NCBI GenBank assembly: GCA_021018995.1
Contig: CM037586.1
Location: 10,816,247 to 10,880,246, forward strand
Source of the DNA: Chloranthus sessilifolius
Lineage: Eukaryota > Streptophyta > Magnoliopsida > Chloranthales > Chloranthaceae
Reading direction: 5' to 3'
Length of the DNA: 64,000 bases
The notes under the pieces are model-generated. The model saw only the letters and a list, made by a program, of their open reading frames with translations. It had not been told where the DNA came from and made no database searches. Shown here piece by piece: positions 1 to 64,000 of the stretch (position 1 is its first letter; each line of letters begins with the position of its first letter). The position numbers and the translations under genes were made by a program.

Positions 1-1288
1 GTGTGTGTGTGACACCAAAAAAGTAAATAAGAATGAGACATCCTCAGGGGATGAGAAAGTGATAAAGGCATTAGTGTGATATGAATAACTGAGACCAAGT
101 AAGCTAATGAAAATGAGGCATCCCCAGGGGATGAGAAAGTGGTAAAGGCATCAATATGATGCGAGTAATTTAGACATCCTAGGGATATTGTTAAGATTGA
201 ATAATGGCTGATAAAGCCTAACTAATATAAAGTAGCACTTTTACACGGTGAATAATTATATGTAAAATACATAATATTTTTGTTATTTAAGGTTTGAGTA
301 GAATACCCTACCGACGTGGCGGGATACCTACAACTGACTCGGCAGGATATCCGTGACCGGTATGGCGGCCAATCCATACACTGGTACGGAGGTTTATCCG
401 TACACAATAAGCACATCCCAGGGATGTTGAGATGAGATTTAACCCCGCCGCTTATAAGAAAGGGGCTTGAGTAGTAGTCCCAGGAAATGCATATAACAAC
501 TGTCTATTTAGACGACGATGGTGGGTATTCCATCGGGGCTCGATGCTATATTACTTAGGGACTACTTAAGTTGAAGATTTCAGTTTTGCTTTAGGCCTAA
601 TTAGTGTAATTCATGAATAGTTTGAGAATAAATGAAACATGCAAACCACCAGTAAACTTTAAGGCATAATTGCCATCTTTTAAACTATTTTTCCTACAAA
701 TGTATAGACACATCATGCTTAACATATCATGGAATATATGTGAGATTTTTACTTATATATTCATTGTGTTGTTACCTATTGAGCTAGGATGTAGCTCACC
801 CTTTAGACAATACGTAGCAGGTCTAGTGCTAGCAGCGGCCGAGGCTTCGGGAGATGTGGATCCGGGTAATTCAGACTACGTGCCTGGGGACGAGTTGGAG
901 TCCCCTCCTGAGGACTTCTTCTAGGAGACTCCGCTAAGTACTTTGAGAGAGTAGTTTTGAGAGTATATTGATACGGCTTGGTATGTTAAGCCTTTATTTT
1001 GATAGACAATGTAATTAATTGATATATTCTTTTTGGCGAACCATCTGGGGTGATCTGTTTATCACCGATAGTTCGGATCGATTCTCTGTTCATGCAGTGG
1101 CATGAAAGTAGAACTGTCTTTTAAGTTTATACTTGGAATAGTATTTTACTTTCGCACCATGTAGTTATTGTTCTATTTTGTCTTAATATTGCTTGTTATA
1201 CTAATGTTTCGTATATAGCCATGGGGCACGATCTAGAGGATCATGCTGATGGCACGAGTTTCGAGGTGCTAAAATTTAGGCTGTCACA
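1..1288 (+). mobile_element. Tekay-type LTR fragment A (3' part)
   Basis: This stretch is cut by the window edge and ends in GGCTGTCACA, the same terminus (read as a reverse complement, rc) as the LTRs of the complete element at 38983-52028. It shares block after block with that LTR: the CCGACGTGGCGGGATA segment, the CATCCCAGGGATG block, the GAGCTA/TAGCTC stem (781-797) and the twin stem-loops near 1040-1120. It lies in the + orientation, opposite to element 3. No PBS or internal region follows; the next base begins another LTR piece, so A may be a solo LTR inserted into LTR B, but its left end is outside the window. Confidence 0.75.
775..924 (+). other. Conserved short ORF tail inside LTR A
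   Basis: The frame reads PIELGCSSP, then YVAG, an Ala-rich stretch, an acidic stretch with SDYVPG and ends ESPPEDFF-stop. The same tail ends an ORF in both LTRs of element 3 (39339 and 49834, - strand), and a version with one internal stop is in LTR B (about 1694-1836). An acidic relative with EDSE and EDSEPHPES is in LTR C (about 3380-3480). No domain is recognised. It follows the conserved stem and an AG|GT site, so it could be the first coding stretch of a spliced leader, or DNA conserved for another reason. Confidence 0.4.
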
Positions 1289-2212
1289 ATACCCCACCGA
1301 TGAGGCGGTATACCCGTGACTGGTATGGCGACCAATCAGTATATCAGCAGACATCCCAGGGATGTATATGAGTTATGTGCCCCGTTGCCTATGAGAAAGG
1401 GACTTGAGTTATATTGCGTGAAAAATAATCTGATTGGACGACGATGGAGGGTATTCTATCAGGGCTCGATGCTATATTGCTCGAAGATTATTTAAGTTAA
1501 ATTGATTTAAGTCATGAGACCAGCCCAGTTGTAATATGAGAACCAATTGAGCATGAGATGACATGTGTAGTGTAGCAATTGCATTATGTTCATTCTTTTA
1601 GTATATCTAACTGTTTTATATTGATAAAATCATGCTTCAATTTTGTCATGAAATGTATGTGAGTAAGATAGATTTACTTGTTCAGATATTTTTCCTATTG
1701 AGCTAGGATGTAGCTCACCCTTTTGACTATACGTCACAAGTTCTGAGATAGTGGCTGCATCTGGTGACAGCGATCTCGAGGACTCGGATTACGTTCCTAT
1801 GGAGGAGTCTGAGCCCCTTCCTGAGGAGTTTTTTTAGAAGACCCTCTGTGCACTTTGATAGTTGTTTTGAAAGATTATACGGCTTGGTATGTCCAGCCAT
1901 TGTTTCAGGATAATATAATCATATGAAATATTCTTTTGTCAAACCATCTGAGGTGACCGTTTTTACGTCACTGATGGTTCGGGTTGGTTCTTTTACCCAT
2001 GCAGTTGCATGAGATTAGAACTATCTTTTGAGTTATGTGTTTTAGTATTATATTATAGAACTGGAGATATAGTTCAGCATTAGTCCAATTGTACATGATT
2101 TACTTTATGGTTGTGTGGATATACCAAGTGTTCTGCTTATGTAATTGGGGCACGGCCTCGAGGGTCGTGTCGATGACACGAGCTTCGGGGTGTCAAAATC
2201 TGGGCTATCACA
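1289..2212 (+). mobile_element. Tekay-type LTR fragment B (3' part)
   Basis: Begins abruptly at a sequence homologous to about position 308 of LTR A and ends in GGGCTATCACA. It has the same order of landmarks as LTR A: the ACATCCCAGGGATG block, the GAGCTA/TAGCTC stem (1700-1716), the acidic ORF tail with an internal TGA, and the twin stem-loops near 1940-2010. It differs from A at many positions, so it is an older or different subfamily. The missing 5' part could lie left of LTR A, outside the window. Confidence 0.7.
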
Positions 2213-2458
2213 CAAGGACTCGATTAAAAAAAATACATAAGATTAACTCTCATTTAAGTCCTATACAATAATTTAGTATGCAAAAAAAATTATAACTTTA
2301 TTTCTCCCCCTTAGCCAAGTAAGATTCAATTAAGTAGGACCATCGAAAACGAGGTCTAGTTGTAGATGCAACTTCTCTAGAAAGATCATGATACCCCGAG
2401 TAAGTCATGGAACTCGATTCGTGAGAATCAGACAAAGTGTACTGGCTTTGATACCAAT
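2213..2458 (-). mobile_element. Copia 5' leader with initiator-Met tRNA PBS
   Basis: Next to the copia LTR the rc reads TGGTATCAAAGCC (2444-2456), two bases from the LTR end, matching the usual primer-binding site for initiator methionine tRNA with one change. The rest is AT-rich leader with no gag frame. It is cut at 2212 by LTR B, so the body of this element is missing from the window. Confidence 0.65.
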
Positions 2459-3080
2459 TGAAATTTCAGGATTATCGATGATATCACTAAAGAAAATATA
2501 CAAACACAACCACAAAATGAACACAGACGATTTTAACGTGAAAAACCCTTTCACAGGTAAAAACCACGAGATCTATCTCAAATCTAAGACAAATAATCCA
2601 CTATGAAAAATAAATTATTACAATGTTTAAAGAATAAAATGCCCTATCACTCTCCTCACTAACATCGACCGCGCCTCGTGATCATCCCTTTCATAATGAC
2701 ATCTCCTTTAACCGTCGTCTCTCACAATGGTCCACTCGTTTCACACGAGCCAATAACTATTTAGAATCAAACAATATCACTTTGACAAATGGGGTACTTT
2801 AAAGAGAATTTTTAATATGAAAAACTTTCCCTCAAAAGCCTTACTTCTCGAATTACAAATATCATTTTTAAACTATCGGGGCAAGGATGTCCTTGACCAT
2901 GGATGTCCTTTAGACACTAACTTCCTATAACCGTCGGAACCGTCAGAACATAGATATCCGTGAATCACTCACGGATGTCCGTGAGCCCATTCACGAACGT
3001 CCGTCCATCCGAACCACTGAATCTACTTGGCACATTGGAGCACTTCTAATTTGATCATGATTATGACAATATTTCTAACA
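2459..3080 (-). mobile_element. Copia-type LTR
   Basis: A 622-bp unit whose rc begins TGTTAGAAATATTGTCATAA, a start very common in plant Ty1/copia LTRs, and ends TGAAATTTCA. The PBS lies directly beyond its 3' end, so this is the 5' LTR of a - strand element. It contains three degenerate copies of a 'GGATGTCC' motif near 2888-3005. The matching target duplication cannot be checked because the other LTR is absent. Confidence 0.7.
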
Positions 3081-3850
3081 GGGACCTTAGGCATTAAGTG
3101 ATAAATGGTTCATGTGAACAACGATGGTGGGATAATTTAAGTGAAGCACTTTAAGTTTCTTTTCTTGTGTTAAGACGAATAATATATGAGTATGTGTTAA
3201 GTTTTCAAATAAAGAAGTATGTTAGTGTTTCATGCAATTGTCTTCGCAACTGTACATCTTCATCAGAAAAATCTTGTTTTGATTATGCCATAAGATATAT
3301 GTGTGATGTTAAGAATCTGCATGCTATTAGTATTTTCCTACTGAGCTTGAGTCGTTAGCTCATTCCTCGACTATACGTCATAGGTTCTGAAGCCGAAGTT
3401 CATCTAGAAGATTCCGAAAGGGAGGAGGATCCCAATTATTCCCCAGGGAAGGAGGACTCTGAGCCTCATCCAGAGAGCTGCTTTCTTTGTGCCAGGCTGG
3501 GTAGGTCCAGCTTGGGTTGGGAAGTTTTTTGTTTCTTTTGGTGATGTAAGACATATTATTTTGGATAAAATTATGATTTTATTTGTGAACCATATTTCGG
3601 TAAGGAATAGTCCTTAACGGTGGTTCTTTTCGATTCTTCCTTCCATGTTTTGCATGGAATTAGAACCATTATTTTGAGATTTGAGATATAGTATTGGAGA
3701 TTTGGTTTTGCCTATGATGCCTCTATTTTTGTTAGTTTCCTGCTTGTTTTCGCTTTGTGTGTGGATGTGCCAGATGTTCCTTTTTGGGGATCGGCCTTAT
3801 TGTCGATCCGATAGTCCGGATTTCACTGTTAGGAAATCCGGGCTATCACA
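3081..3850 (+). mobile_element. Tekay-type LTR fragment C with PBS
   Basis: A third, more diverged LTR 3' part ending CCGGGCTATCACA. It retains the GAGCT/AGCTC stem (3343-3361), the acidic ORF tail, the GGTTC stem-loop pair (about 3590-3680) and the ATCGGCC...GTCGATCCG region. Just beyond it, TGGTACTGAGCC (3855-3866) resembles an initiator-Met PBS (TGGTATCAGAGCC) with changes, which would make C a 5' LTR on the + strand. No gag follows. Confidence 0.6.
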
Positions 3851-3866
3851 AATTTGGTACTGAGCC

Positions 3867-5869
3867 TGAGTTCGAATGAACACGGGCTGAGCCTAGACCA
3901 ATTGTGTCTGAGCTTCTTTCAAGCATTTTTTGGATAAAAAATAATTGTGCCGGGTAAAAAATAATCGTGCCCATAAAAACATGGCTCTCTCCCTTGAGAG
4001 GCGTACCAATTAGGTTGTATGGTGTGCAAAGAGTCAACCTATTTAAAGTTTTAAACAGTGCCTTAAATAATAAGAAAAGTGTTACCTAAAAATTCAAAAA
4101 AATCAATAAGAAAAATTTGAAAATTCGAAGAATCAAGCGAATATTTGGGGAAAAGTTCGACAAACCACCAATTCAGGGAATTTGACCAAACTTTTGTGCT
4201 TAATTCAAAAAAATTTGTGATAAAGCACAAATTGAGTACTTGTTAATCAAGTTGGGTCAGGTCAAGTTCAAGTTGAGGGTAGACCCTCTTGGGTCTGGTT
4301 GGGCTAAACACAGTCTGAACCCAATTCATTTCCAGGCTTCCAGCCCCTCATATGATAGATTTACACTTTTATGCAAACTTTTGTATATTGGAGTATATAA
4401 AAGCTGCTGCATATGATAAATGGTCAAAACTTTGAGAAATAGGCATTTATGATTTTATCAAAAAGAGAATGGCCTCTATATATTAACGTATATATTAGTT
4501 GGATTAAACGTGATATATACCTCTCTTGTGTCACTATATACCTTCCATTGAGCTATAAATCTAATCCAAATTCAATAAAATCTTTTATAATTGTTTACAA
4601 TAGTATTTAAAAATCCGAAGCTATAAGTCTAATCGGACATTTACAATGTAGAGAGAGTAGTTTAGTAAAATATTTTTTGAGGATTCAAATTTTAACTCTG
4701 GCTAATAATCCACACCGCGCATATAGCTAAATTGATGATTCATGAACTTGATATCTACAACAAAAATGTTAGAACTTTCTCACAAAGACCCTATTCCAAC
4801 ACCTTGGTCTACCGAAAATCGCTGGGAGGAAAAACGTAAAGAAATGATACAAAATGAAATTGAAGAGTGGGTGAGAAGAATAAGAGATGAATATTCCTCC
4901 AAGTGCCTTGATTCTTGTTTAAGGTCCAAAAATGAGAGGCTTGTACGAAGGGTTTTAAGTTAGGGTGAAGGACCTAGAAATTAGGGTTTCTTTATGAAAT
5001 TTTAGAATTTTTTAGAGTTATTTGGGAGACTAAAATGATAGAGTTCCTCTATCTAAAAAAATTTAGCCCTTTACTAGAGGAGAAACTTTCATTTGTAGCG
5101 AAAATGAGCCCTTGGATATGTAACAAGTGTTTAACATCTATTGACTTACTTTCCAGTATAAGGATTGTCCTTTCAATAAAGAGCAACCCTTGAATATGAT
5201 AAATGTCACACATTCTTGTAGAAAGGGCAAATAACAAATAACTAGAATAGAAAGGGCAAATAACAAATAACTAGAAAATGGATGGCAACTATAGGAATTT
5301 CAAAAGGCTTTCAGGGGTTGCTAAGGGGGTAGTTTAACAAAATTGGGTAGAATTTGGATAATCTAGAGAGATTTAATAAAGCTTTGGATCAATTTGGGAA
5401 GAGATGGAGGAAAGTCAAAGATTTAATGGCTTGAAGGGGGCGTAGGTAGTGGCTTGAATATGGGCAATTGGGTATTGAAGTTAAGATCGATGGTAATGAA
5501 GGGAAATATATCAGATTCACAGTTAGGAGGGGCCCAAATCACATAGAAAATCATCTATCAGTTGCAAAGAAAATTTGCCCTGACAAAGAATGAGTAGATA
5601 GCAAGAGAGAATTGATAGAGCAAGTAAATCCTGTTATGCAGGGAGTTAGCAAGGAGAAGGGGGGACCCACTAAAGTAGGTAGCAGAAATTTAGAAAAGAG
5701 AAGAAGAACTTGCTGAAACAGATAAACCCTGCTCTGATAGGGAGCTAGCAAATAACTATGCCAAACACAGCCGCAATCCCCCGCAAATTACTAGCTTCCA
5801 TACACTCGAGGGAATATGAATAGACCATGGGAGAAAACCCACATCTTGAACCATGCAGGTTGGCCAATT
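3867..5869. other. Gene-free AT-rich stretch
   Basis: No recognisable gene. A GGGCY-rich fragment (about 3885-4340, ending CCAGGCTTCCAGCCCCT) resembles the GGGCC-rich hAT MITEs found at 15664 and 17998, but no paired terminus was found. A 73-codon ORF at 4742-4963 (+), rich in Glu, Arg and Lys, matches nothing I recognise and is given no gene call. A 29-bp tandem duplication lies at 5221-5278. Confidence 0.6.
5221..5278. repeat. 29-bp tandem duplication
   Basis: Two copies of a unit beginning GAAAGGGCAAATAACAAATA, at 5221 and 5250, nearly identical. Confidence 0.85.
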
Positions 5870-6289
5870 TAAGGGAGCTATTAGTTGCACAAGAAAATCG
5901 GTCATGCACATAGATTAAAAGAAAGGACTTGGTATTTTGGGGACATGTGCAATGTGAAAACACCAGCCAAGTCATTTGATTTGAAGGCCATGATCTAGAT
6001 ACCTATGTCACAAAAGATTGGCACAAAACTTGATATCTACCATATGATTTAACATAGGTAACTGTTGAATCAAATAATGACCTTTAAGTGCATTGAATCA
6101 TATGATAAAGATCATGTTAGTACGTATCTTTTCAGTCTAAGGCCTTTAGATCATGGCCTTCAAATCAGGCCTTCAAATCAAACGACTTAGATGAGGTTTT
6201 CACATAACATAAGTCTCCAAAATAGCAAGTTTTTCTTTTATACTATGTGCAGGGCCAACATCTAGCGTGCAACTAATGGCTCCCCCTAA
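5870..6289. mobile_element. Fold-back MITE with about 150-bp inverted arms
   Basis: The left arm from AAGGGAGCTATTAGTTGCAC is matched by the rc of the right arm ending GCAACTAATGGCTCCCCCT. Pairing continues through GCACATAG, AAAAGAAA, the GTGAAAAC stretch and GTCATTTGATTTGAAGG to near the centre. The arms fill about two thirds of the element. There is no coding content. Long arms suggest a Mutator-type MITE; no 9-bp target duplication was recognised. Confidence 0.7.
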
Positions 6290-6853
6290 GTTTAACATAT
6301 AATTTTTTTTTTAACAAAGTCAAATTAAAATATAATTTTGTAAAGTATACCTGAGAATCTTGAAAAGCAACCACTTTTGCACGTGGCAATGAAAAATTTT
6401 CTCTTTTTTCTTTACCTTCATTTGCAATCTTTGAGGGCACCTACTTCTTCTTCTTTTCTTCCTCAACTCCGGCGAATTATACAACCTAAGAACTCATTTG
6501 AATGAAAACTATGAAACCCTCTTAAAAGTTAAAACCCACCTTAAACCCCACTATGAAAGACTCTTGAAATCCACTTGAGGCCCTTTTAAAACCCACATGA
6601 AACCTACTTGAAACCCCCACTTGAACTCCTTGAAACTAAAACTCTCTTCAAGTTGTCGTTGTCATCCTTACGACTTGTCGGAGCTAAGGAAGAAAAAGTC
6701 GTCGTCACTGCAACTTTGCATGTTTAACGCACGGGCTATTCATTAGTCTTAATTGCTATCGTCCTATGCGGTTTTAAGGTAGGGCACCATTCTTTCTAGT
6801 TATAAGTTCTTTCTTCACAACCATGGATTTGCACATGTAAAATCGTTTACTGC
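6290..6853. other. Intergenic, imperfect AAACCCAC-TTGAAA repeats
   Basis: No gene. From about 6515 to 6650 there are loosely repeated 15-25-bp units of the type AAACCCACTTGAAAC, giving a strand-biased C/A-rich tract. Confidence 0.5.
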
Positions 6854-8083
6854 TTTGAATCGGGTGATGGCGATCGTTTTCGTTCCAATCTTTGACACAA
6901 TAGATCTTGAGGTCATGTGTCACAACCCGAAATTCTACCCCATCCCAAGGGCCTAGAATTTCGAGTTATGGCCCACACACATCCTAAATATGCTAAATAG
7001 ACATATATATAATCAGAGTTCTCGCACAAATATGGTTCCATGAAATTCATGAATCCAAAAAATGAAGGTGGAATATAAGGGTAGCAATAAATATGAATAA
7101 ATACGATAAATTCCAAGTAACCAAAAATAAAAAGGAAATAACAGTCGGAAACATATCCGATATATGAAACTACGAGTCAACAATAACAGTATAAAACGAA
7201 ACTCAGTATCGAATCTACTACTATCAATAGCCTACACTCGAGTCAAAATCAGCACTAAGGTCATCCGGTACTCAACAGCGGCGCCTTCCCAAGGCTCATG
7301 GTACTCATCGTTCATGAGGTCAATGAAATCAACGTCAGTAGGATTAGGATGACCGGCATCTACTCTGTCGATATAATCACCTGAAATAGATAAATGTCAA
7401 GATGGCTGAGTTACTAAATAATATGCAACTCAGTGGATACACTAGCAATCCACCTTATTCTACTCAGGTGTATTGTGAGTGCATCTCGTGAGTGAGGGTT
7501 ACCATAGTAGCTTACCACCATAACATAACTCCCACCATAACATACTCATACACCCCATTCAGTCTAATGGGAAGACATGGACAATCGTAACTCATAACAT
7601 ACTCATACTGTCTCCTAGAGACCCGTCTTGACTATAAGAAGTTGTGGGCCTTACGGTGGTTACATAAGGAACGATACGTACAGACTTAAGTTTTTAATCT
7701 TATACTGGCGTACACAGTAGTGTCTTATTATCATACTCATAACTTATGTTCGCTCATACAGTGGTGTCTTATTATTATATTAACTTATCTTATGTTACAT
7801 ACTCATATCTTAATATACTCTTACAACCTAATTTTAAGATGAGCTATATTGGAATAACTTCACTAAATCACGCTTCCTAAGGAAAAAGTTCCGTAGTAAC
7901 CAAGATGTACTTTGTGTGGCAGCTCATACTATCATAGAAGTTTTACATCTGTACTTAAATGCCTACATTCTGAGTTTCACGTGACCGTAAAGAAACCTCA
8001 CTACAACCAAGGCCTAAGGGTCGAACCTTATATCTTAACTCTTATCTTATCCTATCATATTAAAACTTGGGGGTGATATGGTC

Positions 8084-8811
8084 ACCACATATGCCATCGT
8101 ATATGAGGCTACACTAAATCCGTACTCACCACACTTGTCATGATGTCACATACCTCCATGAGTTATGATAAGGGACAAACCTAAGGGAGGGCCAACAGGG
8201 GCCATGGCCCCCCTCCAATAAAAAAAATAAAAATTTAAGGCATGTTGAGCGCATGTCTTAACAAGGCAATATTAAGAATCTCCCTCCCCTAGCCCCACCC
8301 TGCTTCATCCCAAGCCACTAATTATGAATACCCCCAAATCCAATACGTCATCACAAGCCACTATTAACAAACCCCCCATGCCACGTCTTGTGATTCATTA
8401 TTAACAATCTCCCCCCAACACGTCATCACAAGTCACTATTAACAATTACCACATATGCCATCGTATATGAGGCTACACTAAATCCGTACTCACCACACTT
8501 GTCATTATGTCTCATACCTCCATGAGTTGTGATCAGGGACAGACCTAGGGGAGGGCCAACAGGGGCCATGGCCCCCCTCCAATAATTAAAAAAAATGTTT
8601 AGGGCATGCTGAGCGCAGGTCCCAACAAGGCAATATTAAGAATCTCCCTCCCCTAGCCCCACCCCGCTTCATCCCAAGCCACTAATTATGAATACCCCCA
8701 AATCCAATATGTCATCACAAGCTACAACTAACAAACCTCCCATGTCACAGCTTGTGATTCATTATTAACAATCTCCCCCCAACACGTCATCACAAGTCAC
8801 TATTAACAATC
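8084..8811. repeat. 364-bp tandem duplication spanning the hAT left end
   Basis: Unit 1 starts ACCACATATGCCATCG at 8084 and unit 2 repeats it at 8448. Each unit holds the tail of LTR D, a target site (GTTATGAT or GTTGTGAT), a hAT left terminus (AAGGGACAAACC or CAGGGACAGACC) and about 280 bp of hAT subterminal sequence. The right copy connects to the transposase. Differences between units show that the duplication is not very recent. Confidence 0.85.
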
Positions 8812-9587
8812 TCTCTCCCCCCCCCCCGCCACGTTATCACAAGCCCTGCCCTAGGAGACATTTTTTTTTTTTTTCCGCCCTCTTTATTTTTTCTTCCTCT
8901 AAACTTTGAATTCCTCTATGTGACTCTGTCTCTTTTGACTTTCGTCCTGCAATAGTGCAGCCTCACTAGCTCGGCACCGTCGATCCGTCACCATCGCACA
9001 TTAGCGCCCATCGCTTGACGTCGGCCGCCACAAAAATCAATCACCATAGGTACTCTCTCTCTCTCTCTCTCTAGGTAGCAAACAACCTGTGCACCGTTTA
9101 GATCATCCATCGAGGCATCGTTATTCGATCCATAAAGAAAAATTTTAGCGATATTTCTCGAAATTTCGCCAAAATTCTCCTAAATGGGCTCTTGATTTCC
9201 TTCCAGCATTATTTAAAAATCATCTAATTAAAAATAAAAAATTCTCTTATAGTATTATGAGTTGCTTATGCCAAAATTTTGGTACCACTAGTAACGATTT
9301 GGTTGGCCAAATTCTTTTGGTATTGGCCGATTAGTGCTATGAGACAAGGTTCCAAATATCTTTATTGGTCACCAGATCGGTCAGCCTAAAACCGATCCGG
9401 ATTGGTATTGACGGATCGGATCAACCGATCACTGCGATCCCACACCAAAAAACTTTGAGGGCAAAATTATAATATTTAAATATTTTTTTATTGTAAGTTG
9501 CCAAATAAAATTTTCAAATAAGTCGTTGATGATTCCAATTTAATATTCAATGCATGATACACCATAATTTTATTCTAATTTTATATT

Positions 9588-9805
9588 TAGACAAGGGATC
9601 TTGAGACCATGATTGTACTATTTGGTGGTCTATTTTTAATACCACACAATACAAATTCCAAAAGAGTGGCCCTAAACTCATTTAGCACACACCATGCTAA
9701 AACCTTGTTTTTGGGCTACTTTTTAAAATATATGCCAATGGAAAAAAAAAATTGACAATTTGATGGTAGTAGGCCCATGATCTCAAGATCTTGTGTAGAA
9801 GAATT
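9588..9805. mobile_element. Long-TIR MITE copy 2 inside hAT
   Basis: Short inverted arms around GGGATCTTGAGACCATGA (left) and CCATGATCTCAAGATCTTGT (right), the core of the MITE family seen at 6854, 15585 and 17050. Ends are approximate. Confidence 0.5.
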
Positions 9806-10085
9806 GGGCAAAAAATAATTTCCAACACTTATTATTCTTCTCTATTTTTCTGTGAAATTTGATGGTAAGAAGAGGTTTCCAAGAGGAAAGAGACCTAGCA
9901 AAAGACGCTAGGGCTTTTAGAAGAGTTTTATTATTTTGTGCGCATGGTTAAAGAAAAGCTCAATTGCGTTCTTCTTTTTACTTTGAAATTTATATTCAGT
10001 GTAAAATGTAGAATATTATTTATGAGTATAAGTTTCTTGTATCGGTGATCCTACCTAACTATTGTTTCATTTTCTTTATTTATAG

Positions 10086-12529
10086 ATGAAGCGAAAGTCA
10101 AATAAAATAGTTGACCTTTTCAAAAAGAAAAATGCACCAAGTTTAGAAGCCAATGTTAGTGATGCATCATCGTCAACATCTGATATCCCTGAAAGCCCTT
10201 TAGCACCTTCAAAAAAATCTTTAAAAATGACATGAAAGAAATTAATATGAGTTCATTGGAGCGTGATCCTGATTTGCGTCGTCAGATATGAGATTATTAT
10301 ATTAACCAACGGGATGAAATTCGCCGAGCTTACATTAAAGTTAGTCCATACCAACCTTCTCTATCAAAATACCCAAAATCTGGACCAACGAGTCATCTTC
10401 GTAGCTTTCAACCTTCGTGGTTCATGATATTTTCTTCATGGCTTGAATATTCACTAGATAAAGATGCAACCTTTTGTTTGTCATGCTTTCTCTTTACTAA
10501 GCCATCTATGCATCCCAAGCACCGTGGATTCACTGCTGATAGATTCACAAATTGGAAGAAAGTTAGGGATGAAAAAAATTCTGCCTTTTTGAATCACATA
10601 GGGAAATATCCTAATTCAGCTCACAGAATTGCTGAGAAGTCATATGAGGACTTGATGAACCAATCACAACATATACAAAATGTGTTTGAAAATTTTACTT
10701 CTGAACAAATTGCAAACAATCGACTGCACTTGACAGCTTCTATTGATACTGTTCGAGTGCTTGCATTTAAAGGTATTACTTTTAGAGGCCGGGATGAAAG
10801 TGTAAGTTCAACCAATCGAAAAAAATTTCTTGAAATATTGGGTTTGGTGGTTTCATATAATGAAAAGGTTGCTGAAGTGATTGCTAAAGCTCAGAAAAAT
10901 GCGTGTTACACCTCACCAATGATACAAAAAGAAATCTTACATATTTTTTCAAATAAAGTGAAGAAGACAATTTGCGAAGAAATTGGTGATGCAAAATTTT
11001 ACATACTTGTTGATGAAGCTCGTGATGAGTCAACAAAGGAGTAAATGACTATTGTTTTAAGATTTGTTGATAAGGATGACTTTGTTCGGGAACGTTTTTT
11101 TGGACTTGTTCATGTCTCAGATACTATGATATTAACCCTAAAAAATAGAATATATTCTGTATTGTCTTCTTATAGTCTAGACATTCAAAACATTCGAAGG
11201 CAAGGATATGACGGTACAAGTAACATGCGAGGTGGGTTGAATGAGTTGCAAGCTTTGGTTTCAAATGATTGTTCTTATGCCTACTATATTCACTGTTTCG
11301 CTCACCGTTTGCAATTGACATTAGTGGCAACATCAAAAGAAGTTATTTGTATTCATCATTCTTTTACTAAATTGAATTATATTGTCAATATTGTTGGTGC
11401 CTCATGTAATCGTTGTGAATATTTGAGGGTTGCTTAAACTGCTTTAAACGCTCAATTAATTGAAAATGATGAGATTGAGAGTGAAAGATGACTTAATCAA
11501 ATTGGTACTTTATAACGGGCTGGAGATAGTTGTTGGAGTTCTCACTTGAGATCAGTTTCTAACTTAATCAAATTATTATGTCCAACATGTGAAGTTTTTT
11601 TTAAAATTATTGACGAAGGAATTACTTTTGCCCAATGAGCAGAAGCAGACTCAATTTATCAGATAATGACTTCATTTGAATTTATCTTCATTTTACATCT
11701 CATGAAAGAAATTATGCAGATCACTGATCTTTTATGTCAAAAATTGCAATCTAAATCTCAAGACATTTTAAATGTCATGCATCTTGTTTCATCTACTAAT
11801 GTAGGTATCCAAGAATTTAGAGATGATAAATGGAATACTTTACTTACCGATGTAAAGTTATTTTGCGAGAAACGCAATGTAGAAGTCCCTGATATGAATG
11901 CCCGTTATGTTGAGAGAGGGGGTCGAGCTCGCCACCAACAAGCTAACTATAAAATTGAGCATCATTATCGAGCGAATATTTTTTGTGTTGTAATAGATTC
12001 TCAATTGCAATAATTAAATGGCCGGTCTAGTGACGATTTAGTAGAGTTACTTATTCTCAGCTCGGCTCTTGATCCTCGAGTTGCACGTGAATTTTTTAGA
12101 CTTGGTGATATTTGTTAGTTAGTCAATAAGTTTTATCCGCAAGACTTCACAAAATTTGAGAAGGGACAATTGAAAACAGAACTTTACCATTATGAGCACA
12201 ACATAATTCGACATTCAAACTTTCAGGAATTGTCAAATATTTATGAATTGTGTCAATGGTTGGTTCGCACCAGGAATTCAATTATCTACCAATTTATTTT
12301 TCGAGTTGTTGTACTTGTGCTTACTTTTCCCGTTTCTACTGCAACTACAGAACGAACATTTTCAGCCATGAATATTATCAAAAGTAGACTTCGGAATAAA
12401 ATTGAAGTTGAGTTTCTGACAGATTTTTTGATGATATATATTGAGAGAGAAATTGTTGCAAAATTTAGTACATATTCTATTATAGATGATTTTCATGATC
12501 TGAAAGAACGTCGGATTCCATTTCGTTAG
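10086..12529 (+). pseudogene. hAT transposase pseudogene (ZMYM/TTF-type zinc finger family)
   Basis: Begins ATG-AAG-CGA with a basic N-terminus and a Ser-rich stretch, shifts frame once near an A-run at about 10210-10230, and then runs in one frame to TAG at 12527. The segment around DATFCLSCFLF is the TTF-type zinc-finger region of transposase-like ZMYM1 relatives. QGYDGTSNMRGG, then HCFAHRLQLTLVA, are the classical middle motifs. The C-terminus PVSTATTERTFSAMNIIKSR is the hAT dimerisation region. In-frame stops are at 10289, 11042, 11435, 11489, 11513, 11636, 12011 and 12116, so no active enzyme can be made. Order and length (about 800 codons) fit the family. It would have cut and pasted the surrounding element. 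Confidence 0.9.
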
Positions 12530-12940
12530 GTGATTGAGTTTAAATTTAAATATATTAAAGAATGATTATTTTTTAATTTTTTTTTAATAATTTGTTAATA
12601 CTTAATGAATGTTATTTTTATTTTTTGTGATCTTCATACATTTTTCACTCATGCTTTAGAGTTTGAGGCTTTTATTTTGATACATTTTTTATTTACACTC
12701 TGGCCCTATCTAATAAATGTTTCTGGCTCCATCCTTAGTTGTGATACATGCGAATACGCTATATTCCTCGTTTTGATACCATCTCAGCGAATCATTAAGC
12801 TCAAGCGCATGCATGGTCTAATACACTCATGTACATATGACCTAACATATCCATAACTCGCATAATATAACCAAGATGAAAGCATAAAATTTATTTCATA
12901 AGAAAATAGATTTACATTCAAGATTTCATTATAATTATAC

Positions 12941-12943
<3 letters not shown>

Positions 12944-13009
<66 letters not shown>

Positions 13010-13151
13010 ACACACCAATACAAATATAGAATATGATATTTATTAGTGTGAAATCGAGAATGTGGAAGTCAGAGTTTGATTTCATGAGGGCATCGAATTT
13101 CTAACTCTAACTCTTCATATTATCGAAGAGGTTGCGTTGAAGCGAAAAAAT

Positions 13152-13201
<50 letters not shown>

Positions 13202-13258
13202 GAAGATGTTGCGTTAAAGTGAAAAAATTGATATATATATATATATATATATATATAT
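12944..13258. repeat. AT microsatellites in LTR D
   Basis: Pure (AT)n runs at about 12944-13005, 13153-13199 and 13230-13258; the last two follow near-identical flanks (GCGTT[G/A]AAG[C/T]GAAAAAATTG), so part of this is a short tandem duplication. Another AT run lies at about 13905-13942 inside the palindrome array. Confidence 0.9.
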
Positions 13259-13554
13259 TACTATAATATAATGCATAAATAGAAAGATATTATAATTTAA
13301 AGTAAGGTAAATTACGATCATCGATCGAAACCTACTTGTGATTAACATGTATTAAAAGTTTTGATCGTGATAAATCAGGATAGAGTATTTAATACTCCAC
13401 CAAAAGATATTGATGTTTTGAAACCTTAGACCTTGAGTCGAGTATGAAATCTGAGTCCAAAGCATCACGGGTCGAGTCTTAATTCGGGTGTACAAAAGAG
13501 CACAAAGGAGACATACACCGGATGAAAGTATTAACATAGAAATTGTGAAAAATT

Positions 13555-13903
13555 GATCGATCAAATTTAAAAAGTGAAATAATAAGTTTGTTCGGACGAG
13601 AATCGATTGATTGGATTTAAAATTCGATCGATCGAAGCTATAAATAAATATATCATTCAATTCGGGTCAGAATCGAGTGATCAGTTTTATAAATTGATCG
13701 ATCAAAATTAGAACAAGGAATTCACTTAGTTCTGTTCAAAATTGATCGATCGAATTTAAAGTAAACAGGTAAATCGGTTTTGTCTAGAATCGATCGATCG
13801 GACATAGGAAATCGATAGATAAAAAATATAAGTCAAAGAAGGCATTTGGTTCGGTTTAGAATCGATCGATCGATCTAGGACTCGATCGATCAAAAATAAA
13901 AAG

Positions 13904-13944
<41 letters not shown>

Positions 13945-14105
13945 CGATCGATCACTAATTAAAATCGATCAATCGATCATTAATAGAAAAAAATAAAGTC
14001 AATTCGGTTCAGGATCGTTCGATTATTTTAGCTAACAAGGAAATTTTGTTTCGGGTTAGAATCGATCAATCGCAAACAAGAATCGATCGATCAATTTTGG
14101 CATTT
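13555..14105 (-). repeat. U3 palindrome array of LTR D (AATCGATCGATCG)
   Basis: More than a dozen exact or near copies of ATCGATCGAT, often as pairs about 20 bp apart. They are arranged in blocks that each begin with a 'TTCGG...AGAATCGAT' phrase near 13594, 13668, 13736, 13790, 13857, 14006 and 14056. In the - strand reading it lies about 600-1150 bp after the LTR start, i.e. in U3 upstream of the presumed promoter. Confidence 0.85.
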
Positions 14106-14872
14106 CAGCAAACATTAGAGTTTCAAAAATAATAATCAAACATGAAAAAGAAGAATAAAAAGGAATAATTAAAACAAAATCATAATTAGGGTTAGCCATT
14201 TTATTCTTTTTTATATTAATATTTATAATAAAAATATACGAGTTCATTTATTTAGCCCGTTGATTCGCGATCGAACGTACCCTTGTGACGGAATCTGAGA
14301 AGTACAAAGTAGATTGATGGGTACCCACATGTTGAAGCGTGAACGGTAGATCTATAACAATTAAAATTGAATAGATCGACGTCCAACGTGATAGCTCGTC
14401 CGAAATTTCTTCTATTCCTTTCTCTTTGATCTTGATGGTGGAAATAGATCGTGGTGATTCTCGTGAAAAAATACACGAAAGTTTTGAGGGAAGAGATTAG
14501 AGAGTTTTAGAAATGGTGAGTTGAGAAGGAGTTGTGACGACTAGAGTTTTTTAAAAGAAGAAAAATAAGAAATGAAGAAAATAGTTACGTACTTAAATAG
14601 AGTTTTCTAAAATAGGATCGATTTCGGTGTGGAGCGCTAACACTGTGCATAGTACAAAATACATATAACACCATTAAAATAAAATTAAGAAAATCCGGAT
14701 CGCTACTTCATAGGACTATCATCAGACAATCAGGTGTTGATTCTAGTGGCCCAATCTCACACAGTGACTTTGAAACTATGTTTAAGGCAAGTAGTGATCA
14801 CATTCAAGTCTTTAAAATGTGTGCCATGCATGTGGAATCAACATTTGACCATAATATAGGAGGCCCATGATC

Positions 14873-15078
14873 CATGGGTCAAAATTTCGTCTGATACCGA
14901 TACGTATCGGTATTGGACCAAGACGATATGGTACATTCAAATGCCGTATCGTCCATTTTACATACAAATGTTCGGACGATACATATATTCAATGTATCGT
15001 CCAGTAAGTTACTGTTCCGATACGTATCGGTTTGGAGCTCGGACGATACGTATCGGATACCCGAGATTTTGACCCTTG
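14873..15078. mobile_element. 206-bp hAT MITE with CGATACGTATCGG palindromes
   Basis: Flanked by a perfect 8-bp target duplication CCATGATC (14865-14872 and 15079-15086). Inverted ends are CATGGGTCAAAAT and, as rc, CAAGGGTCAAAAT. Inside are copies of CGATACGTATCGG and partial ACGATAC units on both arms. It inserted into the right half of MITE copy 1. No coding capacity. Confidence 0.8.
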
Positions 15079-15301
15079 CCATGATCTCAAGATCGAAGAC
15101 TGAAATGAAAAACAATATCTATCACATGATTCTGAGACATCACCAATTTCTCAAAAACTTGAATGTGATCATGACTTACCATCAAACATGGGATGTATTT
15201 AAGTGGAATCAACATCTGACTGTGTGATGGTAGGCCCATGATCTCAAGGTCACTTGCATAGAAAATTGAGGTGAAAAATAATCATGATCGCCTGATTCAA
15301 G

Positions 15302-15584
15302 GAGAGCGGGTTACCATGTCCAAACCCATGGTTGCAAAGAAACTAGGTCTTCAGGTTTAAAAAAAAAAAAAAAAGTGCCTTTAATATAGGAATTGGCACG
15401 TGAAGCCGCAGCAAAGGGTTGGCTAAACTATAGAGGGTATTATTGCCACACCCAAGTTTGTTATGTGCGTACACATAATAAAACTACTACCCAACAATGA
15501 ATGAAGAGTACCTCTAGTTAGCATTCACGCCCACGCGTTCTCTAAAAGCGTTGACATCCTTGACCACTTGAAAATCATTGATTG
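15302..15584. other. Intergenic, no gene seen
   Basis: Short unclassified stretch with a 16-base A run near 15359. Nothing else recognised. Confidence 0.6.
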
Positions 15585-16479
15585 CTTCATATCAGATGAT
15601 GGAGATCGTTTTTCACCCCGTTCTTCAACATGATAGATCTTGAGATCATGTTGCACCTATCAGTAGGGGTCCTAGTGCGCTTGCTTGAATTTTGGCCCAA
15701 TACTTGAGCCGGGCTAAGCATGTGATGACCTAGATTTGGGTTGAACTTTTCCAACACCCAGCCTGTGCCCGTCCTACATAAAAACATAAAGAAATCTTAT
15801 ATATATATATAGTTATAGTTATAGTTAAGAGCAATTTAATTAAATCCTCTTAGATTAAATCGTTGAATGATTTAAAATCAACGACATTTAAGTAAAAATG
15901 TACTTGCAATCTCAATCAATAGCTTCCTAAATAGAAACTCTAAAAAAGGGTTTTCATTTTATCGCAATCTCTATCATCTTAAGTCCCAATTCTAAGCAAC
16001 CAAGTCTCTCACTCCCTCAAACTCTCGTTTTGAAAATTGATTGAATTTCTTTTACCAATTTTTTTTTTTTTTAAAATAAACCGCCCAAAAAATGCTCGAA
16101 AAAAAAGGCCAAGCCCTGCCTGGCCTGCTATAGGCCAGGCTCATGCTGATTACATCGTAGCCTGGGTTAGGGCCGGACAAAAAAAATTGGGCACCCGGCC
16201 CAGGTAGGGGCGGGTTGAACCCTAGACGGCTCGGCCCTATTCCGAGCCATTGAGAGCCCTACTTATCACCAATCAGCTTTTTATTCCATGTGTTACAGAT
16301 CCCAAAAAAATTGTCCTAAATTCACATTTGAGCGTGGTGTGCCATATGATTTAATGGCCATTTTTGGGGATCCGTGACACATGGAATAGAAAATTGACTG
16401 TTTGAAAGGTGCGACATGATCTCAAGATCTATTGTGTAGAAGATTGGCGTGAAAAATGATCTCCATCATCTGATCTGAA
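15585..16479. mobile_element. Long-TIR MITE copy 3
   Basis: Inverted arms of about 67-75 bp: left 15592-15658 begins TCAGATGATGGAGATC and right 16407-16473 ends GATCTCCATCATCTGA, with about ten mismatches by eye. A second MITE (15664-16261) sits just inside the left arm. Same family as copies at 6854 and 17050. Confidence 0.75.
15664..16261. mobile_element. hAT MITE, GGGCC-rich type
   Basis: Starts TAGGGGTCC and ends GAGAGCCCTA. The flanking octamers CCTATCAG (15656-15663) and CTTATCAC (16262-16269) agree at six of eight positions. The right half is rich in GGCC, GGGC and GCCCGGC. It belongs with the TAGGG..TGTCAA type at 17998. No coding capacity. Confidence 0.6.
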
Positions 16480-16489
16480 CCCTAAACGA

Positions 16490-16720
16490 AGCGACGATGC
16501 TTCTTTTTCAGGTGCTGGCGCTTCCATAAAAAAAAATAAATTAAAATAAAAAAATATGGAAGTGTTAGGTTCCAAAACGAAGCGCTAACGCTTCGATAAA
16601 TTGTATTTTATATTATTTTATTTTTTTCAAAGCTTGGCTCCCCAAGTTGGTGCATTCTTTAGGGACGTCGACGCTTCGTTTTGGGAGCGTCAGCCCTTCG
16701 CTATCGGGCGCTACATTTTT
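16490..16720. repeat. Cluster of AAGCG/CGCTT motifs
   Basis: Palindrome-like units such as GAAGCGCTAACGCTTC and CGACGCTTCG are repeated within about 230 bp, separated by an A-rich block. A related cluster follows at 17560-17800, and both are followed by a shared tail (GTCAAGAATGA[T/C]GGCTGGAAG ... CCATGCCACCCATCACTT). Confidence 0.6.
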
Positions 16721-16936
16721 TATATAAAATATGTATGAAAAAGTAAATCTACACTTTCTTGAAAAAATAGAAACTTTAAAAAAGTCAAGAATGATGGCTG
16801 GAAGAGTATTTAAGCGTAACCCTAGTTAGTAAAGTGGGTCCCATGCCACCCATCACTTGACAAAAAGGACGCTACGTATCGCCCTCATATCAATTGGTGT
16901 AGAGATATCTCTATGCCCGAGCGCATATCCCCAAGC

Positions 16937-16983
<47 letters not shown>
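16937..16983. repeat. Compound (CT)n(AT)n microsatellite
   Basis: A CT run followed directly by an AT run. ORFs across it on both strands are simple-repeat artefacts. Confidence 0.9.
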
Positions 16984-17049
16984 GTACCTTTGTTCCCCCG
17001 CGTAATCTCTGTGGGTGCCTACGTTCAAAACCCTCCAAAACTTGGTTTG

Positions 17050-17347
17050 CTTTGAATCAGACGAGTTAGATCATTTTTCACCCCAATTTTCCATACGATG
17101 GATTTTGAGACCATCAATGTACCATCAAACGGTTTGCTTTTATTCCACCTGGAACAGATTCCCAAACAACCAAAAATTGTTGTTTGAGTGTGTGTATGCT
17201 ATGTGGAATCTCATCTAGCATGCAAGTAGGTTTAGATGGATTTGTACCACGTGTATTAAAAACATACCGCTTGATGGCACGTTTATGTTCTCAAGATCCA
17301 CCGTGTGAAAGATTGGGGTGAAAAACGATCTAAATCGTTTGATTTGA
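17050..17347. mobile_element. Long-TIR MITE copy 4
   Basis: Arms of about 85 bp: left from CTTTGAATCAGACGAGTTAG to CCATCAAACGGT (about 17133), right from ACCGCTTGATGGCAC (about 17265) to TCGTTTGATTTGAAG. The best preserved small copy of the family; about 130 bp of loop has no coding capacity. Confidence 0.8.
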
Positions 17348-17408
17348 AGAAATCAACAGCTTTTAGGGTGTTCAAACATAGGCGCCCTCAAAGACTTCAT
17401 GGGTGCGA

Positions 17409-17800
17409 ACCATGGTATAAAAATTTGGCCGATATCGATACGTATCGGTTTCTCAGCAAACCGATACGTATCGGTATCTCAACTTGGTATCGAATACTGT
17501 ATCGGCCGATACGGTGTATTGGCCAATACGGCTGATACATTTTTTTTTTTCTTTTTTAGTGAAGCGCCGATACCTCGGTATAGAGGCACCGGTGCCCCTA
17601 AAACAGGACACCGACACCTTTTTTCTTTAGCAAAGCGCCCACACCTCAATATAGAGGCGCCGATATATGCCCCAAAAACGAGGCGCTGGTACCCCGGTGC
17701 CGGGTGCTAACACTTCGCTATCGAGGTGTCAGCGCCTCTCTATCGAGGTGTTGGCGCCTCTCTACTGGAGTTCTGGCGCTTCGCTACCGAGCGCCCACAT
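17409..17800. repeat. CGATACGTATCGG copies and GAGGCGC motif cluster
   Basis: At 17430-17540 there are two exact copies of CGATACGTATCGG plus GTATCGGCCGATAC and related units, preceded by CATGGTATAAAAAT, like the left end of the MITE at 14873. From 17560 to 17800 short units of the types AGGCGCC, GAGGCACCGG and CGCTATCGAGGTGTCAGCGC recur about ten times. No right end of a second MITE was identified. Confidence 0.6.
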
Positions 17801-17997
17801 TTTTTTAATAAAATATACCTAAAAAATAAGTCTGATACTTTCTTGAAAAAATGGAAATAAGAGAGAAAAGAAAGATACATTTAAAAAGTCAAGAATGACG
17901 GCTGGAAGGGTATATAACTTTTAAAATATTTTAAAAGTTTAACCCTATATAGTAAAATGGGCCCCATGCCACCCATCACTTCACAAGGCCGATCAGT

Positions 17998-18362
17998 TAG
18001 GGTGTCAACGGGCCGGGCTGGGTTTTTCATCCGTGCCGTTTTTTTAAAGATATAATTTGGGCCCGAACCCGGCCCGATAGCTAATCAGGTCGGGCCTGAC
18101 TCAACCCAATTTTGAAATGTTGTAGCTTGAGTCCGGCCCGATTAGCTATCCGGGCCGGGCCGGGTTTGGGCCGGGTTTCTAATATTTTTTAAGGACCTCA
18201 TTTTATCGGGCCAAGCTGGGCCTTACACTTTGCATCCCGAATCAATTTCTTATACGGGTTTAGTCCGGCCAGACCCATTTATTAAATGACTAAAAATATT
18301 GGGCTCGAATCTAGCCCATTTGGGCCAAGCCCGGGCTAAAACTTGGCCCGTTGACAGCCCTA
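17998..18362. mobile_element. hAT MITE of the TAGGG-TGTCAA-CGGGCC type
   Basis: Inverted ends are TAGGGTGTCAACGGGCC and, as rc, TAGGGCTGTCAACGGGCC. Flanking octamers CGATCAGT (17990-17997) and TGATGAGT (18363-18370) match at six of eight. The interior is rich in GGCCGGGC and CCGGCCCGAT. MITEs with these ends are common in plant genomes. Non-coding. Confidence 0.8.
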
Positions 18363-18370
18363 TGATGAGT

Positions 18371-19807
18371 GACCCCTCAAAAATAAATAAAAAAATTACT
18401 TTTATATCTTTTTGATTATATAGTTCAAGGTGAAAATTTTCAATAACAATTTTTTTAGGTGAAAAAGTCATACCTTTGACCATAAAATGAAGGATATAAA
18501 GTTAAATTATGATTTTTTTTTTTTTATAAATCTCTACAGGGATTTGTGAACACTTACACAATGTGATATAACTCACGATCCCGTGTCACATGACACATCC
18601 ATGTGGTCCCTCATAACAATGTTTTCGTGTAACGTGGAGCTCCGATAGTTTATATAGAATATAAATCAATTTAAAAACAAAATTTTAAAATAAAATTGAA
18701 AGTCAAATTTTGAATATAATTCAACAATTAAATTTAAGTACAAAAAGTAGATAGTGGAGATATTATTTTGATTTTTTTTATTTTGTTGCTGTTACAATTG
18801 ATCTAAATAATTCTATCTTGCTCCCTGTGGACGTTATAGTACCGAGAGGGTACTCCACTGGAGTACCTTCTCAGGATCCGCACCTGAGTTGTAGACTTGG
18901 GTGACACATTGGTCCCAACGGGCCAGGTAATATAGGTAGGCCTGATGCATAAATGGATTCGGCTGGACTGACCCATTAGTAAGTACGGCTGAGTACAGGC
19001 TAGTTCCAAACCCCCGATTGAAAATTGCCCAATTTAAGCCTGGCCCAAACTCGGCCCTACTCCACCAAATGAAACTCCGGCCTACTCCATCAAATGAGTT
19101 AACTTGTACAGAAATTGATAGGGGTCTGACATCCACCCTAACTCAACATGGGTTGGGTATGGGCTAATGTAAGGTAAGCCCGTTTCATAAAGTGGGCGCT
19201 ACTGGAAGACTATGGGGCCTTCACTACTTCAGTTGGGCGAACAACCCTCAATCCCAAAAACAAGTCACAATCCCTTCCCTTGTTTCTGTGTTTCATTCTC
19301 TATTGGGTGGATTATCCAATCGGGTCCCAATTTTTTCTAATCTATCCAACAAAGTCTTAACCCTAAACTTTCTTTTATTATTTACCTGCAAGGGTCACAC
19401 ATGTCTATTTTGTTACTTTAAGTTAATATTTAGAGGACCAAAATACCTTAATAGAAATTTACTAAAATATCTATTCTTCCATACGAGTTAAAAACGTTGG
19501 GTTTTCATTTTCTTCCTGTCGACGACTGGGTTTTCTCTGATCTTTATCTTCTTTCTGTAAAGATAACATTTTCTCTTCATCTTCTTTCTGTAAAGATAGC
19601 ATTAGGATTCCATATAGTCCCCCCTCTTTTCGCTTCATCTTCTTCTCTGCTGATGAACAAACAGGGAGAAATTTACTGCTGCCGTATCTGCAAACTTTTG
19701 ACTCTGCCGACGTTTCATCTTCTCCTGATCATGTACATCTAAACTTTTCTACGTGTATATCTCCAACCGTCCGATAAACTCATAAGAGCAACTCATAAAA
19801 CAGTGTT
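18371..19807. other. Intergenic, unclassified
   Basis: No gene is supported. 18880-19190 has GGGCC-like phrases recalling the hAT MITEs but no clean ends. At about 19535-19600 the phrase CATCTTCTTTCTGTAAAGATA occurs twice in a pyrimidine-rich stretch; this could be the leader of the pseudogene that follows, but that is a guess. Confidence 0.5.
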
Positions 19808-20225
19808 GTAGTAATGCTGCCCTAAATGTTCAACCTTTATTTTAATGAATGACTTGTTTGACTTATATACAAATGTGGTAATGCTGTCTTAAATGTTGAT
19901 TCTTTGTTTTAATAAATGACTTATTTGTAGTAGATAGAAATATATTAATCATGCCCTAAATGCGTAACCTTTGTATTAATGTAGTAATAGTGTCATAAAT
20001 GTTTAACCTTTATTTTAATGAATGACTTGTTTGAGCTATATACAGATGTAGTAATGTTGTCTTAAATGTTGATTTTTTGTTTTAATGAATGACTTGTTTG
20101 TGGTAGATAGAAATGTAATAATCCTGTCCTAAATGCTTAACCTTTGTATTAATATAGTAATGGTGTCATAAATGCTCAACCTTTGTAGTAGATAGAAATG
20201 TAGTAATCATGTTTTAAACTTTTTA
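19808..20225. repeat. Higher-order tandem repeat, period about 173 bp
   Basis: Eight copies of a core like GTAGTAATGCTGTCCTAAATG followed by TTNAACCTTT, at about 19808, 19875, 19943, 19981, 20047, 20114, 20154 and 20197. Three subunits of roughly 40-67 bp form a unit that repeats after about 173 bp (19808 to 19981). TTTTAATGAATGACTTGTTTG recurs within each unit. Confidence 0.85.
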
Positions 20226-20500
20226 GATTACTCATGCAGGTCAGAATGTAGTTTAATGAGTCATAATAAGTCTGATATTAGTCTTGTATTGTCTTACATA
20301 AGTACTTTAATATTTGATATTAGTCTTTTAATGTTCTCACATTAGTAATTTATAGATTCAGATTATTCATGCATATCAGAATGTAGTTTAATGTTGAATA
20401 TGAGTCATATATTAGTTCTGCACTATCTCACATCAGTACACTATCTCACTTCAGATTACTCATACATATCAGAATCTAGTTTAATGTTGAATACGGTCAG
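20222..20500. repeat. Interspersed direct repeat (AGATTACTCATGCA..CAGAATGTAG)
   Basis: Three copies of a roughly 40-bp unit ending GTAGTTTAATG, near 20225, 20357 and 20454, with TTAGTCTT and 'CTTTAATGTT' phrases in between. AT-rich with no coding content. Confidence 0.75.
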
Positions 20501-21002
20501 CTATTATTAATTCATATAAGTCCTTTAATGTTATCACATCAATACTTTATAGATTCATATTAACCTTTGTAATAATGAATGATTTTTATCTTTAGAGATA
20601 ATAATCGACCGTGGTCCTAACTATCCCCTATTTATCCTATTTTTAGGGGACACATATAAGATCATTTTCATTTCATATAAGATCATCTAGTCTCATATAA
20701 GATAATTTCATTTCTATAATTTGTCACTCGGCAAACTTTTAATTCCATTAATTTTCTAAAAAATGACAGTTAATATTAGGAAAATATGTTTATTGTTGCA
20801 AGTATATTTATTAATTTTTTGTATGAATTGTGTTAGGTCTGTTATGAGACTTTCGTAGTCTTTAAAGAGGCCACATTTGTGTAAGACTGGTCTTGTGTTT
20901 GAATTCACTCATGGTAAACTGTAAATTCATTTATTTTTTTGAAAACTTTCTGGCCTATGTTAATAAATTTAATTGTGATGTAATGTCATAAATTATACAC
21001 AG

Positions 21003-21640
21003 GAGGATAAAATTGCATGTTCTACCATTAGGGTCTCTACTCTTATAGCTGCATTATCGCCTGTGGAGCTTGAAACTCTTAGTTCAACTGCAGTGAAGCC
21101 TCTTCTTTGTCTAATAGATACTCCTACAATTAACGAGCTGATATACATATTAATAGAAAATTTTGATTATGAGGCTGAGAGGTTCTCTATTGGCGGGTAT
21201 ACTATTGCTTTTCCCTTGCTAGAAATGTCTGCTTTACTTGGTCTCAAGCATGTTGGGATTATCCCTGAAACTCTAGGAGAAGGTTCGAAAATTGAAAATG
21301 AAGACATTAGTTTATTTTGTATGAAATATTTTGGTCGGGGAGGGAGTGTTAGTGTTGGTGAAATAGAAAAGACAGTAATTGTTGCTAGTATAGAGAAAGA
21401 AAGAGTCGATTTTACTCGTCTCACATTATCCCATATTTTTGCTACTTTTATGATACTGAATAGCTCTAAGACAATTGAAGAGACGTATGTGAGATTAGTC
21501 TATAATATTGAGTACTTTAACAGAATTGCATGGGGACGAGTTACTCATACATATTTGTTAAACTCCATTCGATCTGCCGCTTTAAATTTTAAGAGGAGTG
21601 GTGTGCATACAATCTTAATGGATATACCTTTGCATTGCAG
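21003..21640 (+). pseudogene. PMD-like exon
   Basis: An open block of 212 codons between TATACACAG and CAG|GTTAGC. The reading frame extends upstream of the GTG at 21063 to the acceptor. The pattern FSIGGYTIAFPLLEMSALLG resembles the 'L..GE.T.TL.D..LLLGL' signature of the plant mobile domain (PF10536) and related DUF1985-type segments. Further on, IEYFNRIAWGRVTHTYLL matches the 'F..Y.WG...' signature. These domains are of unknown biochemical function and occur both in transposons and in MAIN-like host proteins. Not proven without a profile search. Confidence 0.6.
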
Positions 21641-22150
21641 GTTAGCTATTGTCTTTGCGAGCGTTATCAATTTGCATATCGTTTACTGCATAATACACAT
21701 ATTCCCTAACAAATCTTTAGTTTGTGATTTATTTTAGATTTGGGCACACGAGTAATTTCCAACCATAGCGCCGATTTTAATTATTGATGATTTTTCAAGA
21801 TATACAAAGTATACCTTTGTAAAAAGTCATCATTGAAAGTATTACCTTATGGAGTTTAATAATCCAAAGGTATTATTAGCGGCAACCTCAACCAATTTCA
21901 TGTTATAGCTGTGAGTAAATGAAGAAGTCGCTTTTTTTGATAACTTGCTCTCACCCTCCTGGTAACATATTCACAGATAATTCCAAAATTTGAATTCAGT
22001 GATCATGAATTATTGGAAGACGTGATCCAGAATGGGATTAATGATTACTTTGATTGCGAATTCAATCTTCTTTAACTCCTAGAAATGTCTTTCAAAGAAC
22101 ATGGTAGTCGCATCACAGCACTGAAGAAGTCCAACAACAAACTTGTTCAC

Positions 22151-23528
22151 TGGTCGATTTTAAGTTTAATCCTTGTAAGTGCACAAGATCTATTGTAGCA
22201 CGGTAAGAACATGGGTGTCAAACCCACAGGGAAACGTAAAATTTATCTAATTCTTTTAGAGACTTTAAAACACTCAAGGAAGTACCAAGGGAGAAATTCA
22301 ATTTGCCACACAAGTATCACACGATTTTCAATGCAATAAAAGAAAACTAATCAATTTAGGCCAGAAAAAATTATGATAAAGAAGAAAAATGACAGTTTAT
22401 GAATTGATCAAGGAGTTAGCTAACCATCGATTCGTAACTTTTCTACCATTCAATCTCACAAATTCATTTTAAGTCAAAACACCATCATGTATTAGGAAAA
22501 CAAATGAATCGAGAAGAACGCGACTATGGATCCGGCATACCCTATCTAAAAACTATGACTCAGCCTATCATTGCGGTATGAGTCATGTAAAAAGGATAGC
22601 ATATATCAAAATCCTAAGTCATGACAATGATAAATCAATCATTCTGCAGCCCAGATCGGCCTTTAGGAACAGATCTAGATAGAGTACTTCTTTTACGATC
22701 GTTGATGACCACGATCAATGACTGTAAACGAAGACTCGATAATATTCAACCAAGCACACACTTATAATAGAATGATTCAATGACAAAACCATGAAATTGT
22801 AGAGACAATAATAGAATAGTTACTTATCTCCGGTTTGCTTCCTCCTTGAGCAATGACTGTAGCCGCTCATCCTCGGTGTATAAACCCGTTATAGATCCGA
22901 AGACATTATTTTAACAATACTCTTTTATTTATCATAAAATCTCCTTACAATGCTTTTGTTCCTAGGTACAATCTATGCTTTCACAATTATAAAGGAGAAC
23001 TAAAAAAACTAATACAATCTACTGAGAAGAAGAACCCTCTCAGCCCAGAAAAATAATCTCTCCACAATATTCTTAAAAAGGGATTCCTCCTTTTTTTTTT
23101 CTTCTTCTTTTTTTTTTGAGCAAAGTCATAGCTTTCTTTTTATAGGGTCGAGTAAACTCTATCCCTAATAGCCTCAATCAATTGAGAGTTAACTCTCAAT
23201 CGCTTGACTTTTGATTCGGAGTAAGTGGGGGCAAACTTGTCTTCTCCTGTCAATCGATTGACATTCATGTGTTAATCGATTGACACATAGGGGTAGACTC
23301 TTCATTCTCTTGATAGATGTTGAGCTGCTTCACGGATTTCGATACTTCTTTTGACCTTTTCGTCCATAGCCCTTGTGTAATCTTTAATTACCTTCTTTTA
23401 TGCTCTTTATCGATCCAACGATCAGAAACACCTGTAATCATTAAAACCTTATAACAACCATCAGATGCTTTCATCAGACAGTTAAATGTAGAGAATAGAG
23501 TGTGATAGTCATATTTCAGCGCTGATCA
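22151..23528 (-). mobile_element. Solo Athila-type LTR in a pseudogene exon
   Basis: A 1378-bp LTR flanked by TTCAC on both sides (22146-22150 and 23529-23533). It begins TGGTCGATTTTAAG and ends GCGCTGATCA. Its layout matches the LTR of element 2 at low identity: the GTAAGTGCAC/GCAAGCACAC block, a 'CC(C)AC(G)AGG' block and paired CAATCGATTGAC palindromes (23173-23285). No internal retroelement DNA is present. The interrupted exon reads on across the insertion after removal of one target copy, so it postdates the gene. Confidence 0.85.
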
Positions 23529-23748
23529 TTCACCAAGTGCGAAGACAGAAGAAGTTAAACAATGATATAATAAAGAGCCTAAAATTATTAGAGTTGGAGA
23601 TAGCAATTTTGAAGGTAATCTATTTAATAGAAATTTTTGTTATTTGTTAGAATGTCCTGAAAATCTAACTGTTAGGCTACTTTTGTAAAATAGGGCCAAC
23701 GTAAAGAGTATGATTTCAAATCCTCTCTTAATTGTAATAAAGATACAG

Positions 23749-24631
23749 AAATAATGAGTAGTTTTACTGAAAAGAATCACTTGAAAAATAGTTCTCCAAC
23801 TAACCCATTGAGGGATAGGGAAGTGAAAGGCAAGAAAAAAGTACAAGTCCCTCGGGATAGTGATGTGAAGGGCAAGAAAAAAGTGCAAGTCCCTCTGGAT
23901 AGTGACTTGAAGGGTAAGGAAAAAGAGCAAGTCCCATGTGATACTTGTAAATGAAATAAGGCTAGTCTAAATGCATGTATGCCTATGAAATTAGAGTCGA
24001 TCACTATTGACCCTCGTACTGATGGAATGTGTCGTGCTTCTAAGATAATCGATTATGGAAAGAGAAAGCGTGAAGAAACATTTGCAGAAGATGAGAGTGA
24101 ATTTTCTCATGAATTATTCGAAGGTAATAAGGATGATCATCGGATACATGCGTCCTCGAAAGAAGATGAGGGGAGAATCGCTAATGTAGATAATGAAGAA
24201 CATATGCCTTTCGTTGTTGTTACCGATGAAATGATGCGAGTTTAAGAGATGCTAGCCAATCAAATGTCTATGAAACAAGACGATGATAAAGAATTTGTTG
24301 GAGAGATGAGAGAAGAATCTTTGGAGGAAACCAAAGTTACATCAACATCTGATAATAATAAAAAAAACTATTTGGCAAAAGTGAAACAAGGTCGGTGGGC
24401 GTAATGGATACTTATAAGAGAGTGTGGGCTAGTTTAAGAGGCCGAGCTACTCCGTAAACGACATCATTAAATAAATTCGAGGGTTCTTCGCAAACCCCAT
24501 TACCACTGAAGACTTTAAGATGCCAAACAACTCCACAAGGTCAATCTTCCGAATGTTCACCCTCAAACACATGTACCTCCACAGTGGGTAATAAACGAAC
24601 CCTCAAAAGCAACTCCAGAGAAGAAGTAAAG
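23749..24631 (+). pseudogene. Exon with 14-residue Lys-rich repeats
   Basis: Three tandem 42-bp units (about 23811-23936) encode RDREVKGKKKVQVP, RDSDVKGKKKVQVP and LDSDLKGKEKEQVP. The frame then passes a TGA (23952) and continues with an acidic region containing KRKREE, up to a TAA (24243) and beyond. The charge pattern suggests a flexible nuclear linker. The donor AAAG|GTGATA closes the block. Confidence 0.55.
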
Positions 24632-25049
24632 GTGATATTTGCAAATGGTGAAATTAATAACTTTTATATTTTTAAGAGTATAAGTTTCCAACATATTTAA
24701 TCGTAGAATATACATGCAGGAAAGGTCGCAGAGAAGGACTGGTGTGAGAAATACAACCAAGAGACAACCTCCAAAGGGTGCGCTGAAAATGAATGATCAA
24801 TTAGCTAACGTAAAAGTTTAAATATATATGTTAAATTTAATTGAACGTTTGTTAATTTGTATGTTTTCCCTATTCACAGAAGGAGTACAATGATTTCCAC
24901 TGGCCTATGAAACTACTAACACATAATGATAAATATGAAATAGATAAAGCTCTTAATGATGGCCCCATGGAGTAGCGTTTTACCCTTTTGAAAGTTATTA
25001 AGTTATAGTTAATTCAATTCTTCTCTTACCAACTTATGTGACTTTGCAG

Positions 25050-26117
25050 ACGTGAGATTCACATGACTGATAGACTGTTCATCTCGGTGAAGATCTTGTT
25101 CTTAGTTTACGGTACTAATTGGCTTGACAGTGAGGTAAGGCCAACATTTTAAAAGGCACACATGCAGAAATTTATATAGTCGTCCATCTGATATCCATAG
25201 GTCATCTGATGTCAGTCAGTTTGATGATCTTATTTTTTTGGAAAGTACATATCGTTATTGGTATCCATTAGGGTGATATGTGACTTTATTTTTGTAGGCA
25301 TTTGATGCATATTTTATCTTCATGAAGAAACGAGAGAACGATCATAAATTTTTTGTTATAAAGAGTCATTTCTTCTCAACTTATTTTCTCGTATGAGTCT
25401 AATTTTTCCTTTTCACTTTCTATAATTTATAATTATCTCCTAAACCTATGTCATATTTTCTTTAGACGAAACTGAAAGAATTATTGGCGAAAGACGAAGC
25501 CGATAAGAATAAAAACCTTATTGCTTGGACTTCACCCCAGACATTAGGATATAAAATAAGCGAATGCGAAAAGGTAATTAGATAAATTTTATGAGCTTCA
25601 TTTATACTTATAATATTGCTAGAGTCTGCCACTCGGGTTAACTAAAATATGGCTCCACTTAACAGGTTTACCTTTCTGTCAATAGATACTATCACTTGTC
25701 TTTGTTTATATTATACATGAAGGAGAGGAAAGTTGAGTATTTAGACTCGTCTAGTGGACAAAGTGACAGTGTCTATTATCCGGACATTATAAATATATTG
25801 GTACGTATATCATTCAACTCTAGATCTTTATTGTTGTATATCAACTTAATAAAATTTGAGTATTCTTAAATACTGAAAAACATTCTTTTTAAGATCCTAG
25901 CTCAATAAGGCGACGACAACATCGACGTCATAGATTGGCCGTTTACTAGATCAATTGCTATCCCGCATCAAACAAATTATTTTAATTATGGAGTCTTTAT
26001 AAAAAAGTACATTGACTACGCATCCCGTGAGCTTAGTTTTGATTTTGAAGAATGTAATATGCCTTACTTTAGAGATAGGATTATGCTAGAGTTACTTAGA
26101 GGAGAAGCTAAACCTTG
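25050..26117 (+). pseudogene. Ulp1-like cysteine peptidase exons, catalytic Cys lost
   Basis: Five blocks resemble the C48 (Ulp1) peptidase fold. The TNWLDSE and AFDAYFIFMKKRE stretches form the N-terminal part. VYLSVNRYYHLSLFILYMKE followed by VEYLDSS corresponds to the His and Asp strands (His in YYH, Asp in LDS). HQTNYFNYGVFIKKYIDY corresponds to the Gln...DCG helix start. The nucleophile position, normally Cys in DCG, is TAT (Tyr, 25987-25989), and there is a TAA at 25906. Active relatives cleave SUMO or similar proteins; this copy cannot by these residues. Confidence 0.7.
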
Positions 26118-26414
26118 ACAAAATTTGGACAAAAATGATCCTGTCTTTTGTATCATATACTATTTTTCTCTTACCACATTAAACAGGCAGTAGTATATCA
26201 ATATGTTCATCAATAATGAAATATATTTTTTAGAACTGAACTATGAGTGCTTAAGACGTTATTTGACTTGCGCTGTCATGTAGCAATTCTAAGTTTATTC
26301 TTTTCTGCGAAGTGTTCATCAATTAAATTATACTCATACTGTCTTTTACCACTATCGCAATTATTCTGTTGTATGTTCAATTTTGTTGCAATTGTATCTC
26401 AAATCTTTATACAG

Positions 26415-26949
26415 AGAAGTTGAAATAGACGTGTATTTTGGTTGTGGAATGCATGGACACTGGATTAAATATTGTCCTCAAAAGAAGATCGTTGATGAAA
26501 AGGGTGCACCCCTCTGTTACTGTAAAAAACTAGTAGAGCTTCGGGTTTTAAACACTGATAAGAATCCCGACCATAAATATTATAAGTGTTACCATTGTGA
26601 GTTCTTTAGATGGGAGGACGAATGTTTGGTATTCGTAAATCGGACCGTCAGGAACGATGAAACAGATCACTTGGACGATCCACGTCCTCTTTGCTACTAT
26701 CAGAAGCAATCAACTTTGCGAGTTTCAAACTCTCTCAAGAATCCCGGACGTAAGTACTTTACATGTTATCAATGTCGGTACTTTAACTGGTTGGACGAAA
26801 GTTATCGAACCTCGACGCCGACGTCGAAGTTTGAGAATATTGAAAGGGATGATTTAAAAGTAAAAGTGACAGTGGAGATTGAAGAGCTCGCCAAAAAATT
26901 TGAGGTGATTACATCAATAAGCAGTAAAGGAAAAGAAAACCTTCCTTGA
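26415..26949 (+). pseudogene. Zinc-finger exon: CCHC knuckle and two GRF fingers
   Basis: Open from the acceptor TTATACAG to TGA at 26947. CGMHGHWIKYC is the core of a CCHC knuckle (the first Cys is changed: FGCG). Two GRF-type fingers follow: one with CYC..., CYHCEFFRWEDE and one with CYYQ..., CYQCRYFNWLDE and NPGRKYFTC. A Lys/Glu-rich tail ends the frame. GRF fingers bind single-stranded DNA or RNA in known proteins. It has no stop, so it is the best preserved part. Confidence 0.7.
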
Positions 26950-27969
26950 TTTAGGGTTATCTATATATTTTGGTTAGCTTTATCTATGCTTTAGGATGTG
27001 TACACAAGCTTCTGAAATTGGCAGCTGCTGAAGGATCTGCTGAGAAGTTGCCAAATCGAGTGTCGAGATGTGGCAGCCCGGATTTTTCAACCTAAAAAAT
27101 GGAGACACATTTTTGTTTTTTTTTTTTCAACTTATAACAAATACCAAAAGGGAAAACTCGGACCGCCAGACCATAGATCACAATCTGATACAGAATACTT
27201 TGCACATCCATATGTATACTAAAATCAAAGCAAAGTTATATATATGTCATAGATAAAAACTCCAGTTCTAATACCTAATATGTACAGAACCAAACAAACA
27301 CCAGTGATGACCAACCATCACCAATAGTAGTATACCATGCATGTATAATAGTACGAATGCACAAAGCTCAAACTTACCAAAATCCACAATGCACTAAATC
27401 TACGATCCCGAAATAAAGTACAAATCCTTATGCGGAAGCTCCTTTTCTTCAAGTATGTAGTCCGATCTTTTTCAAACCTACACCTGTGACGTATAGTCGG
27501 GGTGGGCTAACATCTAATCTCAGTGGAGAAAACTAATACCAATATACATCTCATCGCATGCATAGATTCAAAGACAAGATCAAAACAGTTTCTTATCAAA
27601 ACTAATACTGATTTCAAAGGCATTTCTTATCAACTAAAATTGAGTCCAAAGGCTTTCTCTTATCAAAACTGAAACTGAGTTAAAAGGCATTTTCTTATCA
27701 AAATTCAAAACTAATTTCAAAGGCCAACTGATTCAAGGACATTTCCTTATAAACATCAAAACTGATTCCAAGACATTTTCTTATAAAAATCGAAACTAAT
27801 CTCTTATCAAAAGCATATTTCTTATCTTTGATTTACTGAGTTCGATTTACACTCACTCACGTGTATTACTCATTCTTACTTTACTTACTTATATCTCTTA
27901 CACATTCTATTTTGGCATCCTTACATATCTTACACATTCTTACTTAGCTTACACAATGTTTCACATACT

Positions 27970-28290
27970 CTTACTTAGTTTACACAATTCGATTCACGGA
28001 TATCCCACCGTGCTGGTTCGATTCACGGAGAGTGCCGTGTCAACTCGATTCACGGAGACTGTCATACCAGTTCGATTCACGGAGACTGCCGTACCAGTTC
28101 GATTTACGGTTAGCCGCCGTGCTGGTACGATTTCGCCCTAGCGGCCCACAAGGTACCATATAATCCGCCCAAAGAGGTCCACACATGCACATACAATCTG
28201 CCCATAGCGGTCCACGATGTCATATAATTCGCCCGTAGTGGTCCACAGCACACTTATAATCCGCCCATAGCGGTCCACAGTATGACAAGC
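27970..28290 (-). repeat. Two short direct-repeat families in LTR E
   Basis: At 27970-28110, TTCGATTCACGGA[G/T]A recurs about five times at about 31-bp spacing with GCCGT[A/G] between. At 28135-28290, units of CCGCCCATAGCGGTCCACA recur about five times at about 35-bp spacing. Comparable 'GGTCACGGATATCC..GTCGTGGATATCCC' units occur at the same relative place in element 3's LTRs (39890-39950). Confidence 0.75.
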
Positions 28291-29216
28291 TTACACGTTC
28301 GATTTACTTACATAGCTTATATATTCAGTTTTTTCTTATATGACTTTCAGGTTCATATACATATTCAACTGTCTAATGCATTCAAAAACTCAGACGAAAA
28401 TAAATTCTTCATGATTGAAAGCATTTCAAAAATATAAATGTAAATAGATTCAGCAAACATCAAATTTTCATTTCTAAAACCATAGATTCAAAGTTCTTCA
28501 TGACATTCAGAGTTCAAAAGTCAAAGCTCAAAAATCATATTCAAAACTGACAGAATTTGGAATTTAAAATTTCAAATCATGATTCAAATCATATTTCATT
28601 CGATCATATCAAGCATCTATGAAATCAAATAAAAATGCAATCGTGTATTAGAATTTCCCCACCTTAACCTTGAAGTCGCGCTAAGCCAAGCTAAGCTCTA
28701 TCGATGGATTCCCGCCTCAATCTACATCACAAGCATATGATGATGTATCAAGGATCAATTCCAATAACTAATAACTTAGACATATATAAGTGTTTTCTCA
28801 AAATGAAGCAGAAATGGACAAGTTTGTGCTACCCTAGAGTTTGATATAACTTTCCTCTAACATTTTGACCCTTAAAACTTAGGATTCAAGAGTTGGTTAA
28901 ATCACAAAAATTGTAGATATCGATGTTCTCTTTCTAACGCCTCAAGAATCATGCGATTTCGAGTGCGGGGTAGAAAGTTATGACAAAAATACCGAAGTAG
29001 TTTCGACATCCAGTCAAAGCATGCTAACTCGAAAGTTAACCCAACTTCTCACTCAATTTGGACCTTTAAAATGATTGATTCATAAATTTGTCAATTTATA
29101 AAAGTTATAGATCTTTCTGTCTTCTTTCCAACGCCATAAGAATTATATCAATCGGAGTTTAGGATAAAACGTTACGGCCAAAATACTAAAGCAGTATCGG
29201 CGAGCCTAGTCAAAAT

Positions 29217-29516
29217 CGTTCGAACGACATAAAATCGATCGAACGGTTTCTAATTTCGTTTGAACGATTTTCAAACCGATCGAACGGTTTCTAATTTCGT
29301 TCGAACGGTTTTCAAATCGATCGAACGGTTTCTAATTTTGTTCAAACGGCTTTCAAACCGATCGAACGGTTTCTAAACCGATAAGAAACCTTCAGATTTC
29401 ACTCTTGACGAAATCGTTCGATCGATTTCTAATTTCGATCGAACGATTTCGTTAGATTTCACTCTTGATGAAATCGTTCGATCGATTTCTAATTTTGATC
29501 GAACGGTTTCGTCAGA
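29217..29516 (-). repeat. U3 palindrome array of LTR E (CGATCGAACGG)
   Basis: Alternating CGTTCGAACG and CGATCGAACGG units joined by GTTTCTAATTT or GTTTTCAAA. Two motifs recur every 41 bp, i.e. one about every 20.5 bp. About a dozen motif copies, plus a 62-bp direct duplication at 29399-29520. Confidence 0.9.
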
Positions 29517-30440
29517 TTTTACCCAAAATCGGGTTTTAACTTCTCAACCCATTTTCCTTTCAAATCTCATCTTTCTTCCTCAAATTTCTCACCCATAAAC
29601 CTAAATCAAACACAAATCAAACTAACTCAACTTTAAATCATAATTTATCAAAATTTCCATACCTTAAACTGATCAATTTCTCGATCCACGAGCTCACACC
29701 CAAGCTAGGGTTTCGAAGTGATTTTTGACGATCCTTCCGTCGATTTGATCAAAACAAAGCCTACGATGAAGATCCGCTCTAACGTGCACTACTCTTCGCT
29801 CTCCCAATTGCGTACGTTGTGATCACAATGGTTGGTCCTATCTACACATTCCAAATCTCAAAACTCATTGATATCACAATTTAACGACTCACCGCGACAC
29901 ATAAACTACCACGAGGCCAATACCTCGAAGTTCAACGGAGCCGATCCGAGCACCAGACGACCACGTGAGCGATCTCCTCCACTTCTCTCTCTTTCTCTCT
30001 TTAGAAACCCAAGAACCCCTACAATTGCAAACGGTTGTAGCTTCTCAAAGAAGCTTTGTCCTTTTTAAGTGAAAGGGGGGGTGGTTCCCTTATTAAACAC
30101 ACACACCCTTTTAGGTGTTAGCCTTACCCAAAGAACTTGATTTTGTGTGAAACGAATACACTTAAGCGAGGTGTTTCTTACTACCCAAACTCTTTGGTTC
30201 AGTGTGGGGCCTACACACCCAAACCACCTATCTATTGGATTTGGTGTGGAGCCGATACACCGAAGTTTGGTGTACACAAAACCATCTAATGACCCACACA
30301 CAATTTAAATCAGCCCTTTTCAATTAAGACCTAGCCCAAACTAATTTATTTAATTAATTTCACAATGTCGGGTATGTGACTAGTCGGGCACGTACACCGA
30401 GGCATACTGTTCAAAGGTTAAAATTTTTGGGATGTTACAC

Positions 30441-31060
30441 GAGAGGTTCAGGGAACCTCTCGACAGGTTCTGGGTGTAATTGCTCTTCATTTCGACAGGA
30501 TCTTCGTGGCTTTCGACAGGATCTGGAAACATCTCGAGGGGTTGAGCTGCATTAGTTGATAGGATTGGATGACTCGTCGACAAGATCTAAACAACGTTTC
30601 GACAGGATTGCAACTTCTCGACAGGATTGGAAACTCGTTTCATCATTATGTCCATTTCTCCATTTATCCTCTCGACAGGTTATGCTAATCCTGTCGGCTG
30701 GTTCTACAAATTAGCACTGAGCTCTTGACAAGTTGGTTCAATCCTTGCGAGAATAAGTATAGCTTCAGGCAAGCTGTCGACAGGTTGAATTAGATTGCTC
30801 GACAGGCTTTGCTGAACCTCGTGAAAAGTATCTGTAACCTCTCGACACCTTCCTGTTTCCAACTCTAGTCCTCTCGATAGGTTTGCTTACGAAACCCGTC
30901 GATAAGTGTTCTAGAACCTCGTGACATCTACTGACATCCTCTCGAACACTTTAGTAGTTCTCCTCAGAACCTCTCGACATATTATAATCAACCTTCAGAA
31001 CTTCTCGGCAGGTGCTGGGAAGCTCTAGATAGCTTCATGGAACCTCTCGACAGCTTGTTT
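30441..31060 (-). repeat. U3 array of element 1 (CTCGACAGG)
   Basis: Around 25 exact or one-off copies of [C/T]TCGACAGG[A/T]T and its complement in about 620 bp, for example two TTCGACAGGATCT units exactly 21 bp apart. It lies about 370-990 bp after the LTR start in the transcription direction. A second array of the same motif is at 33974-34303. Confidence 0.85.
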
Positions 31061-31431
31061 TTTAATGCTTCCACAACAGGCACACCTCTTACTTGTGTTG
31101 TTCTTCATTTGTTCAACATCCAGCAACCTCTTGGTGGATTCATTCTCCACTCTCTGCAGCTGTACTTAGCCTCAAGCCTTCCCGATTAAACTTAAACACT
31201 CTCAGGAACTTTTGGGGCTCTCGTGGATTGCTTGATTGGCTGGCCTTTGGTCTCTAAGGTCACTTGTTGAGCAGCAAATTGCTTTTTGGGCCATTTTAAG
31301 TGGATATCTGCATTAAGCTTGTAATTTGTTGCTTATCTACAAAATGCACTTAAAATACATAATTAATCATCTCAAAGGTCTATCAAAGGTCAAGTTAGGA
31401 GGTGAAAAATGATATTTTTCACTACTTAACA

Positions 31432-33299
31432 CACCCCGAAACCTAAGCTTTGCTAGTCCCTGAGCAAAGGAGAAAGTAAAAATAATTATTGAAAATAAAA
31501 ATTACCACTTTTGTAGGGAACACAGATGCATTTAGCATATGCTTCAAACCTTTTGATGCACTCCTCTACTAGGTGATCCCTAGTGGAGGAGTGAAGTCTC
31601 CTGAGGGTTTACTATGAAGTTACCCACAAAATTCTTTAATGATTTAGTTAATATTAGTGTGGCATGTTAAAAACAAAAGTCAAGCAATATAAAAATTCAT
31701 TCCACACCTTGTCCATTCAGTTTTAGATGATTCTCAGCAAAAATATGACAGTTTAAAAACTAAAATCCTACTGTAATTCCTTCACAATCAATCAGCTCAT
31801 GTCAAGGTATTTTGAATGAAAATTAATGCAAAGCTTACCCTCAAATTGAGAATCATGTTCTAATAATGCCCCCATCAACCCTAATTTTAGACCCAAAGCT
31901 CACCAAGACTGCTACTCTCAATAAAAATAGAAGGGTGTATCAATTCACACAGCTCAAGAGCAGTTACAACCCTCAAATAGGACTGCAAGCATGAGCATAG
32001 GCATTGCTCCAATTTCTGAAAATTTTTAACTCTTTTCACCATAGATTAAACAGATTTTCATCTCCACATGACAACTCAATCAATTTTAGATCAATAAGAA
32101 CTTTTTATTGGGTTGTAATGTGGCTTATGGTTGAAGTTTACAAAGACAAAAGGGGTGGAATAGGATTCAATATTGAGAAATTAGTAAAGTAAGGAGGTGA
32201 TTTGCAACTTCACAACTTCATTTTAGCATATCTTCATCTTCTATTTGAATTTTTAGAGCCAAAGTGGCCAGCTTTTTCTGTTTTTTTTTCAAGATCCAAT
32301 GAAGTGACTTTTCTTTCTCATTCTTTTATTTTGCTTTTCTGTTTTTCTTTTCTTTTCTTCCTTTTTTTTTTTTTATTTTTTTTTTTAAAGTATGGACTGG
32401 AATGCGACAACTGTACTTCTGATACACAACTGCCTTTTGATGTGTTTTCTTCTCTTTTAATCAACTATCAAACCTTGCTTCTATAACCTCACTTCTCCTT
32501 CCATTTCCTGATTTCTCAGGTTGAGAGTGAACTAAAACAGGTCAAAAGGTTTTGGGTTCAAATTTTCTTGTTTTTATCAAAGAAAAAACTAAGAATTTTA
32601 AAGCTCAAAAGGTGTGTATCAAGGGAAGTTTAAAGGTGAGAGGTTTTAGGCTCAAACTGTCCAAGGGATGGCCTTACTTCATGTCTTCAATGCCATGAGT
32701 GCTGCCAAGCCGTTTCAACTTGGATTTGCCTAACTTCTAGTGAGCAAAGGTAGATTCAATCAGTCCTTAGAGCAGAAGAAATTACCAAACAATCTTCAAA
32801 GAAAAATTTCTCAGGCCTAAATCTCACTAGGAATGGTCTTTCATTAGATTTCTGGGATATATCCTCACAATGTTCTCTCTTCTCAAGTTCACTAAGTACT
32901 AATTTTATAAAAAATTCCTGACATTTGCTTCATGAAAATGTTAGAACTATAACATGTTCCAGTCTTGAAATGTTTTTAATTTCCTCTATTTATAAAATAT
33001 CAGGTGTGAAATTATTTTATTTTCTCAATTTCTGTTAAAACCTTACTGCACTACCATTAACTATCCATTGAAAAACTGCCACACCCCCAAACCTATGAGG
33101 AGTAGTGTCCTCACTGCTTGAAAAATAAAGGGATGTGCAGCAAGAGACATAGACAAAAGCAGACAAAATAAAGGAAGAAAATGCACACAAACAATTAAAA
33201 CAAGCAAAATTTCATTAATGCAGCAAGGGAAATTTCATTAATGCAGCAAAATTTTTTATTACATTTTTTGAAAAAAAGGAAAAAAGAAAAACAAACATC
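31432..33299 (-). other. 3' untranslated region of Athila element 1
   Basis: Non-coding in the element's sense direction. It holds the polypurine tract (31432-31443), a stem CTTTGCT/AGCAAAG (31448-31469) and a block at about 31517-31630 that is strongly conserved with element 2 (38405-38526). It also has a T-rich stretch near 32330-32390 and an internal polypurine-like tract GGTTTGGGGGTGTGG (rc, about 33078-33094). Confidence 0.65.
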
Positions 33300-33707
33300 C
33301 TAACTACTGTCGTCCTTTGGTGGCACAGCTTTAACTTTGGGGCTTGTTCCCTTTGTTGGAGTGGCAGCAGGGGGAAGAGCAGGGGGTGGATGGAGTGAAG
33401 GAGAAGAAGATGCAGAAGGTGCTATCTTTTGCTTCTTTTTCTTTCTCCGATCCTTTTTCTTTTCCTCTTTAGCCAAAATCCTTTGTACTTCCTCGTACTC
33501 ATCCCACAGGAATTGTAGTGGGTCAGGTTCCTTTGGTGGTGGTGGGTCCTCCCAAACTAGATTGAATTTGATTGGCAGATCAATGGATTTGTCATCCGCC
33601 ATAGTTGTGGGTAGGGACAAATTGATGAGGTCAAAAGAAAACGAATGTGATGGAGGTGAAAGGGCCTTGTATTTAAAATGCATGGGTGGTGGAATATGCA
33701 ATGTCAT
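33300..33707 (-). CDS. Extra 3' ORF of element 1, Pro/Lys-rich protein
   Basis: A 135-codon ORF in the sense direction of element 1, between pol and the 3' LTR (the position of env-like or accessory ORFs). A second ATG at 33602 would give about 100 residues starting MADDKSID. Features in order: PPPPKEPDP, a helical segment with WDEYEEVQRILAKEE, a basic run KKKDRRKKKKQK that could be a nuclear localisation signal, and a Pro/Ala/Ser-rich tail. A TTTAAATA-like sequence lies at about 33671-33678, between the two ATGs. The same-motif array 33974-34303 lies upstream. No homology is recognised; it may be a remnant. Long complementary ORFs on the other strand are shadows. Confidence 0.5.
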   Translation of the reverse strand: MTLHIPPPMHFKYKALSPPSHSFSFDLINLSLPTTMADDKSIDLPIKFNLVWEDPPPPKEPDPLQFLWDEYEEVQRILAKEEKKKDRRKKKKQKIAPSASSSPSLHPPPALPPAATPTKGTSPKVKAVPPKDDSS

Positions 33708-33973
33708 ATTAAATTTCTCCTTCTTTCGAGGTTAATTGCCATAATGATATTAAAGAAGGTTAGTTGGCAACAACTACATCGACTGGGATAAACATAAGAT
33801 GTTGCATGATTTATTATGGTGGGACCAATGCCAAGGTGTATGGAGTACCAACCAATGAAGTAGAGGAAGAGCAAAGGGAATGGAAAAATCGCCAAAGAAA
33901 ACTTAAGGCTCATAAAGAAGTTGTCGAATGGCTGAATGGAGGTGTCGTTAGGTTTAAAGCAGTGGGGAACGAC

Positions 33974-34303
33974 TTTCGACAGGATTGGGGCAAGGTGTCG
34001 ACAGGTTGATGCAACCTGTCGAAGAGTAGAAAGTCAATGATCCCTGCGAGAGTTTCATGCAATTCTGTCAAAGAGTTCAAGTAGGCAACAACAATCATTC
34101 CGAGAGGTTCATAGAACCTCTCGATAGGTACCCTGAACCTGTCGATAATTCAAGCAAAAGTCTTTAGAACCTATCAAAATGCTCCTGGATCCTGTCAAAA
34201 GGTTGTTTTCACCTATCGACGAATTTCAGTTCCTATCGACAACACCTAAATGGCCTTCAGGACCTGTCAAACTCTACAAACATCCTATCGACAGGTTCAT
34301 TTG
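33974..34303 (-). repeat. Second CTCGACAGG array, between pol and the 3' ORF
   Basis: About 15 copies of the LTR motif and variants (CGACAGG, CTGTCGA, CTATCGA, CTCGATAGG) in 330 bp. It is placed directly after the end of pol (34515) and before the 33707 ORF in the sense direction. Confidence 0.8.
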
Positions 34304-34514
34304 AGACCACCCTGCATTTTGACAATGTATTCTCCATCAGCATTTAGCATGGGCCAAAATATTTCAACACTCCAAAGCTCCCTAAACTACAGGCACCAGA
34401 GGGATGATGTCCTAATCCCATCATGATAGCTTTATTATCATCAAACAAATTTAAAAACAGACAACAATCAACTTGAGAAGATACATATGGTACATATGAT
34501 ACAATCACTAGAAA

Positions 34515-35480
34515 TCAATTACATGTTGGAGGGTCCTGAAGGTCAATATTCTCCTCAGGCTCACTGTTTTTGTGAGCACAAATTTTTTGCCTGCGCCCAT
34601 TGACTTTTATGGCCCTACCATCTTTAGGGTCCATGATTTCCACAACCCTGGATGGGGAGATATGTAGAACTTTATAGGGCCCATCCCATCTCGACTGTAA
34701 TTTTTCTGGAAAGAATTTCAACCTAGAGTTGAACAGCCATACCTTATCCCCTATTGTGAATTCTTTCTTCAGCAAGTGCCTATCATGAAAGGCTTTGGCC
34801 TTCTCCTTGTAAATCCAGGCGTTTGAGTATGCTTCCAGCCTCAACTCCTCAAGCTCAGATAACTGCAGCTTCCTGTGCAAACCAGCAGAAGTTAGGTCAC
34901 AATTTAATGCTTTAATGGCCTAGTAAGCCCTGTACTCTAACTCTACAGGTAGGTGACATGCCTTGCCATATACTAGCCTGAATGGGGACATCCCTATTGG
35001 CGTCTTATAGGCAGTCCTATAAGCCCACATGGCATCCAACAATTTTATGGACCAATCTTTCCTATCAGTACACACAGTCTTCTCTAAAATGTGTTTGATT
35101 TTCCTGTTGGAAATCTACACCTGCCCATTGGTTTCTGGGTGGTATGGAGTTGCAACTCTGTGGGTCACAGAGTACTTTGCCAACGGTTTATCAAAATATT
35201 TGTTGCAAAAGTGGCTTCCTCCATCACTGAAAATAGCTCCGGGATGCCAAACCTAGAGAAGATGTTATCTTTTAAAAACTTAATGACAACTCTGTGATCA
35301 TTTGTTCTTGTAGCTATGGCTTCAGCCCATTTGGACACATAGTCCACAACTATAAGGATGCAATTGTTCCCATAGGAAGAAGGGAAAGGCCCCACAAAAT
35401 CGATTCCCCATATGTCAAATAATTCGACAACTAGCACAGGTTGCAAGGGCATGGAGTTTCTTCTAGAGATGCTTCCCATC
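34515..35480 (-). pseudogene. Athila element 1 integrase (C-terminal half of pol)
   Basis: The catalytic core begins at WGIDFVGPFPSS (first Asp). The second Asp lies in a frame-shifted SDEGSHF-like stretch near 35220, and HPETNGQV with an internal stop lies near the third acidic residue. The post-core part (34515-34880) keeps WLFNSRLKFFPEKLQSRWDG, typical of the Athila pol C-terminus. Frameshifts and stops interrupt it at least three times. An active copy would insert the cDNA and make the 5-bp duplications seen here. Confidence 0.85.
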
Positions 35481-35489
35481 TGCTAACAT

Positions 35490-36587
35490 CTAAAATGGGC
35501 TTTGCAATGCTGTATAATGTCTTTGAAAAGATTGGACCAGTAGAAGCCACTTTGCAGCAGCTTTGTTGCCACTGAAATGGCCCCCGCAAGCATGTTCATG
35601 GCACATAGTTAGAATGTTTTTAAATTCAGTTTTAGGCACATATCTTCTTATCATCTGGTCTGCATAAGTTTTAAAGAGGTAAGGATCCTCCCACATATAA
35701 TGTCGAATCTGTGAGAAAAATAGATTCCTATCATCCTTATTCCAATGTGGGGGTATCCTTCCCACAACTAGGTAGTTTACTATGTTGGCAAACCAAGGTA
35801 CACTCATCTCCACAGCAAAAAGCTGTTCATCTGGAAAGGACTCATTGATAGGCAAGCTCTCTATATCAGCAGCTAGGATCTTTGATAGGTGGTCTGCAAC
35901 CACATTTTCAGGCCCCTTCTTGTCTTTGATTTCCAAGTTAAATTCCTGCAAAAGAACAATCCATCTTATTAGTCTAGCTTTGACTTCTTTCTTAGACAAG
36001 AGGTACTTTAAGGCTGAATGGTCAGTAAACACAGTGATTTTAGATCCCAATACTTATGATCAAAATTCCTTCAAGGCAAACACAATAGCCAACAACTCCT
36101 TTTTAGTTGTAGTGTAATTCAGTTGAACATCGACCATTGATTTACTAGCATATGCCACAACACATGGTGCCTTTTCTTTCCTTTGTCCCAATACTATACC
36201 AATAACAAAGTCTGAGGCATCACACATAAACTCAAATGGCATGGAGAAATCAGGAGCTTTCAGTATAGGAGCAGTAGTCAAACATGACCTCAAGAGTTCA
36301 AAAGCAGCTAGGCATTCATCATTGAACACAAATGGAACCTCTTGGCACAACAAGTGGCAAAGAGGCTTGGAGATTTTACTAAAGTCAGTGATGAACCTCC
36401 TATAAAAACCAGCGTGTCCTAAGAATGATCTGACTTATTTGACAGTTTTGGGTGGAGGCAGATGTGCTATCGAATCAACCTTAGCCTGATCAACCTCTAT
36501 CCCTCTTTGGGAAATAACATGTCATAGGACAGTGCCTTGAGTCACTATAAAATGACTCTTTTCTGAGCTCAAGACAAGGTTGGTCTC
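35490..36587 (-). pseudogene. Athila element 1 RT C-terminus and RNase H
   Basis: From the junction with element 2 toward the left: an RT thumb region with RSFLGHA and YRRFI, then the RNase H domain with CDASDFVIG (first Asp), TTTKKELLAIV (Glu), FTDHSALKYLL (Asp) and NVVADHLSK. The zinc-binding HHCC start, HEHACGGHFSGNK, closes the piece. Stops are present (for example near 36058 and 36437). The upstream half of RT lies 25 kb away at 61484-62271. Confidence 0.9.
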
Positions 36588-38352
36588 TGATGTGAATTTT
36601 AATTGTGATGTTTTACTCGCAAGCACACGAATCAGAATGCATATAGTGGGTGCGGAGTATGAGATCGTTCCCACGAGGACTATTTTGGAAGATCTAAAAA
36701 GACGAGACAGTAAAAATCTACTGAAATTCAACAGTACCCTACCAATATTACTATTTAAGCGATTTTATGAGATGGTAATTACTGACTACAAACTAAAATT
36801 TAATTGATAATTCAAAAATAAAGGTTAAGATGAAGATACTAAATCCTTCCATCTTTGGTTTGTTCTTCTCATAATATAAATCTAAGGATTAAACTATGAG
36901 ATATACCATTGAAGAAAAACATCTTTTATGGAAGATAAATGGTCAAAGCCCGGATAGGATCCACGTTGCATCCCTGTAATCAGGACTTAATTTCAGAGAT
37001 GATTTCCATATATAGATCTGGGATCAAGGGCATGACTCAGCCCACTTGATCTCAGATTTTAAATAAAAATCATCCCCAAAGTGGGTAAAAATTCCAACAA
37101 AAATACCACCATAGATCTGAGAGCAAGGGCATGGCTCGGCACACTTGATTTCAGATTAGGGAGAAATTAAGATAAAATTACCATTACAGATCCAAGATCC
37201 AGGGCATGGCTTGGCACACTCGATCCCGGGTCATAATCGTAAGTAGATCCACACGATGAAAGCAAAAAGATCATATAACAATGATTGGGGTAAAATTACC
37301 GTCACAGATCTGAGATCCAGGGCATGACTCGGCACACTCGATCCCAGTTAGTGGCGGGGATTTCATCCGTTTGTGATAACAAAATAACCATAAAATAAAA
37401 TCTCATATTTTAATCCTAGATTCATATTATTAAAAGTACATCCCTCGGATGGGAATCATTAGATTCCCATCTCTAAGAAATTAGCTACACATGTTGTAAT
37501 TAAATGACATAAACAAATAATAACTGAGAAATAACATTAATCTAATTAATTAAAAATACCTCAATCTTCAATAGAAATTCTTTGATCCAAGCGTAATCCA
37601 CAAGTACGATGATCTTTAGAAACGAAATTAGAAATGCTCTCTACTAATCTCTAAATTTAAACTAGGAATTGATTGAATAAAAATAAATCTTGAAGAAAAG
37701 AATGCTAAAAAGGTTAAAGGAACAAAGCTCTCCAAAAAAGAATAAAACTCTCTATCTCTACGTCTCTCTCTAAAAACCTCTTCTAATAATAAAAAATATA
37801 TCCCTTCAAAACTCGTAGCTTCCTTTTTATATGGTCAAACAAACCCTAACCCTAATGACCTCAATCGATTGAGAATGAAATCTCAATCAATTGACTTTTA
37901 AGTAGGGACAAAGTTGTCTTCTCCTGTCAATCGATTGACACTTTGTCCTCAATCGATTAACATCTAAAAGCAATTTCTGTGAACTCCCGCCCAACTTTGC
38001 ATCAGACACTGCCTTGGTAATTTAGTCATAACTTTATGTTCCAAACTCGGATTGAGGTGATTCTTACGGCGTTGGAAAGCAGATGACGAGCTCTACAAAT
38101 TTTTGTGTTTTAGCAATTTCATGAATCGGACGTCGTGAAGGTTTAAATTGAGCTACAAGTCACACTAAGTTCTCGATGACCCAAAATTGCAGTGTTTTGA
38201 CATTATTTTCAGAATTCTTGGGCTGCTTTATGCGCTTGGATTATATTTACCTGAAACACTTCAAATCTAGTAATTCTCATCAGATAACCTTCATCGAACG
38301 ATTAAATCTAGGTATTTAAGGGTAAAATACCATAATATTTCACTACTTATCT
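36588..38352 (-). mobile_element. 3' LTR of element 2
   Basis: 1765 bp, TGATGTGAATTTTAATTG to CACTACTTATCT; the terminal CA has become CT. It contains five spaced repeats of 'AGATC(T/C)[G/A]AGA..CAAGGGCATGGCTCGGC' (37010-37350) and paired CAATCGATTGAC palindromes (37861-37973). Confidence 0.9.
37010..37350 (-). repeat. Direct repeats GGGCATGGCTCGGCACACT in element 2 LTR
   Basis: Four to five copies of an about 45-bp phrase, AGATC...AGGGCATGACTCGGCACACT...GATC, spaced about 60-115 bp. They recur at the same places in the 5' LTR (60150-60475). Confidence 0.8.
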
Positions 38353-38977
38353 TACCCCAAACCTACACTTTGCTAGTCCTCGAGCAAAGCAAACTAAAGA
38401 AAATAAATGCCACTTTCGTAGGGAACACGATTGCACTTAGCATGTGTAATAAGCCTTTAAACCCCTAGGTGATCTCTTGTGGAGGAGTTGTTTCTCCTGA
38501 GGGTTTACAGTGAAGTTACCCATAAACTTCCAAAAATTTCAAACCATCGGCAAAATTGAGTTTTCAAAATATGATTTTTTTTATATTTATAACATATATA
38601 CTATTCAAAAACAAAAACATTAATTATTTTAATATGTGAATCATCAATCTTAAATATCAATGTCATGTCAATCATGCTAGCATCCATTCAAATTAACCTA
38701 ATGCTCAAATTGTTAGATAAGTCATCCATTCAAGCCTAAACGTGAAGTGTGTGCATACCAAAATCAAGATTCATCCATCTCGAAACCAATTTAAACAGTA
38801 AATCATCAGATCTCATGTGTCGACTTAATCCTCACTTTAGGTATACTCTCAAAATAAAATCACTTCGATGATGGGTAAGTTTTCGCACACATGTGAGAGA
38901 TCAATACAAAGCAAGCAAAAAGGTCTCATATGATAAATGAAACACGATGCAATCAATGAACAAAGATAAATCTCATA
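38353..38977 (-). other. Polypurine tract and conserved 3' UTR of element 2
   Basis: The polypurine tract GGTTTGGGGTA (rc) lies at 38353-38363, the stem CTTTGCT/AGCAAAG at 38368-38389 and the conserved block at 38405-38526. The UTR is cut at 38978 by element 3 and continues at 52034. Confidence 0.75.
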
Positions 38978-39990
38978 AGAATTGTGACAGCCCGGATTTC
39001 GGCACCCCGAAACCCTTGCCATCAGCACGATCATCTTGACCGTGCCCTTTAGCTAAGCACGGAACACTGGTATATCAAGCATCAAAAAGTATAATAAACG
39101 AAATTGCGGAATTTAAATCTATATTAATTAACTCTCCAAAAGACAGTTCTACCCTCATGCCTCTACATGAATGGAGAACCGATCCGAACCATCGATGATA
39201 GCAATCATCACGGATGGTTCGTCCTAAAAGAGAAATCCCAACTCCTTATATACATGATTTTAAAAAAAATAAAGGCTTGACATACCAAGCCGTACAAAAC
39301 CTCTCCAATAATCTCTCAAAGTGGCACAACGGAGTCCTCTAGAAGAAGTCCTCTGGAGGTGGCTCCAACTCTTCGCCGACCGCAAGGTCCGACTCACCGG
39401 GGTCAGTGTCTCCTGAAGCCTCGGCAGCTGCTAGTAGTGGACCTGCGACGTATAGTCTATAGGGTGAGCTACATCCTAGCTTAATAGGGAACAAACACGG
39501 TTGAACATATAAATTATGACTCACATATATTCCATGATATGCCATGCATGATGTGTCTATGCAGTTGTTGATGAAAATAGTTAAAAAGCATTTCATTTTA
39601 CTGTTCATTACATATGTTTTTATTTAATCATGAATGATGCTGAAAAGGCCTAAAGCAAAACTTAAACTTTCAACTTAAGTAATCCCCGAGCAATATAGCA
39701 TCGAGCCCCGATGAGATACCCATCATCGTCATCTATATAGACAGTTTTAACCATATTCCCTGGGAATACAAATAGTACCCAAGCCCATTTCCCCTGGGGA
39801 TTGGTGGCGGGGTTTCACTTATCTCAATCAACACCCCTGGGGTGTGCTTACTATGTACGGATAAGCCTCCGCACTGGCCTACGGTTTCGCTGCCGTATCG
39901 GTCACGGATATCCTGCCGTGTCAGTCGTGGATATCCCACCACGTCGGTGGGGTACCCTATCAAACCTCAAATAACAAAAATATCGGTGCC

Positions 39991-40000
39991 TTATATATAG
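39991..40000 (-). promoter_or_regulatory. TATA box of element 3 LTR
   Basis: CTATATATAA on the - strand, about 460 bp downstream of the palindrome array and ahead of the presumed R region. In the 5' LTR the matching site has one change (TATATGTAA, about 50488-50497). Confidence 0.6.
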
Positions 40001-40462
40001 TTATTCACCGTGTAAGTGTGCTATCTTATATCAGTTAGGCCCTATCAAACATGATTTAATCTTGGATACATCCCTGGGATGTATCCATTTACTTGCATCA
40101 CACCTGATGCTCTTATCTCTTTACTTCTTCATCCCATGGGGATGGCTCATTATGATTACTCTTATGGATGTCACACACATACACTTTTCACAAATTCTTA
40201 AGAAATAAACCTTTGAATTGAATTCTATATCACTACATATATGCTCTTGTAAAATAAAGTACATGTTCAAGGTGTTCCCTACCTCAAGTCTTCATTTGAT
40301 CAATGCATCAAGGTCCCACGTGGCTCCTTGTGCACTAGTCCACACGTACCTCCTATGGTACCACATAACAGGTAAAACACATCACAAAGGATGCAATAAA
40401 GAAGGTATAAGACCCTCCAAGAATCTTAAAGTCAAACCCAAAAGTCAACACAATTTATCTCA

Positions 40463-40970
40463 GTCGATTAATCGAATTCCAAAATCGATTAATTGAATCT
40501 GATTCGATTAATCGATTAATCGAAGGTCAATATCGATTAATCGAAGTAAATTCGATTAATCGAAATTCTCTGTTTCGCAAAGTCGATTCTCAATTCGAGT
40601 AGTCGAGTTTTCATTCGATTAATCGAATCCTAATTCGATTAATCGAAATTCTCAGTTTCGCAAAGTCGATTCTCGATTCGAGTAGTCGAGTTCCTAAAAT
40701 CGATTAATCGATCCCAAATTGATTAATCGAAAACTGAAATCGATTAATCGAAATCCCATTTTGATTAGTCGATTTTCCTCAAGTCCTTTCCTCCAGTCCC
40801 CTGGGGTCCACTGGAGGTTCCCAGTCGATTAATCGATACTCAAATCGATTAATCGAAATCCAAGGTCGATTAATCGAACTCCAATTCGATTAATCGAAAT
40901 CGGGTCTTCTGACTTTTCAACTTCCTGGCCAATTTCGATTAATCGAAACCCAATTTCGATTAATCGAAAT
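40463..40970 (-). repeat. U3 array of TCGATTAATCGA in the 3' LTR
   Basis: About 15 perfect CGATTAATCG palindromes plus several one-off versions and CGAGTAGTCG variants. Runs at 20, 21 and 20 bp spacing occur, for example at about 40824-40890. Confidence 0.95.
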
Positions 40971-41556
40971 TGTCAGATTCAGCCCCTTTCGAGCTGTTCT
41001 TCCCAATCTTCTTCCATACTTTTTCCTCTATTTTTCTAAGCCATTATCCTATGATTTAACCCACATTCAACCACAACTTGACCCCTATAATCTATGCATT
41101 TTATTTACAAAAATTTTACCTTGAATAGATCTCAAGTTGATTTCAATCCAGTGGTTGGAAGGCTAGGGTTTCCAGCTTTGGCTCTAACAGATCCAAACCG
41201 TGTTGAATCCGGCTTTTATCGCTTGAATCCCCCCTCCAATCAGTTGCAATAACTCCTCTCTTTACTTCCTCTCTCTCTCTCTCTCTTCTTTACTTCTCTC
41301 TCAACCACCAAAAACACACATTTAGAGTTATTAAACCCTTTTATCCCTTTCCTCACTTGTGTGTTGAGCACCTACACCGCGATAGGTGTATGCGACTTCC
41401 CATTTACGACACACACCACATGGGCATTCAATTTATCATATCTCATCCGTTCATTACACCACATACTAACTGTTGGACTTCCATTTGGTCAAACCTATGA
41501 CCGATCGGGCACGGATCCCGAGGTCATAGTTTAGCATGATTTTTCAGGCTATTACA

Positions 41557-41572
41557 TCCTCCCCACTTTGGG
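41557..41572 (-). other. Polypurine tract of element 3
   Basis: On the - strand AAAGTGGGGAGGA directly abuts the 3' LTR start (TGTAATAGCC); it is the expected primer for plus-strand synthesis. Confidence 0.8.
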
Positions 41573-41813
41573 AATTTTCATCCCCGAAAATAACCCAAGG
41601 TTTGTCTGTCTGGGTCACTCCCCCCCCCCCCACACTCTCAGGTGAGGTGGTCCAGTTGACTCAGACGTATTTAGGTATGCACAACACAAGCATAGAAGTA
41701 ATTTTTACGTAATTGAAACCATATACTCAAAAAAAAAAAAAAAAATTTTGATTTCTATTAATATCAGAAAATTTTTACAAAGCGCCACATGAGTTGGCGT
41801 ACAAAACATACAT

Positions 41814-42465
41814 CTATACAATCATGACTAATAATATAAAAAAATAAAACTCATGCAATCCCCACAGTGTGTCAGTGCTACAGAGCTGGTGTGTCTCATT
41901 GAGCCGACTGTGGCTGGTGGTGGTGAGGTGGGCCGGGTGGTGGTCAGTGGGCTGCGTGTCTCGGCATGGAGTGGATGTGGATGTGGAAGGAGCCGCGCCT
42001 GCAGTGGTGGGATGGAAGACGGGTCCTCGATGGAAGGCGGTGCGTCCAGCGGCCCACTCCTCCTCCTGGGCGAGGTAGCGGTGTGATCGGTCGGGTAGAT
42101 GTGGGAGTGTGTGGAACATCAAGAAGTCCATCCTCCGTTCATCCGCTTGTTGGCCACCATACGAGCCAACACGCCTCGATGGTAGGACCGGATGGAGCGG
42201 CGCCAGTGGTAGGATGAGGTGGGTGTGTGGCGGAGTGGGCGTGGCGTCGGTGAGGTCTTTGTGTGGGAGGGAACCCTCTCACGGATGGTTCTGGGGAATA
42301 GGGTGCCACCACCCAGGTGGGTCCCGCCGAGGTGGTGGGGTGGTGGCGGTACTGCTGCTGCTCGCTGTCATGAGCGGACCCGGAGCCGGGTAGGGTCTGC
42401 TTTAGAAGGTTGTAAGACGGGTCCATGAAGACTTTGTAAACGCGTCTTCACGCGATCCGTAGCCC
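41814..42465 (-). pseudogene. Broken, GC-rich C-terminal extension of the extra ORF
   Basis: After the stop of the 303-codon ORF, open stretches in changing frames (42426-42139 and 42131-41814) encode Pro/His/Thr-rich sequence, including HRYLAQEEEWAAG. High GC contrasts with the surroundings and produces long shadow ORFs on the + strand. It probably was the tail of the extra protein before frameshifts. Function unknown. Confidence 0.4.
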
Positions 42466-43377
42466 TCACCTCGTGAGTGTCAGAGAGGAGGGCTCGTCGG
42501 AGTAGCACTCCAACATGCTCGAGATGAGCCGAGCATACGGCATCTTCTCCTTGGGCCGCATGTTGCCCTTCATCAACTTTCCTTTGATGTACTTCATCCC
42601 TTCTAGGATGACTAAAGTAGCATCAAACCATCGGCCACAGAAGGCCGCATAAAGTGCATGTTGCACTTTGTCCACACGCTCGGTGTCGTGGCGCATTGGG
42701 TAGAGGTTGCACTTTATCACCGAGTCGAGCATCCACATATAGTGTGGAAGGTCAACCCTTTTAATGGAGGAGCCCGACCCCTTCTTGCCGTTAGTCATGC
42801 GGGTCATGACCTCTTCAAAGTGGGGGTCTTCCTCAAAGGGCGGAAAGAGGGTAGTTTCGGGGGTGAAATCGAGGTAGCACTCGAGTACCTCGTGGATGTG
42901 ACGTCGAGTGATCGTATAGAGACGACCCTCGATCTTGGTCAAAATACAATTATCGGTAGGGCCATCGGTTAGCCCTTGGTAGAACAGTCTAACCAATCTA
43001 GGGTAGTATGAACCTCGGATTGGTTTGAGAAGGTTGCCGAGGCCGGCGTTATTGAGGTAGTTTCGAGCCCATTCGGTCTCGCCCGGCACATCGGGATCGG
43101 TGAATAGGGTAGGGTTGATGACGTACTCGACCTCAAAGGTCTTGGCCGCCCACCATTCGTTTGGTTGTATTACATTTGTGGGTGGTGGGGGCATGGGGGT
43201 GGACTCACGGGAAGACTCGCGCGTAGACGCGCTCGTCGAACCGGAGGTGGTCTCCGATTCCGACGGTGATGGAGTCCTCACCGGCGATGGGGTAGGTGGT
43301 GGTGGTGCGGCGTTCTTACGCCTAACCGGCAACTTAGAAGTTGCCTTCTTTGAAGATAGACAGGTTTTGGGCGGCAT
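42466..43377 (-). CDS. Extra ORF of element 3 (putative plant transposon protein domain)
   Basis: An uninterrupted 303-codon ORF starting MPPKTC, in the sense direction of the element between pol and the 3' LTR. Residues about 15-70 are Pro/Ser/Thr-rich and low complexity. From about residue 75 a globular region contains FTDPDVPGETEWARNYL, YYPRLVRLFYQGL and LYTITRRHIHEVL. This resembles the domain Pfam calls 'putative plant transposon protein' that accompanies many plant Ty3/gypsy elements; its function is unknown. The ATG lies about 190 nt downstream of a TATA box, itself adjacent to the family's palindrome array, which suggests separate transcription. It has no stop, while gag and pol are damaged. 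Confidence 0.65.
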   Translation of the reverse strand: MPPKTCLSSKKATSKLPVRRKNAAPPPPTPSPVRTPSPSESETTSGSTSASTRESSRESTPMPPPPTNVIQPNEWWAAKTFEVEYVINPTLFTDPDVPGETEWARNYLNNAGLGNLLKPIRGSYYPRLVRLFYQGLTDGPTDNCILTKIEGRLYTITRRHIHEVLECYLDFTPETTLFPPFEEDPHFEEVMTRMTNGKKGSGSSIKRVDLPHYMWMLDSVIKCNLYPMRHDTERVDKVQHALYAAFCGRWFDATLVILEGMKYIKGKLMKGNMRPKEKMPYARLISSMLECYSDEPSSLTLTR

Positions 43378-43584
43378 TTTGAGAAAATCTAGGGTTTATC
43401 TAGTTCAAATTTGAAAGAAAAGTGTGAAATTAGGGTTTACCGTAGGTTTTGATGGCGATGCGAGCCGAAAACCGTCGGAAAAAGGGAACCCTAGGGCACC
43501 GGATTGTCGGAGAAGAGCAAGAAGGTGAAACGCCCAAAAATCTTCAAGCAAAAATAATTTCGAATGGGGAATGAAATCCCCAAA

Positions 43585-43597
43585 TTTTTATATATAG
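43585..43597 (-). promoter_or_regulatory. TATA box upstream of the extra ORF
   Basis: CTATATATAAAAA on the - strand, about 210 nt before the ATG at 43377 and about 10 bp after the palindrome array. It is very like the LTR TATA box (CTATATATAA). Inferred internal promoter; no transcript evidence is available here. Confidence 0.55.
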
Positions 43598-43605
43598 GCC
43601 TCGGC

Positions 43606-44234
43606 TCGATTAATCGATATTCTGTTTCGATTAATAGAAATTCAAAACTAGGTTAAGCCGCGTAAAATCGATTAATCGATTTCCCAAATCGATCAATCGA
43701 AAATTAGATTCGATTAATCGAAAACATTTCGATTAATCGAAATCGTATCCGTTTAAAAATTTAAGTTTTTGAGCTCACTGGCGCGAGCCAGTCGATTAAT
43801 CGAAATCCATTTCGATTAATCGAAAATTCAAAATCGATTAATCGAAATTTTACTTCGATTAATCAAAATCGTGCAGTAACTTCTAAATTTCCAGAATTCC
43901 TTAAGTTATTCGATTAATCGAAATCCATTTCGATTAATCGAAATTTCAAAATCGATTAATCGAAGTTCACTTTGATTAATCGAAATCGTATATCTGAATT
44001 CAATTTCTTTTAAGTCCTTTTGTAAATCGATTAATCGAGATTCCAGTTCGATTAATCGAAATCCAATATCGATTAATCGAGATTCCAACTCGATCAATCG
44101 AAATTTGCCTTCTATGTATATTCTAACTCTCCTTTCAATTTCCAGTCACTGGTACATGCCAGTCGACTAATCGAACAAAATCGATTAATCGAAATTCCAA
44201 ATCGATTAATCGATTTGAAATTCGATTAATCGGT
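43606..44234 (-). repeat. Internal TCGATTAATCGA array after pol
   Basis: About 20 perfect or one-off copies of the LTR motif, in blocks of three to four motifs spaced 20-22 bp. Blocks start near 43670, 43793, 43909, 44027 and 44160 (about 115-130 bp apart) and are separated by unrelated spacers. It begins about 200 bp after the end of pol in the sense direction. Confidence 0.95.
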
Positions 44235-44441
44235 TTTGCCCAATTTCTGCAGAATTTCAATCTCTTTGTTTCTTTGATTTCTTTTGGTAGTTTATGACAT
44301 CAAGTGGTTCATCCATAGAGTTGTATATACTTGATCATGTACGTATAATTCTGTTCCTCAAATCAGATTGGATCAAATTTTCCATTGAATTACAAGTATA
44401 GTGGAGATTTCACAAACATGTTTGTGGTTTATATTGAATTC

Positions 44442-47423
44442 TCACGTCGTTGGAAACAAGGCTGGATATTGTTCTTTCACATCGGCCTCTCGTTCCCAAG
44501 TAGCCTCTTCTTTTGGATGATTATTCCACCGAACAAGCACTAAGGGAATCACTTTAGTGCGCAGTACTTGTTCCTTTCGATCCAAGATTTCCACTGGTTC
44601 CTCTATCATGCTCATGGCCTCACACATCTCTATAGGTTGCTTTCCTAATACATGAGACGGATCATTCACGTACTTCCTGAGCATCGATATGTGGAAAACA
44701 TTATGTACTCGATCAAACAGCGGTGGTAAACCAATGCGATATACAACTTCACCTACTCGTCCCAAAATTTCAAACGGTCCAACATAACGTGGACTTAACT
44801 TCCCTCTCTTGCCAAATCTCATTACACCTTTCATAGGTGATACTTTCACAAACACGTGCTCGCCCACCTTATAGTCGACACTAGTCCGCTTCATGTCGGC
44901 GTAACTTTTCTGTCTACTCTGTGCTGTCTTCAACCTTTCTCTGATAATTCGAACAACGGTGGCGTTGTCTTCAAGTAGTTTCGGTCCTAATACAAATTTC
45001 TCACCTGTTTCCTCCCAATTGAGAGGTGACTTGCATCGTCGTCCATACAGAGCTTCATACGGTGCCATGCCAATGCTCGTTTGAAAACTGTTATTATATG
45101 CGAACTCGAGCATCGGTAGATACTCATCCCAGTATCCTTGCATATCAAGCATGCACGCCCTGAGCATGTCTTCTATTACTTGGTTCACTCGCTCTGTCTG
45201 CCCATCAGTTTGAGGATGGAAAGCTGAACTAAAGTCTAGTCGTGTTCCCATTCCTTCTTGAAATTTCTTCCAAAACTTGGACGTATATAGTGGATCACGA
45301 TCTGAAACTATGCTGCTTGGAATCCCATGTAATCTTACAATCTCCTTCATGTATAAATCGCGATCTTCTGCTGTATACGTAGTATTGTACGGCAAAAAGT
45401 ACGCTGATTTGGTCAATCGGTCTACGACGACCCAAATGGCATTGTGTCTCTTGGCAGTACGGGGTAATCCAACAATGAAATCCATTGAGATCGATTCCCA
45501 CTTCCATTCTGGTATTGGTAAAGGTTGCAATAGTCCCGCAGGATGTCTATGATCAACCTTCACCTGCTGACAAGTCAAACATCGTGACACATACTCGGCC
45601 ACGTCTTGTTTCAGTCCTCTCCACCAGTAGTTCTTTTTTAAATCTTGGTACATTTTGGTGCTACCAGGGTGGATAGCATAATTTGACTTATGGGCCTCAT
45701 CAAGAATCGTTTGTCTTAGATTGGCATTGTCCGGAATGCATAGACGGCCTTTAAACAATAAGGAACCATCTTCTTTAACCGAGAAGTCTGACCTAATGCC
45801 TTCACTCACGTCTTGATGAATCTTTGTTAATGCCGGATCTTTCATCTGTAGATCGTGGATATGCTCAAATATCACTGGCTTTACTGATATGTTAGCCAAA
45901 AAGGATCCGGTGTCCTTTGACTCAATGTTCGCATCATAGAGTGCCAGGTCTTCCAATAATTTCCATCGGTGCATACCCAAAATCAACGAAGCTAACTGAG
46001 CTGAACCTTTCCGACTCAGAGCATCGGCTACTACATTCGCCTTACCTGGATGGTATTGTATGGAGCAATCGTAATCCTTGAGGAATTCCATCCACCTGCG
46101 CTGTCTCATGTTGAGCTCTTTCTGTGTAAACAGGTATCGGAGGCTCTTATGGTCTATGAAAATTTCAAAAGTCTCACCATACAAGTAATGTCTCCAAATC
46201 TTCAGCGCAAAAATGACTGCTGCCAGTTCCAAGTCATGAGTCGGGTAATTTTTCTCGTGTTCTTTCAGCTGTCTTGATCCGTAAGCTATCACCTTCTTGT
46301 GTTGGTTGAGCACACAACCAAGGCCATTGTATGACGTATCGCTGTACACGGCGTATCCTCCACTGCCTGAAGGAATCGCTAATACTGGAGCTGAAGTGAG
46401 TCTCGTTTTGAGTTCTTGAAAGCTCTTCTCGCATGCCTCACTCCACTCAAACCTTGAATCTTTTCGTGTTAGCTTTGTGAGAGGTCCCGATATCTTTGAA
46501 AACCCCTCGACGAAACGTCGATAATAGCTTGCTAAGCCCAGAAAACTTCGGACATCGGTCACTGTCTTTGGTTGCTCCCATTTAACTACTGCTTCTATCT
46601 TTGCTGGATCTACCGTGACACCATGCTTTGAGACGACATGTCCCAAAAAGCTAACTTCTTCCAACCAAAACTCACACTTGCTGAGTTTGGCGTACAATTG
46701 GTGTTCACGTAGCGTCTGTAGAGCAATCCTCAAATGTTCTTCGTGTTCCGTCTTGGATTTGGAGTATATCAGTATATCATCGACAAACACTACGACGCAA
46801 GAGTCCAAGTGTGGTTTAAACACTCGATTCATCAGATCCATAAACGATGCCGGAGCATTCGTCAATCCAAACGGCATCACAAGGAATTCATAGTGTCCAT
46901 ACCGTGTCCGGAAAGCCATTTTCTGAATGTCCTCTGCCTTGACTCGCAACTGATGATACCCAGATCTCAGGTCGATCTTGGAAAAATACCTTGCTCCTTG
47001 CAGTTGGTCGAATAGATCGTCAATTCTAGGCAAAGGGTAGCGGTTCTTCACAGTGAGTTTGTTCAATTGTCGATAGTCAATGCATAGCCGCATTGACCCA
47101 TCCTTCTTCTTGACAAACAAGACCGGTGCTCCCCATGGAGATACACTCGGTCTAACAAACCCCTTATCCATAAGTTCTTGTAGTTGTTCCTTCAATTCCT
47201 TTAACTCAGCGGGAGCCATTCTATAAGATGCTTTTGAAATAGGCTCCGTTCCTGGTGCTAAGTCAATGGCGAATTCTACTTCTCTTTCTGGAGGTAATCC
47301 AGGCAATTCCTCTGGAAATACGTCAGCGAAGTCTCGCACAACTGCTATCTCAGAAATGACGTTCTTTTCTTCCTTGTCCTCCTTTAAGAAAGCCAAGTAT
47401 CCACTGCAACCCTTTCTGATCAT
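44442..47423 (-). CDS. Tekay pol: RT, RNase H, integrase, chromodomain-like end
   Basis: 993 codons without a stop. RT spans about residues 60-240, with catalytic FVDD at 213-216 and [11 protein letters not shown] before it. RNase H follows with SDTS (Asp), HDLELAAV (Glu), [10 protein letters not shown] (Asp) and [10 protein letters not shown]. Integrase starts with the HHCC zinc region ([10 protein letters not shown] ... CLTCQQ), then SMDFIVGLP (Asp), VSDRDPLY (Asp) and [14 protein letters not shown] (Glu). The end, [19 protein letters not shown], is a chromodomain-like segment typical of the Tekay/Del chromovirus clade and thought to guide insertion into heterochromatin. The first Met is internal: normally this region is fused to protease, and a one-base shift at about 47424-47450 separates them. 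Confidence 0.95.
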
Positions 47424-47853
47424 CTTTTCCCTTTCATCACGAGATCAAGGTACAGATATGACGACCTCACTCCTTGAAACCGAAATGATCTTCTTGTGTT
47501 GGGTCTGAAAATGACTACCTTATTCTTGCAATCGACGGTCGCACAATGCTGCGCCAACCAGTCCATGCCAAGGATCACATCAAACCCTTGCATGTCTAAC
47601 AGTATCAACTTTGCTTCTAGTTCATGCACCTCTAAGTCTCGAACTGCTACAATGATGGATTTGCAAGCTAACTCCGTGTCTACTAACTCTCCAGTCGGAA
47701 TAGACACAGATAGGACGAAATCCAACGTCTCTGAAACAATCTTCATCTTCTTAGCGAAACGTGGAGTGATGAATGAGTGGGTAGACCCGGGGTCTATCAA
47801 CACTCGAGCGTCATATCCACCGAAGCATCCTTTTTCATATATATTTAGAGTAC
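47420..47853 (-). CDS. Tekay protease (second exon of gag-protease)
   Basis: Aspartic protease with catalytic motif [11 protein letters not shown] (Asp-Pro-Gly in place of Asp-Ser/Thr-Gly, a variant seen in plant elements) and the flap-side [12 protein letters not shown]. It starts after an apparent intron acceptor TACTATAG|GT at 47854. It ends at TGA (47420) out of frame with pol. Normally it cleaves the Gag-Pol polyprotein in the particle. Confidence 0.8.
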
Positions 47854-48021
47854 CTATAGTATACAGACATACATACAATAATTTACACATCAATTTACAC
47901 TCTTAATTCACATACAACTTTTTGTATTGAGAAAGAATCTATATAATTTCTAATGCATGCTCCTTCTCTATCTAAAATTTTAATGAAATGAAAATTTTCT
48001 TTAATTTTAAAAGGGTCTCAC
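47854..48021 (-). other. Putative 168-bp spliceosomal intron in gag-protease
   Basis: On the - strand the donor CCAAG|GTGAGA (48021) and acceptor TACTATAG|GT (47854) bound an AT-rich, T-rich insert with in-frame stops. Splicing joins the codon pairs so that ...DVIQ is followed by GTLNIYEK, the usual sequence between the Gag knuckles and the protease in this clade. Its length is a multiple of three, but it contains stops. Confidence 0.65.
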
Positions 48022-49190
48022 CTTGGATGACGTCATGCACGTTCCCTGCTTCCTGAGCAGTGATTGCATAGGCTCTCCCCTGGACGATCGGTTTCCTTGC
48101 TTGAATTGGTCGTGGTGCTGCAACTGAAACCGTCTTTCTCTTATCCGTCTCGGGGCAATCCTTGATCAAGTGGCCCACCTTGCCACATCAGAAGCAACCC
48201 CTAGTTCCCGATCTACAGTCCACCGTCCTATGAGGCTTGCCACACTTTGCGCAAGTCTCCCGAAGTGCGGAAGAAACAGTACGAGAACCCTGTGTGACAG
48301 TGGCGCCAGTAGACATGGCAGGGCTCTCATAGCGAATCGGTCTCCCCGACGCAAGTAATGGAAACCTCTGTTGGTGTTGTTGTTGTTGCGCCGGTCTTCC
48401 GAAACCCCTTGAACTGGTCTCTGATTCTGGGCCATGAACCTCGGCTTTTTGTTCACCGGTTCGTAGTGCCCCGATCTTCCTTGTTCATTTCCTCCTCTCT
48501 GCTGCTCTCTCTGTCGGTATCTATTTGTATTTTCTTCTTCAACCACCAGTGCTTTACTCATGACCTCTTCATAGGTCCTCAGTTGAAATGGAGCTACGCC
48601 TCCCCTAACCTCAGGCTTCAAACCTTGTTGAAACCTCTTGGACTTCATCACTTCAGTAGCGACGTAATCCGGAGCAAAACGGGCAAGTCGTAGAAACTCC
48701 ACCCCATATTCTCTCACTGTCATCCTCCCTTGCACTAATTGTAAGAATTGTATCTCAAGCTGGTTCCTCACCACTTCCGAAAAATATTGTTTGTTGAACT
48801 CCTCAACAAACTCCTCCCAAGTCCAAGGCAACTCTGGGGTCTCCTGAGCCCGAGTCCGTATCACGGACTTCCACCAAGGCCCAGCCTCCCCATCCAACAT
48901 GTAAGCTGCCCATCTCACACTCTCATCTTTCGTGCAAGTTAGCACGCTAAAGACTTTCTCCATCTCCATCAACGCCATTGTGTCTCGCCGCCTGAAAATG
49001 AAGGAGGTCTCATCCTCCTAAACTCGTAAAGATGAGGGCACAGCAACGCAGTCCTGGTGGTGTAGGTGGTCTTTTCTTGACGCATGAGCCGCAAAGGATG
49101 CGGCTGTTGTGCCATGCCATGGCATGCCATAGTCTCCATAGTGTGCATCATCCTTGTCGCTTTCTCTGCCTCTTCTTGTCTTTCTCTCAC
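48022..49190 (-). pseudogene. Tekay gag with frameshifts
   Basis: The N-terminal part (49190-48969) ends in FRRMRPPSFSGG. A shift follows, then the capsid-like region from MEMEKVFSVL through GEAGPWWKSV, FVEEFNKQYF and REYGVEFLRLARFAPD (48978-about 48350). A second shift near 48300-48350 moves the zinc knuckles into another frame: CAKCGKPHRTVDC is intact, and the second knuckle C-F-x-CGKVGHLIKDC has a TGA in place of Trp (48188-48190). Gag forms the particle and packages RNA; three lesions make this copy defective. Confidence 0.85.
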
Positions 49191-49463
49191 CTTTCTTGCT
49201 CTCTTAGATCTTGATCCCGACGATCTCGATCCTCTTCGTCATGTTGTTCTACTACCATCGCTCGGGCCTCAAGATTCCTAAAGGCACTCTATTAGTAGGA
49301 GAGATGTAATCATCTCCACTACGTAGACTCCTCTGCTGGCCTCCCCTTGGTCGGCCTCTTCCTCTAGATGACATTTGCGGCTGCATTTGAAACTAAAGTT
49401 TCGTTAGCAGAAGCCCCTATATTCTGACGAAAGAACCCTTGTCAGAATTGCTAAAAGAAAATA

Positions 49464-49475
49464 GCTTTGATACCA
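49464..49475 (-). other. Element 3 primer-binding site (initiator Met tRNA)
   Basis: TGGTATCAAAGC on the - strand, two bases from the 5' LTR end (GCTGTCACA); one mismatch to the standard TGGTATCAGAGC. Confidence 0.85.
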
Positions 49476-49477
49476 AC

Positions 49478-52028
49478 TGTGACAGCTCGAATTTCGATAC
49501 CCCGAAACTCGTGCCATCAGTACGATCATCTTGACCGTGCCCTTTAGCTAAGCACGGAACACTGGTATATCAAGCATAAAAAAGTATAATAAACGAAATT
49601 GCAGAATTTAAATCTATATTAATTAACTCTCCAAAAGACAGTTCTACCCTCATGCCTCTACATGAATGGAGAACCGATCCGAACCATCGATGATAGCAAT
49701 CATCATGGATGGTTCGTCCCAAAAGAGAAATCCCAACTCCTTATATACATGATTTTAAAAAAAATAAAGGCTTGACATACCAAGCCATACAAAACCTCTC
49801 CAATAATCTCTCAAAGTGGCACAACGGAGTCCTCTAGAAGAAGTCCTCTGGAGGTGGCTCCAACTCTTCGCCGGCCGCAAGGTCCGACTCACCGGGGTCA
49901 GCGTCTCCTGAAGCCTCGGCAGCTGCTAGTAGTGGACCTGCGACGTATAGTCTATAGGGTGAGCTACATCCTAGCTCAATAGGGAACAAACACGGTTGAA
50001 CATATAAATTATGACTCACATATATTCCATGATATGCCATGCATGATGTGTCTATGCAGTTGTTGATGAAAATAGTTAAAAAGCATTTCATTTTACTGTT
50101 CATTACATATGTTTTCATTTAATCATGAATGATGCTGAAAAGGCCTAAAGCAAAACTTAAACTTTCAACTTAAGTAATCCCCGAGCAATATAGCATCGAG
50201 CCCCGATGAGATACCCATCATCGTCATCTATATAGACAGTTTTAACCGTATTCCACAGAATACAAATAGTACCCAAGCCCCTTTCCCCTGGGGATTGGTG
50301 GCGGGGTTTCACTTGTCTCAATCAACCCCCCTGGGGTGTGCTTACTATGTACGGATAAGCCCCCGCACTGGCCTACGGTTTCGCCGCCGTATCGGTCACG
50401 GATATCCTGCCGTGTCAGTCGTGGATATCCCGCCACGTCGGTGGGGTACCCTATCAAACCTCAAATAACAAAAATATCGGTGCCTTACATATAGTTATTC
50501 ACCGTGTAAGTGTGCTATCTTATATCAGTTAGGCCCTATCAAACATGATTCAATCTTGGATACATCCCTGGGATGTATCCATTTACTTGCATCACACCTG
50601 ATGCTCTTATCTCTTTACTTCTTCATCCCATGGGGATGGCTCATTATGATTACTCTTATGGATGTCACACACACACACTTTTCATAAATTCTTAAGAAAT
50701 AAACATTTGAATTGAATTCTATATCACTACATACATGCTCTTGTAAAATAAAGTACATGCTCAAGGTGTTCCCTACCTCAAGTCTTTATTTGATCAATGC
50801 ATCAAGGTCCCACGTGGCTCCTTGTGCACTAGTCCACACGTACCTCCTATGGTACCACATAACAGGTGAAACACATCACAAAGGATGCAATAAAGAAGGT
50901 ATAAGACCCTCGAAGAATCTTAAAGTCCAACCCAAAAGTCAACACAATTTATCTCAGTCGATTAATCGAATTCCAAAATTGATTAATCGAATCTGATTCG
51001 ATTAATCGATTTCCAAAATCGATTAATCGAAGGTCAATATCGATTAATCGAAGTAAATTTGATTAATCGAAATTCTCTGTTTCACAAAGTCGATTCTCAA
51101 TTCGAGTAGTCGAGTTTTCATTCGATTAATCGAATCCTAATTCGATTAATCGAAATTCTCAGTTTCGCAAAGTCGATTCTCGATTCGAGTAGTCGAGTTC
51201 CTAAAATCGATTAATCGAAATCCCATTTTGATTAGTCGATTTTCCTCAAGTCCTTTCCTCCAGTCCCCTGGGGTCCACTGGAGGTTCCCAGTCGATTAAT
51301 CGATACTCAAATCGATTAATCGAAATCCAAGGTCGATTAATCGAACTCCAATTCGATTAATCGAAATCGGGTCTTCTGACTTTTCAACTTCCTGGCCAAT
51401 TTCGATTAATCGAAACCCAATTTCGATTAATCGAAATTGTCAGATTCAGCCCCTTTCGAGCTGTTCTTCCCAATCTTCTTCCATACTTTTTCCTCTATTT
51501 TTTCTAAGCCATTATCCTATGATTTAACCCACATTCAACCACAACTTAACCCCTATAATCTATGCATTTTATTTACAAAAATTTTACCTTGAATAGATCT
51601 CAAGTTGATTTCAATCCAGTGGTTGGAAGGTTAGGGTTTCCAGCTTTGGCTCTAACAGATCCAAACCGTGTTGAATTTGGCTTTTATCGCTTGAATCCCC
51701 CCTCCAATCAGTTGCAATAACTCCTCTCTTTACTTCCTCTCTCTCTCTCTCTCTCTCTTCTTTACTTCTCTCTCAACCACCAAAAACACACATTTAGGGT
51801 TATTAAACCCTTTTATCCCTTTCCTCACTTGTGTGTTGAGCACCTACACCGCGATAGGTGTATGCGACTTCACATTTACGACACACACCACATGGGCATT
51901 CAATTTATCATATCTCATCCGTTCATTACACCACATACTAACTGTTGGACTTCCATTGGGTCAAACCTATGATCGATCGGGCATGGATCCCGAGGTCATA
52001 GTTTAGCATGATTTTTCAGGCTATTACA
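49478..52028 (-). mobile_element. 5' LTR of element 3
   Basis: Same layout as the 3' LTR: palindrome array at 50957-51436, stem block at 49961-49977, ORF with PIELGCSSP..PPPEDFF at 50118-49834. Relative to the 3' LTR it lacks about 40 bp (two motifs) at one place and has 13 bp more at another. The extreme end differs by several transitions (GCTCGAATTTCGATACC against GCCCGGATTTCGGCACC). Confidence 0.92.
50957..51436 (-). repeat. U3 array of TCGATTAATCGA in the 5' LTR
   Basis: About 14 perfect motifs in the same order as the other LTR apart from the two copy-number differences. Confidence 0.95.
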
Positions 52029-52033
52029 AGAAT

Positions 52034-53734
52034 AGATACTTGTATATTCTAAGCATGTCATATCAAGTGTCATAAGTATCACATATTTACTCTTCACAAG
52101 ACAGTTACCAGTGCAAGATTAGATCATAAAGGTTTTTTGTAGGGTTGTAATGGGGCTCAGGAAAGGGTAAGAAAGAATTGGAAGTTGGGATTCAAAATTT
52201 CTGAGAAATTGGAGAAGAAACAAACTTCTGATTTTTCTATTTCTCTTCTTTTTTTCTTTTCTAATCTCTGACTATTTTTCTCAATATTTTTCTATTTTTC
52301 TCAACTGTCTTTTTCTTTTGAATTTCCTTTTCTTGAAGCACCTCATATTTTTTATTATTTTCGTTTTCTTTTTCTCCTTTTTGTTCTTTTATATTTTTGC
52401 CATACACTCTCAGTGAACACCACAACTCAGTATCTCTCCACTTACTCTCTTTTCGTTCATTTTCATCCCTCGTTCCTAATTTCTCAAAAATAAGAAGGGT
52501 AAAGCTGAATTTTCAGAAATGGTGAAGGGTTAAAGGTTAACGTGGCTTATCAAAGAATGTATAAAGGTAATTTTTTCAATAGGCTCAAAGGAGTACTAGA
52601 AGGATAAATTTATATAAGGTGGGGTATTCTAAGCACAAACGAGCCAAAGATGGCCTTCAATCGTTTCCTTAAAAGATGGTAACCCTGCCTATATGTCTTA
52701 AGTAGATATACAGTACGTTCTAACACAATAATATGAATTTGATATCATGCAAAGTCACAAGCCAAGGTGAAGTGTAGGAGATCATGCAAAATAATTCGTA
52801 TTCAAAGAAACTCCGAGTTTATGTAAACTCTCATCAACAACGGATATTTGGCTCTAAAGCTTCCTGGGTTTAGTCTCCACTAAGAACTTAAGATTCACCG
52901 TTCAAAACAGTTCATCGATTTCTAGGTCTTAGCTTGGTATAAGTGTAAAAATTCTAAGCAGGAATTTCAGAGTCATCCACAAATGATCACATTAAGCTTC
53001 ATCATCCTAAATACAAATAATCAAAATATGACATCGATATTCTCAAAATTAAATTCACATGCATCATTAACTAAAGTTTGAAAACAATCATAAAGTAATT
53101 CATGTATGATGGTTCCAAATAATTTTTTTTTTTTTTTTTGATTAAAATAAGTGATGAAATATAGATAATCGTACATACGGCCAAACCTAAAAATGACAAT
53201 GTCCTCATTGATTGAAATAGGTAGTGCACCCCCAAACCTGTTGAAAAGTACCTCAACACAAAGATCAGGTGCAGATAATATGGGCATCAAATTAGAACAT
53301 GACCAAAAATTTATTGAAGGTAATGTGGCTACACTAATTTGGAGATGAAAAATAACCTAAACTACACTAAAACTAATATTCTAGAACTAAACATACGAAA
53401 AGAGAAATCCTAAATCCTAACTAAACCAGAGTCCAACTCCTTTAATCATTGGTAGGCGGGCCCATCCACCTTGGTTCACTTAAAGTGATGTTCTTCGGCA
53501 CAAGAAAAATTTCTCCCCGAGTTCAAGCGAAAATTGATGTCAAGAGCCATTGCATAAGCGAGGGAGACGGCGCAGACTGGCATTGTTTGAAATAATTTTT
53601 TTTATTTTTTTATTTTTTTATTTTATTATTATTATTTTTTTTACAAAAATGAAATATAAAGAGAAATCAAACAAAATTGGGTTGCCTCCCAATGAGCGCT
53701 AGTTTAACGTCGATAGCACGACCATATGAATTGC
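52034..53734 (-). other. Element 2 region between pol and 3' LTR (continuation)
   Basis: No extra ORF is supported. It contains T-rich tracts (52230-52400, 53120-53140, 53590-53640) and an internal polypurine-like tract GGTTTGGGGGTGCAC (rc, about 53225-53240), matching the one in element 1 at 33078. The short ORFs at 53021-53290 overlap an A/T run and look accidental. Confidence 0.6.
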
Positions 53735-54900
53735 TCAGTCAGGGTGATCCATTGGATCACCCAAGGGAAGAGTGCCAGAGAATGCAATTGCATCCTCGAG
53801 GAACGGTTTTAATCTTTGACCGTTAACTCGAAAAACATTCCCGTGTCTCGGGTTGATGACATCAACTGCCCCATTTGGGAGTATTCAAGAGATTTTGAAC
53901 TGACCACTCCAAAGGGTTTTTAGTTTCCCCGGAAATAGATGAAGTCGGGAATTATATAGGAGAACCTATTGACAAACAACGAAGGATTTACGTTAAATGG
54001 ATTGATCATGGGCCCGTTTCATACGATCCTTGTAAGATTTAGCACAGTCATATGCGTCAGCACGGATATCTTCCAATTCATTTATTTGCAAACCCCTCTG
54101 GTTACCAGATTTTAGGAGATCAAAATTCAATGACTTAATGGTCCAAAATGCTCGATGTTCCAGTTCTATCGGGAGGTGACAACCTTTACCAAAAACCAAC
54201 CGATACGGCGACATACCAATCGGATTTTTAAACGCAGTTTGATACGCCCATAGAGCGTCATTCAGTTTTAGCGACCAGTCTTTACGGTTTGGATGGATTG
54301 TCTTCTCTAAAATCCGCTTAAGTTCTCGATTAGAGACTTCAACTTGGCTACTTGTCTGAGGATGGTATGGTGTAGCAACTTTGTGTGTGACACCATATTT
54401 CTTCATTAATTGGGTGAACACTTTATTGTAAAAGTGCTTTCCACCATCTCTGATTATCGCCTTTGGAATACCAAAACGTGAAAACACTTGATCCTTCAGG
54501 AATTTGATCACTACTTTGTGATCATTCGTTTTACACGCCACAGCTTCAACCCATTTTGATACATAATCCACCCTGACAAGGATGAACGCATTTCCAAACG
54601 AATTTGGGAAATGACCCATGAAATCGATCCCCCAAACATCAAACAATTCAACTTCTAAAATTGGATTGAGCGGCATCATGTTGCGCTTTGAGATCCGGCC
54701 CAGCATTTGACAGTTGCGACAAAATTTGTAATGTTGATGACAATCTTTAAAGATCGTCGGCCAGTGAAAACCACTTTGGAGGATCTTTGCTGCAATCTTT
54801 TTGGAACTAAAGTGACCTCCACAAGCTAACTCATGACAGAACGAGATAATCCGTGGTTGCTCAGATTAAGGAATACATCTTCGTATGATTTGATCGGGAC
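53735..54900 (-). pseudogene. Athila element 2 integrase
   Basis: Largely open from 54706 to 53993. [13 protein letters not shown] begins the zinc region and CRNCQ closes it. Core: WGIDFMGHF (Asp), IIRDGGKHF (Asp), [12 protein letters not shown] (Glu), with HPQTSSQ before the Glu. After a frame change and stops near 53890-53990 the Athila post-integrase end (NPRHGNVFRVNGQRLKPFLE) runs to TGA at 53735-53737. Confidence 0.9.
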
Positions 54901-56460
54901 ACTAATTGAATAAATACGGATCTTCAAAAAAATAGTGTTTCACCCGAGCTAAGAAAATGAATTTCTCATTCTTAGACCAATGGTGAGGTAATTTCTCTGT
55001 GACTAGGTAATTGACAAGATCCGCATACCAAGGTGGGCAATCAATCTTGAGTAACTGTTCATCTGGGAAGTGCTCCAAGATCGGAACATGATCATCAGAT
55101 TTCTCAATAATTATTCGTGACAAGTGATCTGCCACCACATTTTCTGAGTCTTTCTTGTCTTTGATCTCCAAATTGAACTCTTACAACAACAAGATCCATC
55201 TAATTAAATGTGCTTTAGCATCTTTCTTAGCGAACAAATAACGCAAAGCAGCATGATCTGCAAATACCACGACTTTAGACCATAATAAATAGGATCGAAG
55301 TTTATCCAACGCGAAAACTACTGCCAAAAGTTTCTTTTCTATGGTCGAGTAGTTCAACTGGGCATCATTGAGAGTGTGACTCGCATAGTAGATTACATGC
55401 GGTAATTTTTCTTTTCATTGTCCCAGAACAGCTCCGATTACATAATCAGAGGCGTCGCACATGATTTCGAACGGGAAGTCCCAGTTCGAAGATTGAATTA
55501 TCGGGGCTTTTATCAATTCAGCCTTAATGGTTTCAAAGGCTCGCAAACATTTATCGTCGAAGAGGAATGGGACATCCTTTGAAAGTAAGTTGCATAGCGG
55601 TCGCGTTATCTTGCTGAAATCTTTAATAAAATGCCGATAAAAATTGGCGTGTCCCAGAAAAGATCTTATTTCCTTAACTGTCCTCAGTGGTGGTAGATTG
55701 GCAATTAAATCAACTTTAGCCTTATCGACCTCGATACCCTGGGACGATATGATGTGTCCCAAAACAATGCCATCTTTAACCATGAAATGATATTTTTCCC
55801 AGTTAAGAATAAGGTTTTTCTCCTGGCATCGTGCAAGCACTAGCGACAAATGATTCAAACAGTCAGCAAACTGTTTCCATGGATCGAGAAGTCGTCCATG
55901 AAGACTTCGAGGAATCGTTCGACCATATCTGAAAAAATACCCAGCATACATCTTTGGAATGTAGCTGGTGCATTACAAAGCCCAAACGACATTTGTCGGT
56001 AGGAGAAAGTACCAAGAGGGCATGTGAACATGATTTTCTCTTGATCCTCAGGTACAATGACTATTTGGTTATAACTAGAATAGCCATCGAGGAAGCAATA
56101 GTAATCATGTCCGGCCAGTCTTTCTAACATATGATCGATAAACGGAAGTGGAAAGAGATCTTTCCTCATCATCAAATTTAACTTTCGATAATCAATGCAC
56201 ACTCTCCAACCTGTTTAAATTTTTGTAGGAATTAGTTCATTTTCCTCATTCTTCACCACTGTGACCCCCGACTTCTTAGGGACCACTTGTGTGGGGCTAA
56301 CCCATTTACTGTCAGAGATGGGGTATATGATTCCAGCATCTAAAAGTTTTATTATCTCATTTCGGACCATGTCTTGCATTATAGGGTTTAGTCTCCTCTG
56401 TGGTTCCCTAGAAGGCTTAGCATTGTCTTCAAAATGGATTCGGTGCATACACACCATTGG
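54901..56460 (-). pseudogene. Athila element 2 RT and RNase H
   Basis: RT starts with WVSPTQVVPKKSG and VCIDYRKLN, includes GLCNAPATFQRCM, and has the catalytic FMDD near 55900. A one-base shift follows near 55868. RNase H has CDASDYVIGAVLGQ, then a TGA that looks like a mutated Arg codon (55415), [11 protein letters not shown] and NVVADHLSRI. Further stops at 56216 and near 55181 and 54902. The clade assignment to Athila rests on the long NELIPT insertion before TGWRVCIDYR and the FMDD box. Confidence 0.92.
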
Positions 56461-56487
56461 ACTAATGCCTTTGATATCTTTTATCGA

Positions 56488-57711
56488 CTAGTCGAGGGCA
56501 CTTTTGTGCTCTTTGAGTACATTCATGAGTTGGCCTTCCTGATTCGCATCCAATTTTGATGATATTATGACGGATTGAGTTTCATTCTCCCCCAGGTAGG
56601 CATACTTAAGATTTTCCAGAAGAGATTTAAGTTCTAAGTACGCTTTCTCCTCCTCTTTCGGCTTTTCCATGATTAATTCAATTGGAGCTCCAAAATCTAT
56701 TTTCTTTTCTTCTCCCAGAAGCGGTGTGGAGTCCAACATGTGATTCACTTCTTGGATCAGTTGATCCACATCAAAATTTTCTCCAAAATGCGCAAGACAA
56801 GCTGCTAAAGGATCTTTAATTTCGGATGCATGAAATATTTCTTCTACGATTTCATCGAGTATGCATGCTTGTGCATGTTCATCATCCTCCATGGGTTGCT
56901 TGGTGATATTAAAGATGTTGAATTCTACTGTCATATTTCCGAATGACAGATTCATGATCCCGTTTCGACAATTGATTAGCACATTATAGGTTGCTAGGAA
57001 TGGTCTTCCTAGAATCACCGAAATGTTATTCTTCAAATTTGGTGCTGGTCCAGTGTCTAAAATAACAAAATCCATAAGAAAGTAGAAAGAGTCCACCTTG
57101 ATGAGGACATTTTCCACAATTCCACGAGGGATCTTTACAGACCGATCAGCTAACTGAAGGGTCATCGCAGTGGTCTTCAGCTTTCCCAATTCGAGCTCCT
57201 TGTAAACAGAGTAAGGCAACAAGTTGACACTTGCTCCTAAATCCAAGAGGGCCTGATCAATATGGTTATCGTCGATGATGATTGAGATTGTAGGACAACT
57301 TGGGTCCTTGTATTTAATTGGGAGCTTTGCTTGCAACACTCAACTAACCTGCTCGGCTAAGAAAGCCTTTTTCGGAATATTTGTCTTTCTTTTGATTGTG
57401 ACCAATTCTTTCAAAAATTTAACATAAGCAGGTACTTGGCGGATGGCATCCAGGAAGGAAATATTAATTTTTAATTGCTTGAAAATCTCATTTATTTCTT
57501 CCACATTGCGATTTTTTCGTGGTGCCATCAATCTTTGCGGGTACGGTGCTTTAGGAATAAAACTTTTCTTCTGTTCACTCTTTTCTTTTGATGTTTCTTT
57601 TGCTTGTACTTTATCTTCAATTTCTTCTCTCTCTTCAACTTTCTTCTCTCCATCAGACTTTTTCTCCTCTGGCAACACTACTTTGTTATCGACTTGCTTT
57701 CTAGATCTCAA
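56488..57711 (-). CDS. Athila element 2 protease region
   Basis: Two adjacent open stretches in one frame, separated by a single stop at 57340 (after KKAFLAEQVS). The N-terminal half is Lys/Glu-rich, then PYPQRLMAPRKNRN and the Athila phrase IFKQLKINISFLDAIRQVP. The aspartic protease motif is ALLDLGASVNLLPYSVY (DLGA form, usual in Athila), with ADRSVKIPRGI and VILGRPFLAT as partner strands. The C-terminal part links to RT. Confidence 0.85.
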
Positions 57712-57732
57712 CGTTGTGATTGCCCAAATTTG

Positions 57733-59236
57733 TTATTGATTTTCATCTTGTGATGAAGTTGATGTTTGTTCAACAACCATCTGACCCTTTGGGTTAGGAA
57801 CTGGTTGGCTAGGAAACGATCCTTTTTCTCTTTCACAGAGAAAAGTTGCCAATTGCCCAATTTGGGTCTCTATTTTAGTGATTGAGGATGTGTGAGAATG
57901 GATAAGTTTCATCAGGTCCTCAGTAGAAGGAGTTTGTGTATGAGGACGTTGGGCAGTATTTCCCAGTGGATTGTTAAATCCAGGTGGTGAAAATATTGGC
58001 ACAAAATTCTGTTGTGGTTGGTTTTGATAACTTTCCATTAGTTGTGCAAACTGATAATTCTGATTTAATTGCCGTGGCTACCCCACCTGATTTTGATTGT
58101 ATTGAAATTGATTTGGATTATTGAACCCTTGATGTTGAAATTGCCCTTGACTGTAGTTTTGCTGCAGTCCTTGGTTGAAATTTTGTTGGGGATAAAAGTT
58201 TGTCCCCTGTTTCTTGGGCTGTATTATTTGATTATCTTATTTCCATGAGAAATTTGGGTGGCTTCACCAACTATTTGGGTTATTCTCATTGAAAATGTTT
58301 CCTTGATTCCGCCCATAGTTATTCACAACATTTAGCTATTCAGATGTGTCTTCATGGTAGTTCTGTATTGAAGGACAATCATCTGCTATATACATTAGAC
58401 TTGCACAAATTGAACATGGCTCAGGTTGTGTATTTACCATATGCACATTCTTCTTTAACTTCAATTCCTCCACTTGTTGAGTGAGGAAATCAATTTTAGC
58501 CATCAGATCTGGGGAATACTTTACTACGTATAGTCCTCCCTTCTTGCTTGAACTTCCAGCTTGATCACTGGCTTTGACTGGTTGTTCCGAGTCTTTGTGA
58601 AATCCCAGTGCTGAGAATCCTCAGCCAGCTTTTCTAAGAAACCATAAGATTCAGTTTCCTTGAGGCTCAGGAATCCTCCTCCATTCATTGACTCCACCAG
58701 ATGTCTATTTGGTTGACTCAGTCCATTGTAGAAACACTGGATCAATCTCCACTTTGAGTATCCATGGTGTGGACATCCCAAGTTTCATATAATCTCTCAT
58801 CTTTCTCTTGTGTGAAATCCGTGATTTCACGTCTGAGGACATTCGTCTTCTCCATAGAGAAGAACTTTGACAGAAACTTTTTGACCATCTGATCCCAGGT
58901 GTTTATGGATCCCGATGGTAGAGAATTTAACCAGGCTTTTGCTTTATCCTTTATAGAGAAAGGAAACAAGTGTAGCCTAACAGATTCTTCGCTGAAGTTT
59001 TGGTAAACAGATGAGCAGATTTCGACGAAGTCTTTAACGTGTTGGTATGGATCTTCTCTCTCCATGCCATGAAAGATTAGAAGGATTTGGATGACATTTG
59101 TACGAACTTCAAACTGGCCACCAGGTGTGGCGGGATATACAATGCATGATGGGGTATTTATAGTTATTGGAGAAAACAATTCTCTTAATGTTGGTTCTTC
59201 CTCTTGTTCGAGTTGTCCATTCATGTTGTTAGTCAT
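57733..59236 (-). pseudogene. Athila element 2 gag
   Basis: Starts MTNNMNGQLEQEEE; APSCIV-like TPSCIVYP, then FHGMEREDPYQHVKDFVEIC, LHLFPFSIKDKAKAWLNSLP and FLSKFF are the Athila capsid signature. After LYETW a deletion or shift leads to another frame with GCPHHGYSKWRLIQ (58781-58524). A Gln/Asn-rich part with stops (about 58500-58040) contains a weak knuckle, CSICASLMYIADDC, lacking its His. The end (58038-57733) has the short segment TKIETQIGQLATFL. Confidence 0.85.
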
Positions 59237-59509
59237 ATTGACTTCAGTAGATGATTCACTTGAAATTTTTTACCTTGATCTAGCGTCCTTACGATTTGAC
59301 CGGCAAGCACGTTCGATCTCAGAATTTAAAGGCTCTAAAGTTCTTTCTTTAGAAGACCTAGTGTGCATGTAAATGACGTACAGAGTGGAGGTTTCCGGCA
59401 GAAAAACCTCAAGAGAAATTTTTTTTATTTTTATTTTTTTTCAAATTTTAAATTTTAAAATTGAAATTTTTGAATAGTTATTTATTTATTTATTAATTTT
59501 TTTTTTTGA

Positions 59510-59575
59510 ATCTCGATTGATCGAGTGCGAATCTCGATCGATCGAGACAGAGTCGATTAATCGACAAAGGACAAA
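59510..59575 (-). repeat. Three CGA-core palindromes in the 5' leader of element 2
   Basis: TCGATTGATCGA, TCGATCGATCGA and TCGATTAATCGA lie about 20 bp apart between the PBS and gag, in an otherwise T-rich leader. Confidence 0.8.
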
Positions 59576-59686
59576 TTTTTTTTTTAATAATTATTTTTTT
59601 TTTGTGCAGAGAAACTGTTTTAATTCACGAAAATTCTCAAAATTAACTGTCTATTTTCCAAAAATTTAGGTTTTCTTAATTTAGTC

Positions 59687-59702
59687 TTCAGTAACGGTGC
59701 CA
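59687..59702 (-). other. Element 2 primer-binding site (Asp tRNA type)
   Basis: TGGCACCGTTACTGAA on the - strand, six bases from the 5' LTR end. It resembles the Athila-typical TGGCGCCGTTGCCGG with G-to-A and C-to-T changes. Confidence 0.7.
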
Positions 59703-59708
59703 AAAATT

Positions 59709-61478
59709 TGATATGAATTTTAATTGTGATGTTTTACTTGCAAACACACGAATCAGATTGTATATAGTGGGTGCGGAGTACGAGATCGTTCCCACGAGGA
59801 CTATTTTGGAAGATCTAAAAAGACGAGACAGTAACTCCAAAAATCTACTGAAATTCAACAGTACCCTACCAATATTACTATTTAAGCAGTTTTATGAGGT
59901 GATAATTACTGACTACAAACTAAAATTTAATTGATAATTCAAAAATAAAGGTAAAGATGAAGATACTAAATCCTTCCATCTTTGGTTTGTTCTTCCCGTA
60001 ATATAAATCTAAGGATTAAACTATGAGATATATCATTGAAGAAAAACATCTTTTATGCAAGATAAATGGCCAAAGCCCGGATAGGTTCCACGTTGTATTC
60101 CTGCAATCAGGACTTAATTTCAGAGATGATTTCCATATATAGATTTGGGATCAAGGGCATGGCTCAGCCCACTTGATCTCAGATTTTAAATAAAAATCAT
60201 TCCCAACGTGGGTAAAAATTCCAACAAGAAAAGCACCATAGATCTGAGAGCAAGGGCATGGCTCGGCACACTTGATTTCAGATTAGTGAGTAATTAAGAT
60301 AAAATTACCATTACAGATCCAAGATCCAAGGCATGGCTCGGCACACTCGATCCCGAATCATAATTGTAAGTAGATCCACACGATGAAAGCAAAAAGATCA
60401 TATAACAATGATTGGGGTAAAATTACCGTCACAGATCTGAGATCCAGGGCATGGCTCGGCACACTCGATCCCAGTTAGTGGCGGGGATTTCATCCGTTCG
60501 TGATAACAAAATAACTATAAAATAAAATCTCATATTTTAATCCTAGATTCATATTATTAGAAGTACATCCCTTGGATGGGAATCATTAGATCCCCATCTT
60601 TAAGAAATTAGCCACACAAATTGTAATTAAATGATATAAACAATTAATAACTGAGAAATAACATTAATCTAATTAATTAAAAATACCTCAACCTTCAATA
60701 GAAATTCTTTGATCCAAGCGTAATCCATAAGTACGATGATCTTTAGAAACGAAATTAGAAATGCTCTCTACTAATCTCTAAATTTAAACTAGGAATTGAT
60801 TGAAAAAAAATAAATCTTGAAGAAAAGAATGCTAAAAAGGTTAAAGGAACAAAGCTCTCCAAAAAAGAATAAAACTCTCTATCTCTACGTCTCTCTCTAA
60901 AAACCTCTTCTAATAATAGAAAATATATCCCTTCAAAACTCGTAGCTTCCTTTTTATATGGTCAAACAAACCCTAACCCTAATAATCTCAATCGATTGAA
61001 AATTAAATCTCAATCAATTGACTTTTAAGTAGGGACAAAGTTATCTTCTCCTGTCAATCGATTGACACTTAGTCCTCAATCGATTGACATCTAAAAGCAA
61101 TTTCCATGAACTCCCGCCCAACTTTGTATCAGACACTGCTTCGATATTTTGGTCATAACTTTCTATCCCAAACTCGGATTGAGGCGATTCTTATAACGTT
61201 GAAAAGAAGACGACGAGCTCTACAACTTTTGGGTTTTAGAAATTTCATGAATCTGACATCTTGAAGGTCCAAATTGAGCTGCAAGTCACACTAAGTTCTC
61301 GATGACCCAAAATTGCAGTGTTTTGACATTATTTTCAGAAATCTTGGGCTGTTTTATGCACTTGGATTGTATTTACCTGAAACACTTCAAATCTAGTAAT
61401 TCTCATTAGTTAACCTTCATCGGACAGCTAAATATAGGTATTTAGGAGTGAAATATCATCATATTTCACTACTCATCA
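59709..61478 (-). mobile_element. 5' LTR of element 2
   Basis: 1770 bp, TGATATGAATTTTAATTG to CTACTCATCA. The palindrome pairs are at 60988-61089. It differs from the 3' LTR at more sites by eye than the two element 3 LTRs do, consistent with its older, outer position. Confidence 0.92.
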
Positions 61479-61483
61479 GTCTC

Positions 61484-62271
61484 CTCACACCTTTGCAGCA
61501 CAAGGCTGAAATGGTGCAGGCATTGGCTAAAATCATATCAAAATATAGATAAATCATCCATGAAAATTTTTAAAAACTGATCAATCATGTCAGAAAAAAT
61601 TACATACATATGTCTTTGAAGGTGGCAGGTGCATTACATAAACTAAAAGGCATCCTTTTATATGCAATGGTTCCAAATGGGCATGTAAAGGTGATTTTTT
61701 CTTGGTCTTGTGGGTATACAGGGATCTGGTTGTATCCTAAATAACCATCAAGAAAATAATAAAAAGTCTTACCTGCCAACTTATCTAAGATCTGATCTAT
61801 GAAGGGAAATGGGAAATGATCCTTGCTGGTTTTCTCATTGAGCTTTCTATAATCAATACATACCCTCCAACCAGTGGTCTGCCTGGTTGGAATCAGCTCA
61901 CTTGAGTCTGCTTGAACTACTATGATTCCTGATTTCTTAGGCACCACCAGGGTAAGTGCCACCCATTGAGAATCCAAGATAGGATAAATGACCCCAGCAT
62001 CAAGAAGTTTGACTACTTCCTTCATGACCAATTCCTGCATGTGTGGGTTAAATTTCTTCTATATCTCTCTAGAGGGTTTAGAGCCCTCTTCATGATGAAT
62101 TTTGTGCATGCACACAGTAGGATTTATCCCTCCCAAATCAGCAATATTCCATCCTATTGCTCTTTTATGCCTTCTCAGTACACAAAGCAGCTTTTCTTCC
62201 TGTTCAGGAGTGAGGGAAGAATAAATTATAACTGATAATTTTTTATTGGCTCCTAAGAAGGCATACTTCAA
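61484..62271 (-). pseudogene. Athila element 1 RT, N-terminal half
   Basis: Begins with the linker KYAFLGANKK. RT motifs follow: WVALTLVVPKKSG, the ELIPTRQTTGW insertion, VCIDYRKLN, FLDGYLGYNQI and CNAPATF. A frameshift right after CNAPATF moves the catalytic FMDD (near 61560) to another frame, and a TGA follows. The domain is cut at 61483 by element 2 and resumes at 36582. Confidence 0.9.
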
Positions 62272-63214
62272 AGACTTTGGGAGCTATTTCAGCTCCACAT
62301 CTGGAGGACTGATGAGTGAAGGCAAAAGAGGTGCCTTAGGTTTCCATGGGTGTTGCTGTGTTGGCCCCACCTCTGAATTTAATGTTTTAGCTTGCTCAAG
62401 CCCCAGGGTGTAGGGGCTATTTCTTCCACTGTTTCCTTCCACACTTCTTCAAAAACATCAAACAAATCATCACCTGCTAGCAGCTGGGGAAAAGTTTCTT
62501 CCACAAACTCATCTAGCACATCAATGGACAGACAATCCTCATTATCCAAATGAGGTTGATGGGATGCATCATACACATTTAACCTGACCTTCATATTTAC
62601 CTCCATCACCCCTGATCAATACTGTATACATGCATTTGTAGTGGCCAAAATGGCCTGCCCAAGATTACGGGGATGGAGGTAGCACACTTTCTTGGTTCCA
62701 TATCCAGCACCAGAAAATCAGCTGGGTAAAAGAATTTGTCAACTCCAACTAACACATTCTCTATAATCCCCACTGCCTTCCTCTCAGACCTGTCAGCTAA
62801 TTGCAAGACCACATGTGTGGGCTTCAACTCTCCTAGGCCCAACTTCTCATAAACTGAGTATGGAAACAGATTCACACTAGCTCCCAAGTCTAGTAAAGAC
62901 TTTTCAATGGTGTGATCTCCAATGATGCAGGGGATTGTAGGGACTCCAGGGTCTTGTAGCTTAGTTGGGGTTGCAATGGTCAACCCTTGGTTCACTTTTT
63001 CAGCTGAAAAGACCTTCTTGGATAAATGTATCCTTGACTGTCTTTTATGGGTGTAAAGATCCTTCAAACATTTAGCATAGGTTGGCACTTGCTTGATTGC
63101 ATCAAGTAAAGGCAAGTTAATCTTTACTTGCTTAAAACTATCCATAATTTCCTCTACTTTAGCATTTCTCTTATCAAAAGGAGAAGGTGCTTGAAGTTCC
63201 CTTAAAAATGGCAA
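62272..63214 (-). pseudogene. Athila element 1 protease region
   Basis: MDSFKQVKINLPLLDAIKQV and the aspartic motif SLLDLGASVNLFPYSVY, then ADRSERKAVGIIENVLVGVD and VILGRPF. A frameshift right after GRPF (about 62640) moves the acidic linker (62609-62379) to another frame. The protein would process Gag-Pol. Confidence 0.85.
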
Positions 63215-63229
63215 GTGAAGGACTGCTCC

Positions 63230-64000
63230 TTAATTTGCTGCCTTAGCCAATTCATCACTTTTCTTTTTGTTTTCATTTTTTTGTTGGGGAGCATCAGCAT
63301 TCCCCTTATTCAGGCTATGTTGTTCCTGTTGCATATCTTTTGGGGTTGTTTCTTTTTCTTTTTCTTTTCCTGTATTTTTCTCAGGCTCAATACCAACTTG
63401 ATTGTCAAATATCCTCCCACTTCTCAAGGTAGTGACAAATTTAGCTTCTTCATGTGAGGAAGAAACTTCACCCACCACATAATTCCTCTTTGGATTATCC
63501 ATGGGTTGACTAGGCAGCCTCCCCTCTTCTCTCTTTGTCAAGGCATTAGATAGCTGACCAAAGTGGTCTTCCTTCTTTTTAATGCTTTGGTTGTGAGAGT
63601 GCACTATTTGGGATAAAGAGTCCAAGTTCTGCAATGAGGCCAAAACTTATTCTTCAAAAGAGGGTGATCTGGTAGCTGGAGCTTGTGCAGCTTGTTGCAC
63701 AGGCTGAGCCACAGGCTGAACCATGGTCTACTGGTATTGGGGCCTTGGGATAAAATTCTGCTGATAAGTCGGGGGAGCAAATTTATAAGGCATTAACTGT
63801 TGTGGATAGAACTATTGTTGGAACTATTGCTGCTGGTTTTGAACATTGTCTTGCCTCCACCTCAGATTAGGGTGGTTTCTCCAAGAGTAACCAGCATTTG
63901 GCTGCTAGCCAAAGGTCTAAGCAGCCTGCAGATGTTCCATCACTAGTTTTGAAAATTGAGCAGCAGAGGGACAATGTTGAATGGGATGAGTGGGAGATTA
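63230..64000 (-). pseudogene. Athila element 1 gag, C-terminal part (runs off the window)
   Basis: An ORF at 63643-63230 with SIKKKEDHFGQLSNALTKRE and LPSQPMDNPKRN (compare QIGQLATF..LPSQPVPNPKG in element 2), then a Lys/Glu/Gln-rich linker. Further right, stop-broken Gln-rich sequence continues to the window edge. Capsid, PBS and 5' LTR must lie beyond 64000. Confidence 0.75.

Follow-up and report, generated by a model that had tools for sequence, protein, structure and literature searches.

The 64-kb stretch of DNA analysed here (the window) contains element 3, a minus-strand Ty3/gypsy LTR retrotransposon which encodes gag, protease and a pol with RT, RNase H, integrase and chromodomain, together with an extra ORF at its 3′ end (aORF). 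Its features, and the other arrays described below, are given in Table 1. The chromodomain at the integrase C-terminus was detected with PF00385 at E 3.2e-5 (24.2 bits, just missing the cut-off of 25.1) and, judged on its sequence, element 3 is chromovirus-like by the presence of this domain at that place.

Table 1. Coordinates of element 3 and of the palindrome arrays in the window
Feature	Position	Strand	Remarks
5′ LTR of element 3	49458..52028	-	self-BLAST, 93.9% to 38963-41556
U3 array of 5′ LTR, element 3	50958..51434	-	13 exact TCGATTAATCGA
gag ORF, element 3	48166..48978	-	
Protease ORF, element 3	47420..47893	-	
pol ORF, element 3	44442..47423	-	RT, RNase H, integrase, chromodomain
Internal array, after the pol stop and ahead of the aORF	43606..44232	-	third array; 15 exact TCGATTAATCGA (43606-44213), then degenerate copies as far as 44232
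TATA box TATATATA	43589..43596	-	~10 bp downstream of internal array, 219 nt before aORF ATG
3′ aORF, element 3	42466..43377	-	PF20167-like domain, 303 aa in window copy
3′ LTR of element 3	38963..41556	-	self-BLAST pair; minus-strand start = TGTAATAG
U3 array of 3′ LTR, element 3	40464..40967	-	15 exact TCGATTAATCGA
TATA-like CTATATATAAGG in 3′ LTR, element 3	39989..40000	-	~464 bp downstream of array; putative promoter
Sibling LTR of element 3, partial	105..2055	+	U3 left of window (L080), carries same array
Array D, ATCGATCGAT type	13555..14105		
Array E, CCGWTCGAWCGG type	29217..29516		
Array of element 1, CCTGTCGACAGG type	30441..31060		

Palindrome arrays in the window

An earlier note on this DNA had described arrays of palindromes in the U3 of LTRs, and those of the two element 3 LTRs are real. 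In total, the window holds 44 exact TCGATTAATCGA sites, of which 15 lie in the 3′ LTR, 13 in the 5′ LTR, 15 in the internal array, which was absent from the earlier list, and a single one at 59553. Across the 2.17-Gb genome, presumably that of a plant to judge from its elements and homologues, TCGATTAATCGA occurs 241,617 times and the reversed string 55 times. Within the 3′ LTR, the array occupies LTR offsets 590-1093 and the TATA-like CTATATATAAGG follows at offset 1557, in agreement with the proposal that the array stands ahead of the presumed promoter.

Clustering was assessed by a scan for any 8-mer occurring at least 6 times in 600 bp, a threshold to be compared with a maximum of 4 in Markov-1 resamples of the window (530 trials). 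The scan flagged the three element 3 arrays, D (13.3-14.4 kb), E (28.9-29.9 kb) and element 1 (30.1-31.2 kb), and the sole further place flagged was an ordinary 364-bp duplication (8084-8810). At element 2 and the solo LTR, the CAATCGATTGAC pairs, with 1-2 exact sites per place and 2-3 carrying the ATCGAT core, remained below the scan threshold, and element 2 is not supported as an array. Thus, instead of the ‘at least six LTR families’ claimed, four were recovered (element 3, D, E and element 1) since the CAATCGATTGAC pairs miss the threshold. Other strings listed earlier, CGATCGAACGG, AATCGATCGATCG and CTCGACAGG, have 4, 2 and 4 exact copies in the window, respectively. TCGA is present in every array flagged by the scan, and a shared CGA core holds inside the window; it fails as a general rule with the palindromes of aORF families elsewhere in the genome.

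The palindrome is not equally common elsewhere, as judged by the absence of exact TCGATTAATCGA from five other 8-kb stretches. These were controls placed at fixed, round coordinates, and three of them (L041-L043) proved to hold diverged aORFs with 28-52% identity to a protein of family I, the aORF family to which the window copy belongs.

We also compared the two LTRs of element 3 for CpG protection of the arrays. CpG was kept at 36/40 positions inside the array vs 52/63 outside, without clear difference. Total differences between the LTRs were 4/467 vs ~54/2085 (Fisher p 0.024), a comparison which concerns one element only and for which the counts were back-calculated from printed rates.

Arrays upstream of aORFs in the genome

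A genome search with the aORF gave 130 scored matches among 50,398 first-look candidates, and the best 30 of the 130 were examined. In 29 of these 30 family I loci (window copy included), 8-21 exact TCGATTAATCGA precede the aORF, and the matched part of the ORF contains none, orientation being checked. The internal array is therefore not missing from other copies, being found in 28 of the 29 other aORF copies examined. The exception, L029, carries no TCGATTAATCGA whatsoever, which looks like a deletion (splicing was also considered). The chromovirus pol end is near the aORF in all 30 loci. A start string was located by script in 21 of the 30 loci (9 not located), and in 19 of the 21 TATATATA lies 185-241 nt before the start codon, the misses being L014 and L029; from this sequence arrangement, the aORF looks to be placed behind its own TATA promoter.

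A PF20167 profile search of the genome gave 13,856 first-look candidates, of which 150 were scored and the best 30 of the 150 taken. They include a diverged aORF family, family II, with a protein of 394 aa in both L045 and L048. Its upstream regions carry no TCGATTAATCGA; in most of the 30 loci, (T)CACGGACGTCCGTG(A) arrays were observed. The exact family II 14-mer is mostly solitary among the sites listed (genome-wide counts, 2,526 vs 2 for CACGGACGTCCGTG and 9,483 vs 14 for its 12-mer core). Six extra loci with odd profile ranges comprised three of family II, two of family III, with the palindrome CCTCGCGAGG, often GCCTCGCGAGGC, and one of family IV, with a GTGGTTAACCAC type. As had been proposed, the motif differs between families: diverged aORF families bear other palindromes at the same place.

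With two mismatches allowed, at least 4 own sites were found upstream in 29/30 loci of family I, 31/33 of II, 2/2 of III and 1/1 of IV, the family II exceptions being L044 with none and L056 with three own sites. None of the 66 loci carries at least 4 sites of another family, the count table being diagonal, and the array is directly ahead of the aORF in 63 of them. Groups I-VI and their motifs were defined from the same loci as were counted, except L076-L078; the test of motifs II-IV, found in the counted loci, is therefore their excess over shuffles, except in L076-L078, which were fetched once motif II was known and all carry it.

Two of the loci in the fixed stretches have arrays of other types upstream, CCTCTCGAGAGG in L041 (count 8) and a TCGCGA type in L043 (count 6), each count being reached by 0/100 shuffles. 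The best palindrome of L042 was matched by 89/100 shuffles and no array was retained. The upstream limits of these three loci were set by eye for the 100-shuffle test, and wider limits with 12 shuffles agree. With two mismatches allowed, the family III motif is also found 5 times in L041 and 4 times in L043, since the III, V and VI motifs resemble one another, and these three are accordingly separated less cleanly than I, II and IV. Overall, five palindromes, plus a weaker sixth, accompany aORF relatives, and in families I to V the repeated site has two-fold symmetry.

Some carriers may be other than chromovirus-like elements. In three family II loci (L076, L056 and L046), an RNase H tail, which we take to be Ty1/copia, lies upstream of the aORF; Pfam gave no match in this tail. 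In L079 (family IV), the ORF comes after a stretch, presumably LTR-like, with palindromes, TATATAAA and TGGTATCAGAGC, the latter having the appearance of a primer binding site. The first 50 family II sites listed on C1 form 30 clusters; of the 29 gaps between them, 7 measured 3.4-10.8 kb (~2 expected), and arrays of family II may lie in its LTRs as well, for which these gaps are only suggestive.

Diverged copies were then compared for conservation, and palindromes were better conserved than spacers in 5/5 comparisons. Between the sibling LTR (L080; 7 exact palindromes and 18 TCGATTAA half-sites) and element 3, identity was 160/170 (94%) for palindromes, 114/192 (59%) for spacers and 612/917 for the remaining stretch. 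In family II, palindromes and spacers gave respectively 92/96 (96%) and 169/272 (62%) for L045 vs L048, 59/62 (95%) and 102/199 (51%) for L045 vs L078, 96/109 (88%) and 142/279 (51%) for L048 vs L057, and 75/110 (68%) and 127/243 (52%) for L048 vs L077, values to be read with an aligner that favours matching motifs and repeat homogenisation that may add.

Spacing was counted for gaps up to 60 bp with one or two mismatches allowed. Gaps of 19-23 bp represented 458/582 in the internal arrays of family I, 27/32 in the LTRs of element 3 and L080, 112/160 in family II, 3/3 in IV, 9/11 in E, 4/16 in D and 3/6 in element 1. Family III had 0/12 in this range and mostly 30-39 bp, and L041 and L043 mix gaps of ~20, ~32 bp and others (three mismatches of ten allowed). 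These gaps would correspond to two and three helical turns. Tandem Repeats Finder reported periods of 20-21 bp in the arrays.

The aORF protein

The window aORF matched PF20167 (Transposase_32) at E 9e-8 with 32.7 bits, under the curated cut-off of 45, as did other family I proteins (29.2-30 bits); family II proteins scored above it (66.8-67.1 bits). The window frame (303 aa) stops sooner than those of L012 (508 aa) and L030 (552 aa). When a structure model of the element 3 aORF was compared to the PDB, the single clear match was VANC21 bound to its target DNA (9lnj), and the model predicts that the aORF protein has the VANC21 DNA-binding fold. With a second model, VANC21 was not among the 50 Foldseek matches listed. 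A long C-terminal helix is present in the aORF model at low confidence.

No match to the DUF1985 or DUF287 domains was obtained up to E 10 with two family I, two family II and three homologous proteins, and for lack of a DUF1985 match the aORF is not classed as a VANC family member. Homology to DUF1985 was also tried through one DUF1985-like ORF of the window and rejected (hhalign probability 0.2%); this ORF had no homologue at E 1e-3. Sequence searches of the PDB (profile A3, P0004 and the DUF1985-like ORF) gave no relative below E 0.08 and no VANC21, and the viral structure library gave no match at E <=0.001.

Proposed role of the arrays and comparison with known systems

Taken together, the family-specific palindromes, their conservation in 5/5 comparisons and VANC21 as the one clear PDB match support the earlier reading of the arrays as operator-like and recognised by a sequence-specific factor, for which VANC of VANDAL transposons had been named as precedent. 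We consider it probable that the VANC-fold aORF of element 3 has the palindrome arrays as its operators and acts in sequence-specific anti-silencing. The aORF protein would bind the palindromes of its own family, likely its operators; the two-fold sites and the long C-terminal helix of the low-confidence model suggest binding as a dimer, and the gaps of 21 and ~32 bp cooperative binding along one helix face. Through the U3 arrays it would control genome-length RNA and, through the internal array upstream of the aORF's TATA, exert positive feedback. The outcome would be a loss of DNA methylation and the opening of its own promoters, by analogy with the action of VANC on VANDAL (PMC5735166, PMC10398659, in the portions available). 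Each family would read its own kin only.

Alternatively, the aORF protein could bind the palindromes as a plain transcription factor or repressor, for copy-number control, leaving silencing unaffected. Arrays upstream of two TATA-like sites would fit an activator or an autorepressor and a VANC-like fold argues for DNA binding, not for demethylation; however, VANC21, the one relative of the predicted fold with known function, removes silent marks rather than primarily activating (PMC5735166, as far as its available text goes), and we judge this alternative unlikely. The self-recognising operator anatomy is equal under anti-silencing and under such a factor or repressor, the outcome alone being different.

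Plant LTRs often use host transcription factors, and a different factor could read the arrays of each family, with the aORF otherwise employed, for instance as env-like; the D, E and element 1 arrays, with no aORF in view in the window, would be in line with this. We find it very improbable given the array directly before the aORF in 63/66 loci, the same spacing under different palindromes in several families and the VANC21-like predicted fold. A functionless by-product of slippage multiplying 20-bp units in LTRs, in keeping with the 20-21 bp periods and with the family-specific tandem repeats common in Retand retrotransposons (PMC11963269, in the part available), is hardly credible since it is mainly the palindrome that is repeated, spacers differing as the above identities show, and since two-fold symmetry characterises the repeated site of families I to V.

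The anti-silencing reading could be extended to a VANC-fold gene and its cognate array forming a portable self-recognition module, found in chromovirus-like, probably Ty1/copia and Mutator-like elements. On this view, sequence-specific anti-silencing would be the task of many aORFs now labelled ‘env-like’ or ‘Transposase_32’, and the palindromes, with sites phased at two or three helical turns, would serve as an incompatibility code, a proposal whose chances we regard as evenly balanced; if true, each family would wake only itself. LTR retrotransposons account for a large share of big plant genomes, and the anti-silencing reading bears on how they evade methylation for long enough to spread. 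For several families of a single genome it offers both a candidate protein and its candidate target, and the specificity matrix is directly testable by binding assay. If true, it would explain what one class of so far unexplained extra ORFs does.

Several known elements share part of this organisation. Sunflower Athila 14 (PMC11728184) has a 3′ aORF with PF20167 similarity, nuclear by prediction; in contrast to the aORFs here, a cognate palindrome array is not described in the available text, which suggests that 3′ aORFs are env-like in role and that the 5′ aORFs of Tekay act in RNA silencing. Retand TRP28 (PMC11963269) combines an extra ORF with family-specific repeats between pol and the 3′ LTR, and DNA binding was suggested, but its ORF is antisense with PF04195, and neither palindromes nor a link between protein and repeats are described in the portion available. 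Maize Grande gene23 (PMC7264820) is a 3′ aORF with its own upstream promoter and a nuclear protein; this ORF is likewise antisense, unlike that of element 3, and an operator array is not described in the accessible part. In the literature covered (titles and abstract starts, few subscription journals), no paper linked a retrotransposon aORF to a cognate palindrome array, PF20167 was named in one paper and, among the listed papers naming VANC21, none was on the 9lnj structure by title. A 2026 sunflower paper (PMC12844716), in its accessible part, leaves epigenetic modulation by extra-ORF proteins of their own elements to future study.

The VANC proteins of Arabidopsis VANDAL (Mutator-like) elements provide a close likeness: an element-encoded protein, whose crystal structure with DNA (9lnj, VANC21) is matched by the fold predicted here, short motifs arrayed in the noncoding parts of its own family, the target role here being putative, and related families with different motifs. 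According to the available text of PMC5735166 and PMC10398659, VANC21 reads YAGTATTAY and VANC6 reads AGTTGTCC or AGTTGTAC, whereas the sites here are perfect palindromes, mostly CpG-bearing. No DUF1985 was detected in the aORF proteins searched. The carrier here is not a DNA transposon but an LTR retrotransposon, with gag, protease, RT, integrase and LTRs, and the arrays precede the presumed promoters of the LTR and of the aORF alike.

Distribution and hosts of aORF-type genes

Diverged relatives of the aORF, the extra 3′ PF20167-like ORF of element 3, were found in three of five 8-kb control stretches taken at round coordinates (L041, L042 and L043), and such genes therefore look very common in the Chloranthus sessilifolius genome. 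The RNase H tail upstream of the family II aORF in L046, L056 and L076 is presumably copia-like; Ty1/copia elements, besides Ty3/gypsy, may thus serve as hosts of PF20167 genes.

Organisation upstream of the aORF

In L029, one of the family I copies, the array is gone and only 63 nt separate the two marker words (pol end and aORF start), compared to the usual 850-1136 nt. At the family IV locus L079, the PF20167 ORF lies immediately downstream of a stretch resembling an LTR and of a TGGTATCAGAGC site, and palindromes precede a TATA box.

Further elements of the window

Additional features of the window
Feature	Position	Strand	Details
364-bp unit	8084-8810		two tandem copies, 93% identical
DUF4371 ORF (10424-11044), then more open frames	10292-12529	+	taken to be a hAT-like transposon remnant
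Tandem repeats	19807-20184		67- and 173-bp periods
ORF with weak DUF1985 match	20979-21737	+	E 4e-5, below cut-off
ORF with GRF zinc finger	26293-26946	+	E 3e-12

The ORF weakly matching DUF1985, the VANC-protein domain, is located about 0.8 kb downstream of the tandem repeats. Together they possibly represent a Mutator-like element carrying its own VANC system.
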